Positions 1 to 52,789 of a stretch of DNA of 52,789 nucleotides are shown here, in pieces. Each line of letters begins with the position of its first letter. The first letter of the stretch is position 1. Both the position numbers and the translations under genes were made by a program. The notes beneath the pieces were generated by a model. The model was not told the DNA's origin. It searched no databases and was given only the letters and a program-made list of their open reading frames with translations. The stretch comes from Candidatus Thorarchaeota archaeon (GTDB taxonomy: Archaea; Asgardarchaeota; Thorarchaeia; Thorarchaeales; Thorarchaeaceae): NCBI GenBank assembly GCA_013388835.1, contig JACAEL010000035.1, positions 1 to 52,789 on the forward strand. Direction: 5' to 3'.

Positions 1-695
1 GTCATTCCCTGTCCGAAGGCCTTGGTGTAGCCCAGGCTGAGATACGCGCCTCCGAGACCGGCAAGGCAGCCACTGATGACAACTGACAGGATGCGTGTCC
101 GGTCGACGTTCACACCAGCTGCGTCGAGTGTGCTCGGGTCCTCACCTGCGGCACGCACTCGGAGTCCGAACGGTGTCCGATAGAGGACATACCAGCTCAA
201 GATGACTATCACGAACATGAGATAGACTACTGGTGACTGAGAGCCGAATGCCGGACCGATTATGGGTATGTCTTGGATGATTGGAATCTCAACGTTGGGT
301 ATCTGTTTGTCGGAGGACAGGGGGGCAGAGTAGCCGGGGTTTCCCCAGACCATGATTGTGCCTATGGTGGAGATGCCGGAGCCAATTAGGATGATGCCTG
401 CACCGCTGACAATCTGATTACCCTTGAAGCTCACGCTCACAATAGCATGGATTGCAGCGAGCAAGCCGCCACCCACTACTGCTCCGAGCAGTCCAAGCCA
501 TGGATTCCCAACCGTATATGCTATCGCGACCGATGTGAAGGCCCCAATCAGCATCATGCCCTCAAGTCCGATGTTTACCACTCCGGAGCGCTCCGAGAAC
601 ATTCCGCCGAGCGCCGTCAGGACAAGTGGAGTGGACATCTGAAGGGTCGCTCCGAGCAACCAGCCTATGACCGATATGTCCAGTGACTGCATCAT
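1..695 (-). CDS. ABC transporter permease, BMP/nucleoside type (partial)
   Basis: Inner-membrane permease of a BMP-family importer; the 3' part lies beyond the left edge of the window, so only about 231 codons are visible. The frame begins MMQSLDISVIGWLLGATLQM and continues with the family hallmark FSERSGVVNIGLEGMMLIGA, followed by hydrophobic helices (LLGAVVGGGLLAAIHA) and the cytoplasmic coupling-loop region SFKGNQIVSGAGI. This is the pattern of the shorter of the two permeases (YufQ/NupQ-like). Its ATG overlaps the TGA of the upstream permease in an ATGA junction, preceded by GGGAGG, so the two are translationally coupled. The two permeases would form a heterodimer driven by the double ATPase encoded upstream. 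Substrate (nucleoside, purine or similar) is inferred from the family only. Confidence 0.9.
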   Translation of the reverse strand, partial: MMQSLDISVIGWLLGATLQMSTPLVLTALGGMFSERSGVVNIGLEGMMLIGAFTSVAIAYTVGNPWLGLLGAVVGGGLLAAIHAIVSVSFKGNQIVSGAGIILIGSGISTIGTIMVWGNPGYSAPLSSDKQIPNVEIPIIQDIPIIGPAFGSQSPVVYLMFVIVILSWYVLYRTPFGLRVRAAGEDPSTLDAAGVNVDRTRILSVVISGCLAGLGGAYLSLGYTKAFGQGM

Positions 696-2194
696 TGCGG
701 TGTACCTCCCTTGATGGTCGCCTCTTCCATTCGATGAGCCTGCATGCTGAGGACCAGTACTAATGAGCCAAGAGCGGCCCAGAAGACCATTCCTGCAGAG
801 TCACCGAAGGCGAGCATTGCGATTGAGCCGGTGATCCATGTGAGTGAGGTGACGAGCAGCATAGTGACTGTGCGTGGCCAGTTGGCCAGTAGGAGCGCGA
901 AGGACACAAACGCAAGGAGGCTAGCACTCAACATCAGGAGCGCAACACCGGGGACGATTCGAACCCATGAGGACACTGCACCTGTGCCGAGCACTCCGCC
1001 GGTGAGGGTCAGTACCAGAGCAGCGAGCCGTGGGCCGTGCCTGTACGGGTCCGTCACAACAAGTCGGCCCTGGGCAATGGTGCGCTCAGACAGCCATCGC
1101 ATGATTCTTGGTGCCGCGACGAGCACGACGACAAAGCCTTGGATGACAACCGCGAGTTGGAGCGGGACGCCGGACAGCTGCTGCATGCCTCGTGCGCCCG
1201 TCTTCAATATGCCAAAGAAGACGGCAGCCGCAAGGATACCGTAGGGGTTGTTGTTTCCGAGCACTGCGACCGTGATGCCATCCCAGCCCAGACCACTCGA
1301 CCAGTTCTTCACGAAACGATGGTGGTACCCGAGTATCTCTGATGCGCCCCCAAGTCCCGCGAGCAGACCCGCAAGGCCCATAGCCAGAGCCATGCGGCGC
1401 TTCGAGTTGATGCCAGCATACTCAGCAGCGTCTTGGTTCTGTCCAACAGCCCGCATCTCATAACCAATCACAGTGTGAGAGATAAGATAGTCCACAGCAA
1501 ACACGCTCAGGACGGCGAGCACCAGTCCAAAGTGCAGATATGCTCCGGCCAGGCTGGGGATATATGCCGTGGGAAGAACGTACGGAGTCTGTTCTACCTG
1601 TTGATTTGGCAGACGAAGTGGTCCTGCAGCAAGCCATCCCGTCAGCAGAATTGCAATGTAGCTCAGCATCATTGAGGTCACGACCTCATGCGCGCCGCGG
1701 TAGGCCTTCAAGAGGCCGGGCACTAGCCCCCAGAGGAATCCACACGACGCGGCAACAACGATGCAGACAAGCGGGTGGACCAAGATAGGCAGGACAACCA
1801 TGTATCCCACAATCGTGGCCACCATGGAACCAATGTAGAGCTGACCCTCTGGACCGATGTTGAACAGCCCACACTTGAACGCCAGACCCACGGACAGCCC
1901 AGTGAAGATGAGCGGAGTTGCGTCAGCCAGAACACGCGGCATATCGGTGGCAGCTGTGTATACCAGCGCCAGCCATGCCCGGGGAGCGTCATATCCTGCA
2001 AGGACCATGAGAAGTGTGCCCATGAACAACGCCAAGACCACCGAACCGAGTGTCCACCAGATCTGATTCTGGAACTCCTTGTCGAGGACCTTGTGCTTGA
2101 TCTCCGACCACTGGTTGCTGATCAACTCCGAAACACTCGGGCGACGGGCCTCAGATGGAGCCACAGTCGATTCCTGGGTATCCGTGGCGCTCAT
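692..2194 (-). CDS. ABC transporter permease, BMP/nucleoside type, with extra C-terminal helices
   Basis: Membrane permease, about 500 aa (YufP/NupP-like). The start is set by an ATGA overlap with the ATPase stop codon; a longer reading from 2269 would run 25 codons into the ATPase gene and is less likely. After a cytoplasmic N-terminus of about 45 residues come the permease-core helices, with the family motif FNIGPEGQLYIGSMVATIVG near residue 115 and the coupling region GAHEVVTSMMLSYIAILLTG. The core appears to end near residue 365 (RIMRWLSERTIAQG). It is followed by about 130 residues with roughly four further hydrophobic segments, which is longer than the usual 350 to 370 aa of this family. 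The role of this added membrane domain is unknown. It lies in one operon with the ATPase and the next permease. Confidence 0.92.
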   Translation of the reverse strand: MSATDTQESTVAPSEARRPSVSELISNQWSEIKHKVLDKEFQNQIWWTLGSVVLALFMGTLLMVLAGYDAPRAWLALVYTAATDMPRVLADATPLIFTGLSVGLAFKCGLFNIGPEGQLYIGSMVATIVGYMVVLPILVHPLVCIVVAASCGFLWGLVPGLLKAYRGAHEVVTSMMLSYIAILLTGWLAAGPLRLPNQQVEQTPYVLPTAYIPSLAGAYLHFGLVLAVLSVFAVDYLISHTVIGYEMRAVGQNQDAAEYAGINSKRRMALAMGLAGLLAGLGGASEILGYHHRFVKNWSSGLGWDGITVAVLGNNNPYGILAAAVFFGILKTGARGMQQLSGVPLQLAVVIQGFVVVLVAAPRIMRWLSERTIAQGRLVVTDPYRHGPRLAALVLTLTGGVLGTGAVSSWVRIVPGVALLMLSASLLAFVSFALLLANWPRTVTMLLVTSLTWITGSIAMLAFGDSAGMVFWAALGSLVLVLSMQAHRMEEATIKGGTPQ

Positions 2195-3813
2195 GCTACT
2201 GACGCCTCCTCTGTTACGTGACCCGCCATCAACAGACCCAGCTGCTCCTGTGTGGTGTCGGGGCTGCACATGGCAACGATACGCCCTCCATACATCACAG
2301 CAATCCTATCGGCCAGGTTTCGGACCTCGTCCAACTCTGCCGATACGAGGAGGACGGCGGCCCCTCTGTCACGCATCCCTAGCAGAACTCCATGAATGTA
2401 CTCTGTTGCACCGACGTCAAGTCCTCTCGTAGGTTGAGCTGCAAGAACCAGAGCCGGGTCGCCGCTCAGCTCACGAGCAACAACAGTCTTCTGCTGATTC
2501 CCTCCGGACATGGTCTTCGCAGCTGCGAGCGTATCAGGCACCTTGATTGCATACGAGGACACAAGCGTCTCTGAAGAGGCCCGTATGCACTGTTCATCTA
2601 TGATGAGACCTAGGGGCCCACGCGCATAGGGTGGCCTGTGGTGCTTCCCTAAAACGAGATTCTCTTGTACAGTGAATCCGAGGATGAGACCTCTACGATG
2701 GCGGTCCTCCGGAATGTGAGCAACCCGTATGTCGCGCACCTGCCTCGGTCCCATCTTGGTACTCTCCACGCCGGAGATACTGATTCGTCCTGATGCCGGA
2801 CTCCTCAGGCCAGCAAGTGCTTCCACCAGCTCGGTCTGTCCGTTCCCCTCAACGCCTGCCACGCCCAGTATCTCGCCCGCCCGGACCTGGAGGCTGACAG
2901 ACTTCACCACTTCAAGCCCACGATTGTCCCTGACGCAGAGTCGGTCCACATCCAGTACGACCTCTCCCGGTCTGGCTGGTGTCTTCTCCAACGTGAACAC
3001 AACCTCACGTCCGACCATCATCAAGGCAAGTTGCTGTGGGCTAGTATCCGCAGTCTGCACTGTCCCGACCAGCGCTCCATCCCGGAGGACCGATATCCGG
3101 TCGCAGATTGCCATCACCTCCCGCAACTTGTGAGTGATGAGGATGATTGTCTTTCCCTGCTCCTTGAACTTCCTGAGAGTCACAAAGAGCTCGTCAACCT
3201 CTTGAGGGGTCAGCACGCTTGTCGGCTCGTCGAGAATCAGTATCTTCGCCTCACGATAGAGGGTCTTGATGATCTCCACTCGTTGCTGAAGACCCACGGA
3301 CAGGTCCTGTACGAGTGAGTCGGGATTGATGACCAATCCGTTCTCTTCAGCAATCTGCTTGATTCTTTTCGACGCTGCGGCATAGTCCAACGAGAAGAGC
3401 ATGCTGAGCGGACCGGCTTTCTTCAGACCTGCGCATATGCCGAGAGCCAGCACAGGCTCAAGTCCTAGTATCACATTCTCAGTGACCGACAGTCGCGGAA
3501 TGAGCTTGAAGTGTTGATGCACCATCCCGACCCCATGCGCAATCGCGTCCACAGGGGAGGACGGACTCACCTCTTGACCGTCAATCAGAATCTTGCCAGC
3601 ATCCCTTCTCAAGAGGCCGTATAGTATGTTCATCAGGGTGGACTTGCCTGCACCGTTCTCACCCAGCAGTCCGTGGACTTCCCCCCGACGGATGCGGATA
3701 GTGATGGACTTGTTCGCCTGGACACCGCTGGGAAAGGTCTTGTCAATCCCTATTAGCTCCACGGAGTATTCTGAGTCCGAGATGGGTATCGCCTCGCTTA
3801 GTCGTACCGACAA
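2191..3813 (-). CDS. ABC transporter ATP-binding protein with two nucleotide-binding domains (BMP importer)
   Basis: Cytoplasmic ATPase (540 aa) powering the BMP-type importer; YufO/NupO and sugar-importer (RbsA-like) architecture with two ABC domains in one chain. Domain 1 has Walker A GENGAGKST, signature LSVGLQQRVEI and Walker B ILILDEPTS. In domain 2 (from about residue 260) the Walker A is degenerate (GVEGNGQTE, no GKS/T), the signature is MSGGNQQKTV, and the Walker B region reads LVLAAQPTRGLD. One degenerate site is usual for this family. The start is a TTG at 3813, about 25 nt downstream of a TATA-like box on the minus strand (3828-3838), so the transcript may be leaderless. The gene is followed by ATGA coupling to the permease. 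About 680 bp containing two repeat copies and a hairpin separate it from the binding-protein gene, so it probably has its own promoter. Confidence 0.95.
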   Translation of the reverse strand: MSVRLSEAIPISDSEYSVELIGIDKTFPSGVQANKSITIRIRRGEVHGLLGENGAGKSTLMNILYGLLRRDAGKILIDGQEVSPSSPVDAIAHGVGMVHQHFKLIPRLSVTENVILGLEPVLALGICAGLKKAGPLSMLFSLDYAAASKRIKQIAEENGLVINPDSLVQDLSVGLQQRVEIIKTLYREAKILILDEPTSVLTPQEVDELFVTLRKFKEQGKTIILITHKLREVMAICDRISVLRDGALVGTVQTADTSPQQLALMMVGREVVFTLEKTPARPGEVVLDVDRLCVRDNRGLEVVKSVSLQVRAGEILGVAGVEGNGQTELVEALAGLRSPASGRISISGVESTKMGPRQVRDIRVAHIPEDRHRRGLILGFTVQENLVLGKHHRPPYARGPLGLIIDEQCIRASSETLVSSYAIKVPDTLAAAKTMSGGNQQKTVVARELSGDPALVLAAQPTRGLDVGATEYIHGVLLGMRDRGAAVLLVSAELDEVRNLADRIAVMYGGRIVAMCSPDTTQEQLGLLMAGHVTEEASVA

Positions 3814-3827
3814 CGAAAGAGTACTGG

Positions 3828-3838
3828 TCTATTTATCC
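3828..3838 (-). promoter_or_regulatory. TATA-like promoter element of the BMP ATPase-permease operon
   Basis: On the minus strand the sequence reads GGATAAATAGA, an archaeal TATA-box-like element. Its centre lies about 20 to 25 nt upstream of the TTG start at 3813, which matches the distance to the transcription start in archaea and would give a leaderless or nearly leaderless mRNA. It supports independent transcription of ATPase and permeases from the binding-protein gene. Confidence 0.5.
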
Positions 3839-4057
3839 ATAGGGGTGTCTGGCAGTGTCATCCCGACTGAGCGTCGGAAGTCACATAGACACCCCCGGCA
3901 GATGACAGGTCAATATGCGCAGTCGGAGCCCATCACAAGACCAACACAGCCATTTGTTGTCTGAGTGTGACAAGACCACAGTGACAATCTCCAACTGAAC
4001 AAGAGCAGGGATATGCAGCTGCCCGGGACTCAGACCTGCTTGGGCATGGCTGGGTAG

Positions 4058-4250
4058 GCAGCAGCTGCTTGGAAGTTGGACGGTCTTGGTTGGACATCGC
4101 TGCGTGGTGCGTACATACCTCCGTGCGGGAACGGAGAGCTCGAGGTCGGCTCGACATCTCATGAGACCTCCTCTTGAGGAGAGACCCCAGTGCCGTTTCT
4201 GGGAGTGACAGGACTGCTGTGTCAAACTCTGTCCAGCTGAAAATGAACGG
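4058..4250 (-). repeat. Dispersed repeat of about 190 bp, copy A (minus orientation)
   Basis: Read on the minus strand this copy begins CCGTTCATTTTCAG and ends near GCAGCTGCTGCC. It matches the copies at 5727-5942 and 37592-37777 over nearly the whole length, with the strongest conservation in CGGCACTGGGGT, TGTCGAGCCGACCTCGAGCTC TCCGTTCCC and CACCACGCAGCGATGTCC. It contains the short inverted repeat GAGGTC / GACCTC. It lies directly beside diverged copy D in the same orientation (tandem). There is no transposase-like frame inside. The long reading frame that crosses A and D (3881-4414) is explained by the repeat itself and is not called as a gene. Confidence 0.85.
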
Positions 4251-4258
4251 TCTGCAAC

Positions 4259-4435
4259 AGAGCCCCGGAGCTGAACAGTCCTGGGCATCACTGAGTGAAG
4301 CTTGTACAACTCCGATGCGGAAGCCGAGAACGCGAGGTCAGCCTGACACCTCATGATGCCTCGCGTGGTGAGTCGACCTAGCGGCGTCTCATGGGAGCGA
4401 GGATACTTCTGCATCCAGCCTGTGCGGCCGAGAGT
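4259..4435 (-). repeat. Dispersed repeat, diverged copy D (minus orientation, tandem with A)
   Basis: Minus-strand reading from 4435 shows CGTTCACTCTCGG, then CACAGGC, TCGCTCCCATGAGACG, CGAGGCATCATGAGGTGTCA, GCTGACCTCG and a GATGCCCAGGACTG tail. These line up in order and spacing with CCGTTCATTCTCAG, CACAGGC, TCACTCCCAGAAGACG, CGAGGTCTCGTGAGGTGTCG, GCCGACCTCG and GATGTCTAAGACCG of copy C. Identity is clearly lower than among A, B and C, so this is an older copy or a related subfamily. The left stem of the internal inverted repeat is partly lost. Confidence 0.7.
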
Positions 4436-4443
4436 GAACGACA

Positions 4444-4478
4444 GTTGAGAAAAGAGAATGGAGAGGCAGTGCCTCTCC
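4444..4478 (-). terminator. Hairpin plus T-rich tract after the BMP binding-protein gene
   Basis: On the minus strand an 8-bp perfect stem, GGAGAGGC / GCCTCTCC with a 3-nt loop (4460-4478), starts 17 nt after the stop codon of the binding-protein gene. It is followed by the pyrimidine-rich tract ATTCTCTTTTCTC. T-rich tracts terminate transcription in archaea, and a hairpin can protect the 3' end. This would separate expression of the binding protein from the ATPase and permeases. Confidence 0.55.
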
Positions 4479-4494
4479 TCTGTGGGTGACGAGT

Positions 4495-5538
4495 CTATGG
4501 CAACCAGTACTTGGTACTGGGAACAGTTATCGAACCGTTGATTATGGCTGCCTTGAGATCCTCCACAATCGCCGTGACGTTGGAGGGCAGTGGTCGGAGG
4601 GCTGCGTTGACCTCATACCCAAGACCACCGTTTTCTAGATCGAAGACGCGGATGCCTCCGTGGAAATTGCCCTGTATTGCATCCTTGATGGTTTCATACA
4701 CCGCCACGTCGACGCGCTTCAGCATCGAAGTCAGGCAGACGGTGGGTGGTGCTGGATTGGAGGGGTCAGCACATCCAAGATACATCTGCGGACTGTCAAC
4801 TCCAATCACATACTTGTCGGTCTTCTCCTTTGCACTCTCGAAGACGCCCAGTCCAGAACGGCCGGCTGCGGCGAAGATTATGTCTGTGCCAGCGTTGTAC
4901 ATGACATCTGCAAGAGCCTTGCCTGTCGCAGTGTCAACCCAGTTCCCGGTGTAGCCGATTGTGTAGTTCACGCCAGGCTTTGTCCAGTTGGCACCGAACA
5001 CGAATCCTCCCGCGAACTTGTTGATCAGGTCGATGTCCATACCGCCGATGAAACCGACCTTGTCGGTCTTTGTCATCAGGCCAGCTATCGCGCCCACAAG
5101 CGCTGAGCCCTCGTTCTCAGCAAATACCAGGCTTGAGACATTGGGAAGGGGCACCACCATGTCGACTATCGCGAACCGCTGGTTTGGCGTCTCGTTAGCG
5201 ACCTTTGTGAGGGCATCTGCTTGGTCAAAGCCTATCGAGATGATGACATCATACGGCGCACGGCCAGCATGTTGTGCGTATGTACGGAGATACCCCTCGT
5301 ATTCCGAGATCTGGGTCGGCTCCACATACGTGAAGGCCACACCGAACTCGTTTCTGGCTCGAACGGCGCCTTCGTAGCAGCCATCGTTGAAGCTCTTGTC
5401 GCCCAGTCCGCCAGTCGCAAAGACTATGGCAACCCTCGGCGTCCCGCCGAACAGAGTGGGTCCCAGCAATACGACTGCGCCGACACCGGCAGCCACAACG
5501 ATGATGATTACGATGGCACCAAGCATCTTAGTGTCCAT
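4495..5538 (-). CDS. BMP-family substrate-binding protein (membrane-anchored)
   Basis: Extracytoplasmic binding protein (347 aa) of the BMP/PnrA-like family, which binds nucleosides or related ligands for the neighbouring ABC importer. The N-terminus MDTKMLGAIVIIIVVAAGVG is an uncleaved anchor or signal helix with no lipobox Cys. The family motifs are clear: VAIVFATGGLGDKSFNDGCY at about residue 35, IISIGFDQADALTKVA, KVGFIGGMDIDLINKFAGGF near 170, and IIFAAAGRSGLGVFESAKE followed by VIGVDSPQMY near 240. The length is normal for the family. It is the first gene, in transcription order, of the importer region, and is flanked by repeat copies A/D on one side and B on the other. An A/T-rich promoter-like stretch (GGCTTTTTTAGG on the minus strand, about 5617-5628) lies upstream. 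Ligand unknown. Confidence 0.93.
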   Translation of the reverse strand: MDTKMLGAIVIIIVVAAGVGAVVLLGPTLFGGTPRVAIVFATGGLGDKSFNDGCYEGAVRARNEFGVAFTYVEPTQISEYEGYLRTYAQHAGRAPYDVIISIGFDQADALTKVANETPNQRFAIVDMVVPLPNVSSLVFAENEGSALVGAIAGLMTKTDKVGFIGGMDIDLINKFAGGFVFGANWTKPGVNYTIGYTGNWVDTATGKALADVMYNAGTDIIFAAAGRSGLGVFESAKEKTDKYVIGVDSPQMYLGCADPSNPAPPTVCLTSMLKRVDVAVYETIKDAIQGNFHGGIRVFDLENGGLGYEVNAALRPLPSNVTAIVEDLKAAIINGSITVPSTKYWLP

Positions 5539-5726
5539 TCTGTTTTGCTCCAGTTTCTCTCATGTGGATTGCACACGCCAGAGCGAGTGCTTGTAGTAGT
5601 ACTGTGCTATAACCTCCTAAAAAAGCCGCCGAGCGATGAGGACCCAGATGGTCACCTCAGAAAAGACCGTGACGTGACTGGACAGTAATCGAATCGAGTG
5701 GCTGGATAGCCACTGACTCATCCGGA

Positions 5727-5942
5727 CCGTTCATTTTCAGTTGGACAAAGAACAGATGTGCTCACGCGCACTCATATCTTCTGGACACAAGAGTCCTTTC
5801 ACACCCAGGAGACGGCACTGGGGTGACTCCCCGAGGTCTCGTGAGGTGTCGAACCGACCTCGAGCTCTCCGTTCCCACATGGAGGTACATATGCACCACG
5901 CAGCGATGTCCAAGGTCGTTTGACATCTGGGCAGCTTCTGCT
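5727..5942 (+). repeat. Dispersed repeat, copy B (plus orientation)
   Basis: Begins CCGTTCATTTTCAGTTGG and ends GGGCAGCTTCTGCTC. It matches copy C closely in the core (GACGGCACTGGGGT, CGAGGTCTCGTGAGGTGTCG, CCGACCTCGAGCTCTCCGT, CACCACGCAGCGATGTC) and carries about 30 bp extra between the CCGTTCAT end and the core. The inverted repeat CGAGGTC / GACCTCG (7 bp, 17-nt loop) is intact. Together with copies A and D it brackets the BMP binding-protein gene in inverted orientation. Confidence 0.85.
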
Positions 5943-6013
5943 CATCCCTGCTGGGCTAACGCCTCACCCAGAGGCAGTCGGGTGCCGGACGCTGGGATTC
6001 CCAAGTTGGAAGG

Positions 6014-6022
6014 TAATATAAG
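6014..6022 (+). promoter_or_regulatory. TATA-like element upstream of the 8-helix membrane protein
   Basis: TAATATAAG, preceded by GGAAGG, lies about 25 nt upstream of the ATG at 6042. This is the distance expected for a TATA box of a leaderless transcript. It also shows that the frame running further upstream through repeat copy B is not part of the gene. Confidence 0.45.
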
Positions 6023-6041
6023 TCGACGACTGACAGCCTGT

Positions 6042-6902
6042 ATGAAGGTGAGATTAGAGCACATGTCGGAACATGAATTCGCAGAAGGGCCACAAGGCAA
6101 GAGGCCGAGGAGTATTCTGACGCGACGCGTTCGTCAGAAACTGAAACAGTATGTCACCGTGTTCTTATTCATGGCGTGGATTGGCTTCGTGAGTGTCTGG
6201 CTGCTGATGCTTGCTCAGGACCATGATCTCATACAGAACATTGCAGTGGTTGTGTCCAGCTTCATCATGATGTGTGGACTGGTAGGAATGATGTGGGCGT
6301 CTACCGATTCGAGTGCCGAGCGCCATGCATGGAGAATCAGCGTGTCTATCCTATTTGGGACCGGATGGCTGGCATTCATAGTACTGTGGCCTGCATTCTA
6401 CGCGGGGAGCTATACGCTCTACCAGAATGTTGCGCTGCTGATTGTCGCAACGGTCACAGCTCTTTTGGCCAACATGCTCGCGTGGGGTTCGACCGCTTCG
6501 CGTGATATGCAGGGCGGAGTCAGGCAGGTGGGAGCCACGGCGGTCGTATTCATAGGCTGGTGTCTCTTCATCGCATACTGGCTCTGGTTCGAGCCGGTCG
6601 ACCTCATTTGGGAACGGGACGTTGCTGTAGGCATAATGTCCATGATAGCTGGAGTGTTGGTCCTGGCAGCCATTTGGCTTCCATATGGTAGGAGACACGG
6701 TGAGATCAATGGACTGTGGGTCATAGCTCTCTTCCTGGCATGGCTTGCGCTACTGTGTGTGTGGTTCTGGTTCTTTGCAGAGCCCCTGAACTTGTATCAA
6801 AACACCGCAGTCACCTTGATCAGTCTCGTGATAACTGGCGTGATAGCTGCTCTCGTGGGCCGCAGCAGAGAGTTCAACATCCGAGACCTCAGCTTCGACT
6901 GA
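6042..6902 (+). CDS. Eight-helix membrane protein built of four internal repeats
   Basis: Unrecognised integral membrane protein (about 286 aa). After a charged cytoplasmic N-terminus of about 40 residues come four similar units, each about 50 residues and two helices. The recurring pattern is an aromatic helix with W in fixed places (FMAWIGFVSVWL; TGWLAFIVLW; FIGWCLFIAYWLW; FLAWLALLCVWFW), then a short loop with L-Y/I-QN-A/V (LIQNIAVV; LYQNVALL; ERDVAVG; LYQNTAVT) and a second hydrophobic helix. The third unit has lost QN. The unit spacing suggests duplication of a two-helix hairpin. The start at 6042 fits the TATA-like element; an ATG at 6063 behind GGTGAG is the alternative. It stands alone and is convergent with the next gene. 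No transporter or enzyme signature was seen. Confidence 0.8.
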   Translation: MKVRLEHMSEHEFAEGPQGKRPRSILTRRVRQKLKQYVTVFLFMAWIGFVSVWLLMLAQDHDLIQNIAVVVSSFIMMCGLVGMMWASTDSSAERHAWRISVSILFGTGWLAFIVLWPAFYAGSYTLYQNVALLIVATVTALLANMLAWGSTASRDMQGGVRQVGATAVVFIGWCLFIAYWLWFEPVDLIWERDVAVGIMSMIAGVLVLAAIWLPYGRRHGEINGLWVIALFLAWLALLCVWFWFFAEPLNLYQNTAVTLISLVITGVIAALVGRSREFNIRDLSFD

Positions 6903-6947
6903 TTCCCTCGGCCAGCTGGAGAAGGGAGGCAGTCGCTCGTGTCTCCC

Positions 6948-8048
6948 TTACTCGGCGACATCACACCGTTTCAGGAACGGAAACGCTGTGTAGACAAGCT
7001 GGCTTGCGTCCGCGTAGTCCTCCGGGTTGACAATGTCCGAATAGGTCTCGCGTGGATACCGCTGGACGAACTGGTCAGCAAACAGCTGGAGCGAACGAAG
7101 CAGGACGAGGGTTGCGCGCTCCACCACAGCGACGAATATCACTCCCTCGTCTTCACGCGGCTCAATCAGTATCGCGCGGTTGGATGTAGACACTCTCCTG
7201 AGTGAGGATGCGGACTTCGAGGTCTCCTTCATGAACAGAGACATGGCACAGATGGCTGAAGACAACAGACCCGGGTCTGATACATCCGGGTCATGGCCAT
7301 AGGAGTACAGGTATACTCCTGAGTCTCGTATCACAGAGATTGAGTAGACGTCGACCGGCAGACGGTACATGTACTCTATGTCGGTGATAAGGGCAATCAC
7401 TATCATTAGCATCATTGAAATCCGGAGCAAGTCAAGGACCATCTCGACACTGAGACCCGTCAGCAGCGGTGTCCCTTGGAAGTTTGGTACGTCGTAGAGG
7501 ACGACGTTAATCACGTACGAAATGGAGATTGTCACAAGGGACAGAGCAATGACTGCGCTCCTCCTGTCGGCCTGTCGCTGGTTGGCCTCATGGAAGACCC
7601 TTGCTCCATGCAGGAAGACGACGATAGAGTACAGTGCAAAACCCGCCTTCCAGACAAGGGCAAGGATGTTGCCCTCAAGCGCAGGTTGAGAGAGACTGGC
7701 AAAGCCGCAGATGATCGTTGTTGTGCCCAGAAAGGTAACCAGAGATGCGACTCTCCAGTCGGGAAACTCCTGCCGCAGAGCCATGAAGAAGAGACCCATC
7801 AATGCGAACGTGAGGACCCAGAAACTGAGTGTGATCCTCAGTATGAGGTCAGAGGCGAGCCCGAGAGGATTGAACTCGGGTCCTGACAGGGCAACGTTTG
7901 TGATACCTGTCAATGAGCCGAGGGCAGTGGCCTCCTTGATGAAGTAGACCTTTCTTCTTGTCTTGCGTTCCCTTATCCCAAAGACCATTGTGATCAGAAG
8001 GAAGCCTGTGATGAGCCCAAGGCCGACTATGAACAGACCCAAATCCAT
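6948..8048 (-). CDS. Membrane protein with C-terminal longin/roadblock-like domain (locus 1)
   Basis: About 366 aa. Residues 1-225 form six or seven hydrophobic helices (GLFIVGLGLITGFLL; ITLSFWVLTFALMGLFF; VTFLGTTTIICGF; and others). The soluble C-terminus starts at PVDVYSISVIRDSGVYLYSY and has the order of a longin/roadblock-like fold: a strand with I-R-D-S-G-V-Y-L-Y-S-Y, a helix LLSSAICAMSLFMKE, strands RAILIEPREDEGVIFVAVV, a helix LRSLQLFADQFVQRY, and a final helix ASQLVYTAFPF. Such domains often bind small GTPases; a receptor-like role is inference. The start chosen (MDLGLF) gives a sensible N-terminus; an ATG 10 codons upstream is possible. It has the same architecture as the protein at 38087-39067. 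It lies downstream of, and in the same direction as, the His-less kinase at 8226, with a 177-nt gap containing hairpins. Confidence 0.8.
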   Translation of the reverse strand: MDLGLFIVGLGLITGFLLITMVFGIRERKTRRKVYFIKEATALGSLTGITNVALSGPEFNPLGLASDLILRITLSFWVLTFALMGLFFMALRQEFPDWRVASLVTFLGTTTIICGFASLSQPALEGNILALVWKAGFALYSIVVFLHGARVFHEANQRQADRRSAVIALSLVTISISYVINVVLYDVPNFQGTPLLTGLSVEMVLDLLRISMMLMIVIALITDIEYMYRLPVDVYSISVIRDSGVYLYSYGHDPDVSDPGLLSSAICAMSLFMKETSKSASSLRRVSTSNRAILIEPREDEGVIFVAVVERATLVLLRSLQLFADQFVQRYPRETYSDIVNPEDYADASQLVYTAFPFLKRCDVAE

Positions 8049-8116
8049 CCCATAACACCGCTGGACTCGGAGTAACACCGCCTAATGAAGAGACGCCTGA
8101 CATAGTGATGGAGCCA

Positions 8117-8175
8117 GTCCGGGTCTCTACGGTCGGCAAGGGCTCCGGACCTGCAGCAGCCCGCCCTTCGGGCTG
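8117..8175 (-). other. Hairpins between the PAS kinase-like gene and the membrane/longin gene
   Basis: The 177-nt gap between the two genes contains a compact 7-bp stem CAGCCCG / CGGGCTG with a 5-nt loop (8157-8175) and a second inverted pair GTCCGG / CCGGAC (8117-8122 with 8145-8150). They could be a processing or termination structure, or a leader of the membrane/longin gene. There is no long T-run, so termination is not clear. Confidence 0.35.
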
Positions 8176-8225
8176 GTATGCAGCTCGCGACTGGATGCTT
8201 CCTGCACCGCAACATGGGCAGCCCG

Positions 8226-9980
8226 TCATGTGTCTTGTGTTCCCACAAGCCCAAGCAGAGCTCCCATCACAACAGTCCTCAGGTCGTCCTCGCTGACATA
8301 ACCGGCCAGTTCCGTGTTGCGGATCCGGATTGTTGGCAGCGCAGGCAGCTCATCGACAGGCACTCCCGAGGCTGGGTCATCAACATCGATGATTCGGACG
8401 ATGGTATGGCTGAGACTCATCTCGTCCAGCAGGAGGTAGAGTGCCTCAAGGGTGGGGCCGCAGAACACGCAGTCCTCGGACTTGTAGAAGTCTATCACTG
8501 CCTCTTCGGTCACTGCCTCCATCTCGTCCATCCATGCAAGAAGCTCGACGACAAACTTGCATCCCTCTGACGAGCGACCTGCCACCCTGTCCTCAACCCA
8601 GACCCTTCCACCAAGAGCGCTGACAATGGTGCTGACCACGGTGAGCCCGAGCCCGCTCTCAATCGTCTTGTCACCGCTTCCTGATCGACGAAACACCCGC
8701 TCCTTCATCGCGTCAGGAATCCCGGGACCATGGTCGATGAACTCGATTCGTACCTTCTTCCTCTTGTCTGCGAAGGAGGCCTTGACCTCGACTGCGACCT
8801 CTTCATCAGTGTCATACATCAGAGCGTTGTGAAGTATGTTGAAGAATACGCTCCAGAGAAAGGCATGGCCTCTAACCATGAACGCCCCATCTCGGATGTT
8901 GGTCTTGATTGTCAGCGTCTTCTGTGCGAAGTCCCGACTGGCCTCTCGTCTTCCTCGTTCAAAGTGCGGGTATAGATTCGTCTGCTTCTGAGGAGGCGGA
9001 GAGTCTCTGAGGTAAATCAGAGTCCTCATGTTGGCAATCATTCGTGCAGCTCGCCTGATGTTCCATGAGGTCTCCTGCAGTATCCTGCGGTGTTCTTCGC
9101 TGAGGTCAGCAGTGCCAGACAGTAGCTCCAGTGAGTAGAGCGAACTCTGGTTCACTCTGTTGAGGTCGCTGGTCATTATGCCCAAGTAGAGGTCGGCCCG
9201 GTCCTTCTCTTCCCGGACTCTCGCTTCCGCAGCTCTCCTGCGCGTGACATCAAAGGCGGTGAGGCCAATCTCGCTTGGCTTCTCGCCACTGTATGTGAGA
9301 GCACGCGACGAGAGCGAGACCCATATCAGTCGCCCGTCCTTGCGCTTGAGCTGCACTTCAATGCCTGAGACCTCCTTCCCACGCAAGACCTCTTTGAGCA
9401 CCTGGTCGGCCGGGTCATATGTCTGCGGCCGCTGAGCGAGGAAGTCAGAAAGTGTCTTTCCTATCACTTCGGAAGCGTCATAGCCCAACAGTGACTCGGC
9501 TTCCTGGTTCACCTGCTCGACTGTGCCGTTCCGGTTGAGGGTGAAGTAGGCCACGGGTGACATGTCGTAGAGTGACGCGAAGCGATTCTCAAGCTGAGTG
9601 ACGGCCGTTTCCAGTGACACCTCCCTTGTGATGTCACGCACCGTGAGAAGAACGGCATCCGAACCCTGATACTGCACGGCCACCGGTCTCATGTCGGCAT
9701 GGACTACGTCGCCGTCCTTCGAGCGCAGACGCGTCGTGAATCGTGCGAGACTCTTTCCCGCATAGAGAGAGTCCAGTGTCTTTCTGTCCGTTCGGCGTGA
9801 CAACGGGTCGATCAGATCCTCGAACCGGGAGTCTAGGAGTGCCTCCTTCGTGTAGCCCACTATCTCAGCGAAGGCGGAGTTCAGTTCGATGATGTCCTCA
9901 CCGTCTAGGACGACAATGCCGTCATGCAAGACGTCGAGCAGCCTCTGAAACAGGTCCGGACTGTCTGGGGTCTTGGGCAC
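8226..9980 (-). CDS. PAS-PAS histidine-kinase-like protein lacking the phospho-acceptor His, with C-terminal thioredoxin-like domain
   Basis: About 584 aa, cytoplasmic (no membrane helix). Two PAS domains lie at about residues 8-120 and 135-255, followed by a DHp-like helix pair and an ATPase domain with N-box FFNILHNALMYD, G1 DHGPGIP and G2 SGLGLTVV. In the H-box, archaeal kinases usually read M-S/T-H-D-I/L-N; here it is IMTSDLNRVNQ, so the His is Ser (codon 9168-9170, about residue 271). The C-terminal 90 residues (from EEAVIDFYKSEDCVFCGP) form a thioredoxin/glutaredoxin-like domain with a CxxC and a likely cis-Pro (ALPTIRI). A GTG start at 9980 was chosen because GGTGAC stands 5 nt before it; a GTG at 10058 overlapping the upstream stop is the alternative. 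It may sense redox state and act without autophosphorylation, or transfer phosphate through another residue; both are inference. Confidence 0.85.
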   Translation of the reverse strand: MPKTPDSPDLFQRLLDVLHDGIVVLDGEDIIELNSAFAEIVGYTKEALLDSRFEDLIDPLSRRTDRKTLDSLYAGKSLARFTTRLRSKDGDVVHADMRPVAVQYQGSDAVLLTVRDITREVSLETAVTQLENRFASLYDMSPVAYFTLNRNGTVEQVNQEAESLLGYDASEVIGKTLSDFLAQRPQTYDPADQVLKEVLRGKEVSGIEVQLKRKDGRLIWVSLSSRALTYSGEKPSEIGLTAFDVTRRRAAEARVREEKDRADLYLGIMTSDLNRVNQSSLYSLELLSGTADLSEEHRRILQETSWNIRRAARMIANMRTLIYLRDSPPPQKQTNLYPHFERGRREASRDFAQKTLTIKTNIRDGAFMVRGHAFLWSVFFNILHNALMYDTDEEVAVEVKASFADKRKKVRIEFIDHGPGIPDAMKERVFRRSGSGDKTIESGLGLTVVSTIVSALGGRVWVEDRVAGRSSEGCKFVVELLAWMDEMEAVTEEAVIDFYKSEDCVFCGPTLEALYLLLDEMSLSHTIVRIIDVDDPASGVPVDELPALPTIRIRNTELAGYVSEDDLRTVVMGALLGLVGTQDT

Positions 9981-10054
9981 TCTGTCACCTTCCGTCAAAT
10001 ATCGCTTCGACCTTCTATGTACAGTCCGCGTTATTAGTAGTATCGGCAGGCTCC

Positions 10055-11329
10055 TCACTCATCGGAGAAGGCAACAAACTCCTCTGGACCGGATACTTCT
10101 TCGGAGAGCCGCTCAAGCAGTGAGTCCAGATAGTCGCAGCTACCTGCCTTCACAATCTCTGTCACTATCGAGCTCATGTGCGAGCTCAGATGCAGAGTGC
10201 TGTCCAGACGGCCTTCCCTGATGAGCATCTCGAGGTCCGGTACTCCTCTCTCAATGGTCGCTGCCAACTCGTGAAAAGGTCTGCTCTTGGACCAAGGCAG
10301 GCCCAGCAGGTAGTTCTGATAGAACTCGATGTCCAACAGGACTCCCAGAGTGGTGACATTCGCCTGTGGTTCGTCGCGAGTGGCATGACGTACGGAGCGG
10401 TCTCTGATCCCCACTTTCGCCGCAATACGATGGCCCTTGAGCATCTTGTTGCACGGCAGCTGCTTCCAGTCGGGTCGCCCGTATCTATCGTTGTTCGAGT
10501 ACGCGCGTTGGAGGAGATGGACGTACTCTGGAAACCGCCGTGCAATGACACGCAAGAAGTATTCCTTCTGTCGTCCGGGCTTGAGCGTGAGACCACCGAA
10601 CTGTATGAACTCCCCACCAGCACGCCGGGTCTCCTCAGCAAGTGCAGTCATTTTCTCGTCGGTATCACCTATCCACGGAATCAGCGGCACAGACATGACG
10701 CCACCGAATATGCCTGCACGACGCACCTCTTTCAGTGCAGCGAATCGGTCCGGGGTCGGGGACGCCTTGGGCTCGATGACCCTGCGCTTCTCCTCGTCTG
10801 CAAGTGTCACGGTGAACATCACGTTTGCGAACGCGGCCTCATGTATCTCCTTCAGCAGGTCCAAGTACTGAAGCACATAGTCCGACTTGGTCAACACCAT
10901 GACTGGCAGCCGGAAGTCCAGAAGAGTTCCCAAGACGCGCTCGGTCACATGGTGTTCTCTCTCAGCAGGCTGGAACCCGTCGGACACACCTCCACAGACT
11001 CCAACCACAATGGGCCGTGGGACGTCTCTCTCGATTCTCGACGCATCATCCTCATCAAGAAAGCGATAGAGGGTCTCGGTCTCTAGGTGTGATCTGGAGA
11101 CGAATCCCTCTCTTGTCAGTTCTTTCCGCAGTATCTCAGCAGCGTTCTCCTTCACTCGTATGTGCGTTGTGAAGTCCTCTACATGATAGTGCTCAGCCAT
11201 GCCGTCGCAGTAGACGCACCCGTGTTCACACCCGCGATATGCGTTCAATGAGCGATTCGTGTGGAACCAGCAGTCGGCCGTTATGTGTTTGGAGAGAAGT
11301 GACTTCGCCTGTATGCACTCGTACCTCAT
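10055..11329 (-). CDS. Radical SAM protein, SplB-like (COG1533 type)
   Basis: About 424 aa. The radical SAM cluster motif is at residues 34-41, in YRGCEHGCVYCDG (CxxxCxxC), preceded by LNAYRGC as in the COG1533 family related to spore photoproduct lyase but of unknown substrate. It is followed by family segments IVVGVCGGVSDGFQPAE and LPVMVLTKSDYVLQYLDLL (TIM-barrel strands), FTVTLADEEKRRVIEPKASP, and MSVPLIPWIGDTDEKM. The C-terminal third (after about residue 270) contains a Cys-containing segment KQLPCNKML. A [4Fe-4S] cluster and SAM-based radical chemistry are expected. It is upstream of the PAS kinase-like gene on the same strand. The start codon is an ATG with no clear ribosome-binding site. 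Confidence 0.88.
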   Translation of the reverse strand: MRYECIQAKSLLSKHITADCWFHTNRSLNAYRGCEHGCVYCDGMAEHYHVEDFTTHIRVKENAAEILRKELTREGFVSRSHLETETLYRFLDEDDASRIERDVPRPIVVGVCGGVSDGFQPAEREHHVTERVLGTLLDFRLPVMVLTKSDYVLQYLDLLKEIHEAAFANVMFTVTLADEEKRRVIEPKASPTPDRFAALKEVRRAGIFGGVMSVPLIPWIGDTDEKMTALAEETRRAGGEFIQFGGLTLKPGRQKEYFLRVIARRFPEYVHLLQRAYSNNDRYGRPDWKQLPCNKMLKGHRIAAKVGIRDRSVRHATRDEPQANVTTLGVLLDIEFYQNYLLGLPWSKSRPFHELAATIERGVPDLEMLIREGRLDSTLHLSSHMSSIVTEIVKAGSCDYLDSLLERLSEEVSGPEEFVAFSDE

Positions 11330-11573
11330 AGCACTCTGTCCGCACTTCTAGCACGCCGGGCTAAGGCTCTTCTTGCCAGATTCACCGGGTGACTGTGGGT
11401 CGCTGTTCGCCCTTCCTGATACCCAACGCGGCCGTTCCGGATGCGTGCCATGAACGTGTCTGTTCGTGTGTTTCGAGCTTCCTCAACCGTCATGTCGCCG
11501 TCACTCTGGGCGTGCACTGGTGCGGAGAGTTAATCTCTACGAAGCCCCACACCTTCTTCGCAGAAGGCAATCC

Positions 11574-12248
11574 ATGATGCGGCCAGCAGCCATAGTTGAC
11601 ATTGATGACACCTGTATTGATGCGACCTCCAGGTTGCAGGCCATCTGGTCTAGGGTGCTAGAAGCAGACGTGCAGATCGACGATGTCGAGACACTTGACT
11701 CGGCCCAGCTCTTTGAGAAGTATGCTACTGATTGGCACAGACGCCATACGAGCGAACTCCGACTGCGGTTCTGGAATCTGCTTCTGTGTATCGACGAGGA
11801 GGGCTATCAACTGGCAGAAGTCGATAGACCCGTGGCTGGCGCAGCAGAGGTGTTAAGCCGATGGTGTTCATGTCAGAAGGTGCTGTATCTCACAGGTCGC
11901 CCCGAGAACACAAGAGAACTGACAGTTCGCCAGCTCAGGAGCTTTGGGTTTCCTGTGGATGACATCGAACTGGTCATGTATCGTATAGACGACTATGAGC
12001 GGACAAGAGGCGCATCTGAAGGCCCAACACTACCTGAGGTCAGACGAGGACACATCCGGCGGCTTGTGTCGGTATACGAGGTGACACGGGTCATTGACGA
12101 CTACCCCAACTACTTTCCGTTGTACAGAGAAGCAGGTATTCCACAGAGGATTGGACTGAACCGCCTAAGAATGTTCAGCAGAGAACAGTTCTTGGAGAAG
12201 GGCGCCACCATGGTCATCGGTGACTGGAGAGAGATAGACACATGGTAG
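11574..12248 (+). CDS. HAD-superfamily hydrolase
   Basis: About 224 aa, soluble. HAD motif I is AIVDIDDTCIDA (nucleophile Asp of DxDxT, residues 8-12), with a helical cap between residues 25 and 90. Motif II is VLYLTGRPENTRELT, and motif IV is probably the Asp pair in RVIDDYPNYFPLY. The arrangement fits a small phosphatase of the HAD family; the substrate is unknown. The frame continues upstream to 11466, but those 36 codons are unlike the protein, and ATGATG at 11574 directly precedes the first beta strand, so this start was preferred. It is divergent from the radical SAM gene with about 245 bp between them. It has no operon partner. Confidence 0.82.
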   Translation: MMRPAAIVDIDDTCIDATSRLQAIWSRVLEADVQIDDVETLDSAQLFEKYATDWHRRHTSELRLRFWNLLLCIDEEGYQLAEVDRPVAGAAEVLSRWCSCQKVLYLTGRPENTRELTVRQLRSFGFPVDDIELVMYRIDDYERTRGASEGPTLPEVRRGHIRRLVSVYEVTRVIDDYPNYFPLYREAGIPQRIGLNRLRMFSREQFLEKGATMVIGDWREIDTW

Positions 12249-12421
12249 ACCTACCAGTGCGGAGTGTCCTCCACATTGCGGGTGCTGCCTTGACATCAAT
12301 GGTATGCAGTCGTGAAGTATCCAGTTGATTACCAATGACGATGTGACACGCGATACGGCACTGGGTCGCGCAGCCGGCCCCACAATCAATGCGAACCATA
12401 CAGCAGCAGACACAGGTCAAC

Positions 12422-13492
12422 TCACTCGGACTTTGCTCTCCGAACCATGACCACAGCCTCCAGTACGGCCACAAGGCCGAGCACTCCAGCAAGTGCCACA
12501 AGGGCCACATTGACTGTTGAGGACAGATTCCCACGGGCTTGTGCTATTCCCGAAACGATTGCACCGAGGTTGTAGGTCATCACGGAGATGTAGTCGGACA
12601 GGCCCTCGAAAAACACTGCGCGGACCCAGACCAACGTGGCACCATAGTCCTCAGCCAGCTGGACTGCGTACTCCCCGCCGGTCTGCAGAGAGGCCACATC
12701 GGACCCAATGATTAGTGACACAGAACCATTGCGCATGGACTCCTGCACTTCAAGCAGCTCGACCCCCGATATGAGGACGTTCTCCACCTGCAGAACGGCT
12801 ACCGTCACAATCCCGAATGTCTCAGCCACATATGCCTCAGCAGGAAACACCGCGACCGCCTTTCGCCCGGACAGATCATACTGCGTGTCTGCCTCCGCCA
12901 CAAGTGACAGGTACGCCTCGACTTCATTCTGGAAGTAGCTGAAGCCCACCTCCCAAGTGCTGTTGTGAGCGGGACTAATCACCTCTAGCGCGGAGAGTGT
13001 GGTGTTGGCAATCGCCAGTGCATTCGAAGGCAGAAGCCAGTAGCCGTGGGGGTTTCCCTCATCATGGTGGTGTTCGTCCGCGGTCGTTGTGGCGTTCTCT
13101 TGGTGGCCGGGCATCGGTGAGAGACGCGCGCCGTGGTCCTCATAGGTGAACAGCGCATCCGCATCATCGAGGGTGATGAACGGAGTGTCAACTACAGAAA
13201 CTAGGTTCTCTTCCCACGGGAAGTGACCTGTTAGCACAAGGAGGTCGGCGCTATCTGCAGCCATCACGGCCTCGGGGGGGAGTGTGGCTGCGTGTGGTTC
13301 TACACCTTCAGGCAGTAGTATCGTCGTGTTGACTAGCACTCCTCCAACGGACCTGACCAGCCCCTCAAGAGGCGCAATTGCCACAGCGACTTTGACCTGC
13401 TGTATCTGGCCACGGACAGGGCATATTGATAATGCGGCGCCAACGTAGACTAGCAGGACTATCAGCAGTAAAGCAGTTCCTTTTGGGTTCAT
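12422..13492 (-). CDS. Metal ABC transporter substrate-binding protein (ZnuA/TroA-like), C-terminally anchored
   Basis: About 356 aa, secreted. It has an N-terminal signal helix (GTALLLIVLLVYVGAALS), then the cluster A-1 binding-protein fold: VAVAIAPLEGLVRSVGG, LLPEGVEPHAATLPPEAV (metal-ligand His), a histidine-rich loop (DEHHHDEGNPHGYWLLP) near residue 140 and the C-lobe VAVFPAEAYVAETFGI. A C-terminal helix (VALVALAGVLGLVAVLEAVVMV) followed by RRAKSE anchors it in the membrane, unlike the bacterial lipoprotein form. AGGAG at 7 nt before the ATG at 13492 sets the start; an ATG at 13510 is less likely. It probably delivers Zn, Mn or Ni to the divergent ATPase-permease pair. The operator candidate at 13535-13571 is immediately upstream. 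Confidence 0.9.
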   Translation of the reverse strand: MNPKGTALLLIVLLVYVGAALSICPVRGQIQQVKVAVAIAPLEGLVRSVGGVLVNTTILLPEGVEPHAATLPPEAVMAADSADLLVLTGHFPWEENLVSVVDTPFITLDDADALFTYEDHGARLSPMPGHQENATTTADEHHHDEGNPHGYWLLPSNALAIANTTLSALEVISPAHNSTWEVGFSYFQNEVEAYLSLVAEADTQYDLSGRKAVAVFPAEAYVAETFGIVTVAVLQVENVLISGVELLEVQESMRNGSVSLIIGSDVASLQTGGEYAVQLAEDYGATLVWVRAVFFEGLSDYISVMTYNLGAIVSGIAQARGNLSSTVNVALVALAGVLGLVAVLEAVVMVRRAKSE

Positions 13493-13534
13493 ACAATTGC
13501 TCCTTGGCATGTTCTCCTATCATAGATTAGTCCT

Positions 13535-13571
13535 GTGTTATTATTAACTCTATTGGTATTGTTAATAACAC
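13535..13571. promoter_or_regulatory. Palindromic operator candidate for the NikR-like regulator
   Basis: A perfect 9-bp inverted repeat, GTGTTATTA (13535-13543) and TAATAACAC (13563-13571), is separated by 19 bp. It lies 43 bp upstream of the start of the metal-binding-protein gene and overlaps the only A/T-rich promoter-like sequence there. The half-site core GTGTTA resembles the archaeal NikR half-site recalled from comparative work on nickel regulons, though the spacing here is longer. A single 12/14 match to the right arm occurs upstream of the regulator gene. Confidence 0.6.
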
Positions 13572-13856
13572 CCTTGCGGAGCATGCTTATCACTTCGAGG
13601 ATCACCTGATGCTCATCCATTTAGTGGTTCCTCGATGTGGGTCACAACTATCAGAGGCCAAGGTCCCGTATCAGAATAGCACGATGAGACGTGACAGGGG
13701 AGAGAAGACCACGGCTGTCTTCGCCCCAGACTCGCTGAGAAGCACCAATCATTCCTCTCTGCATGAGTGACCGGGACGGCGTCACTCAATCGCTCTGTCC
13801 ACATTGACCGCTTCGACTCAATCACTGGCGTCCCCATGATTATGAGACCATAGGGA
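13572..13856. other. Intergenic region between metal-binding protein and regulator
   Basis: About 285 bp between the two operator candidates. A minus-strand reading frame of 153 codons crosses it but ends in low-quality sequence, overlaps the regulator gene and resembles no known protein. No RNA gene or repeat was seen. Confidence 0.4.
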
Positions 13857-13870
13857 TTTGTTAATAAGAC
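13857..13870 (+). promoter_or_regulatory. Promoter and operator half-site of the regulator-ATPase-permease operon
   Basis: TTTGTTAATAAGAC matches ATTGTTAATAACAC at 13558-13571 in 12 of 14 positions. It also serves as the TATA-like element, lying about 26 to 39 nt upstream of the TTG start at 13896. Binding of the NikR-like regulator here would give autoregulation and co-regulation with the binding-protein gene. No clear second half-site is visible, so it may be a weaker site. Confidence 0.5.
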
Positions 13871-13895
13871 CTGCACGAGAGACAGTGGTTGGTCC

Positions 13896-14309
13896 TTGAC
13901 CGGTGCATTACCATTGCCAGTCGTCGCGATATCCATGAGCAAAGAGGAAAAGGCAGAGCTCGACGCTCTGTGGAAAGAGGGTGGGTTCTCGAACCGTTCA
14001 GAAGTCATGCGACATGCTCTCCAGTCGCTGCTCTCGCAGAACCGAACCCTCGAACAGATGAGGGGAGTCGTCACAGCATTGGTGGCTGTCGAGCTACAGA
14101 GAGGAAGGAGCGAGAAGGCACAGTGTAGTGAGGTTCAACATGAGTTTGCACACCTCATCACTTCGTCCTTGCACTCTCACTCAACAATGGGGGGATGCTA
14201 CGAGATAATGATTGTCACGGGAGATGCAGAGGATGTGAGAATGATGGTCAAGAGACTTCGTGGCAGCAAGGAAGTGGTGAACATCCACGTCAACTTTGTC
14301 GGAGGTTGA
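13896..14309 (+). CDS. NikR-like ribbon-helix-helix metal-responsive regulator
   Basis: 137 aa. The N-terminal ribbon-helix-helix domain has strand PLPVVAISMSKEEKAELDAL and helix GFSNRSEVMRHALQSLL (residues 5-50). The C-terminal half is an ACT-like metal domain: VQHEFAHLITSSLHSHSTMG, then GCYEIMIVTGDAEDV and VVNIHVNFV. The first His of VQHEF, the two His of LHSH, and the Cys of GGCYE have spacings of 11, 2 and 6. These are exactly the spacings of the Ni ligands His76, His87, His89 and Cys95 of E. coli NikR. The TTG at 13896 is the only in-frame start that keeps the DNA-binding strand; an ATG 13 codons later would cut it. It is three bases from the ATPase gene, so one operon. It most likely represses the metal importer; the metal (Ni, Zn or Co) is not certain. 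Confidence 0.88.
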   Translation: MTGALPLPVVAISMSKEEKAELDALWKEGGFSNRSEVMRHALQSLLSQNRTLEQMRGVVTALVAVELQRGRSEKAQCSEVQHEFAHLITSSLHSHSTMGGCYEIMIVTGDAEDVRMMVKRLRGSKEVVNIHVNFVGG

Positions 14310-14312
14310 AGG

Positions 14313-15116
14313 ATGAGAGACAACACTCTGGTCGAAGCAGAGGGTCTAGCGGTCAGATACCCGAACGGAGAGGTCGCGCTGAGAGACGTGACCTTCTCAG
14401 TGGATGCCCCCTCGTTCATGGCCATAATCGGACCCAACGGGTCCGGCAAGAGCACTCTCCTCAAGGCGATGCTCGGACTGTTGAAGCCGACGAGGGGAAG
14501 CATGAGGCTATACGGAATGGACTGCACGAGGGACAGGTCGAAGATCAGGAGGCTGGTCAGGTATGTGCCGCAGAGGGACAGGATAGACCTGAATGTCCCC
14601 ATGAAGGTGAAGGACATCGTGCTCATGTCACGGCTGGTAAAGAAGCCGCCTCCGCGAGTGGCCTCCGCCAAGGACATAGAACGAGCACGAACAGCACTCA
14701 GACAGGTTGACATGGAGTCGTTCTGGTCTCATCCGTTTCCGGAGCTCTCAGGCGGACAGCGGCAGAGGGTGCTTGTCGCAAGGGCTCTTGCTGGTGAGGG
14801 CAGTGTGCTCATGTTAGACGAGCCTCTCGCAGGTACTGACCATGCGAGTCAGGACTTGATAGTGGAGGCTCTTGGACGATACTATAGCGAGGGCAATGTC
14901 AGCATCATCATGGTCACTCACGACCTCAACCCCATTCACACATATGTGCGTTCGGTCCTGCTTCTGAAGAAGACGGTGATAGGTGTGGGAACACCGTGTG
15001 ACGTCATGGACCCCACCCTCATGGCAAAGATGTACGGCCCCACTGCGAGAGTAGTCGAGTACGCTGGACACAGGTACTGCATCACCAAGGACACAGGAGC
15101 GGATCGTCATGATTGA
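14313..15116 (+). CDS. Metal ABC transporter ATPase (ZnuC/TroB-like)
   Basis: 267 aa, cytoplasmic ATPase. Walker A GPNGSGKST (residues 41-49), Q-loop in RYVPQRDRI, signature LSGGQRQRV, Walker B SVLMLDEPLAG and switch His in MVTHDL are all intact. The sequence type, with GPTARVVEYAGHRY at the C-terminus, is that of cluster 9 zinc/manganese importers. GGAGG stands 7 nt before the ATG, inside the end of the regulator gene. It overlaps the permease gene by 8 nt, so ATPase and permease are coupled. It works with the permease downstream and the binding protein on the other strand. Confidence 0.93.
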   Translation: MRDNTLVEAEGLAVRYPNGEVALRDVTFSVDAPSFMAIIGPNGSGKSTLLKAMLGLLKPTRGSMRLYGMDCTRDRSKIRRLVRYVPQRDRIDLNVPMKVKDIVLMSRLVKKPPPRVASAKDIERARTALRQVDMESFWSHPFPELSGGQRQRVLVARALAGEGSVLMLDEPLAGTDHASQDLIVEALGRYYSEGNVSIIMVTHDLNPIHTYVRSVLLLKKTVIGVGTPCDVMDPTLMAKMYGPTARVVEYAGHRYCITKDTGADRHD

Positions 15117-16035
15117 GGACCTGTTGCTAATCCTCCAGTCACCCTTCTTGCAGAGGGCTCTGTTCGGTGCACTCATGATAGCGCTTGTTGCCTCCACCAG
15201 CGGGACGTTCTTGGTGTTCAGAGGCCTCTCATTCATGACCTCGGGCGTCTCTCATGCCGCGCTGGGCGGTGCCGCTCTGGGACTGTTCCTGCAGTCGACC
15301 GGCATCGCTCCATGGTTTCACCCCATCCTGGGAGCCCTGGTATTCGCGGTTTTCGTCGCACTGGTCACAGGATACGCTGGAGAGAGCGGCATAGGAGAGA
15401 AGATGGAGGTGGCAGTGGGGGTGTCGTTTGCTCTCTCAATGAGCCTGGCGGTCTTCCTCATGTACTACATACCGCCGGTTCAAGTGCCAAGCATCTGGGG
15501 ATATCTCATTGGTGACCTGCTTCTGCTTGACAGCTTGGATGTCGTAATGCTGGCCGGGACTGCGATTCCACTTTTCATAGTCAGTCTGCTCTTCAACAAG
15601 GAGTTTGTCTATGTGAGTGTGGATATGGAGGGTGCAGTGGCTCAGGGGCTGAACGCCCGAGCATATCACTACCTCATGCTCGTCACCTCAGCACTGGCGA
15701 TTGCTCTGGCCACAAAGGCAGTCGGCGCGATTCTCGTTTACGCGATACTCGTCGCTCCTGCGGCAGCCTCCAATGAAGTCCTCAGGTCCGTAAGAAGCGT
15801 GGTGATTTCTGTCTTCGTCATAGCGCTTGTCTCGCAGGTCGTCGGCATCTCGCTGTCCCTCTCGTTCCGAGCCTCACCAAGTGCCATCGCCGGGATTCTG
15901 GCTGCTATCTCCTACGTGGTCGCTGTGCAGATCAAGAAGGCACGTGAAAGAAAGAGGGCCTCTTTGGAATTGGAGCCGGAGCTCGATGAGTCACAGGAAG
16001 CGCAGAAGGTGTCCTTGACCCATGAGAGCCAATAG
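15109..16035 (+). CDS. Metal ABC transporter permease (ZnuB/TroC-like, ABC-3 family)
   Basis: 308 aa with about eight or nine membrane helices. Family features: FLQRALFGALMIALVASTSG at the N-terminus, LVFRGLSFMTSGVSHAALGG (the conserved SH-A-GG region), GESGIGEKMEVAVGVSFAL, and MEGAVAQGLNARAYHYLMLV followed by AVGAILVYAILVAPAAAS. The final 40 residues are charged and cytoplasmic (ARERKRASLELEPELDES). The start overlaps the end of the ATPase gene. It forms the membrane channel of the metal importer. Only one permease gene is present, so it presumably homodimerises, as is normal for the family. Confidence 0.93.
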   Translation: MIEDLLLILQSPFLQRALFGALMIALVASTSGTFLVFRGLSFMTSGVSHAALGGAALGLFLQSTGIAPWFHPILGALVFAVFVALVTGYAGESGIGEKMEVAVGVSFALSMSLAVFLMYYIPPVQVPSIWGYLIGDLLLLDSLDVVMLAGTAIPLFIVSLLFNKEFVYVSVDMEGAVAQGLNARAYHYLMLVTSALAIALATKAVGAILVYAILVAPAAASNEVLRSVRSVVISVFVIALVSQVVGISLSLSFRASPSAIAGILAAISYVVAVQIKKARERKRASLELEPELDESQEAQKVSLTHESQ

Positions 16036-16157
16036 TCACGCGATGGAATGAGCCCGCGAGAAGGTGAGGAAGTGGTGGCATGCAAGGCAAACGTATTTGT
16101 AGGCCTTGAGCGCATTTGTCGGTTCACCTTTCCTGATACTAAGGAGGCTCTCAGCAA

Positions 16158-16970
16158 TTGTCAAAAGTGTCATCGTCACTAGTCGTGTACTTGGTGATAG
16201 GCCTAGTCATTGGAGCAGGAATCGGGTATGCAATCCCGACGCTGCTCCTTCCACAGACAACACCACCTGTAGTCGACCTTCTAGACACAATCACGCAGAG
16301 AGGCTACATGGTGATAGGAACCAGCTCTGGCTGGCCGCCATTCGAGATGGTGAACACAACAACAAACGAACTCTATGGCTTCGATATTGACCTCTGCAAC
16401 TACATCGCCAATGAGCTCAACGTGACCATACAGTGGAGCGACTTGGACTTTGATGCCCTAGTAGGCGCTTGCTCCGCAGGCACCATTGACCTCATCGCAG
16501 CAGCGACGTTCATCACTGCAGAACGAAACGCGGTCCTTGCACCATCGGTCTGGTACATCAGAACCAACGAGGTGGTGGTGGTCAAGGCCAGCTCCCCGCT
16601 CACAATCACTCACCTCGAAAACCTGACTGGGCTTGATGTGGGTGTCCAGACTGGCACCGTAGAGGATGATGAGATAACCCAACTCATTGACGACGGTGTG
16701 GGAATCATAATCCACCGCTATCCGCGTCCCGACACAATGTTTGCAGACCTCGACGCAGGGACACTTGATGCCGTCTACGTGGACGAACCAGTCTTCGACG
16801 TCTACGCCAGCACATACAGTGTGAAAGTGATCTTCACAGTGACTGCGCCCCCGACAGCACTGTACATGCGCTATGGAAACCTCAAGTTCCAGAAGGCCGT
16901 GAACAATGCGATTGTGAAGGCATTTGAAACGGGCGCATTAGACGCAATGATTGCAAAGTGGTTCGGGTGA
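16158..16970 (+). CDS. Amino-acid ABC transporter substrate-binding protein
   Basis: 270 aa. N-terminal membrane anchor (SLVVYLVIGLVIGAGIGYA) and then a family-3 binding domain: ITQRGYMVIGTSSGWPPFEM, LYGFDIDLCNYIANELNV, ALVGACSAGTIDLIAAATFI (usual D-A-I-I-A-G region), NLTGLDVGVQTGTVEDDEI, and DAVYVDEPVFDVYA. It lacks a lipobox Cys, so it is held by the N-terminal helix. The TTG start is supported by AAGGAGG 10 nt upstream (16141-16147); no ATG is available. First gene of a four-gene importer operon. The ligand is probably a polar amino acid, by family only. Confidence 0.92.
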   Translation: MSKVSSSLVVYLVIGLVIGAGIGYAIPTLLLPQTTPPVVDLLDTITQRGYMVIGTSSGWPPFEMVNTTTNELYGFDIDLCNYIANELNVTIQWSDLDFDALVGACSAGTIDLIAAATFITAERNAVLAPSVWYIRTNEVVVVKASSPLTITHLENLTGLDVGVQTGTVEDDEITQLIDDGVGIIIHRYPRPDTMFADLDAGTLDAVYVDEPVFDVYASTYSVKVIFTVTAPPTALYMRYGNLKFQKAVNNAIVKAFETGALDAMIAKWFG

Positions 16971-16977
16971 GCTGCAA

Positions 16978-17664
16978 GTGCAGGAGTTGCAGGAGCTTGT
17001 TCAGTGGTTGGTGTATATCCTTACAGGCATTCCTGCAACCCTGCTTCTTGCGTTCATTGGCTTGGCCTTTGGATTCGCATATGGGATTCTCATTGCCATA
17101 TGGAGGGTGTATGGCCCACCAGTCATTCAGATGCTGGGCGCTGCCTATGAGAGGATAATGAGGAGTATCCCGGTTCTTGTACTGATCATGATATTCGGAG
17201 TGGGGTTGCCCGGGCTCTTCGCCTTTGCGGGACCAGGGACCAACTCGCTCATCATGGCCGCTGGCTTCTCACTGGCATTACGGAGCTCCGCATATCAGTC
17301 AGGGATATTCAGGTCAGCCATAATGGCGGTACCACTGGGCCAGATGCAGGCTGCAAAGGCTCTTGGCATGTCGGCATTGGAGGCGAATCTCTACATTGTA
17401 CTTCCACAGGCTTTCAGACTGGCAATACCTGCATGGTCAAACGAGTACGCAGTGGTCATCAAGGACACGTCCTATGCACTGGTCATAGGAGTGAGTGTCA
17501 TGGACAAACTTGCTCTGAACATATACGCCACCGCTCCTCAGGCATTCTTCTCAGTCGTTCTGATTCTTACTCTCATCTACTTCTGCTTCACATATCCGGT
17601 GACCAAGCTCGCAGGGGAGCACATGACCAAGAAACTCAAGAAACTAGGTCTCGGAGGAGGTTGA
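16978..17664 (+). CDS. Amino-acid ABC transporter permease 1 (HisM/GlnP-like)
   Basis: About 228 aa with five or so helices. The family pattern is visible: [20 protein letters not shown] at the N-terminus, [20 protein letters not shown] (R-S-I/T-P segment), [20 protein letters not shown], and the coupling EAA motif [30 protein letters not shown] split across residues 130-160. GTG at 16978 is preferred because GGTGAG ends 7 nt before it; GGTGAG is itself the end of the binding-protein gene. A TTG start at 16951 is the alternative. It has four bases of spacing to the ATPase gene. It pairs with either itself or the second permease at 18461. Confidence 0.9.
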
Positions 17665-17668
17665 TACA

Positions 17669-18436
17669 ATGTCACAGACAGTCGTTCTTCATGTGGAGGA
17701 CATACACAAGCGATATGGAAACCTCGAGGTGCTAAAGGGGGTTTCTTTTCAGGTGAGGGAAGGAGAAGTGAAAGTCGTCTTTGGACCAAGCGGTAGCGGG
17801 AAGAGTACACTCCTCCGATGCATAAACATGCTCGACCCACCCGACAAGGGCCTCATCATGCTCAATGACATATGCCTTACGGAGCCGCGTGCAGACCTCA
17901 ACAGACTGCGATCCCGCATCGGTTTTGTGTTTCAGCAGTTCAACCTCTTCGCTCATCTTCGTGCCATCGACAATGTTGCCATCGGACCGAGGCGGGTGCT
18001 TGGTCTCAGCAAGGAGGAGGCCTACAGACGTGCAGAGAAGGCCTTGGAACAGGTCAAGATGCAGGACAGGGCACGCCACTTTCCGGCAGAACTGTCAGGA
18101 GGACAGCAACAGAGAGTGGGTATTGCACGAGCTCTTGCCATGCAGCCGGATCTGATTCTGTTTGACGAACCGACATCTGCACTCGACCCCGAGCTGATAG
18201 GTGAGGTGCTACAGGTCATGCTGGATATCGCCAAGGCAGGCACGACAATGGTAGTCGTCACACACGAGATGGGCTTTGCCAAAGCCGTGGCCGACGAGAT
18301 GCTGTTCATGGACCAAGGCATCATTCTGGAGAGTGGAACCCCGGAGGAGTTCTTCTCAGGAGCAAAGACAGAGAGAGCAAGGAAGTTCCTTCACCAGCTC
18401 GAGCTTCTGTACGGCCAGTCAGCTGAGGACATCTGA
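17669..18436 (+). CDS. Amino-acid ABC transporter ATPase (GlnQ-like)
   Basis: 255 aa. Walker [10 protein letters not shown] (residues 38-46), Q-loop [12 protein letters not shown], signature [17 protein letters not shown], Walker [16 protein letters not shown], and switch His [10 protein letters not shown]. The sequence is highly typical of polar amino-acid importers. GGAGGAGG sits 8 nt upstream of the ATG. It lies between the two permease genes in the same operon and would drive both. Confidence 0.95.
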
Positions 18437-18460
18437 ATGCCATAGTGGAGCTTGAGAACC

Positions 18461-19282
18461 ATGGAGATTATCGCTTCCGATGAGCTGGTTCCTCAGACTG
18501 GACACACACAAGGACGATTAAGACTGACTCAGGCATACTCTGCTCTGAAAAGGACGCATCAGTATATTGTATTCGGAATCATGTTGGTGTCGGTATTCAT
18601 CTTAGTGCAGATTCTGTATCCCGACTACTACGGTCAGTTCGTTTCAGGTGTGGCGATGACAATGGGCCTCTATGTCTTCGCTTTGGCCTTCGGATTCGTG
18701 CTAGGTCTCGTGCTGGCAATCGTGCGCGTGTATGGAAACCCCATCGCCTCACGCATCTCAACAGCATATATCGAGATCATCAGAGGGACACCAGTTGTCA
18801 CTCAGATGCTTCTCATTGCACTGGCGCCTCATGCGCTTAGAGACCTCATGCTTGCAATGGGTTATGGCGTCTGGGATGTGAGAGTGTTCTTGGCGGCGCT
18901 GTGTCTGGGCTTGAACAGTGCTGCGTATCAGGCGGAGTATCTGCGCTCGGCAATCACTGCCACAGGCTCGGGACAGATGCTAGCAGCCCGGTCACTGGGC
19001 ATGTCGCGGGCCGCCAGCATACAATACATCATACTGCCACAGAGCCTGAGGCGAGTCATTCCAGCATGGATGAACGAGGCAACCTATCTGCCGAAGGTCA
19101 CGACGGCAGCGTATATTGTCAGTGTGGAGGAGGTATTTGCATGGGCCAAGTTCGTCACATCCAGAGTGTTTCTTCCACTGCAGGTGTATGTCACAGTCGC
19201 TCTGTTCTTCATCGCCGTCATCATGCTAATCACTGCCTTGCTTGAGCAGGTACACGGAGCGACGAGAGTGCCCGGACTCTAG
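18461..19282 (+). CDS. Amino-acid ABC transporter permease 2
   Basis: About 273 aa. After a 40-residue cytoplasmic N-terminus there are five or six helices with the same family features as permease 1: ISTAYIEIIRGTPVVTQMLL (R-G-T-P), LNSAAYQAEYLRSAITATGS and the coupling motif GQMLAARSLGMSRAASIQYI followed by LPQSLRRVIPAWMNEATYLP. The ATG at 18461 lies 10 nt behind GGAG; a TTG at 18452 is possible. A heterodimer with permease 1 is the simplest reading. The longer N-terminus and an additional helix before the usual first segment (VFGIMLVSVFILVQILYP) separate it from permease 1. Confidence 0.9.
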   Translation: MEIIASDELVPQTGHTQGRLRLTQAYSALKRTHQYIVFGIMLVSVFILVQILYPDYYGQFVSGVAMTMGLYVFALAFGFVLGLVLAIVRVYGNPIASRISTAYIEIIRGTPVVTQMLLIALAPHALRDLMLAMGYGVWDVRVFLAALCLGLNSAAYQAEYLRSAITATGSGQMLAARSLGMSRAASIQYIILPQSLRRVIPAWMNEATYLPKVTTAAYIVSVEEVFAWAKFVTSRVFLPLQVYVTVALFFIAVIMLITALLEQVHGATRVPGL

Positions 19283-19363
19283 TTGTCCGTGTAATGCGCC
19301 GTCATTCAGACTCGTGAGAGATACCTCTTTATCCATTTGCAGCAAGTGGTCATTCAGTACTGC

Positions 19364-20236
19364 GTGGAGCGTCACATAGGCTTGAAGCAAAGAGCGACAA
19401 TCATGGTTCTGGTGACATGCCTTGTGCTCGGCCTTGTAGTCAGCCCCGTAAGAGGTGCGGTTGTGGGAAGCACCTATTACTTCCGGGCGACTTGGTACGA
19501 CAGCGAGTTCAGGTTAGACTCGGGAGACACCTTCAAGTCCACCACCACTGGTGAGTTCAAGGTGCACGTTTTCAATGCCACCAAGGTCAGCGGCCACGAT
19601 GTCTACCAGTACAACTACAATGGATTCCACTACGTGACAGGAGCAGTGGCAATGAATGCGAATGACACAGTCCAGTTTCAGGACAACAAGGTCTTCTTCA
19701 GCTTGAACACGGCCGACCAAGACCACGACAACAAATCAGAGTCCTCATCTCTTGTGATATACCCTGCCACGAGCAGTGCTCATCCGGGCAGGAACCTGTT
19801 TGTGAACCCAGTGTGGACCACACATACAACGGACTGGAACACCGCGGTGAACCAAGCACAAGACAACCCGGCTGTCAAGTCGTTGACACAGGCAGCGGGT
19901 GACGGGGACTTCTCGCTGACCATTGAAGTCAACATCGAAGGCACAGTACCCGTCGGGAGTCATGTCGAGCCGGCGAATGGCACTGGAACCCATTCGTTCT
20001 CAGCCGCATATGACGACGACGGGATCCTGCTCTCGTGGTCATACTCATACACAGTCAGGCTCACTAGTGAGAATCACACCGCGTACACCAAGTTGGCTGG
20101 CAGTGTCGTGAGGACCTCAGGGGTCGGAGCCGGTCCTGTGACCGATGCTTCGTTAGCCAGCGCTGCCACCTACTTGGGGTTGGGCGCCATCGCTGGTCTG
20201 GTAATCGGAGGCTATGTTGGCAAGAAGTACGCATGA
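19364..20236 (+). CDS. Secreted protein with C-terminal membrane anchor, function unknown
   Basis: About 290 aa. A signal peptide (ATIMVLVTCLVLGLVVSPVRGA) is followed by a beta-rich, Asn/Thr-rich extracellular region with sequons (NAT, NDT, NGT, NHT), and a C-terminal helix YLGLGAIAGLVIGGYVG ending in KKYA. The central part FRATWYDSEFRLDSGDTFKS and GFHYVTGAVAMNANDTVQFQ was not recognised. The GTG at 19364 was chosen because a TATA-like CTCTTTATCC lies at 19326-19335; the frame also has a TTG at 19337, which is too close to that box. No operon partner. Probably a surface protein; the overall form matches others in this window. Confidence 0.7.
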   Translation: MERHIGLKQRATIMVLVTCLVLGLVVSPVRGAVVGSTYYFRATWYDSEFRLDSGDTFKSTTTGEFKVHVFNATKVSGHDVYQYNYNGFHYVTGAVAMNANDTVQFQDNKVFFSLNTADQDHDNKSESSSLVIYPATSSAHPGRNLFVNPVWTTHTTDWNTAVNQAQDNPAVKSLTQAAGDGDFSLTIEVNIEGTVPVGSHVEPANGTGTHSFSAAYDDDGILLSWSYSYTVRLTSENHTAYTKLAGSVVRTSGVGAGPVTDASLASAATYLGLGAIAGLVIGGYVGKKYA

Positions 20237-20301
20237 TGCACGGCAGGGCCAAGGCTGCGAAATGTCGCGCAGGCAGAAACGGATGAAGAAATGGCTGAAC
20301 G

Positions 20302-21402
20302 GTGTGTGAGTGTGCATTGAATAGAGATGCTGTCGGTGGGACACGTGAACAAGACCTCGAAGCTATCATCTCGCGTCTTCAGAGATTCAATCACGAGATA
20401 GTCCTGCTGCGAAACATATCGCGCCTCTTCGCCGAAATGGAGAGACCTATCGAGAGCACACTCTACACCCTTGTCCACATGATCCCGGAAGCCATGCGGT
20501 TCCCCACTCTCGCGTCCGCACGGGTGAAGCTCGCCAGAGATGAGTACGCCAGTGCCAACTTCCAGCAGACACAGTGGAGCACAACAACCCCTCTCACTAC
20601 CCCTGAAGGTGTCGTTGGAGAGCTCGAGGTCAACTACACCGAGCTACCGCCGCAGGTGTCATCTGACGAGGTCTTTCTTCCAGAGGAGCGCAGCCTTGTC
20701 AGTGCCATCGGAGTCGAAGTGAGCCTGTACCTCGAAAGAAAGGAAAACGAGCGAGTACGGCAACAGCTCCAGCGGGAGATAGAGCTCTACTCATCGATTC
20801 TGAAACACGATCTCAGGAATGACCTCGGTCTAGTGGTGAGCAGTATCGACCTTGCCCGCATGATGCACGGAGAGGAGTCGCCACAGCTTGATGACCTGCT
20901 TTCGACAGCACAGGCTGTATGCCAGAGGATGACCAGCCTTCTGAATGTCTTCGCTCCACAAGAGCAAGAGGTCGTCAGAGACATCGTGGCACTAGTCGAA
21001 CAAGCAACGCGTGCAGAGGCACAAGCGCACCCGAAACTGAAGATCACACTGGACAAGTCTGCGGTCACTGGACCACTAGTTGTCCCTGCAAGCAGACTTC
21101 TGCCAAGTGTCTTCGAGAACCTGCTGAGGAATGCGTCGAAGTACGCTGGACAGGAGGCTCATGTGAACGTACGTATACGCCGACTGGACAACCGTGTCGA
21201 GATCACTGTGTCTGACAATGGACCAGGAATCCCACAAGATGTACTGCCGCGTCTCTTTCAAAGGGGGGCCTCAAGCTCCGGGTCAGGTCTCGGCCTGTAC
21301 CTCTCAAGAGAAGTGGTCAAGTCATTGAATGGGACAATCGAGTTGGCAGAGTCCGAGATGGGGGGCGCTACCTTTCGAGTCTTACTTCCTCTCAGCCTCT
21401 AG
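20302..21402 (+). CDS. Histidine kinase with GAF-like sensor domain
   Basis: 366 aa, no membrane helix. Residues 30-145 resemble a GAF domain (FAEMERPIESTLYTLVHMIP; LTTPEGVVGELEVNY; ERSLVSAIGVEVSLYLER). A DHp helix carries the phospho-acceptor in SSILKHDLRNDLGLV (His169). The ATPase domain has N-box VFENLLRNASKYAG, G1 DNGPGIP and G2 GSGLGLYLSREVV, all intact. It is therefore a normal kinase, in contrast to the kinase-like proteins at 8226-9980 and 39197-41467. No response regulator is adjacent. The start is a GTG; TTG at 20317 is possible and would lose only five residues. Confidence 0.88.
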   Translation: MCECALNRDAVGGTREQDLEAIISRLQRFNHEIVLLRNISRLFAEMERPIESTLYTLVHMIPEAMRFPTLASARVKLARDEYASANFQQTQWSTTTPLTTPEGVVGELEVNYTELPPQVSSDEVFLPEERSLVSAIGVEVSLYLERKENERVRQQLQREIELYSSILKHDLRNDLGLVVSSIDLARMMHGEESPQLDDLLSTAQAVCQRMTSLLNVFAPQEQEVVRDIVALVEQATRAEAQAHPKLKITLDKSAVTGPLVVPASRLLPSVFENLLRNASKYAGQEAHVNVRIRRLDNRVEITVSDNGPGIPQDVLPRLFQRGASSSGSGLGLYLSREVVKSLNGTIELAESEMGGATFRVLLPLSL

Positions 21403-21415
21403 CCGTACACCTGCG

Positions 21416-22267
21416 TCAGTAGAGAGACCTTAGAAGTCGCTCAACCTCGTACCGTGAGATGACCGCAAATGGCCCTCGGCCTGCGGACGAGACTGAGGCA
21501 CACGCGGCGCCGAAGTGGCCTGACCTTGACAGCTCGCCGCCACTCCTCAGAAACTCTATGAGAAACCCTATCATGTACATGTGACTGTAGCCACTCATGT
21601 CCACCACTCTGCTGGGGACAACGTACGGTATGTCAATGGCACCGTGATGGCAGTAGACAGTAGAGCCATGCACATCTCGGTTGACTATCACTATGAAGGG
21701 TCCCCGGCCCAGCAGCGACTCGACTGAGTCCTTCTCAGATGCTGATTCCGTCAGAAGGGAGAGTGAGAGAGGATCGACGAGGAGAACAGTGGTGTATGCC
21801 AGAAAGTCATCGATGTCATCCGGCACGGAGTATCTCAGTGCGCCGTAACTGCCAACCGTCCTGAGGCACCCTGCGACCTCAAGTGCTACTATTGCTTCGC
21901 TTCCTGCCGCAGCCTTCAGACAGGAGCAGCTCACTTCACTTATCGTGGGTGAAAAGTAGATTGTGCTCGCAGACAGGTGCTCGCGGTGCAGGTCCTTCCC
22001 TTCTATCTTCGAAGCAACGGACACTGCGTCCTGGCTCCTGGACCCGTCTTCTGACTCTGTGGTGATAATCTGTGTGGAGTGCGGGCCACGACGGTAGAGT
22101 CCGGTGGTGACAATCCCACAGGACGCGAGGTGAGCAACATGAATGTCATCGAAGTCAGTGCCCACACACGACACTATCCCTGTGCCCACTGCACCCAGGG
22201 TCTGTGCGCTCGCTGCATATACTGGGGCTCCTCCGAGTCTCTCCTCTTCTCTTCCTTTGGGCGTCAC
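21416..22267 (-). pseudogene. Degenerate PfkB/ribokinase-like protein with broken 5' end
   Basis: PfkB-type fold: RLGGAPVYAASAQTLGAVGT, VGTDFDDIHVAHLASCGIVT (substrate side) and GFLIEFLRSGG plus FGAACASVSSAGRGPF (ATP side). In active family members the motif before the last helices is G-A-G-D, with Asp as catalytic base; here it is DMSGYSHMYMIGF, so the Asp is missing. The first strand typical of the family (LELLVVGHIYREL) is readable directly upstream, at 22271-22309, but has no start: its first codon at 22309 is TTA where TTG would fit, 5 nt behind GAGGTGAT. Alternatively an extra A in CCTTAGAGC shifts the frame relative to the ATG at 22316. From the GTG at 22267 the protein would lack this strand. 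Either an inactive binding protein or a decaying gene. Confidence 0.65.
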
Positions 22268-22309
22268 CCGCAGCTCGCGGTAGATGTGCCCTACAACCAG
22301 AAGCTCTAA

Positions 22310-22740
22310 GGCGCATCACCTCGGGCAAGAGTAACACGCAGAGGATTTCAATGTGTGTTGGATGTCCCCTCTGTATCACCCCTGCGAAGTGATGGGGGAG
22401 AATCGCATCCCGGTCAGATACCTATGTGTGTTGCTGAAATCAGCGATTGACGAGAACCAAGTCGCAAGTCTTCCAGACTGTGACAGTATACGACAAGATG
22501 CTTGCGCCCACAATCTGAGTCGACCGGCTCCAGTGTCACTGCGTTGCGGTTGTGGCTATCAGACAGGTTGCATGGGCAGGTCTCGCCGACGCTGGAGGGA
22601 ACACCATTCTTGGCGTATGCACACCCTGCCTGAGAACGCTCTCGCCAATTCAGCCTAGACAGTGAGGCATCTTGTCTCGGCAGCACGGAGTTCTCATGTC
22701 GGAGCGCTCCAGCTGACGGTTGACGAGGCGAAAATGGCTG
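22310..22740. other. Intergenic region between giant gene and PfkB-like gene
   Basis: About 430 bp. Reading frames of 60 to 100 codons exist on both strands but have no recognisable protein features or convincing ribosome-binding sites. GAGGTGAT at 22315-22322 (minus strand) is the probable ribosome-binding site of the PfkB-like gene. No tRNA T-arm, CRISPR repeat or known RNA was found. Confidence 0.4.
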
Positions 22741-22772
22741 GTGCCCCGAGGCTCTGTCAGTCCCCGGGGCAC
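22741..22772 (-). terminator. Hairpin after the FG-GAP giant gene
   Basis: GTGCCCCG (22741-22748) and CGGGGCAC (22765-22772) form a perfect 8-bp stem with a 16-nt loop, 8 nt after the stop codon of the giant gene. On the minus strand it is followed by CAGCCATTTTCGCC, a short T-run only. Probably the 3' end of the two-giant-gene transcript. Confidence 0.5.
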
Positions 22773-22779
22773 TGCTTGA

Positions 22780-25700
22780 TCACTGGTGCTCACGCCTGCT
22801 CCGGACTCGAACCACCACCCCGACCACCACGACTACAGGTATTGCCACCAATATCGAGATGGTCAATGCCACAGCAGACACATCCTCAAGGCCTTGCCAG
22901 CTCGCGACGAGAGGCACGGGTGGAGGCTTTGTGCGGTTGGTGATGCAGTAGGTCGTGCCGCCGTAGTAGTAGATCACGTCCTTGCCATCGAGACCATCGT
23001 ATTGGCCAACCCGAAGGTAGGTGGGCGAGTGTGTCATCGCGTACGCACCCAGCACATCTCCGGTCGTCGACTCGATGATGGCAAAGTGCTCCTCAAGCAT
23101 GAGCACAATGTCCATCACTCCGTTCTCATCCATGTCGGAGAGCACCATCTTCTTGGCTGTGGTGGTCGGCGCCTTGTAGTTCCATATTACCGAGTATGAA
23201 GGCCCATTGGACGCAATGATTCCAAGTTCATTGGTGTTCACAATCACCTCGGCTGTTGGCGTGCCGTCTATGTTGTACACGTCTATGCTCGCCACTGTCG
23301 CATTCATGTTCACCTGCCAGAACGTGCCGCTGGCAGCACTCCAAGTCCAGGCCCAGCCCCCGTCCATCGCTACGGCAAAGTCCGTGTAGCTGTCCCCGTT
23401 GAGATTGCCCACCGCGACATCCACGACGAGCGGGTAGCCACTAGGCCAAGACCCCGCAAAGGCGCCGTCGCCCTCCCACATGAACAAGTCTCCGTCATGT
23501 GATGAGGAGATGCCGAACACTGCGATATCAGTCCGTGGAGTGTTCCAGAACTGGCCTGTGCGCACCATGGTCGGGTAGAATGAGGTGGCGTTGAGCGACC
23601 CCTTATACTTCTCAATCCCCGTATTGTCGTAGATTCGGAGGTAGGTGAGGTTCGCTGCCGTCGTGTACAGTATGGCGTACTCGAGCCCGGTAAGAGTGGT
23701 GTCGAAGTCAGCCACGGAGAACACGTTGATGCGTGTACCCGTGGGTGCGACCTTCTCTATTGCACTCAGTGGGTGACCGTTGACACCGTCAAGCCCAATC
23801 ACGCAATACACACCCGTCTTGTTGAGCAGGACGAGCAGGTCGTGCGTACCGTTTCCACCGAAGTCGCCGAACTGAATGTCGAGCACATGCCCGTTAGAGT
23901 CGAAGCTCCAGAGAAGATCTGGATGAACTGTGTCATAGACGTATATGTGGTCGTCGTTGCCAGCCACGATGCACTCTGGGGCGCCGTCCCTGTTGACGTC
24001 GTATGTCCAGACCCCACGGTTTGATTCGCGCCCAACAAGGGTTTCCTTCCAGTAGACAGACCACTGGTCGAATGCCTCCGGAGGATCTGGTGTCCATGGA
24101 AAGACCTCGTCAATTGCACGCACGTCGCCGCTGGTAGACCTGAACCCGGCAACTTCACACATGCCGTCCTCATCGAAGTCGCCGACTGCCACTTGATTGT
24201 AGCTGGCCCCGGCTACGGAGTCAAAGTACACCACGACACCGGTCAGTGCGTCCAATGCGATGAGGAAACCGTCAGAGGTACAGATGCCCACACCCAGTCT
24301 GCCGCCCGCAAACGTGCCCAGCATCGCATCATTGATTGTTCCATGGTCAGGAGCGTCCCACATGTAACTCCATATGACACGCCCTGAGGTGAACTCCTCC
24401 AAGTACACTCCGTGCTGAGTGACGTAGACTGCCTCGAACACACTATCAAGGTCGAAGTCTTCGACCCATAGCCAACGGATGTTGTCGGGTGGGATGACTG
24501 TCGAGTTGTAGATCACAGAGCGGTTCACGGGGTCTATCGCCCAGAGGTGTGCAAGCCCGGTCACGATGTCATCTACCCCGTCCGAGTTCAAGTCCGCCAG
24601 CGCCATCCGAATGAGATCGCCGCCAGTGGATGCATGTACTCCGAACATGATTGAGCCATCAGTCCCGTTGAGGAAGTAGAATGAACCGTTTATGGCCTTC
24701 ACAGCAACATCCAGGTGAGCACTTCCGGTGAAGTTGCCCACCACAATCGAGTGGCCACCCATACCAACCGGTAATGTTGTGTTCCAGAGAACTGTCCCGT
24801 TTGGCTGAAGGGCAACAACCCATCCATACACGCATCCAGTCACAAACTCGGTCGTCGGGTCGCCATGAATATCACCCATAGCAACCCCGTCAGGGAAGAT
24901 AGGTCCCACGAGAGTATGACTCACAGCTATTCCGGACTCAGCTCTCAGTATCGTGAAGTTCCCATCCCATCGACTGACACCAATGTATGGTTGTCCACTC
25001 GAAGTGAGATTCCCGACCTCAATCCAGAATGGGTCTCCTGTGTACAGACTGTTTACCCAGAGCTGTGTACCATTGCCGTCATAGCAACGCACTGCTCCGT
25101 TGTCCTCACCGACTACTATGTCATCACGCCCGTCCCCATTCACATCAAAAACCGCCAGTGGTTGGCTGAGTCCGAAGTAGGAGACCTGTGCACCAATGGT
25201 GCTATTCCACAACTCCGCGGAATGGAGCAGGTTGACACGTCCTGTGCCAACGTCAACGTACTCGAGGGCGTATGACTCACCTCTCTCACAGGACACGGCT
25301 ATCTCCTCGAAGCCGTTGCCATTCGAGTCATAGACAGACACTCCGGTCACCGGCTGTGCGTATATGCTTGAAAGCCATGCCTCCTCGTGTTGCATGATCC
25401 CGCCTCCGGTATTGGAATGGGTCAGCTCATATATGCCCACCCGGTTCTCGAATCCCACAGCGACCTCACGTCTGCCATCGCCATCCGTATCGCCGACATC
25501 CATGTCCACGACACTCTCAATGTTGAAGTGCGAGAACCTCGAGGAGGGATTGATTGCCCAGAGTAGTGTGGCGCTCTCGTGATACTTGGCCCTGTGGTAG
25601 GGGCTCACAGCCCCGGATATGTACGCAGGGCTGAGTTCAGTCGTTCCGGGTGACCAGAAGTCGAACGCATGCACCTGCATGAATCCGCCGCCCCTGAGCC

Positions 25701-28700
25701 CAAGCACACTCGGGGAGAGTGCGTTCGGTGCGTACATCTTCACCGTTTCGTTGAAGTAGTACTGCACTCCGCCTCCGGGCAGTTCTACTCGAATCCACGA
25801 CTGCGGGAAGGTGGCAAGTGGCTCGTGTTGGCGCCACATGGTGTAGGAGTTCGAGTAGCTCATCTGGATTCGGTCCTCGACAGGGGACTCGACTGACTCG
25901 TACGTCACCATTAGCGTTTGTTCGGGAGCGTCGAGCATCCCAATGTCAGGATTGACCTCATTGTTGTAGGAGGAGGTGGCCTGATACACGGGGCTGTCGG
26001 TCCAGATGAAAGAGCTGTTGCTTATCGTCACAAAGATGTCAAGGTCCGTCTTGGCAAGCGTGTTGTTGCGCCCCGAGAAGGCCAGAGCGTAACCTCCATC
26101 AGGTAACATCATGATGTCAGCGGACTGCACATAGTAGTCCAAGTAGTTCCTGAAGCTTACTGTACTGGAAAAGGACCAGGAGCCGCCCCAGGATGAGAGC
26201 GTCCTGTAGTACAGTAGATTGTTTGTCTGGTAGGTGTATACAAGCCCAAGCTGGCTTCCGATTCTGCACAGAGACGGGTAGTCCCGCTGGGAAGAGGTGG
26301 GGAGTTGCGACCTTGGACTGTCCCATCCGCCACCGAGCCACTTTGACACCCAGATGTCATAGTTGTCAATTCCGCCGTAGTAGACATAGGTCTTCCATGT
26401 GAGATACAAGGTGCCATTTGGATTAAGGAAGAGGGAGGGCTGATACTCCTCTACTTCACTGCCTGAGTATGGAGGATACGTGCCAGTGTACACCTGCTGG
26501 GCATCTGACCATATGCCAAGTGGGACGTAATGGGACTTGTACCACAACTTGCCAGCCCTTGTGAACACGGACACTATCCAGTCATTGTTGTTGGTGAAGT
26601 AGTAGGCGATGTCGTTGTCGCCGCGGGAGGTCAGATATGGCTGTTCTCCAGTGTTGAGTATGCTCTTGAGGTCCAGATAGGGATAGTTCGGGGAAGACGT
26701 GACGACATCAACCTTCACGTAGCCCTCAGCTGCAGAGTACTCCCAGATATCGAACCCCTGACTGTGACCTATGATGATCTCCTGTGCAGAGTCGTAGTCC
26801 TGGTCATCGATCACAAGGCTCGTCACTGGGTTCCAGTAGGTCACTTCCATCGGAGCGCCCCATGCCTCGGCGAACGTTGCCCCGCGCCACTCGTACACCT
26901 TGACAAACCCGTCCTGTCGAATCTGAGTGACATTGGCTCTTCCTCCGATGATGAGCTCGCGGAAGCCGTCCTCGTCAGTGTCACCGGTGACGATGGTCTC
27001 AATGGACGCTTTCATGAAGTCCTCGTTTGCCCCATTACCAATGAGGTAGTATCGTCCTTCGAGAGAGGGACTGCTCATGAAGTACTCGATTGAAGAGTAC
27101 CAGGAGTTGAAGGCGATGTTGTAGACGAAGAGGAATGGGCCTGCCGCAATGACAAGCTCCCTCTGACCGTTCAGGTCAAGGTCGTCGCCAGCGGCAAGTG
27201 CAGTTATCTCGCTCACATAGTCCCAGCCCTCAGTGTCTGCGAAGTCCGAGTCACGTAGGTCGATTGTGTAGACGAGGCGATACGTGTCATCGATGCCGGT
27301 GTCCTCAAAGACGTAGACCTGCAGGTCGGTGGATGCTATTAGCTCACGCAGGTTGTCGCGGTCCAGGTCACAGCCTGCCACAATGTGCTTGACATGGTCC
27401 CATATCACGCGATGGAAAGTGCCTGACAGACCCTCCAGTTCTTCCCACATGTACGGGCTGGTGTCACTTATCACAGTGTGGTTTATGTCAAAAGACCGGA
27501 AGGCACGCTTGTAAGTGTTGTTGACCATGTGCTCGAAGATGTATATGTTGTTGTCATAGTCACCCACAATCACCTCGCCCTTGCCGTCAGAGTCTACATC
27601 GCCTGTGCGCACTGTGAGCGTCCAGTTCTCAATATCCGCCGAAGTGCTCCATGACTCGGTCGCATGATAGCCGAAGTTCAAGGCGTTCTTGCTCTGGATA
27701 GAGAACTCGTATCTGTACACGGTGGGGTATGTGGCCAGAGCATAACTGGCACTCTGGTCGTAGACTGGATAGAATATGGCCATCTGCTCTGTGTCCTGCT
27801 TGTAGGCCATCATCGTGTACTGCCCACCACCCAGCGTCACCATCGCCTGGTTGACCTCAGCCCAGAAGTCCTGAGGCAGGTTCCAGTTGTAGGGCACAAT
27901 GCGAATCCCCGTGAAGTGGTTGTACTTCAGGTTGGTCTCAGGCCTGCTGTTTGAGAAGAGCTTCTTGTTCTGGACCCAGACAGGATCATCTCTCGTGCCC
28001 TTGTTGAGCCAGCATGTAGCTCCCTCACGAGTGTCATAACTCAGAATCAGGTCAAGGTCTCCGTCATTGTCTATGTCAGCGACCTCTGGCTGACCCCAGT
28101 AGTCGTTCATGGAGTCTCCACTGTTCATGATGTCAAAGTAGCCCTTGTGCATCCGGAACTTGGGCACCAGAGCGCCTCCGGGGATGCCTATGTTCTCACA
28201 GTAGTAGAGATAACCGGTCGACAGTATCATGTCCAGGTCTCCATCCCCATCCCAGTCCACGAACTTCATCCTTGGGACCGTCTTGGCGTTCGACAGAGCG
28301 ACTACTATATCACCCGTGTCATCGACCTCAGCAGAAGTGTAGGTGTTAAGCGTAGAGAAGGGGTCGGTGGAGAGTTCTCTAGTATAGAATATGATCTCGC
28401 CCCACATCAGACCTGAGCCACTGCCGTATTTGTCCGCTAATGATATCTCCGGGTTGTAAGAACCCACCGCCGCCACAGGCATCTGGAACACGTTGAACAG
28501 TGCAAGTTCAACTGATATCATATCGGTGGGGGTGTACTCGTTCTCGATTCCCGTAAAGTAGCCCTCTGCGGTGAGGTCTTCCTCAAGACTGCCTCCCACC
28601 GTGTTCCATGGGTTGGGATCCGTCTTGTACACATAGATCTGGTTGCCCGAGTCGACGACTATCATCTCGTGGGGGTTCATTCCACCCACCCAGTCCAACT

Positions 28701-30702
28701 GGTACAGGTCACCTACAGTCCAGTGACGGTAGGTTCCTGCGACGGGCATCTGATAGGCGACACCGCCAGCAAGCCATGTGGGTATGTTCGTAGTGTGACC
28801 CAAGTACACCATGTCCCACACGTTCGTGCCCAGGCTGAAGAAGTCGTCACGTGAAGAGTCCCACATGAGGTCGTACTTGAGCGTGGTTGCGTTGTACTTG
28901 AAACCGTAGAAGTTGCCTATGACAGTTGAGACTAGAAGCCGGTCGGGTTCGTTGGGTGGGCCGTACAGGTTGAATGCCTCGGGCAGCGGACCGATTGCCA
29001 CCGTGAGTGCTGTCGTAAGCTGAGTATAGACTTGCATCAGCTCAATGGAATCTATCCGATACTGCACACCATTGAAGACTGATATCTTAAGATAACGGAA
29101 CCAGTCCCATTGCCGCGCACCGAGGGCGTCGTCCACATCGACATACAGGTAATTGCCAGAGACGAACATCCGCTCCCTCTCAATCTGCTCAAAGTCGGTG
29201 CTGCTCTGGCCGACTGACACGTTGACATTCAAGAGATTGGGTGCGGCATAGAACTTGATTCTCAGGTCCCACGCTGAACTTGCACTTCCCGTACCCTCCT
29301 CATCACGTCCAAAGTCGATGATGGCCGTCGCATTGGGTGCCGTGTTGGCATTGAAGTAGGTATAGTGCCCATCTGAGGCGTTGGCCATTCCAGTGTTGTA
29401 GGGGTAGGCTTCGGCAGGGGGCTCGGCATAGCCTCCAACCATGGTGTAAGTTATCGGCTCAGGAATGTCTGTGCCGTTGGCTAGGCGATAGGTCACGTTG
29501 TTTGCCTTGACAACTGCATCCGCCCAGAAGTCCAATCGCCACGGCGCCTCGGGCTGCATCTGCCACTCGTCCCATGGCCGGTACACTCGCTGGTAGCTGT
29601 ATGTGTTGGTTGCCTCGCTCCAGTCAAGAACGAACACACCCTGACCCTGAGCGACCAATGCAATCTCCTCGCCGTCTGTCTGGTCGAGCTCTCCAATCTT
29701 CATGTCGATGATTGGTGTCCATGTATAGTTCTTGGAAGTCCAGACTAGCTTGTAGTCGTTGTCGTTGATGAGCGGGAACGGCTGACCGTTTATCATCAGG
29801 TGCACACCGTCATTCTCGAAGACATATACGCGACCCTCTCGAGTCCCGGCAACAATCTCCGGAAGACCATTGAAGTTGGTGTCACCATAGGCCAGCGCGT
29901 AAATCCTACCGGTGATGGCGTCGCCGGAGTCCCAGACCTGGCGGAACTCAATCCAATGTTCATCACTGAACGGGTAGTTTGAGTGAGTGTCGTACTCAAA
30001 GCATCTCACCTTGCCGTCCCAACCACCGATGATGATGTCTGCACGATAGTCACGGTCAGCATCATATATCTTGACATCGAATGCACGGAACGTGTGGGGA
30101 GATGTCCAGACGTGATCAAACATGTTCTCAGTGTTTGCCTGAGGGTCGTAGATGTGCCTCTGCTCGAAGAGGTAGACAAAGCCGTCAGCACTTGCGGCTG
30201 CAACTTCAATGAAGTCGTTCAGGTCTGTGTCACCCCAGGCCAGAGCCATCACGTCGGAGCGTATGATACTGTCACCACTGTCCCAGACCTTGTCGAAGTC
30301 ACCGGTCTCGGAGTTCAGTCGCCAGATGTGAATCTCATTGTCATAGAGGTATCCGCCACCCAGCGCTAGGAAGCCGGTCGCCTCGTCGTAGGCGATTGCA
30401 TGAATTGCAGCCTTCGTCTTCCAAGGCTCAAATATGGTCGAGTACGCGTTGGTCTTGTCCTGAAGAACGAGACCAAGGTCCACCTCACTAGGTATACCAG
30501 GCTCGGTGTCTTCGGCGAGTTCCTTCAACACCTGGTTTGGAAAGTCATCAGGAGAGAGCTCCTCGTCGCCTATTGACTCCACAACTGCCTCCGCCTCGCC
30601 TGCTGAGAGGGTCGGAGCGGGAAGCGTTGGGATGATGCCAAATGAACCAACCAACATTACCAGCGCGATAAGCGCAGCCAGACTGAATACTCTCGTTCTC
30701 AT
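22780..30702 (-). CDS. Giant secreted FG-GAP/VCBS-repeat protein, membrane-anchored (2640 aa)
   Basis: Signal peptide MRTRVFSLAALIALVMLVGS, then about 2570 extracellular residues and a C-terminal helix (AVALTISILVAIPVVVVVGV) with a basic tail RVRSRREHQ. The body consists of many blade-like repeats with the FG-GAP/VCBS calcium-loop pattern: GDTDLNDFIEVAAAS, ADRDYRADIIIGGWDGKV, GDTNFNGLPEIVAGTREGRV, VDSDGKGEVIVGDYDNN, GDTDGDGRREVAVGF, FDVNGDGRDDIVVG and others to the end. These form several beta-propellers, as in integrin alpha chains and bacterial adhesins. Segments near residues 390-560 and 1400-1650 lack the motif and may be other beta domains. It is 7 bp downstream of the TSP3 protein and behind GGGAGG, so one operon. 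Likely a surface adhesin or matrix protein. Confidence 0.93.
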   Translation of the reverse strand: MRTRVFSLAALIALVMLVGSFGIIPTLPAPTLSAGEAEAVVESIGDEELSPDDFPNQVLKELAEDTEPGIPSEVDLGLVLQDKTNAYSTIFEPWKTKAAIHAIAYDEATGFLALGGGYLYDNEIHIWRLNSETGDFDKVWDSGDSIIRSDVMALAWGDTDLNDFIEVAAASADGFVYLFEQRHIYDPQANTENMFDHVWTSPHTFRAFDVKIYDADRDYRADIIIGGWDGKVRCFEYDTHSNYPFSDEHWIEFRQVWDSGDAITGRIYALAYGDTNFNGLPEIVAGTREGRVYVFENDGVHLMINGQPFPLINDNDYKLVWTSKNYTWTPIIDMKIGELDQTDGEEIALVAQGQGVFVLDWSEATNTYSYQRVYRPWDEWQMQPEAPWRLDFWADAVVKANNVTYRLANGTDIPEPITYTMVGGYAEPPAEAYPYNTGMANASDGHYTYFNANTAPNATAIIDFGRDEEGTGSASSAWDLRIKFYAAPNLLNVNVSVGQSSTDFEQIERERMFVSGNYLYVDVDDALGARQWDWFRYLKISVFNGVQYRIDSIELMQVYTQLTTALTVAIGPLPEAFNLYGPPNEPDRLLVSTVIGNFYGFKYNATTLKYDLMWDSSRDDFFSLGTNVWDMVYLGHTTNIPTWLAGGVAYQMPVAGTYRHWTVGDLYQLDWVGGMNPHEMIVVDSGNQIYVYKTDPNPWNTVGGSLEEDLTAEGYFTGIENEYTPTDMISVELALFNVFQMPVAAVGSYNPEISLADKYGSGSGLMWGEIIFYTRELSTDPFSTLNTYTSAEVDDTGDIVVALSNAKTVPRMKFVDWDGDGDLDMILSTGYLYYCENIGIPGGALVPKFRMHKGYFDIMNSGDSMNDYWGQPEVADIDNDGDLDLILSYDTREGATCWLNKGTRDDPVWVQNKKLFSNSRPETNLKYNHFTGIRIVPYNWNLPQDFWAEVNQAMVTLGGGQYTMMAYKQDTEQMAIFYPVYDQSASYALATYPTVYRYEFSIQSKNALNFGYHATESWSTSADIENWTLTVRTGDVDSDGKGEVIVGDYDNNIYIFEHMVNNTYKRAFRSFDINHTVISDTSPYMWEELEGLSGTFHRVIWDHVKHIVAGCDLDRDNLRELIASTDLQVYVFEDTGIDDTYRLVYTIDLRDSDFADTEGWDYVSEITALAAGDDLDLNGQRELVIAAGPFLFVYNIAFNSWYSSIEYFMSSPSLEGRYYLIGNGANEDFMKASIETIVTGDTDEDGFRELIIGGRANVTQIRQDGFVKVYEWRGATFAEAWGAPMEVTYWNPVTSLVIDDQDYDSAQEIIIGHSQGFDIWEYSAAEGYVKVDVVTSSPNYPYLDLKSILNTGEQPYLTSRGDNDIAYYFTNNNDWIVSVFTRAGKLWYKSHYVPLGIWSDAQQVYTGTYPPYSGSEVEEYQPSLFLNPNGTLYLTWKTYVYYGGIDNYDIWVSKWLGGGWDSPRSQLPTSSQRDYPSLCRIGSQLGLVYTYQTNNLLYYRTLSSWGGSWSFSSTVSFRNYLDYYVQSADIMMLPDGGYALAFSGRNNTLAKTDLDIFVTISNSSFIWTDSPVYQATSSYNNEVNPDIGMLDAPEQTLMVTYESVESPVEDRIQMSYSNSYTMWRQHEPLATFPQSWIRVELPGGGVQYYFNETVKMYAPNALSPSVLGLRGGGFMQVHAFDFWSPGTTELSPAYISGAVSPYHRAKYHESATLLWAINPSSRFSHFNIESVVDMDVGDTDGDGRREVAVGFENRVGIYELTHSNTGGGIMQHEEAWLSSIYAQPVTGVSVYDSNGNGFEEIAVSCERGESYALEYVDVGTGRVNLLHSAELWNSTIGAQVSYFGLSQPLAVFDVNGDGRDDIVVGEDNGAVRCYDGNGTQLWVNSLYTGDPFWIEVGNLTSSGQPYIGVSRWDGNFTILRAESGIAVSHTLVGPIFPDGVAMGDIHGDPTTEFVTGCVYGWVVALQPNGTVLWNTTLPVGMGGHSIVVGNFTGSAHLDVAVKAINGSFYFLNGTDGSIMFGVHASTGGDLIRMALADLNSDGVDDIVTGLAHLWAIDPVNRSVIYNSTVIPPDNIRWLWVEDFDLDSVFEAVYVTQHGVYLEEFTSGRVIWSYMWDAPDHGTINDAMLGTFAGGRLGVGICTSDGFLIALDALTGVVVYFDSVAGASYNQVAVGDFDEDGMCEVAGFRSTSGDVRAIDEVFPWTPDPPEAFDQWSVYWKETLVGRESNRGVWTYDVNRDGAPECIVAGNDDHIYVYDTVHPDLLWSFDSNGHVLDIQFGDFGGNGTHDLLVLLNKTGVYCVIGLDGVNGHPLSAIEKVAPTGTRINVFSVADFDTTLTGLEYAILYTTAANLTYLRIYDNTGIEKYKGSLNATSFYPTMVRTGQFWNTPRTDIAVFGISSSHDGDLFMWEGDGAFAGSWPSGYPLVVDVAVGNLNGDSYTDFAVAMDGGWAWTWSAASGTFWQVNMNATVASIDVYNIDGTPTAEVIVNTNELGIIASNGPSYSVIWNYKAPTTTAKKMVLSDMDENGVMDIVLMLEEHFAIIESTTGDVLGAYAMTHSPTYLRVGQYDGLDGKDVIYYYGGTTYCITNRTKPPPVPLVASWQGLEDVSAVALTISILVAIPVVVVVGVVVRVRSRREHQ

Positions 30703-30709
30703 CTTATAC

Positions 30710-33700
30710 TCACACTCCTCCCTTCTTGCCTGCTTTGGAGGCGCCTTTCTTTGTGCTCTTCGTGGACTTTGCTTTGGAATCAGATTCAGCCTCTTCGGTC
30801 GAACCTTCGGTCACACCGCCATCTCCGCCTCCGCCTCCGCCTCCTCCGCCGTCAGCAGACTTCCCTTTGGATGGTGCACCGCCTCGACGAAGCACCTTTC
30901 GTCCAAGCCAGCGGAAGGTCCCACGTACCTTCTTGGTCTTGTGATCGACGACGCCAAGCACGACCACGAGACCTACAACTCCACCCGCGAGAGCCACAAG
31001 ATGCCACGGGAATGGTGTGTCACCGGGCAGCACCACAAAGTGGGCGGTGGTTGCATGGATCACCCCAGTGTAGTTGCGGCCGTAGACTTCAAGGGAGATG
31101 TTGCCAGTGCTCCACCTGTGACCTGTACTCTGCCACATGCCTGCGGCGGGGTTGTAGCTCAGAGATATGTTGTTGCTCCATCCCGTACCATTGTTGTATC
31201 TGAACCAGACGTCCTGGAACGGTGTGAAGTTGGCCACGCTGACCTGTGTGTCCTGATAGGTCCTTGCGCCAGTCAGCGGGATCATCACTCTTATCGTGCT
31301 GACACCACGCATCACTGCCAGAGCAAGCTCAAAGTCGTGCTTTGAGGTGAAGGTCAACGGGTCCAGACCGAGAGAGACCTCAAGGCCGTCGGAGTAACCG
31401 TCCTTGTCAGTGTCCATCTTCAGAGGACTGGTGCCATAGACGTAGTACTCGGCACCATCAAGAAGACCGTCCAAGTCTGAATCGGGGTTCATGATACCAC
31501 CACCCATGGTGCCCTGCAGCCCCAGACCGAACTCTATCCCGTCGGGCAACCCATCGAAGTCCGTGTCGAACTCGAGTGTGTCAGGTATCCCATCGTTGTC
31601 CGAGTCCGTGTCCATCGGGTCCGATTCGTAGAACAGCACCTCAGCACCATCAGGTAGACCATCATTGTCGGAGTCGGGGTCGGTCGCGGAGGTGGCATAC
31701 AGAGCCTGTGCAAGTACGACGGGAGGCGGCATGTCAGAGAACCCTGCCAGATAGAAAGGTGGGACGTAACCGCCAATAGTACCATTGTCGCCCTCGCCTA
31801 TGCCAGTGGACCAGTTCTCCGGAGGCCAAGACCCGTAGGGCCAGATCTCTGTCAGGGTCTCTTCGTCGTCGTACAGGCCATCCCCATCCGTGTCTGCCTG
31901 AAGAGCCGAGGTGTTGTATACCCAGATCTCATACCAGTCGGATATAGTGTCGTTGTCCGTGTCATTGTTCGACGGGTTGGAATTGAATACGACCACTTCC
32001 TGATAGTCACTCAGAGTGTCATTGTCACTGTCGAAGACGACCGGTGAAGTGTTGTAACGCAGACGGACCGCAGGTATCTGGTATGGATAGATTATGCCGG
32101 TCACATTCTCCAGGAACAGCTCACTGCCGTCCGCTAGCCAGTCATCATCTGTGTCCTTGTCCAGCGGGTCTAGAAGCACTGGGTCCATGTATGGAATAAG
32201 GCCTGATGCGAGATACAGCTCTATTGCATCATCCAAGCCATCCAGGTCAGAGTCAGGAGATGTGACGTTTGTGTGATACAGCATCACTTCGTCATAGTCG
32301 CTCATCGGCCATGTCATGTCACCATACTCATTGGGTTGAGTTATGCTGTCCATGTCGGTATCCCAGTTGAGCGGGTCACACAGGTAGGTCTTGATCTCCT
32401 CACCATCCGACAGACCGTCGCCATCAGTGTCATAGACAAAGCAGTCAGTGTAGTACACAAAGAACTCCTCAAAGTCCGTGAGACCATCATTGTCCGAGTC
32501 TTCATCCATCGGGTCACTGCCCGTATAGAGGACCTCGAAACCATCACTGAGACTATCACCATCGCTGTCATCGGCCATTGGGTTTGAATGCCAGAAGAAC
32601 AGCTCCTCACCGTCGCTGAGTCCGTCAAAGTCTGAGTCAAAGACAGTGGGTGAAGTGCCGTACCGGAAGAACTCGTCACCATCTGCGACCATGTCGAGGT
32701 CCGTGTCCGGCGAGAGCGGGTCAGTGCCCAGCAGCAGGTCGGTCATGTCCGGCAGGCCGTCGTCATCAGTGTCTGCGTCCAGATAGAAAGTGTGGTTGCT
32801 GTCCTGACGCAAGACGCCTTCAAGACCATCCAGCAGACCATCGTCGTCGCTGTCACCGTCGGTTGGGTCGCTTGGAGGATCGAGGCATAGCTCGTAGCCA
32901 TCACTGTTCAGCCATGCGCCGGGTGGCGGGTTGGTGCGATCGGCTTCCGACACACCAGTGTCGCCATCAGTATCAGGATTGCACGGGTTTGTGTACACAT
33001 GCTTGTCGTATGGTTCGCCCTCGTCGTCATAGAGGATGATGTCGAAGCCTCTCACCTCAGCGCCGTCGTTCATCGGCCACTCCTGTCCCTCAGTACCTGC
33101 CGGGTGCAGTCGGGTGTTCAGCATATGGTCGATGTCTCCGTTGTACAACTGCAGGTAGGAGTCGTCATCAGTGTCAGCATCAAGCGGATGAGTATAGCCA
33201 TAGTTGAAGATGAGAGGTGATGGGTCAGACCCTGAGCCTGCGGTCTCATTGTAAAGTGAGTCGAGACCGTAGTATGCGCCTCCGGGGCCCTCCTGTCCAT
33301 CAAGCAGGGTGTCGCCGTCAGTGTCAGGGTTCAGCGGGTCGGTATGGTCATCGTACTTCACGCCACCAATCACCACGTACTCCACAGTCGGAGTGCACTC
33401 GGTGAGGTCCCATCTTGTATAGACCTCATATGCGTCAGTCAAGTGGTCACCGTCGGTGTCCTGAGCAAAGGGCGACGTGCCGTATACCCTTACCTCCTCA
33501 TAATCGGTCAGATCGTCCCAGTCTGTGTCCTGGTTTCTTGGATTCGTGCCCAAGTCCCACTCCTCTCCGTCGAGAAGACCATCACCGTCTGTGTCAGGGT
33601 TGACCGGATCGGTGTACATGGTCTGAACCTCAAGCTTGTCGTTGGCACCATCACCGTCTGTGTCAGGGTTGTTGGGGTCAAGACCGGGAACGCTCTCCTC

Positions 33701-36700
33701 GTACTCGTCAGACAAACCGTCGTCATCTGTGTCGAAGCCAACGCCGGACTTCTGGAACTCCTCATCGGTCTTCTTAGGACTCAAGTCCCAAGGCCCGCCC
33801 GGTTCCCAAGTCCAGCTCGCATCGTCATCAAAGAAGAGGAAGCGGAATGTGACCTTCACAGTGAACATGAGCCGCAATGTTATCTTCATCGGGTCGTTCG
33901 ACGACAGGTCTTGGAAGAACGTGAGTATGATCTCGAGAGAACCATCAATGATTATCGCCACTATAAGCAAGTCCAACGGAATGTGAATCGAGATTCCGAA
34001 GGTCACCGCGAGAGTCAGAGTCGACACTTCGGGCGCTATTGCTGACGCAGCCTTCTTCACAATGTCAAGCTCGACGGCCAGCCAGATTGTTATGCTAATC
34101 ATGTCGAGACCAAGGAACTCCATGACGGCTGCGAGAGCCCCGCCACCAAGACCGGCGGTGAATATGTCAGCCAGTGTGAATGTCTTGCCTAGTGCTATCT
34201 TGATGTGAAGGGCCCACTCCACCACCCTCATGAAGTCCTCCCACTCGAACATCCCATTGCGGAAGGTGAACAGATTCAGTACGAACTTGGCCGAGCCCTC
34301 GAATGAGAACTCAAGCCCGAACATCTCCATGAGTAGACCGAGGATGGCATTCTTGGAGGAGTCGAAACCACAGACACCAAGCTCGGCATAGAACTGCGGC
34401 GTTATCTCGAAGAAGGAGAATATGACCTTGAAGAAGTCGCCAATGTTGCTTATCGAGAATGTGGACCTCGCATCGAAGATCATGCTTGTAATCAAGTCAG
34501 AGAGTGGGGTCAGGTCGATGTTAAACTCCGCACGGATTCCCAGAGCAATGCTCAGGTCGAACAGAGACCACTCGCCAAGCCCGATGGGCAGCGTCGTTGA
34601 GTATCCCAACAGGTCGTTCATTCCGGCAAAGAGACCCTCTATCATGCTCTCCAGCTCGTCGAAGAGCGGGTCGAGCATCCCAGTGAGCCAGTCGAGGATC
34701 TTTCCGACCATCCACTTGACACCGTCGGTGAATATGCCCTTTATGTCCATGAAGAACTCCAAGATCGTCTGCAGCAGGGATGGGTCAATGATGCCGGAGA
34801 GATAGGGCGACGCGGCCGCCATTATCTGGTTTATGACCTCAGTAGCGCTCGGTGCGCTCTGCGGGTCGATTCCAAAGGCCTTGGGGAAGAAAGACTTGAG
34901 CAGCGTGAGTACGGGGTCAAGCGGGACTTGGTCGAAGGAGGGGAACGTGCCGAGAAGAGACCCGGCAGACATCAACAGCGACTGCATGATTCCCTGGAAG
35001 CTCTGGTCCTTGGCGAACTGAATCAGGTTGATGACACCGCCGGCTATCTCCGAAACGGTGGAGAGCACTTCTTCAACGTCAGGAAGACTTGCGAGATAGT
35101 CCTCGATGTCCAAGTACTCTATCGCATGCATTATCATCTGAGGCAGATTGCCGAGTTCCGACTCGAAACCCGACACCGTCTTGCTCACCATCTGCTTGAG
35201 GGAGTCCGAGTCAGACACCATCGCGATTATGCCCAGTATCGGGCGGACTGCATCGTTGAACGCTTCGATTAGGTCAGCAGCGTCAGAGAGTGTGAAAGCA
35301 CCGTGGCTGGCGGGCACTAGCTCGTTGATGAGGCCTTCAGCAATCTCGAATAGGTCTGGCAACTGGTTCTTGTCGAATCCGTCAATGTAGAAGCCTGCGA
35401 GTAGTGTGATGACATCCCTGATGAGTTGACGCATCTGTGTCGAGACGTCACCCGAAGTTGCAGCCTCAACCACGCTGAGTAGCTGAGTCTTGAAGCTGTT
35501 CAGATCCGGCGCGGGACTCTCCTTGTAGACCTTGGTGATGTTCAGTAGACTCCGGGCAAAAGTTTCCACATCAGTGACCATCCCGGAAGGAACGAGCTCG
35601 TTCAGCATTTGCTTCACAAGCTCAACTATCGTGTCCGCGTCAAAGCTGTCCACCAGACCCGCGGCTGTCATGGCCATATTGAAGACGGACATTATCTGCT
35701 CGACGACGGTCTCATATCCGGAGATGTCCGGGATGAGGCTGAGCAGGTCGTCCCCGACAGCCTCAACGAATCTTCCAAAGTCCTTTGTTGTCAGGAAGTC
35801 AATTGCAGAGGAAACGAAAGCCACAAGTCGCGGCAACAGTGTGGACACCTGCGAGGGCAGGAGACTGAGCGTGGCCGTCAGGGTCTTGTTGAGAACGGCC
35901 TGAAGTGCGTTCTTTGTGAAGAAGCCGAACAGCGTGTCGAAGACTCCTTTGCCTTCCGAGATGACCTCGTCGATCAGAGTGGAAAGACTGCTGCCAACGC
36001 CGAGCAGGTCAAATAGGAAGTCCGTCACTTCTGAAGGAATGACCTCGGGCAGCAGAGCCTCGACGAGTTCCAGAAGGATCTCGACAAGGTCGCCCCAGTC
36101 GCCGCGCAGGTTGAACAGGGCCTTGAGCAATATGTTGAGGTAGTCCTTGTACTCCTCGATGAACGGAAACTCCGAGGCCAAGGCGTCTATTACTGACTTG
36201 AGAGGTGAGTCTGCATCAAAGTCACTCACGATGCCGATGAGAGGTTCTATCACCTCGAAGGCTTCGGCGAGGGAGTCCATGACATCTGAAGGTATGGATA
36301 TGACTGTCTGACCCTCGTCCATGAGGACGTCAAGCAGGACGTCGATTATCTCACCAATTGGTCCATTGAGGGCTGAGAAGAGAGGAATCTCTCCCAGTAT
36401 GAAGTCCGTTGACGCAAGCTCTGCAGGAGAGCTCAACTTGACCATAGGTGAGAAGTCGCTCGGGAGGTCAGCAAGTGGCAGCTCTTCAAGAGAACCGTCA
36501 AGACGCATCTCATACGCAGCCTTCTCCAGACGTGGTGCGTGACGTGCCCACATCTCCTCAGTTCGTCTTGCCAAGGCTTCAGGGTCCTCCTCGCCGACAA
36601 TGTCGACGGGTTCCAGTGTCCGGCCCACAAACTCCTGCATGTTGTCGCCATATAGCTTTATGGCCATCGACTTGAGGTCCTTTGAGGCGCGGTCGTACTT

Positions 36701-37282
36701 GGGGTCAATGTGAGCCCTCTGCTCTACAATGTCCGCCACGGTCCAGACATCATAGAGAATGAGTAGCATACCATCGATCTGTTCAGAGTCACTGTGATGG
36801 ACATTCGTGTCCAGATCTGACAGACGGTACTTGAGCGATAGTGTGTTTCCAGTGCCAATAACATGCTGAGAAGACCTGTACTCGGTGAGCACCTGATGGA
36901 ACTCCGCCCATGTCGCGTTTCGTTCCGAGAAGACCACCTCGTTGACTCCCGTCCGCAGGGCATAGATAGCAATCCAAGGCTTCGCCTGCAACCAGTACTG
37001 AATGTCACTGAGTGAACTGACCGGGATGAGCACCACACCATTCACCCGGTAGGAGAGTATCTCGTGCACCGCGGTTGCTACTGCAGAGAGTATCTCGTCT
37101 CCGGGGTCATAGAATATGTATATGGGGGCGAGGTCATACCCCGGGAACGGCCTCGGAAAGATCTCCGGGGCGTCCTCAGGAAGCATCTGGCCTGCCATGA
37201 CTCCCTGAGGGATGATGCCAAACATGAACACAAGAACAAGACTCAGTGATAGGATCTGGACCTTGGACCGCTGTCTTCTCAT
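30710..37282 (-). CDS. Giant secreted protein with helical N-half and about 26 thrombospondin-type-3 repeats
   Basis: About 2190 aa. Signal peptide (VQILSLSLVLVFMFGIIPQG). Residues 40-280 form a mixed domain, and about 280-1150 are long amphipathic, Leu/Ile/Asp-rich helices with no recognised family. From about 1190 to 1980 come some 26 calcium-binding DxDxDGxxD loops, for example DTDDDGLSDEYEE, DTDGDGLSDGEEI, DSDNDGLTDFEEF and DSDLDGLLDGAEY, spaced about 25-40 residues as in thrombospondin type 3 arrays. A beta domain follows, then a membrane helix (LVALAGGVVGLVVVLGVV) and a cytoplasmic tail with a run of nine Gly and a Lys/Ser-rich end (KSTKSTKKGASKAGKKGG). ATG at 37282 follows GGTGAG by 7 nt. 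First gene of the two-gene operon. A calcium-stiffened surface stalk is likely. Confidence 0.92.
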   Translation of the reverse strand: MRRQRSKVQILSLSLVLVFMFGIIPQGVMAGQMLPEDAPEIFPRPFPGYDLAPIYIFYDPGDEILSAVATAVHEILSYRVNGVVLIPVSSLSDIQYWLQAKPWIAIYALRTGVNEVVFSERNATWAEFHQVLTEYRSSQHVIGTGNTLSLKYRLSDLDTNVHHSDSEQIDGMLLILYDVWTVADIVEQRAHIDPKYDRASKDLKSMAIKLYGDNMQEFVGRTLEPVDIVGEEDPEALARRTEEMWARHAPRLEKAAYEMRLDGSLEELPLADLPSDFSPMVKLSSPAELASTDFILGEIPLFSALNGPIGEIIDVLLDVLMDEGQTVISIPSDVMDSLAEAFEVIEPLIGIVSDFDADSPLKSVIDALASEFPFIEEYKDYLNILLKALFNLRGDWGDLVEILLELVEALLPEVIPSEVTDFLFDLLGVGSSLSTLIDEVISEGKGVFDTLFGFFTKNALQAVLNKTLTATLSLLPSQVSTLLPRLVAFVSSAIDFLTTKDFGRFVEAVGDDLLSLIPDISGYETVVEQIMSVFNMAMTAAGLVDSFDADTIVELVKQMLNELVPSGMVTDVETFARSLLNITKVYKESPAPDLNSFKTQLLSVVEAATSGDVSTQMRQLIRDVITLLAGFYIDGFDKNQLPDLFEIAEGLINELVPASHGAFTLSDAADLIEAFNDAVRPILGIIAMVSDSDSLKQMVSKTVSGFESELGNLPQMIMHAIEYLDIEDYLASLPDVEEVLSTVSEIAGGVINLIQFAKDQSFQGIMQSLLMSAGSLLGTFPSFDQVPLDPVLTLLKSFFPKAFGIDPQSAPSATEVINQIMAAASPYLSGIIDPSLLQTILEFFMDIKGIFTDGVKWMVGKILDWLTGMLDPLFDELESMIEGLFAGMNDLLGYSTTLPIGLGEWSLFDLSIALGIRAEFNIDLTPLSDLITSMIFDARSTFSISNIGDFFKVIFSFFEITPQFYAELGVCGFDSSKNAILGLLMEMFGLEFSFEGSAKFVLNLFTFRNGMFEWEDFMRVVEWALHIKIALGKTFTLADIFTAGLGGGALAAVMEFLGLDMISITIWLAVELDIVKKAASAIAPEVSTLTLAVTFGISIHIPLDLLIVAIIIDGSLEIILTFFQDLSSNDPMKITLRLMFTVKVTFRFLFFDDDASWTWEPGGPWDLSPKKTDEEFQKSGVGFDTDDDGLSDEYEESVPGLDPNNPDTDGDGANDKLEVQTMYTDPVNPDTDGDGLLDGEEWDLGTNPRNQDTDWDDLTDYEEVRVYGTSPFAQDTDGDHLTDAYEVYTRWDLTECTPTVEYVVIGGVKYDDHTDPLNPDTDGDTLLDGQEGPGGAYYGLDSLYNETAGSGSDPSPLIFNYGYTHPLDADTDDDSYLQLYNGDIDHMLNTRLHPAGTEGQEWPMNDGAEVRGFDIILYDDEGEPYDKHVYTNPCNPDTDGDTGVSEADRTNPPPGAWLNSDGYELCLDPPSDPTDGDSDDDGLLDGLEGVLRQDSNHTFYLDADTDDDGLPDMTDLLLGTDPLSPDTDLDMVADGDEFFRYGTSPTVFDSDFDGLSDGEELFFWHSNPMADDSDGDSLSDGFEVLYTGSDPMDEDSDNDGLTDFEEFFVYYTDCFVYDTDGDGLSDGEEIKTYLCDPLNWDTDMDSITQPNEYGDMTWPMSDYDEVMLYHTNVTSPDSDLDGLDDAIELYLASGLIPYMDPVLLDPLDKDTDDDWLADGSELFLENVTGIIYPYQIPAVRLRYNTSPVVFDSDNDTLSDYQEVVVFNSNPSNNDTDNDTISDWYEIWVYNTSALQADTDGDGLYDDEETLTEIWPYGSWPPENWSTGIGEGDNGTIGGYVPPFYLAGFSDMPPPVVLAQALYATSATDPDSDNDGLPDGAEVLFYESDPMDTDSDNDGIPDTLEFDTDFDGLPDGIEFGLGLQGTMGGGIMNPDSDLDGLLDGAEYYVYGTSPLKMDTDKDGYSDGLEVSLGLDPLTFTSKHDFELALAVMRGVSTIRVMIPLTGARTYQDTQVSVANFTPFQDVWFRYNNGTGWSNNISLSYNPAAGMWQSTGHRWSTGNISLEVYGRNYTGVIHATTAHFVVLPGDTPFPWHLVALAGGVVGLVVVLGVVDHKTKKVRGTFRWLGRKVLRRGGAPSKGKSADGGGGGGGGGDGGVTEGSTEEAESDSKAKSTKSTKKGASKAGKKGGV

Positions 37283-37591
37283 CGATAGACTCACCTGCAA
37301 TTGATACCCGATATGGAGTGCTCTGAAGCAGCTTGGACACTTGCTCTACCAAGACTCATGTTCGTGGTGGCTCAAACAAGGTCTGCGGCAACTTGACCGA
37401 ACACTCTCACTATCAGGCAACTGAGCGCAAACAAGATGAGCGGTTATTTCGAACGGATATAACGCTTTTGGACAGGCTCCTTCAGACAGCGTGAGCTTGG
37501 GAGAGTGCACATTCTGTGACCGATGACGCGGAACTGGATGGACACAGGTCTGACTGTACCGAGTCCTCTGCAGCACGCCCAACCGATTTGA
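37283..37591. other. Intergenic region upstream of the giant-gene operon
   Basis: About 310 bp before repeat copy C. No gene was recognised. The promoter of the giant-gene operon should be here: on the minus strand the A/T-rich stretch around 37455-37465 (AAAGCGTTATATCC) is a TATA-like candidate, though about 180 nt from the start codon, so the assignment is weak. Confidence 0.3.
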
Positions 37592-37777
37592 CCGTTCATT
37601 CTCAGTTAGACAGAATTGGACACAGGCATCCTGTCACTCCCAGAAGACGGCACTGGGGTCACTCCTCGAGGTCTCGTGAGGTGTCGAGCCGACCTCGAGC
37701 TCTCCGTTCCCACACGGAAGTGTACATGCACCACGCAGCGATGTCTAAGACCGTCCAACTTCTGGGCAGCTGCTGCT
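37592..37777 (+). repeat. Dispersed repeat, copy C (plus orientation)
   Basis: Begins CCGTTCATTCTCAGTTAGAC and ends GGGCAGCTGCTGCTAG. The core is nearly identical to copy B (5727-5942), 32 kb away, with only scattered substitutions; they fall in all codon positions of the open frames, so the repeat does not look protein-coding. The inverted repeat CGAGGTC / GACCTCG is intact. It lies between the giant-gene operon and the 7TM/longin-like gene. Confidence 0.85.
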
Positions 37778-37996
37778 AGCCCATGCAATGTCCGTGTCCA
37801 TCGGGACCGTGTCAGTTGCTACCAGTGGGCTGGACGTGTGTAGAAGGACCATACGTCAAGCGCTACAATGTCTCGGTACCCATGCATACGTATGAACCGC
37901 CACGTCATTCATAGATAGCTGGAAGGTCCGACGAGGAGTCATGGTACGGGCAGCAAAGGTTCGGCGAAGGACTGCATAGGTACGGCCACCTTGACA
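37778..37996. other. Intergenic region after repeat copy C
   Basis: About 220 bp with no gene, hairpin or clear promoter seen. Confidence 0.3.
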
Positions 37997-38086
37997 CTAG
38001 GAGAAGTACTGGCGAACAAGCCCCTCAGCATTCCCAAAGGCCGCCACATTGCCATCAAACCGGTCCAGTGCATCGCGATACTCGCT
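37997..38086 (-). pseudogene. Severed C-terminal end of the longin-like domain beyond an in-frame TAG
   Basis: Directly after the TAG at 38087-38089, the same frame stays open for 29 codons to a second TAG (37997-37999). The translation, SEYRDALDRFDG followed by NVAAFGNAEGLVRQYFS, is the expected last part of the longin/roadblock-like domain: F-x-x-x-Y, a short loop with D-G, and a final helix A-x-x-L-V-x-x-Y-F. The homologue in this window ends LFADQFVQRY ... ASQLVYTAF, which aligns with EAFSLAF, the stop, and this segment. A change of 38089 from C to A on the plus strand (GAG to TAG) would explain the stop. Confidence 0.7.
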
Positions 38087-39067
38087 CTAAAACGCCAGGC
38101 TGAATGCCTCGAGGCGGTAGCGAAGCTCTGGGATTGACCTCTGAGCCACCAGCATGGAAACGAAGTGCTTTCTGCGGTGAAAGAGGATGGTTCTCTTACC
38201 GTACTCTATCTCATCGAGTCCTCCTGAGTCGGCCAGGATCTCCCCGATGAGAGTATTGATACCGCTGATTGCCCCGGCAACAAGCATACCGTCCTTCGAG
38301 TCCGTGTCTTCCGTGCCTGACTTGTCGTCAAAACGCCGAAACCTGAAGTCTACGATGGGGAGGGATGCCTCAGAGCCCATCACCAGCAGGCGGTCCAGAG
38401 AGAGCAGCCAGCTCAAGTCCTCTGCCGAAGGTATTCCGCGCCATGAGTAGCTTATCATCAACGACCCAGCCAGAACCAACGCGTTCTTTGCCATGAAGAC
38501 CTCAGGGACACCCCACAAGACCAGCATGAAGTTTGCAAACCCGCTCATGGCAAATCCAACGCCAAAGTAGAGCTCCGGAAACGTCTTCCGCGCGGTCTCC
38601 AGTTCCATTACACGCTCGATGTACGTGTATGTCACATAGACAATCGCGATGGACAGTCCCACGAACACTAGCCACGTTGGACCCCCAGTGAACATGGGCA
38701 CCAGTGACACTATGGTATAGGCCACACTAATGAGAAACACATAGTACTTGCCTATCCCAACGAAGGCAAGGTCCGACTCCATAGAGTACACGAGGTACAG
38801 GATTCCACCAATCCATACGAATGTCCCGACTGCAGACAGGTAGCTCGCTTGTACATAGGGCGCATAGAGGTAGTCCATGTTGGTCATGAATGTGTACACG
38901 GCAAAGGTCGCGAAGTATGCTGAGAGACCGCCCGCCCCAGACACGCGTCCGGGCCGCTTCTTGTAGAAACCATAGGATATCACCACTAGTACAGACGCAG
39001 TCAGGAATGTGAATCCCACATTGACGTCCCGTATCACGATAGATGCAAGGTCGAGCTGCATATCCAT
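38087..39067 (-). CDS. Seven-helix membrane protein with longin/roadblock-like C-terminus, interrupted by TAG (locus 2)
   Basis: 326 aa up to the TAG. Residues 1-215 form seven helices (VNVGFTFLTASVLVVISYGF; LSAVGTFVWIGGILYLVYSM; TWLVFVGLSIAIVYVTYTYI; and others). A soluble domain from about 220 (LSWLLSLDRLLVMGSEASLP) contains DGMLVAGAISGINTLIGEIL, IEYGKRTILFHRRKHFVSML and SIPELRYRLEAFSLAF, where it stops in the middle of a helix; the rest of the domain continues in frame (37997-38086). It has the same architecture as the protein at 6948-8048. It is divergent from the pseudokinase-like gene at 39197, with 129 bp shared promoter space. Either a truncated gene, a sequencing error, or a readthrough codon. 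TAG is a normal stop for about a third of the genes here, so general recoding is unlikely. Confidence 0.8.
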   Translation of the reverse strand: MDMQLDLASIVIRDVNVGFTFLTASVLVVISYGFYKKRPGRVSGAGGLSAYFATFAVYTFMTNMDYLYAPYVQASYLSAVGTFVWIGGILYLVYSMESDLAFVGIGKYYVFLISVAYTIVSLVPMFTGGPTWLVFVGLSIAIVYVTYTYIERVMELETARKTFPELYFGVGFAMSGFANFMLVLWGVPEVFMAKNALVLAGSLMISYSWRGIPSAEDLSWLLSLDRLLVMGSEASLPIVDFRFRRFDDKSGTEDTDSKDGMLVAGAISGINTLIGEILADSGGLDEIEYGKRTILFHRRKHFVSMLVAQRSIPELRYRLEAFSLAF

Positions 39068-39196
39068 CCGACGCTCCAGAATCGTGCAGTCGTTTCATCT
39101 CAGATTCCGTTATAAGGTATTAGCACATAGGAGTGTAAGAGTCCGGGAAATAGGGAACACTTTTCAGACCTGACGTTATTCGGATGCCCACAGGAA

Positions 39197-41467
39197 GTGG
39201 ATGGCTTGAAGCGAATGGACTCCGAGTCCCTCAGAATGGGAGTCGGTATGCTGGCGATGGGTTCACTGGGGGTCCTATTCATCGCTGCAGAAGTGCCATG
39301 GAACACTCCAAGTGCGGCGACGGCAGTGTACTCGGTGCTCGCATTCCTCTGTATCACGATGACAGTGTGCAGCGCGAGCCGCATGAGGATTGACAGGTCA
39401 CCCCACCACGGCGTGTTCGCAGCAGGCACAGCACATGCAGCGATTGTGTTGGGTGGTGCAAGCATCTTCTACCTGTACAACCACGAGGGTCCTGCACTCC
39501 ATGCAACCACCCCGGGGATAGCCCTCAATCTTGTCGCTCTTGCGACCACCGGGCTCATAATGATGCTTCATGCCAGACTGCAGTCCAGTCCACAGCGGAA
39601 TGAGTCCGTATGGATGACACGGAGGGCCCTTGGTACGCTGATTGCTGTCCCAACCGCACTGTTCGTTGTCGCGATGGCCTTCTTCAGGCAGCCTTTCCCG
39701 CCCTGGCTGTTTCTGTCTGTCGGCTACTTGGTTGGTGGGGTGGCAGTCTTCGCATACCTAGCGGCCGCAATCATCATGTATCGTCAATATCGGACTACTG
39801 CTTCGAGCGAGTCGATACGACTGAGCGTGTCGTTCGTACTACTTGCCGGGGCCGCCGCATCACACATGTCAATCATGCATTCGCCATCGTTTCTCTGGCT
39901 TGCCATGGTCACATTGATGGCAATCTCGTTTGTAATCGCGATTGTCGCAAAGGGATACACCTTCTTGGTAGATGTGGGAGTGGAAAGGAATAGCGCATAC
40001 CTGATCTCGGTGTCAATCAGCGCACTGGTCGTCCTCCCATTTCTAACTTCAGTACTACTGCAGGCATTAGTCCCAGTCTATTCACATGTCGACGTGGGCG
40101 CCGCCGCTGCCATTCATCTGGCAGGAGTCGTTCTCACCGGCAGCCTTGCATATGCCACGTTCGTCAGGTCGAGGACACTCAGCTCGCAGAACCTCAGTAT
40201 AGTCATTATGATGCTGCTGACATGGTCAGTGTCAGAACTGGCGATGGCCCTGATATATGCCGGCTCAATGCTCGGTGGACCTTCCGAATCCCTCATGCCA
40301 TATGTGACGGGAGCGCTGACCCTTGTCCTGTTCCTGTCGCTGGCAGTCCGGATTGTACTTAGACCACAAGTGACAAGAGCTCGCCATTCGGGCCTGTTCT
40401 ATCTGGCCGTCATGGCGGGCTACGCACTACTGGTTGTGGTCGCTGAAGCGTTTCAGCGGGTCATCGGCTCATCTCTTGGTGATGATCAGATTCGAAGACT
40501 GGACGCCAGTGTCCTCCTCGGACTTAGCTATGTGGGCCTATTCATTCTGCTCAGTCTGATTCTTCTCCTTGCGGGAAAGTGGGGAGGAACAGTGACCTTC
40601 GATGCAGCGGCCACGGGCGCAGTCGCAATATGGCTAGTGATGATGATAGCCAAGGCTAGCTTCTCACCCTACACGATTGGGTGGTGGGCCGGAGAGGTAC
40701 TGCTGGCATCGTCGTCAGCCATTCTTCCGTTTACGATGGTTCGTTCCCAGATACGTCACTCCTGGAATGATGAGGCCCTGCAGCGCAGCCAGGCTGCTCA
40801 GATCGCTCTTGTTGCAGAGATGGCCCTTGCACACCATCGCGCGACACTGGACACTCTGGAAGACCTGATTCAATGCAGAAACCCGACTGACGAGACACTG
40901 GCCTCACTGTCTGCGAGCATGAACGAGGTGTCACATGCTCATGACCTTGTCAGAGTCATCGATGCAATAGTCTCTGGACACCGGTTCTCGCCGGAGGTGT
41001 TGGAGCCACTCGACTTCGTTGGTTGCATCACAGAAGGGGTTGCGAAGCAGAGAGGAGGTGGGACTGTCGAGTACAAGGTGGACCGAAAGACAGGGGAGTG
41101 CGTGGTGATGGCCAACTCGTTTCTGTCTGAGGCAGTCCAGCTCTTCGTCAGCGGGGTGGTCACAAGGATAGGACCGGCGAAGAGCATAGGGGTCAACATG
41201 GTCAGTTCGTCCGTGGATGGCAGGCCGACCTGGAAAGCGACCATAACTCTCCGGCTGGACTCACCAGACGCGGAGTCCAAGAGGACGCTGTTGGAGAGAT
41301 ACGCCAGTCCTGGAAGCACCGGTGCGATAGAACTGGGCCTGGCGCAAAAGCTTGTAGAGATGATTGGAGGCCGGACACAAATGGGCATCGAATCGACCTC
41401 AACAGAGGCGCTTCGTGTGGTGTTTCACATAGAACTGCCGGCCGCGACTCCAAGCTCAGCAATGTGA
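39197..41467 (+). CDS. Sixteen-helix membrane protein with degenerate histidine-kinase-like C-terminus
   Basis: 756 aa. Residues 1-525 contain about sixteen hydrophobic helices and match no sensor family that I recognise. The C-terminal 230 residues follow the order of a histidine kinase: a DHp-like pair around LVAEMALAHHRATLDTLEDL (a His is present), a linker, and an ATPase-like region. In that region the N-box Asn is absent (ANSFLSEAVQLFVSGVV), the G1 motif is replaced by LDSPDAESK (no DxGxG), and only the G2 part persists (GSTGAIELGLAQKLVEMIGG). Hence ATP binding is doubtful and the protein looks like a pseudokinase. The start is GTG; an ATG at 39215 is possible. It is divergent from the 7TM/longin-like gene and precedes the small GTPase gene in the same direction. 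Confidence 0.78.
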   Translation: MDGLKRMDSESLRMGVGMLAMGSLGVLFIAAEVPWNTPSAATAVYSVLAFLCITMTVCSASRMRIDRSPHHGVFAAGTAHAAIVLGGASIFYLYNHEGPALHATTPGIALNLVALATTGLIMMLHARLQSSPQRNESVWMTRRALGTLIAVPTALFVVAMAFFRQPFPPWLFLSVGYLVGGVAVFAYLAAAIIMYRQYRTTASSESIRLSVSFVLLAGAAASHMSIMHSPSFLWLAMVTLMAISFVIAIVAKGYTFLVDVGVERNSAYLISVSISALVVLPFLTSVLLQALVPVYSHVDVGAAAAIHLAGVVLTGSLAYATFVRSRTLSSQNLSIVIMMLLTWSVSELAMALIYAGSMLGGPSESLMPYVTGALTLVLFLSLAVRIVLRPQVTRARHSGLFYLAVMAGYALLVVVAEAFQRVIGSSLGDDQIRRLDASVLLGLSYVGLFILLSLILLLAGKWGGTVTFDAAATGAVAIWLVMMIAKASFSPYTIGWWAGEVLLASSSAILPFTMVRSQIRHSWNDEALQRSQAAQIALVAEMALAHHRATLDTLEDLIQCRNPTDETLASLSASMNEVSHAHDLVRVIDAIVSGHRFSPEVLEPLDFVGCITEGVAKQRGGGTVEYKVDRKTGECVVMANSFLSEAVQLFVSGVVTRIGPAKSIGVNMVSSSVDGRPTWKATITLRLDSPDAESKRTLLERYASPGSTGAIELGLAQKLVEMIGGRTQMGIESTSTEALRVVFHIELPAATPSSAM

Positions 41468-41551
41468 TTACCTTTTGCATGACGGACTTGAGTATCGGAA
41501 AGCCTACACGGTATTCATTGCACGCATGTCGGCGAGTCCTGCATGGTCCGC

Positions 41552-41569
41552 CCAATATATCTCTATAAG
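41552..41569 (+). promoter_or_regulatory. TATA-like promoter of the small GTPase gene
   Basis: CCAATATATCTCTATAAG lies 53 to 70 nt upstream of the ATG at 41622 in an otherwise G/C-rich gap of 154 bp. With a transcription start about 25 nt downstream, the 5' leader would be about 30 nt. It indicates that the GTPase has its own promoter and is not only read through from the pseudokinase gene. Confidence 0.5.
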
Positions 41570-41621
41570 TACACCATTTCATTCTGAAACACGGACCCCG
41601 CCCTGAATCCGAGATGACGGA

Positions 41622-42245
41622 ATGATGATGCGAAAAGCCCCCAGACAGGTCAAGCTGGTTCTTGCAGGGGACGGCGGAGTGGGGAAGACGAGTATCCGAC
41701 GGCAATACCTCGGGAAGATATTCCGGGCATCCTACATTCCTACCATCGGAGTAGACTTCGCCCAGAAGTCAGTCCTCGTGGACGACACACCTGTGACTCT
41801 GATCATATGGGACATTGCAGGACAGCCGATGTTCAAGACACTGAGGAAGCGATACTACGAAGGCTGCAGCGCAATCGTCCTCGTCTATGCCATTGACAAC
41901 AGGGAGTCATTTGATAACGCGCTGAAATGGCTGGTCGAGGCATACGAGTTCATGGGCAAGCTGCCATCTGTGCTCATCCTCGGAAACAAGACGGACCTCC
42001 GTCAGACTGCCTCAAACAAGGGTTTGGTCTCTACTCTGGAGGGAGAGGAGTTTGCACTTCAGGTGGCCGACAGAATGGGTACCACGGTGTTGTTCCGGGA
42101 GACGACCGCAGTCACTGGAGAGGGCATAGAGGAGGCATTCACGGATGTCACCAGACTGGTGTTAAGCAGGTGCCGGCCATCCGACTCACTTGGACGCCGC
42201 TCCGACCCAGTCGAAAGGACAGATAACAGCTTCAGAGTGCGGTAG
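41622..42245 (+). CDS. Ras/Rab-like small GTPase
   Basis: 207 aa GTP-binding switch protein. G1 GDGGVGKTS (residues 16-24), G2 Thr in YIPTIGVDF, G3 WDIAGQ, G4 GNKTD (Asn122-Asp125). The G5 position reads TTAVTGEGIEEAF, where the usual S-A-K is T-A-V. The switch regions match Rab/Ras type rather than Arf or MglA type. The Gln of G3, needed for hydrolysis, is present. The last 25 residues (SRCRPSDSLGRRSDPVERT) are basic and lack a C-terminal Cys box, so no prenyl anchor is expected. Small Ras-like GTPases of this quality are abundant in Asgard archaea. Its neighbours are a pseudokinase-like protein and a longin-like receptor. It overlaps the end of the convergent DMT gene by 14 nt. Confidence 0.92.
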   Translation: MMMRKAPRQVKLVLAGDGGVGKTSIRRQYLGKIFRASYIPTIGVDFAQKSVLVDDTPVTLIIWDIAGQPMFKTLRKRYYEGCSAIVLVYAIDNRESFDNALKWLVEAYEFMGKLPSVLILGNKTDLRQTASNKGLVSTLEGEEFALQVADRMGTTVLFRETTAVTGEGIEEAFTDVTRLVLSRCRPSDSLGRRSDPVERTDNSFRVR

Positions 42246-43230
42246 CCTCCGTGATGCGAGGACTGGCTCGTCTGTGACTGGCTGGGAGGGCAGGTCCCTG
42301 CGTCGGCAATCTGGGACCCAACGTGCCAGTCTGCGTGGAAGGCCGCCAGTTTATTGCGAGGATCCCGACTATTATCAGGAGCAAGCCCACTACGAAGGTC
42401 CAGTAGAGGACTTCGGCCAAGAATATCACCGAGAGCAGGGTGCCAAATACCGGGACCATATTGATGAATACTCCGGACCTCGTGATCCCCAGCCCCTTGA
42501 TTGCTTCGAAGTACAGCAGGAAGCCGACGAATGTGGTTGCAACACCCAGAAACATGATGTGAAACCAGAAAGCCACATCAGCTAACACAGGCAGGCTCCA
42601 TGGCTGTTCCGGCACGGCTGCAATTCCAAACAGTAGTGTGCCGATTAGAATGCCACCCATGTTTGTCTCAGCAGGACTCAGTCGCTTCATCGCCGCCTTT
42701 CCAATCGAGGAGTACACCCCCCATATGATCATTGCCAGCACGATGATGATGTTACCCAATAGATACTCCGGGTTGTACTCAACCAGCGCGGTGATGCCTA
42801 TCACAAATGCGACCCCCACAAAGCTGACCACAAAGCCTCCGTACTGCCATCGTCGTGGCAGGCGCTCCTTGTGAACCAGACGAGCAAACAGACTGACAGT
42901 CGCAGGATTGATGCCAGCTATTATGGACCCCTGTGCAGCAGTGGTGTATCTCATGCCTGTCAAGAAGAAGACGCCGTAACCAAACACACCTGTCAGACCC
43001 ACACCCAGCAGCAGAAGCAGGTTAGATCGGCTGAACATGACATGGAAGTCTGTACGTCGATACAAGAGCAGTCCCGCAAAGAGCACTGTCGCCACAAGAA
43101 AACGGAAGAAACCGATGGTCATCGGAGGTGCTCCCAGCACGGACACCAAGACCTTCGCGGACACCCATGAACCGCCCCATGTGAACATCGCCAGCACCAT
43201 CAGCAAATAGAGTCTTGTCTCGCGTGGCAT
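42232..43230 (-). CDS. EamA/DMT-family membrane transporter
   Basis: 332 aa with ten membrane helices in two similar halves, as in the drug/metabolite transporter superfamily. First half: LYLLMVLAMFTWGGSWVSAK at the start (W-G-x-x-x-x-x-K/A) and IGFFRFLVATVLFAGLLLYR. Second half: IIVLAMIIWGVYSSIGKAAM, MNMGGILIGTLLFG-type segment and LLYFEAIKGLGITRSGVFIN, VPVFGTLLSVIFLAEVLYW. The C-terminus after the tenth helix is short and hydrophilic. It probably exports a small metabolite or amino acid; no substrate can be named. It stands convergent with the GTPase gene. Confidence 0.92.
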   Translation of the reverse strand: MPRETRLYLLMVLAMFTWGGSWVSAKVLVSVLGAPPMTIGFFRFLVATVLFAGLLLYRRTDFHVMFSRSNLLLLLGVGLTGVFGYGVFFLTGMRYTTAAQGSIIAGINPATVSLFARLVHKERLPRRWQYGGFVVSFVGVAFVIGITALVEYNPEYLLGNIIIVLAMIIWGVYSSIGKAAMKRLSPAETNMGGILIGTLLFGIAAVPEQPWSLPVLADVAFWFHIMFLGVATTFVGFLLYFEAIKGLGITRSGVFINMVPVFGTLLSVIFLAEVLYWTFVVGLLLIIVGILAINWRPSTQTGTLGPRLPTQGPALPASHRRASPRITEATAL

Positions 43231-43487
43231 ACACTAGTCCTCTGCTGGGCCAGGTGTGCTGCAGACCGACGTTTAAACTGGATGCAGTTGGCAAGCTCAA
43301 AACCGGATTGGCAGCATATCCATCCCCCGCGGGCAGGCTCTGCTCTTGAGCACAAGCCTCTCATCCAGCCCGGCGCACTTCGCGAGACCCCACTGGCCAC
43401 TCGTTCAGCACCTCGGTCTGACCTTGCCACCACTGCGTAGATAGAGACAATGCCCACGAGAGTGAACACCGTGATGAGCATGCTCAA
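43200..43487 (-). CDS. Possible small membrane protein
   Basis: Up to 95 codons. The first 35 residues look protein-like: MLITVFTLVGIVSIYAVVAR is a good membrane helix followed by SDRGAERVASGV. The rest is Cys/Arg-rich, overlaps the start of the DMT gene and is not convincing. There is no clear ribosome-binding site. It could be a short true gene whose 3' part is decayed, or chance. Confidence 0.25.
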   Translation of the reverse strand: MSMLITVFTLVGIVSIYAVVARSDRGAERVASGVSRSAPGWMRGLCSRAEPARGGWICCQSGFELANCIQFKRRSAAHLAQQRTSVCHARQDSIC

Positions 43488-43686
43488 GAAGCGTCACTGG
43501 GGCCGTCTCAGTCTCAGACATGACGTGACCCAACACAGGGAACTGCTGGTCCTAGCGGTCTTTCACAATACTGAGCACGTAGACTTCCTAGAGTGTGCTG
43601 GAAGGTGGCTCTCTCAACAATATCGCAGGAAAGTCAACGTTTATTAGCGAGTGTGCATGAGGTTTGCACAACCGAAGGGATACACC
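43231..43686. other. Divergent intergenic region between DMT transporter and thioredoxin genes
   Basis: About 455 bp. It contains the weak small frame on the minus strand described above, and a TATA-like CGTTTATTAGC (43638-43648) that fits the thioredoxin gene. The stretch GAAGCGTCACTGGGG near 43480 resembles the core of the dispersed repeat but the similarity does not continue. Confidence 0.4.
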
Positions 43687-44133
43687 ATGTCCGATGACGA
43701 GCTTGCAGAGATAAGGCGGCGGAAGATGCAGGCAATGATGCGTCAGGCCGCCGCACCGAAGGTGGAAGAGCCCATGGCCAACGGTCAGGTGAACCTGCTC
43801 ACGGATGGGACATTCTGGCAAGTCATATCCAAGACCAGTACAGCAATGGTGGACTTCTTTGGGGAGTGGTGTGGACCATGCCGAGCGCTGGCTCCGACAT
43901 TCGTGGAGTTGGCTCGTGAGTGGGCAGGCAAGGTCTTCTTCGGCAAGATAGACATAGACCGGAATCCAGTCACTACGGCGCAGTTTGGCATTCAGTCGGT
44001 GCCAATGGTGGTGGCCTTCAAGGCAGGGCGTCCGGTGGGCTCCTTACCGGGTCTGAGGTCATTTGGCGAATACGATGCGATAGTCGAGCAGCTGAGATCA
44101 GGGCGACTATCCGAGAGATCGGACCTCATCTAG
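43687..44133 (+). CDS. Thioredoxin with charged N-terminal extension
   Basis: 148 aa. The active site is WCGPC at residues 61-65 within MVDFFGEWCGPCRALAP, with the structural segments FGKIDIDRNPVTTAQFGIQS and VPMVVAFKAG (cis-Pro). It is a general disulfide reductase. Residues 1-20 (MSDDELAEIRRRKMQAMMRQ) form a charged helix like the beginning of archaeal PDCD5-type proteins; its job here is unknown. The ATG at 43687 was chosen because a start at 43651 would lie too close to the TATA-like box at 43638-43648. The gene overlaps the convergent asparaginase-like gene by 27 nt. Confidence 0.92.
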   Translation: MSDDELAEIRRRKMQAMMRQAAAPKVEEPMANGQVNLLTDGTFWQVISKTSTAMVDFFGEWCGPCRALAPTFVELAREWAGKVFFGKIDIDRNPVTTAQFGIQSVPMVVAFKAGRPVGSLPGLRSFGEYDAIVEQLRSGRLSERSDLI

Positions 44134-45006
44134 CAGAGCAGCAGACCTCATCCGGTCAAGGCTGCCCTGAATCACTGTGACAGGCATTGCCTTTGCGTTT
44201 GTGGAGGCACCGAAGCTGCCGTGCCGGTCTGCCACAATCAGGCCGGCCTCACTGTGAGTCTCACGAACGAATAGGTCCATTGCTTTGACGGCGGAGGTCA
44301 TAGCGTCGTCCCCATGTTCCATGTACAATACTGCCATACGTGAGAGCAGGACTCTGATGATGTGTTCTCCCTGACCTGTGGCAGTCGCACCGCCCGTCTT
44401 GTTTGCGTATGCGCCAGCACCGAACACCGGAGAGTCACCGACCCTTCCGGCCATCTTCTTTGATATTCCCCCAGTCGACGAGGTGCAAGCGATCCGTCCC
44501 TTTGTGTCGACCGTGATGCAACCAACTGTGTCAGATGCTGCAGAGCTGGTCAAGGGCGGCAGGGCGGTCACGCCAACCCCGAGCTCCTTTCGGTACCCCT
44601 CGTCTATCATGCGTTGGTAGAGTTTGTACACACCATCTCCGGCAAACTGCATGTGTTCCGTTCGCTCCATGACATATCGAGCAAGGGACACCGGATGCTG
44701 AATCCCCTTCACCGCCATGACGGAGCCTGACTTGAGCGTCCAGCCGTCAACGATCATGGCGTCCAGTTCGATCTCATCATCGATGTTCCGGGTTGCGCCA
44801 ACACCAGCATTCAGCTTTCCTGATGCTTCCATGAAGACAGTACACACCTCCGCTGCGTCAAGCGCCGAAGCCCCGTTCTTCAGCACTCGGAAACCAACAG
44901 TCGCTGCCTCACGAACCGCATCAACACCCTGCGGAATCCGCTCGTCCTTCCATGCTCCTGCTCCACCATGGACCACAATCATTGGCAAGTCGCTGGATGG
45001 CACCAT
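44107..45006 (-). CDS. Threonine-type asparaginase / isoaspartyl peptidase (Ntn hydrolase), paralogue 1
   Basis: About 299 aa. Hallmarks of the plant-type (T2) family: MIVVHGGAGAWKDERIP at the N-terminus, LNAGVGATRNIDDEIELDAM, HPVSLARYVMERTEHM, and the self-cleavage site before Thr in SDTVGCITVDTKGRIACTSS, followed by GRVGDSPVFGAGAYANKTGG and TGQGEHIIRVLLSR. The precursor is cleaved into two chains and hydrolyses Asn or beta-aspartyl dipeptides. The ATG at 45006 is preferred: a TATA-like GGTATTAAG lies at 45041-45049, so the GTG at 45039 would be too near. It shares a divergent promoter region with the MDR oxidoreductase gene. It is a paralogue of 51225-52103. Confidence 0.92.
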   Translation of the reverse strand: MVPSSDLPMIVVHGGAGAWKDERIPQGVDAVREAATVGFRVLKNGASALDAAEVCTVFMEASGKLNAGVGATRNIDDEIELDAMIVDGWTLKSGSVMAVKGIQHPVSLARYVMERTEHMQFAGDGVYKLYQRMIDEGYRKELGVGVTALPPLTSSAASDTVGCITVDTKGRIACTSSTGGISKKMAGRVGDSPVFGAGAYANKTGGATATGQGEHIIRVLLSRMAVLYMEHGDDAMTSAVKAMDLFVRETHSEAGLIVADRHGSFGASTNAKAMPVTVIQGSLDRMRSAALLDEVRSLG

Positions 45007-45172
45007 GTTCACCGTTGTCAGCCCGACGCCCACAACCACTTAATACCCTTTCTCAAAGGCTTTGGTCGAGTAGAACTCCGTCAGACTCCATATGGACAAA
45101 TGAGCAGTGTGCCAGCTCCCTTAGGCAAAGAATGATTAGGTCAGCAGAGAACACTCGTACGGGCTATAGTTG

Positions 45173-46213
45173 ATGAAAGCATCAGTGTTTCATAACCACG
45201 GCGGTCCGGATGTGCTCTCGTATGAGACTGTTGAAGACCCGACTCTCAGCAGCACGCAGGTCTTGATCGAAGTCAAGGGAGTCGCCCTAAACCATCTTGA
45301 CCTGTTCGTGAGAAAGGGTTGGCCGGGTCTGAACCTCACAATGCCGCATATCCTTGGCAGTGACGTCGCAGGAGTAGTCAAGGACACCGGCGATGGAGTC
45401 AAGTCGACACTCACACCGGGCGACAGAGTAGTAGTCGACCCGAGCGTCTATTGCGGCCACTGCGAGTTCTGCCTCAGAGGGGAACACTCTCTGTGTGATG
45501 AGTACAGGATAATTGGCGAACACGTCAGAGGTGGCTATGCAGACTACATTGCTGTGGAGGCTGAGAATGTCATCCCAGTCCCGAATGACTTCAAGCTCGA
45601 CCTGACTATGCTTGCGGCGATGCCTCTGACCACAATGACTGCATGGCGTGCGCTTGTGACAAAGGCGAGACTGCGTGCAGGACAGGACATTCTCATAGTT
45701 GGGATTGGTGGAGGTCTCGCAGTCGCGGCCCTTCAGATAGCTGGGGCGCTGGGAGCAAGAGCAATCGTGACTTCCTCATCTGATGAGAAGTTGAAGAGGG
45801 CAGTAGAGCTGGGGGCTGCACAGACCATCAACCACAGGGAACAGCCCGATTACCACAAAGAGGTATGGAGGCTGACGAACAGGCGAGGCGTCGATGTTGT
45901 CCTTGACTCGGTCGGCCAAGCCACATGGGAGAGAAGCCTTCGCAGTCTGAGAAAGGGAGGGAGGCTTATCGTTCCGGGTGCCACTTCAGGACCGAACGCC
46001 ACAACAAACGTGTCACTCGTGTTCTGGAAGCAGCTCGAGATACTGGGCACCACGATGGGCAGCCGGTCCGAGCTGAGAGACGCACTAAGGCTGGTATGGA
46101 GTGGCAGAGTGAGACCGGTGGTGGACCGTGTGATGCCCCTGTCGAAGGCACGAGAGGCACACGAGGTCTTGGAGAGAGGAGAGCAGTTCGGCAAGATCAT
46201 CATGACGCCCTAG
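45173..46213 (+). CDS. Zinc-type MDR alcohol dehydrogenase / quinone oxidoreductase-like
   Basis: 346 aa. Medium-chain dehydrogenase fold: ASVFHNHGGPDVLSYETVED at the N-terminus, LGSDVAGVVKDTGDGV, a structural zinc site CGHCEFCLRGEHSLC (residues 95-109), GGYADYIAVEAENVIPVP, and the nucleotide motif ILIVGIGGGLAVAALQIAGA near 173-190 (GxGxxG). The usual first catalytic-zinc Cys is replaced by Asn (GVALNHLDLFVRKG). This places it with quinone-oxidoreductase-like members that keep only the structural zinc. NAD(P)H-dependent; the substrate cannot be predicted. ATG at 45173 follows a TTG. It overlaps the end of the alkaline phosphatase gene by 4 nt. Confidence 0.92.
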   Translation: MKASVFHNHGGPDVLSYETVEDPTLSSTQVLIEVKGVALNHLDLFVRKGWPGLNLTMPHILGSDVAGVVKDTGDGVKSTLTPGDRVVVDPSVYCGHCEFCLRGEHSLCDEYRIIGEHVRGGYADYIAVEAENVIPVPNDFKLDLTMLAAMPLTTMTAWRALVTKARLRAGQDILIVGIGGGLAVAALQIAGALGARAIVTSSSDEKLKRAVELGAAQTINHREQPDYHKEVWRLTNRRGVDVVLDSVGQATWERSLRSLRKGGRLIVPGATSGPNATTNVSLVFWKQLEILGTTMGSRSELRDALRLVWSGRVRPVVDRVMPLSKAREAHEVLERGEQFGKIIMTP

Positions 46214-48081
46214 TCAACTAGCCCTCGCACGTCCTGTGTACCTGCCTCCTTGCGATACCGCCCATGTACGACGAAGAGCAATAACGCGAAGAGACCGACA
46301 CCGCCCGCTGCCAGACCAATGAGAGAGACCGTGGAGAGGTCCGCGGATGCAGGGGAGACCGTGACGATAGAGACGTCCCACGCCCTGTTTCCGGCACTGT
46401 CAATGAAGACGATAGTGACATTGAAGACGCCCACACCAAACTCAGACAGACCGACAGTCACGGTTTCTGCCGAGGAGTTCCAGACACCCTGAAGCACGAC
46501 GATGCCATCGACTAGAACAGCATATGAGCTGGGGTTAGCATCCTGAGCTCTCCACGACAGCTTCTGAGAGACGTTCCCTTGAACAAGACTGACATTTCCA
46601 GCGGGCACTATCGTCGGACGAGTACCGTCAACAAGCCACACGAAGGCAACTTCGGCGGTGTTGCCAGAGGTGTCATTCGCACGCACAAGAAGAGTATGCC
46701 ATCCGTCGTTCGAGGGGACTGTGACCACATATGGGTTGGTGAGAACAGACTCAGATTCATCATCCCACTGGGCGACCACGGTATCCAGCCGCCAGTCAGT
46801 GACCTCAAGGAACACCTCTGTGACTGGCCGTACGACAGAGCAGTTGACAGGTGAAACAAGGACGACCTCGGGAGAGACATTGTCCTGTGGCACGTCCAGT
46901 AGGAGGTGTTCCGACGACACATAGTAAATGTCAGTGTTGTCAATGAATGTGCAGTTGGCCCAGGACGATGGGACCGCGCCGTTCAAGTAAAGCGGGACGA
47001 GTGCAGCGGTATGGTAGGTGCTTGACCAGGTCACGCTGACATTGTTGGCTCTTGCAACACGCAGTGTCCGATTCTGTTCCTCGGTGAGTCCCTGTGATGG
47101 GAGTTCATCGTTCAGTGTGTCTCCAGTTATGGAGAGCCCACCGGTCTCGTGATCCGCAGTGACAATGAGCATGGTGCCCGGGTGTTGCTGCACAAACCTG
47201 CTTGCGACAAGGACGGCGTAGTCGAAAGCAATGACATCAAGCGCCACATTCACTCTGTCGTTGCTGTGTGCCGCCAAGTCTATCTTGCCGCCCTCCACCA
47301 TCAGGAAGAAACCGTCGGGATCCGAGGAGAGCAGGGTCAAGGCCTTGTCAGTCATCTCTGCAAGGGATGGCTCAACATCATAGTCACGGTCTGCCTCGTA
47401 TGCCATGTGACTGGACGCAAAGAGACCGAGCACACGTCCACTGGACACAGAGAGTAGTTGTGTCCTGTTGTAGACGACAGTGTATCCCTTCGAGGTCATC
47501 ATGTCAAGCTGGGCGGCAGTGAACTGACTGAGTCCACCGCCCATTATTGTATCCACATTGGAGACCTCCACTATCTGGCGCGCAATCTCTGACGTGTTGG
47601 ACCTGCTCATGACGTGAGACAGGAAGGCCGCAGGGGTCGCGTGGGTGACTTCGCAGGTGGACACCACGCCCGTGGACTTGTTCAGTTGTTGCGCAAGCTC
47701 AACTATGGTCTCAAGGGGAGTGCCCTGCGGAGTCATGGACAGAATGCCATTGTTGGTCTTTCTCCCGGTCGCCATGGCAGTAGCCGCTGCTGCTGAGTCA
47801 GTGATGAGAGAGTTCGCACTGGAGGTGTTGACTGCGGTCTCGAAACCGATGGTTTCCATGGTGAGGTCTCCCAGCACACCCCTCTCTACCAGAGCACCCA
47901 GCTCAACGTGTTGATGACCCATACCATCGCCAATCATGAGTATGATGCTGTGGGGCGCCCCGTTCGCGAATACTAGGACGGTGGTCTGGGGGTACACACG
48001 ATGACTTGTATCAGTGGTCATCAAGCAGCTAGCCATGAAGAGGATGATGACGGCACAAGCAAGAGCATTCAGACGCATCAT
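46210..48081 (-). CDS. Alkaline phosphatase, secreted and membrane-anchored, with Ig-like domains
   Basis: 623 aa. Signal peptide (LNALACAVIILFMASCLMT). Catalytic domain to about residue 395: metal ligand Asp in IILMIGDGMGHQHVELGAL, nucleophile Ser in LITDSAAAATAMATGRKTNN, VEGGKIDLAAHSND, LIVTADHETGGLSITGD and YHTAALVPLYLNGA. After it are two beta-sandwich modules (TEVFLEVTDWRLDTVVAQWD ... and QKLSWRAQDANPSSYAVLVD ...), each about 90 residues, then a helix (VSLIGLAAGGVGLFALLLFVV) and a basic tail. It releases phosphate outside the cell. This length and the C-terminal anchor are unlike the soluble 450-aa bacterial enzyme. It is divergent from the S9 peptidase gene. Confidence 0.95.
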   Translation of the reverse strand: MMRLNALACAVIILFMASCLMTTDTSHRVYPQTTVLVFANGAPHSIILMIGDGMGHQHVELGALVERGVLGDLTMETIGFETAVNTSSANSLITDSAAAATAMATGRKTNNGILSMTPQGTPLETIVELAQQLNKSTGVVSTCEVTHATPAAFLSHVMSRSNTSEIARQIVEVSNVDTIMGGGLSQFTAAQLDMMTSKGYTVVYNRTQLLSVSSGRVLGLFASSHMAYEADRDYDVEPSLAEMTDKALTLLSSDPDGFFLMVEGGKIDLAAHSNDRVNVALDVIAFDYAVLVASRFVQQHPGTMLIVTADHETGGLSITGDTLNDELPSQGLTEEQNRTLRVARANNVSVTWSSTYHTAALVPLYLNGAVPSSWANCTFIDNTDIYYVSSEHLLLDVPQDNVSPEVVLVSPVNCSVVRPVTEVFLEVTDWRLDTVVAQWDDESESVLTNPYVVTVPSNDGWHTLLVRANDTSGNTAEVAFVWLVDGTRPTIVPAGNVSLVQGNVSQKLSWRAQDANPSSYAVLVDGIVVLQGVWNSSAETVTVGLSEFGVGVFNVTIVFIDSAGNRAWDVSIVTVSPASADLSTVSLIGLAAGGVGLFALLLFVVHGRYRKEAGTQDVRGLVD

Positions 48082-48203
48082 GTACGTTGCACTTGTTCAA
48101 GTTGTGGACGGCAATACCAATGAGTCTATCGATGACACTCGGACACCTCCCGGCTTGCTGTGTGTATGGCAAGACTGATAGCGAAGGGGTTCTCTCGTAA
48201 CTC

Positions 48204-50048
48204 ATGGCTCCGGTCGAACTTGAGAAGTATCTTGCTGTTGAGACTGCAGGCGGGCCGTCGTGGCATCCCAGAGAGGACCGTCTTGCCTTTGTCCTGAATG
48301 CCCCGGGTACGTTTCAGGTGCACACGGTGGACGTGCTGAGGGGACATGCACTGTGGCCTGAACGTGCGACACATGAGAAGAACCGATGCACTGCCCCGGT
48401 CTTCCTCAGCGACGGCACAGTAGTCTTCATGACCGACAGCGGAGGCGACGAGAACTACCAGATTGGTCTGATAGAGCGGAGCGGTAAAGTGTCATTCCTC
48501 ACACACGAGCCCGCAAGCAAGCACCTGGTGTCTCATGTATCTCCGTCGAGTGTCTACTATCAGGCCAACGTTGAGGACCGAGCAAGGCTGGACATTCACA
48601 GGTGGAGGATACCACTGATCAACAATGATCCCGAGGTCATCTACAAGCCCACAGCAGGACTGGTCTCGGTGAGCGCGACTCTACATAACGACAGGGTCCT
48701 CATCATCCACAGAGCAATTGGCAACAATGAGCATGAGGTCCTGCTCTACGACGATGGGAGCATCACGAGTCTGACGGAGGGGCTGGTCCGCAACCAAAAA
48801 GCCAGATGGACACCCGAACGCTTCATAGACAACAATACGCTACTTGTCACAACTGACTTTCGGTCAGACTTCAGGCGCCTTGCCCTTCTCACGCTGAGCG
48901 GCGAGTTTAGGACCATTCCGGAGATAGAGGACAACCTCAGGTACGAGACAGAGGAAGCCGCATTCGCCGAGGGACACGCCGAGACCTACTATCTCGTGAA
49001 CGAAGAGGGTTACAGCAGGCTGTACCGGGCCGTGTTTCACGCGGATGGTATGACGGACCACGAACCTATCCCATTGCCAATCAACGGAACGATGGTGTCC
49101 GGCGATGCAAGGTCGTTCTCACGGGCCTCATCTCTGTCACCGGACGGGTCCATGCTCGCCATCACATTGGCCTCACCAGTGGAACCATCCAACATATGGG
49201 TCCTTGATACACAAGACAAGACCGCTTGGAAGGCGACCAGGTCGGGTCTTGCAGGCCTCGTGTCGTCAGCATTCTCAGATGCGACCCTGCACCGATTCAG
49301 CAGCTTTGACGGGCTATCAGTCCCCTACTTCAGGTACTTACCAAAGGGGAGAAAGCCGGAAAGAGGATGGCCGTTCATAGTGATGATACACGGTGGACCT
49401 GAGGCGCAGATCCGACCTGACTTCAACCCTGTGATCCAGTTCTTCGTTGCAGCCGGCTATGCAGTTGTGACCCCCAACATCAGGGGAAGTGAAGGTTACG
49501 GAAAGAAGTACCTTGACCTTGACAATGTCGAGAAACGCATGGACTCGATTGCTGACATCCGCGAGATGGTCATGCACATCAGGAACAACGACCCCAGTCT
49601 GGACACTACCAGGGCAGTGGTCTACGGAGGCAGCTACGGGGGGTTCGCCGTCCTGTCCGCAATGACCGAGTATCCGGACCTCTGGAAGGCAGGCATAGAC
49701 ATCGTGGGCATATCCAACTTCGTCACGTTCCTTGAGAACACTGCACCATGGCGTCGTGCTCTTCGCGAGGCAGAGTACGGCAGCCTTGAACACGACAGGG
49801 ACACTCTCGAACGTATCAGTCCAATTCACAAGGTTGACAGGATAGCAGCTCCCCTGTTCATCATCCAGGGTGACAATGACGAGAGGGTGCCGCTGTCCGA
49901 GTCGATTCAGATGTACAATAGGCTGATTGAGAGAGGAATACCGTCAAGGCTGCTGCGGTTCCCGGACGAGGGCCACGGACTGGCGAGGATTGAGAACCGA
50001 ATCAAGGCGTACACAGAGGTCATTGACTGGCTCAGAGAGATAGTGTGA
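48204..50048 (+). CDS. S9-family prolyl oligopeptidase / acylaminoacyl peptidase
   Basis: 614 aa, no signal peptide, so cytoplasmic. An N-terminal beta-propeller (about residues 1-350; ETAGGPSWHPREDRLAFVLN, TVVFMTDSGGDENYQIGLI) is followed by an alpha/beta-hydrolase domain with the oxyanion loop FIVMIHGGPEAQIRPDFNP. The triad is Ser477 (YGGSYGGFAVL), Asp559 (GDNDERVP) and His591 (DEGHGLARIE). This family removes N-acylated or prolyl-type residues from short peptides. The ATG at 48204 has no clear Shine-Dalgarno sequence, so the mRNA may be leaderless. The length is normal. No operon partner. Confidence 0.95.
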   Translation: MAPVELEKYLAVETAGGPSWHPREDRLAFVLNAPGTFQVHTVDVLRGHALWPERATHEKNRCTAPVFLSDGTVVFMTDSGGDENYQIGLIERSGKVSFLTHEPASKHLVSHVSPSSVYYQANVEDRARLDIHRWRIPLINNDPEVIYKPTAGLVSVSATLHNDRVLIIHRAIGNNEHEVLLYDDGSITSLTEGLVRNQKARWTPERFIDNNTLLVTTDFRSDFRRLALLTLSGEFRTIPEIEDNLRYETEEAAFAEGHAETYYLVNEEGYSRLYRAVFHADGMTDHEPIPLPINGTMVSGDARSFSRASSLSPDGSMLAITLASPVEPSNIWVLDTQDKTAWKATRSGLAGLVSSAFSDATLHRFSSFDGLSVPYFRYLPKGRKPERGWPFIVMIHGGPEAQIRPDFNPVIQFFVAAGYAVVTPNIRGSEGYGKKYLDLDNVEKRMDSIADIREMVMHIRNNDPSLDTTRAVVYGGSYGGFAVLSAMTEYPDLWKAGIDIVGISNFVTFLENTAPWRRALREAEYGSLEHDRDTLERISPIHKVDRIAAPLFIIQGDNDERVPLSESIQMYNRLIERGIPSRLLRFPDEGHGLARIENRIKAYTEVIDWLREIV

Positions 50049-50258
50049 TATCCTAATTGTACGGGCAACCTGGGTGAGAAGACAGCAGAGCATGGTTGCT
50101 TCACTGGACGCGGGCCTGCTCACTCAGCTGCGCAGGACAGGAGAGGTGAAGGGCGGCACTGCGGTCCTGACACAAGTACGGGAGCCGACCGGACAACAGC
50201 CAATGCCACCATGCTCACTCAGCTACGATTATGAGGGGGGCCACCAATTGCCACATGA

Positions 50259-50885
50259 GTGTTCCACTTGTCCAAGACCGCGGTAGTGTCAGTCATTGTG
50301 CTCGCATGCCTCATCATATGCGTCCCCGTTCGAGCCATCGAGTTCCCCGTCGCTTCATACACTGACGACTGGATTGTGGTAGATGTGCATCTGTCTGCGC
50401 CAGACCATGTCGAAACCTCAATTCCAATCAATGTCACCGTTGTCATAGGGCTGGTTCCACTCTCGAGCGGAGTGACTCAAATCAACATAACCGAGGTGGC
50501 AATCAGCATTCACCGTGCAGAAAAAGGTGGAGGCTTCACACTAGCCGGGATTGGCGTGGACAGGACACTTGAGACGTTCAACCATGACCACGCGAACATC
50601 AGCCGTGTGATCAGGATGACTGCCACTCTGTCAGGCATGGTGTGCTACTTTGCAGTGTCTGTGTCAGGCACATATAGAAACGGGACTGACAGCTCCCTCT
50701 TCAGCTGCAGCTCGAACGAGAATCTCATCGGTCCGTTTTCAGTCTATCAGGGGCTGACATCGCCACAGTCGTTAGTTGGCCTTGCGATGACCGTCGTTTT
50801 CATCGCGGCTATTGTTCTCGGGGCATGTGGCATCAGGAAGTCGCGCAGAGGCACGAGGCAGAGGCGCTCCCTGCTTGACGAGTAG
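50259..50885 (+). CDS. Small secreted membrane-anchored protein, function unknown
   Basis: About 208 aa. Signal peptide (TAVVSVIVLACLIICVPVRA), a beta-rich extracellular domain of about 140 residues with sequons (NVT, NIT, NIS, NGT), then a helix (SLVGLAMTVVFIAAIVLGAC) and a short basic tail IRKSRRGTRQRRSLLDE. Two Cys (FSCSSNEN and MVCYFAV) could form a disulfide. I do not recognise the domain. The start is a GTG; a TTG three codons later is equally good. It follows the S9 peptidase gene by 210 bp, in the same direction. Confidence 0.68.
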   Translation: MFHLSKTAVVSVIVLACLIICVPVRAIEFPVASYTDDWIVVDVHLSAPDHVETSIPINVTVVIGLVPLSSGVTQINITEVAISIHRAEKGGGFTLAGIGVDRTLETFNHDHANISRVIRMTATLSGMVCYFAVSVSGTYRNGTDSSLFSCSSNENLIGPFSVYQGLTSPQSLVGLAMTVVFIAAIVLGACGIRKSRRGTRQRRSLLDE

Positions 50886-51224
50886 TCACAGGACATGAAT
50901 GCTCTGCAACGACATGCAGAGACGGTCAGTCAGGGGGACCACGAGCGACGACCCCAGCATGTACTTGGGATGCTCTGTGACAGGGGCAGAGTGAGTAGTG
51001 GTCGGGTCCACGTTGTACGAAGAGTCTGATGCGCGTCTGTCTAGTCGATACACTACTTGACTGATAGGGATGTGATCATCACCATGAGAAGTCTGGCAGA
51101 CCTGGTGGACGAGTGGTACCCGCCCGGCGCTGCGACCGCTTGAGGCGCCCGAGGACCGCAGGCCTCCAGTCAGGTCTCACCGGTTGAACTTCAGATGTGC
51201 TCTATGAATGAAATCCGTGTTGCT
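50886..51224. other. Intergenic region with a possible gene fragment
   Basis: About 340 bp. The only protein-like piece is a 19-codon frame, 51084-51143 (plus), reading MRSLADLVDEWYPPGAATA. It resembles the start of NIF3-family proteins (L-A-D-x-x-D-x-x-Y-P-P) but stops at TGA where those have W-D. The match is too short to prove relationship. No RNA gene was seen. Confidence 0.3.
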
Positions 51225-52103
51225 CTACGCCGGCCCAGTCGGCCACTTTGGTGACATCGATGTGTAGAGCCTGTCTGGTCTGCCCTGAATCACCGCAACG
51301 GGCATGTGAGGTGTGTCATGACCCATCGCGACCTGACCCGACCTGTCCACCATGATGAGACCGGCTTCACCAGTTGTCTTGTCCCGCAACTCTCTCATCA
51401 TCCTCGCTGCTGAATCGGTGACGGACATGCCGCTCTCCACATGATACACCGCCATGCGCGCCATCACGATTCGTAGGATCTGTTCACCCCTGCCTGTACA
51501 CGAGGCCGCTGCAATCTCATTCGCGTAGACACCTGAGCCGATTATTGGGGAGTCGCCGACCCGGCCCGGGAGTTTCCCAGACCAGCCACTTGTTGATGAG
51601 GCACCCACCAGTCGACCGTTCTTGTCAGCAATCACGCAGCCAACAGTGTCACACCCTACAGACAGCGAAAGGTTTGATGTACTCCCGGGACGGTCTTCTT
51701 TCCTGTAGCCCTCTGACACCATACGCCTGTAGAGCTTCTCTGCGCCATCTGCAACGAACTGCATGTTGGAAGTACGCTCGAGCACGTAGCGTGCCAGCGA
51801 GATTGGATGCCAGACGTTACGCACGGCCATCACGGCCCCGCTTTGAAGGCGATTGCCGTCCATGATCATCGCGTCAAGCTCCACAACGCCATCCGAATTC
51901 GGGTTTGCTCCCCTTCCGGCAGTGAAGAGACTCGTATCCTCGAGTGTCCAGATTGCGGACTCTGCAGCATCAAGAGCAGAGCCGCCCCGTTCGAGCACAC
52001 AGAACGACATGCGAGCGGCCAGCCTCAGGGCCTCCATGATGGCCCCATGTCTGTCTTCCGGAAACTTCGTTGCTCCACCATGAATCACAACTGCAGGCAG
52101 CAT
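51225..52103 (-). CDS. Threonine-type asparaginase / isoaspartyl peptidase (Ntn hydrolase), paralogue 2
   Basis: 292 aa, same family as 44107-45006: LPAVVIHGGATKFPEDRHG, FTAGRGANPNSDGVVELDAM, HPISLARYVLERTSNMQFVA, the cleavage and nucleophile site VGCDTVGCVIADKNGRLVGA, GRVGDSPIIGSGVYANEIAA and TGRGEQILRIVMARMAVYHV. In the segment before the cleavage site it has GSTSNLSLSVGC, different from paralogue 1. The ATG at 52103 gives an N-terminus that begins exactly at the first strand. Isolated gene; the 7 kb between the paralogues holds unrelated genes, so a recent tandem duplication is not apparent. Confidence 0.92.
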   Translation of the reverse strand: MLPAVVIHGGATKFPEDRHGAIMEALRLAARMSFCVLERGGSALDAAESAIWTLEDTSLFTAGRGANPNSDGVVELDAMIMDGNRLQSGAVMAVRNVWHPISLARYVLERTSNMQFVADGAEKLYRRMVSEGYRKEDRPGSTSNLSLSVGCDTVGCVIADKNGRLVGASSTSGWSGKLPGRVGDSPIIGSGVYANEIAAASCTGRGEQILRIVMARMAVYHVESGMSVTDSAARMMRELRDKTTGEAGLIMVDRSGQVAMGHDTPHMPVAVIQGRPDRLYTSMSPKWPTGPA

Positions 52104-52317
52104 AAGTGCATCGTGCGCCGCTGAGAGCAGTCACAAGAAAAACACAGCTGGTACTCACGGAACAATATGAACTCCCACGAGTCTTCGCCAAGTGGTCACT
52201 GTGTGTGCATGATTACAACTTGACAGGCGGAGGTCTCTGAACATCACAGATGCGATGTCTAAACAGGGAGTGAGGCAGTACTGGTGCTTGAAACGTAGAT
52301 AAGAGCGCGACCTCCCA

Positions 52318-52359
52318 CGGGCATCATCAGATAAATGCCCCCTCTCTCCATGATGCCCG
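52318..52359. repeat. Inverted repeat (hairpin 1)
   Basis: CGGGCATCAT (52318-52327) and ATGATGCCCG (52350-52359) form a perfect 10-bp stem with a 22-nt loop. It lies in a 440-bp gene-free gap, 7 bp before a second hairpin of the same stem length. Not a terminator by itself, since no T-run follows on either strand. Confidence 0.7.
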
Positions 52360-52365
52360 ACCGCA

Positions 52366-52404
52366 GCGGCCGCCCACCTCGGACTTCAACTCACGGGCGG
52401 CCGC
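52366..52404. repeat. Inverted repeat (hairpin 2) containing GCGGCCGC octamers
   Basis: GCGGCCGCCC (52366-52375) and GGGCGGCCGC (52395-52404) form a perfect 10-bp G/C stem with a 19-nt loop. The octamer GCGGCCGC appears at both arms and a third time at 52464-52471. This is very dense for an 8-base G/C word in a genome of this composition. Confidence 0.75.
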
Positions 52405-52543
52405 AATACCGAAAACCTGACTGTCGAGATTGCGTCAAGCCTTTGATGTGCCTTCGGGAGATGGCGGCCGCTGAAAAGGCACCCTGCCCACAACCGTGTC
52501 CTGCTGATGTCTGTGTTGTGTGGCCACTTCCAGTACCGGAGTA

Positions 52544-52789
52544 TCACTGCACTGTGCACTGGTGCGGAGAACAAGCAAAGATGCGGCCCTCGTCACCCTC
52601 CCACCAGCTCACGGTCTGTTGCATCAACTGGTCTGCCTTACCGAACCAGCCCTGCGCATCGGGACTCAACGACTCATTCTCTGTCGTACCGACTCCAGTA
52701 CCATCCTGTCCCTCTGACTCCCCAGGGTTGCTCGGGTCGTGTCTGTTGAGGTCGGCCACCACGTTGATGTCCTGCACCCTCATGTCCAC
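52544..52789 (-). CDS. Possible C-terminal end of a gene entering from the right edge
   Basis: The minus-strand frame is open from the right edge of the window to a TGA at 52544 (81 codons). It reads MRVQDINVVADLNRHDPSNP, then a Gly/Glu/Asp-rich segment, AQGWFGKADQLMQQTVSWWE and a short Cys-containing end. The first half looks like an acidic soluble protein. No domain was recognised; the true start, if any, lies outside the window. It could also be a chance frame. Confidence 0.4.
   Translation of the reverse strand: MDMRVQDINVVADLNRHDPSNPGESEGQDGTGVGTTENESLSPDAQGWFGKADQLMQQTVSWWEGDEGRIFACSPHQCTVQ

Follow-up and report, generated by a model that had tools for sequence, protein, structure and literature searches.

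The window, by which we mean the whole stretch of 52,789 nucleotides analysed here (host genome of 3.0 Mb, from a Thorarchaeota member of the Asgard archaea), brings together two things that are probably unrelated: a family of membrane proteins with seven transmembrane helices (7TM) and a C-terminal longin domain, to which A1 and A2 belong, and two separate clades of putative pseudo-histidine-kinases, to which B1 and B2 belong. We give a probability of about 0.55 to this reading, according to which the neighbourhoods of A and B genes are mostly incidental. An earlier note on this DNA had located the four open reading frames, all of which were found at their places (Table 1). Between the two pairs lie two very long adjacent minus-strand reading frames (22780-37300; 2640 and 2196 aa), the second showing, by eye, Asp-rich thrombospondin type 3-like repeats.

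Table 1. Features of the two A-B neighbourhoods, in window coordinates.
Feature	Position	Strand	Remarks
A1, 366 aa membrane protein	6948..8048	-	N-terminal ~7 TM helices and C-terminal longin domain
A1 TM part, N-terminal, ~7 helices	about 7365-8048	-	
A1 longin domain, C-terminal	about 6951-7376	-	
B1, putative PAS-PAS-DHp-HATPase-Trx/Grx pseudo-histidine-kinase	8226..9980	-	Pfam PAS_9 and HATPase_c; motif table; tree
B1 H-box LGIMTSDLNRVNQ	9144..9182	-	Ser where sister proteins carry the phospho-accepting His
B1 HATPase domain	8541..8858	-	Intact N-box FFNILHNA, G1 DHGPG, G2 SGLGL
B1 C-terminal thioredoxin/glutaredoxin-like domain	8229..8549	-	CVFC 8457-8468; cis-Pro-like LPALPT 8328-8345
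A2, 326 aa, 7TM and longin	38087..39067	-	Last ~30 residues of the domain behind an in-frame TAG
In-frame TAG cutting A2	38087..38089	-	Homology picks up again (SEYRDALDRF...) to about 38000
B2, 756 aa multi-TM protein, decayed DHp/HATPase region	39197..41467	+	
B2 former N-box/G1/G2 stretch (VQLFVSGV, LRLDSPDA, TGAIELGLAQ)	41114..41371	+	
Ras-like small GTPase, downstream of B2	41622..42245	+	Pfam Ras 1.6e-41

A1 and A2 have no significant match to any Pfam family. Related sequences are plentiful within the same taxonomic family, and the orthologues of A1 share 42-47% identity over their full length. In the AlphaFold2 model of the C-terminal 142 residues of A1 (pLDDT 87.7) the elements follow the order β-β-α-β-β-β-α-α, which is that of longins, and the best matches of this model in the PDB are Ragulator, TRAPP and Mon1 (E 3e-5 and weaker). 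The model of A2 (pLDDT 87.9) displays seven helices, then β-β-α-β-β-β-α; at full length its PDB matches are weak (E 0.0075 and up) and mostly of the same fold class. Both models, together with their fold matches, conform to the longin order β1-β2-α1-β3-β4-β5-α2(-α3), the last helix missing from A2 because of an in-frame TAG. At the level of sequence, single members of the family match Fuz_longin_1 (best 4.5e-5) and Robl_LC7 (7.6e-4), and one matches 7TMR-DISM_7TM (6.6e-4); the A1 domain of the window itself stays short of the curated cut-off for a longin match (Fuz_longin_1, E 0.13). A1 and A2 belong to a large family of Asgard membrane proteins in which a 7TM part is followed by a C-terminal longin domain, and the earlier note had rightly described A1 as ending in a longin/roadblock-like domain and A2 as having the same architecture. 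At four loci (L117, L275, L287, L293) the gene beside the 7TM-longin gene encodes a protein that begins with a VLFIWDV-type sequence; it recurs as a neighbour more regularly than any kinase, and at L293 it has a match to the 2-hydroxyacid dehydrogenase NAD-binding domain. Elsewhere, in several genomes (L219, L221, L282), a soluble longin protein of ~430 aa adjoins a MinD/ParA-like ATPase gene.

The TAG that ends A2, absent from the earlier note like the GTPase gene after B2, falls inside the longin domain. As TAG is a common stop in the host genome, closing 55 of 130 genes, its recoding is an unlikely explanation. The second pair might be decaying, A2 being a young pseudogene and its nearness to B2 functionless, and the resumption of homology past an ordinary stop speaks for this. 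We consider it rather improbable, however: B2 sits in a widely retained clade, the stop may have arisen through a misassembly, and the shortened longin domain may, to judge from its model, still fold.

B1 is, according to Pfam, a PAS-PAS-histidine kinase in which the N, G1 and G2 boxes are all present and the phospho-accepting His required of an active enzyme is replaced by Ser (MTSDLN, versus MTHDLNN in sister proteins), in agreement with what the earlier note had read. Among 40 relatives, His is absent in 21 (11 Ser, 7 Gln, one each Asn, Lys and Arg) and kept in 19, the His-less rows making up one clade (support 100/99). The conservation of this well-supported clade over many Thorarchaeia rules out a recent pseudogene; B1 is, on the evidence of its sequence, an old pseudo-kinase with a His-bearing sister clade alongside. 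Its named close relatives are almost all contigs of Candidatus Thorarchaeota, with one labelled Lokiarchaeota. In 12 genomes one His-less and one His-bearing copy coexist; among the 13 genomes having a His-less copy, G023 is the only one where it stands without the other. The C-terminal domain, not mentioned in the earlier note, carries CVFC and LPALPT; its profile matches are weak, the best of them all being to thioredoxin, glutaredoxin and protein disulfide oxidoreductase, which also top its list of weak PDB matches, and CxxC is kept in all rows of the family that reach the C-terminus.

In several genomes the His-bearing sisters of B1 adjoin genes for TusA, DsrE, DUF5400, a P-type ATPase and an ABC transporter (Pfam run on the L230 and L235 genes only), a company suggestive of the redox sensing of sulfur or metals. 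As cases in point, at four loci (L230, L231, L240 and L243, in G016, G005, G007 and G010) a His-bearing PAS-PAS-HK-Trx paralogue stands beside genes of the DsrE and DUF5400 types, TusA and a P-type ATPase being frequent further neighbours, and is a candidate sulfur/metal redox sensor (Pfam on L230). The gene upstream of B1 codes for a radical-SAM protein (10055-11329), and its orthologue lies less than 10 kb from A2-type genes in G018 and G008 (loci L111 and L112). A His-less kinase-like protein of an Asgard genome, KKK40347.1, has been mentioned earlier (PMC10343646); in one body of open-access literature no description was found of HK-Trx fusions or 7TM-longin proteins in Asgard archaea.

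B2 belongs to a different family, that of multi-TM kinases of ~750 aa. The earlier note had seen that its kinase-like ATPase region had lost the N-box and G1; the His and most of G2 are gone too, which leaves B2 far from an active histidine kinase. The region still matches a HATPase profile (E 8e-5, with a profile iterated on relatives and hence partly in-sample). Fifteen rows without His and ATP motifs, B2 included, are set apart from the rest by a single branch with full support (SH-aLRT 100), and three His-bearing rows of the family (L141, L270, L274) are also partly devoid of ATP motifs. This single pseudo clade, with its support of 100, rules out recent pseudogenization. Judged again from sequence, B2 is an old pseudo-kinase, its clade extending across many Thorarchaeia beside a His-bearing sister clade. 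In both conserved pseudo-kinases, the loss of kinase residues fits a non-catalytic role.

The earlier note had taken the repeated pairing for a signalling module, in which a longin-type receptor and a kinase-derived scaffold or nucleotide sensor would form a dedicated pair. Two pairs within one window favour this proposal, as do the recurrence of the A1-B1 adjacency in a second genome, G012, and the presence of other longin genes near His-less B1 in G018 and in species of genus g4 and its relatives. It is, to be sure, an unlikely one, as the adjacency of A and B genes is in most cases not conserved and is therefore weak evidence for A and B working as a unit. Orthologues of A1 occupy seven loci in six genomes, and B1 adjoins at two of them, the window and G012, with the gene order swapped between the two. 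Two genomes with A1, G008 and G015, yielded no His-less B1, which rules out an obligate pair. The A2 orthologues occupy six loci: B2 is nearby in the window, a His-less B1 is near, with one gene between, at G018:C121, an intact response-regulator-kinase fusion is near, again with one gene between, at G018:C71 and in G008, and no kinase-like gene is near in G019 and at G000:C60. Some kinase-like gene, of three unrelated kinds, is found within two genes of A2-type genes in 3/5 lineages. As for B2, at the other loci examined no longin gene stands within three genes, some of the contigs ending nearby, so that A2-B2 is ruled out as a conserved pair.

Measured against the refuting condition of the earlier note, that homologues in related genomes adjoin kinase-like genes no more often than chance, the module fares poorly. 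Longin and HATPase genes lie less than 5 kb apart 14 times, versus 4.8 expected, among the matches listed in ten related genomes, and 3 times, versus 3.1 expected, in nine other genomes; both comparisons are rough, since many genomes are fragmentary and the first set was counted among the matches listed. We give no weight to the enrichment in the first set, in view of this way of counting, of the relatedness of its genomes and of the negative replicate. Ras genes are likewise not enriched within 5 kb of longin genes (3 versus 4.7 expected), and proximity does not designate them as true partners.

One observation within the B1 family still favours the module proposal. Of the 21 His-less B1 rows, 9 have a longin gene no more than two genes away, versus 0/21 His-bearing rows, the background being near 3% per locus (a rough estimate from gene counts). 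The nine rows are those of the window, G012 and G018 together with six rows, close to one another, from a single subclade, hence about four lineages only. The longins concerned are of three kinds (A1-type, A2-type and a soluble type of 416 aa), a diversity that tells against a dedicated pair. Neither this contrast nor the proximity of kinase-like genes to A2-type genes is expected under pure chance, and both tell against our preferred reading. What ties longin genes to the His-less B1 clade is a loose, recurrent link, real enough to test, and not a fixed module.

If, as we prefer, the A and B proteins are mostly incidental neighbours, the 7TM part of A1 and A2 would most likely receive a signal, and the longin domain, whose fold is apparent in the models, would dock a partner. 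By the example of TRAPP, Mon1 and Ragulator, that partner would probably be a small GTPase. B1 would most likely use its PAS and Trx-like domains to sense the redox or thiol state. It may still bind ATP, autophosphorylation at the usual His being precluded by the Ser in its place; by analogy with DivL (PMC4211667), it would serve as allosteric partner either to a response regulator or to a real kinase, and for the latter the His-bearing paralogue, present in 12/13 genomes with a His-less copy, is a candidate. B2 would act as a sensor in the membrane, with its former kinase region reduced to protein binding only, as a non-catalytic scaffold. That Thorarchaeia have a class of 7TM receptors whose longin domain talks to both small GTPases and dead histidine kinases seems to us quite improbable; if true, it would be a direct junction between a eukaryote-type GTPase system and a bacterial-type two-component system. 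Asgard archaea possess eukaryote-like trafficking parts. A link between the two types of signalling can be tested on concrete proteins, namely the large, receptor-like 7TM-longin family and the two conserved pseudo-kinase clades, one of them equipped with a Trx-like redox domain and accompanied in the same genomes by a His-bearing sister.

Longin/roadblock domains had been said in the earlier note not to be partners of two-component systems. This is contradicted by known systems: in conservons (PMC4316618, PMC13343842) a roadblock protein and a Ras-like GTPase accompany a sensor kinase, the response regulator RomR works together with MglA/MglB (PMC9481161), and among the output domains of response regulators NitrOD3 is related to Roadblock (PMC5847659). 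The locus at 38-42 kb invites comparison with the first of these. The genes for A2, B2 and the Ras-like GTPase are contiguous there. In G007 and G017, the genes most closely related to B2 also have a GTPase of the same subfamily no more than two genes away, and in G007 a 7TM-longin gene shares the same ~10 kb. A conservon-like G-protein module, where the pseudo-kinase sensor B2, A2 and the GTPase would control each other and the GTPase would be the output, is nevertheless highly doubtful: G007 and G017 make up one genus, the GTPase is absent from other B2 loci, Ras genes show no enrichment around longin genes, and A2 is truncated. Actinobacterial conservons (CvnA-D) share with this locus a kinase-like membrane sensor, a protein of the roadblock/longin superfamily and a Ras-like GTPase; they are defined by a conserved synteny that includes CvnC, whereas synteny is not conserved here, no CvnC-like gene was seen in the locus, longin is fused to 7TM, and B2 is without any of the catalytic motifs retained by CvnA8 (PMC13343842).

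The C-terminal domain of A1 and A2, as modelled, shares its fold superfamily with the eukaryotic longin GTPase regulators Mon1-Ccz1 and the small TRAPP subunits, and with Ragulator, from all of which it differs in its position C-terminal to a 7TM region. The same superfamily includes the Asgard roadblock/longin proteins of PMC10933270, the main text of which describes fusions to GTPases and leaves transmembrane architectures unmentioned (0 occurrences of the word). NitrOD3 (PMC5847659) places a Roadblock-related domain inside a two-component system, as the output domain of response regulators, unlike the 7TM proteins A1 and A2. For B1, the counterpart is DivL of Caulobacter (PMC4211667). B1 is set apart from it by its archaeal sequence and its C-terminal Trx/Grx-like domain, and the B1 clade by the variety of residues, Ser, Gln, Asn, Lys or Arg, at the His site. 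Both proteins combine PAS domains with a histidine-kinase-like core that is devoid of kinase activity (as B1 is predicted to be), both coexist with real kinases in the same cell, and partner binding, which replaces phosphotransfer in DivL, would do so in B1 as well.
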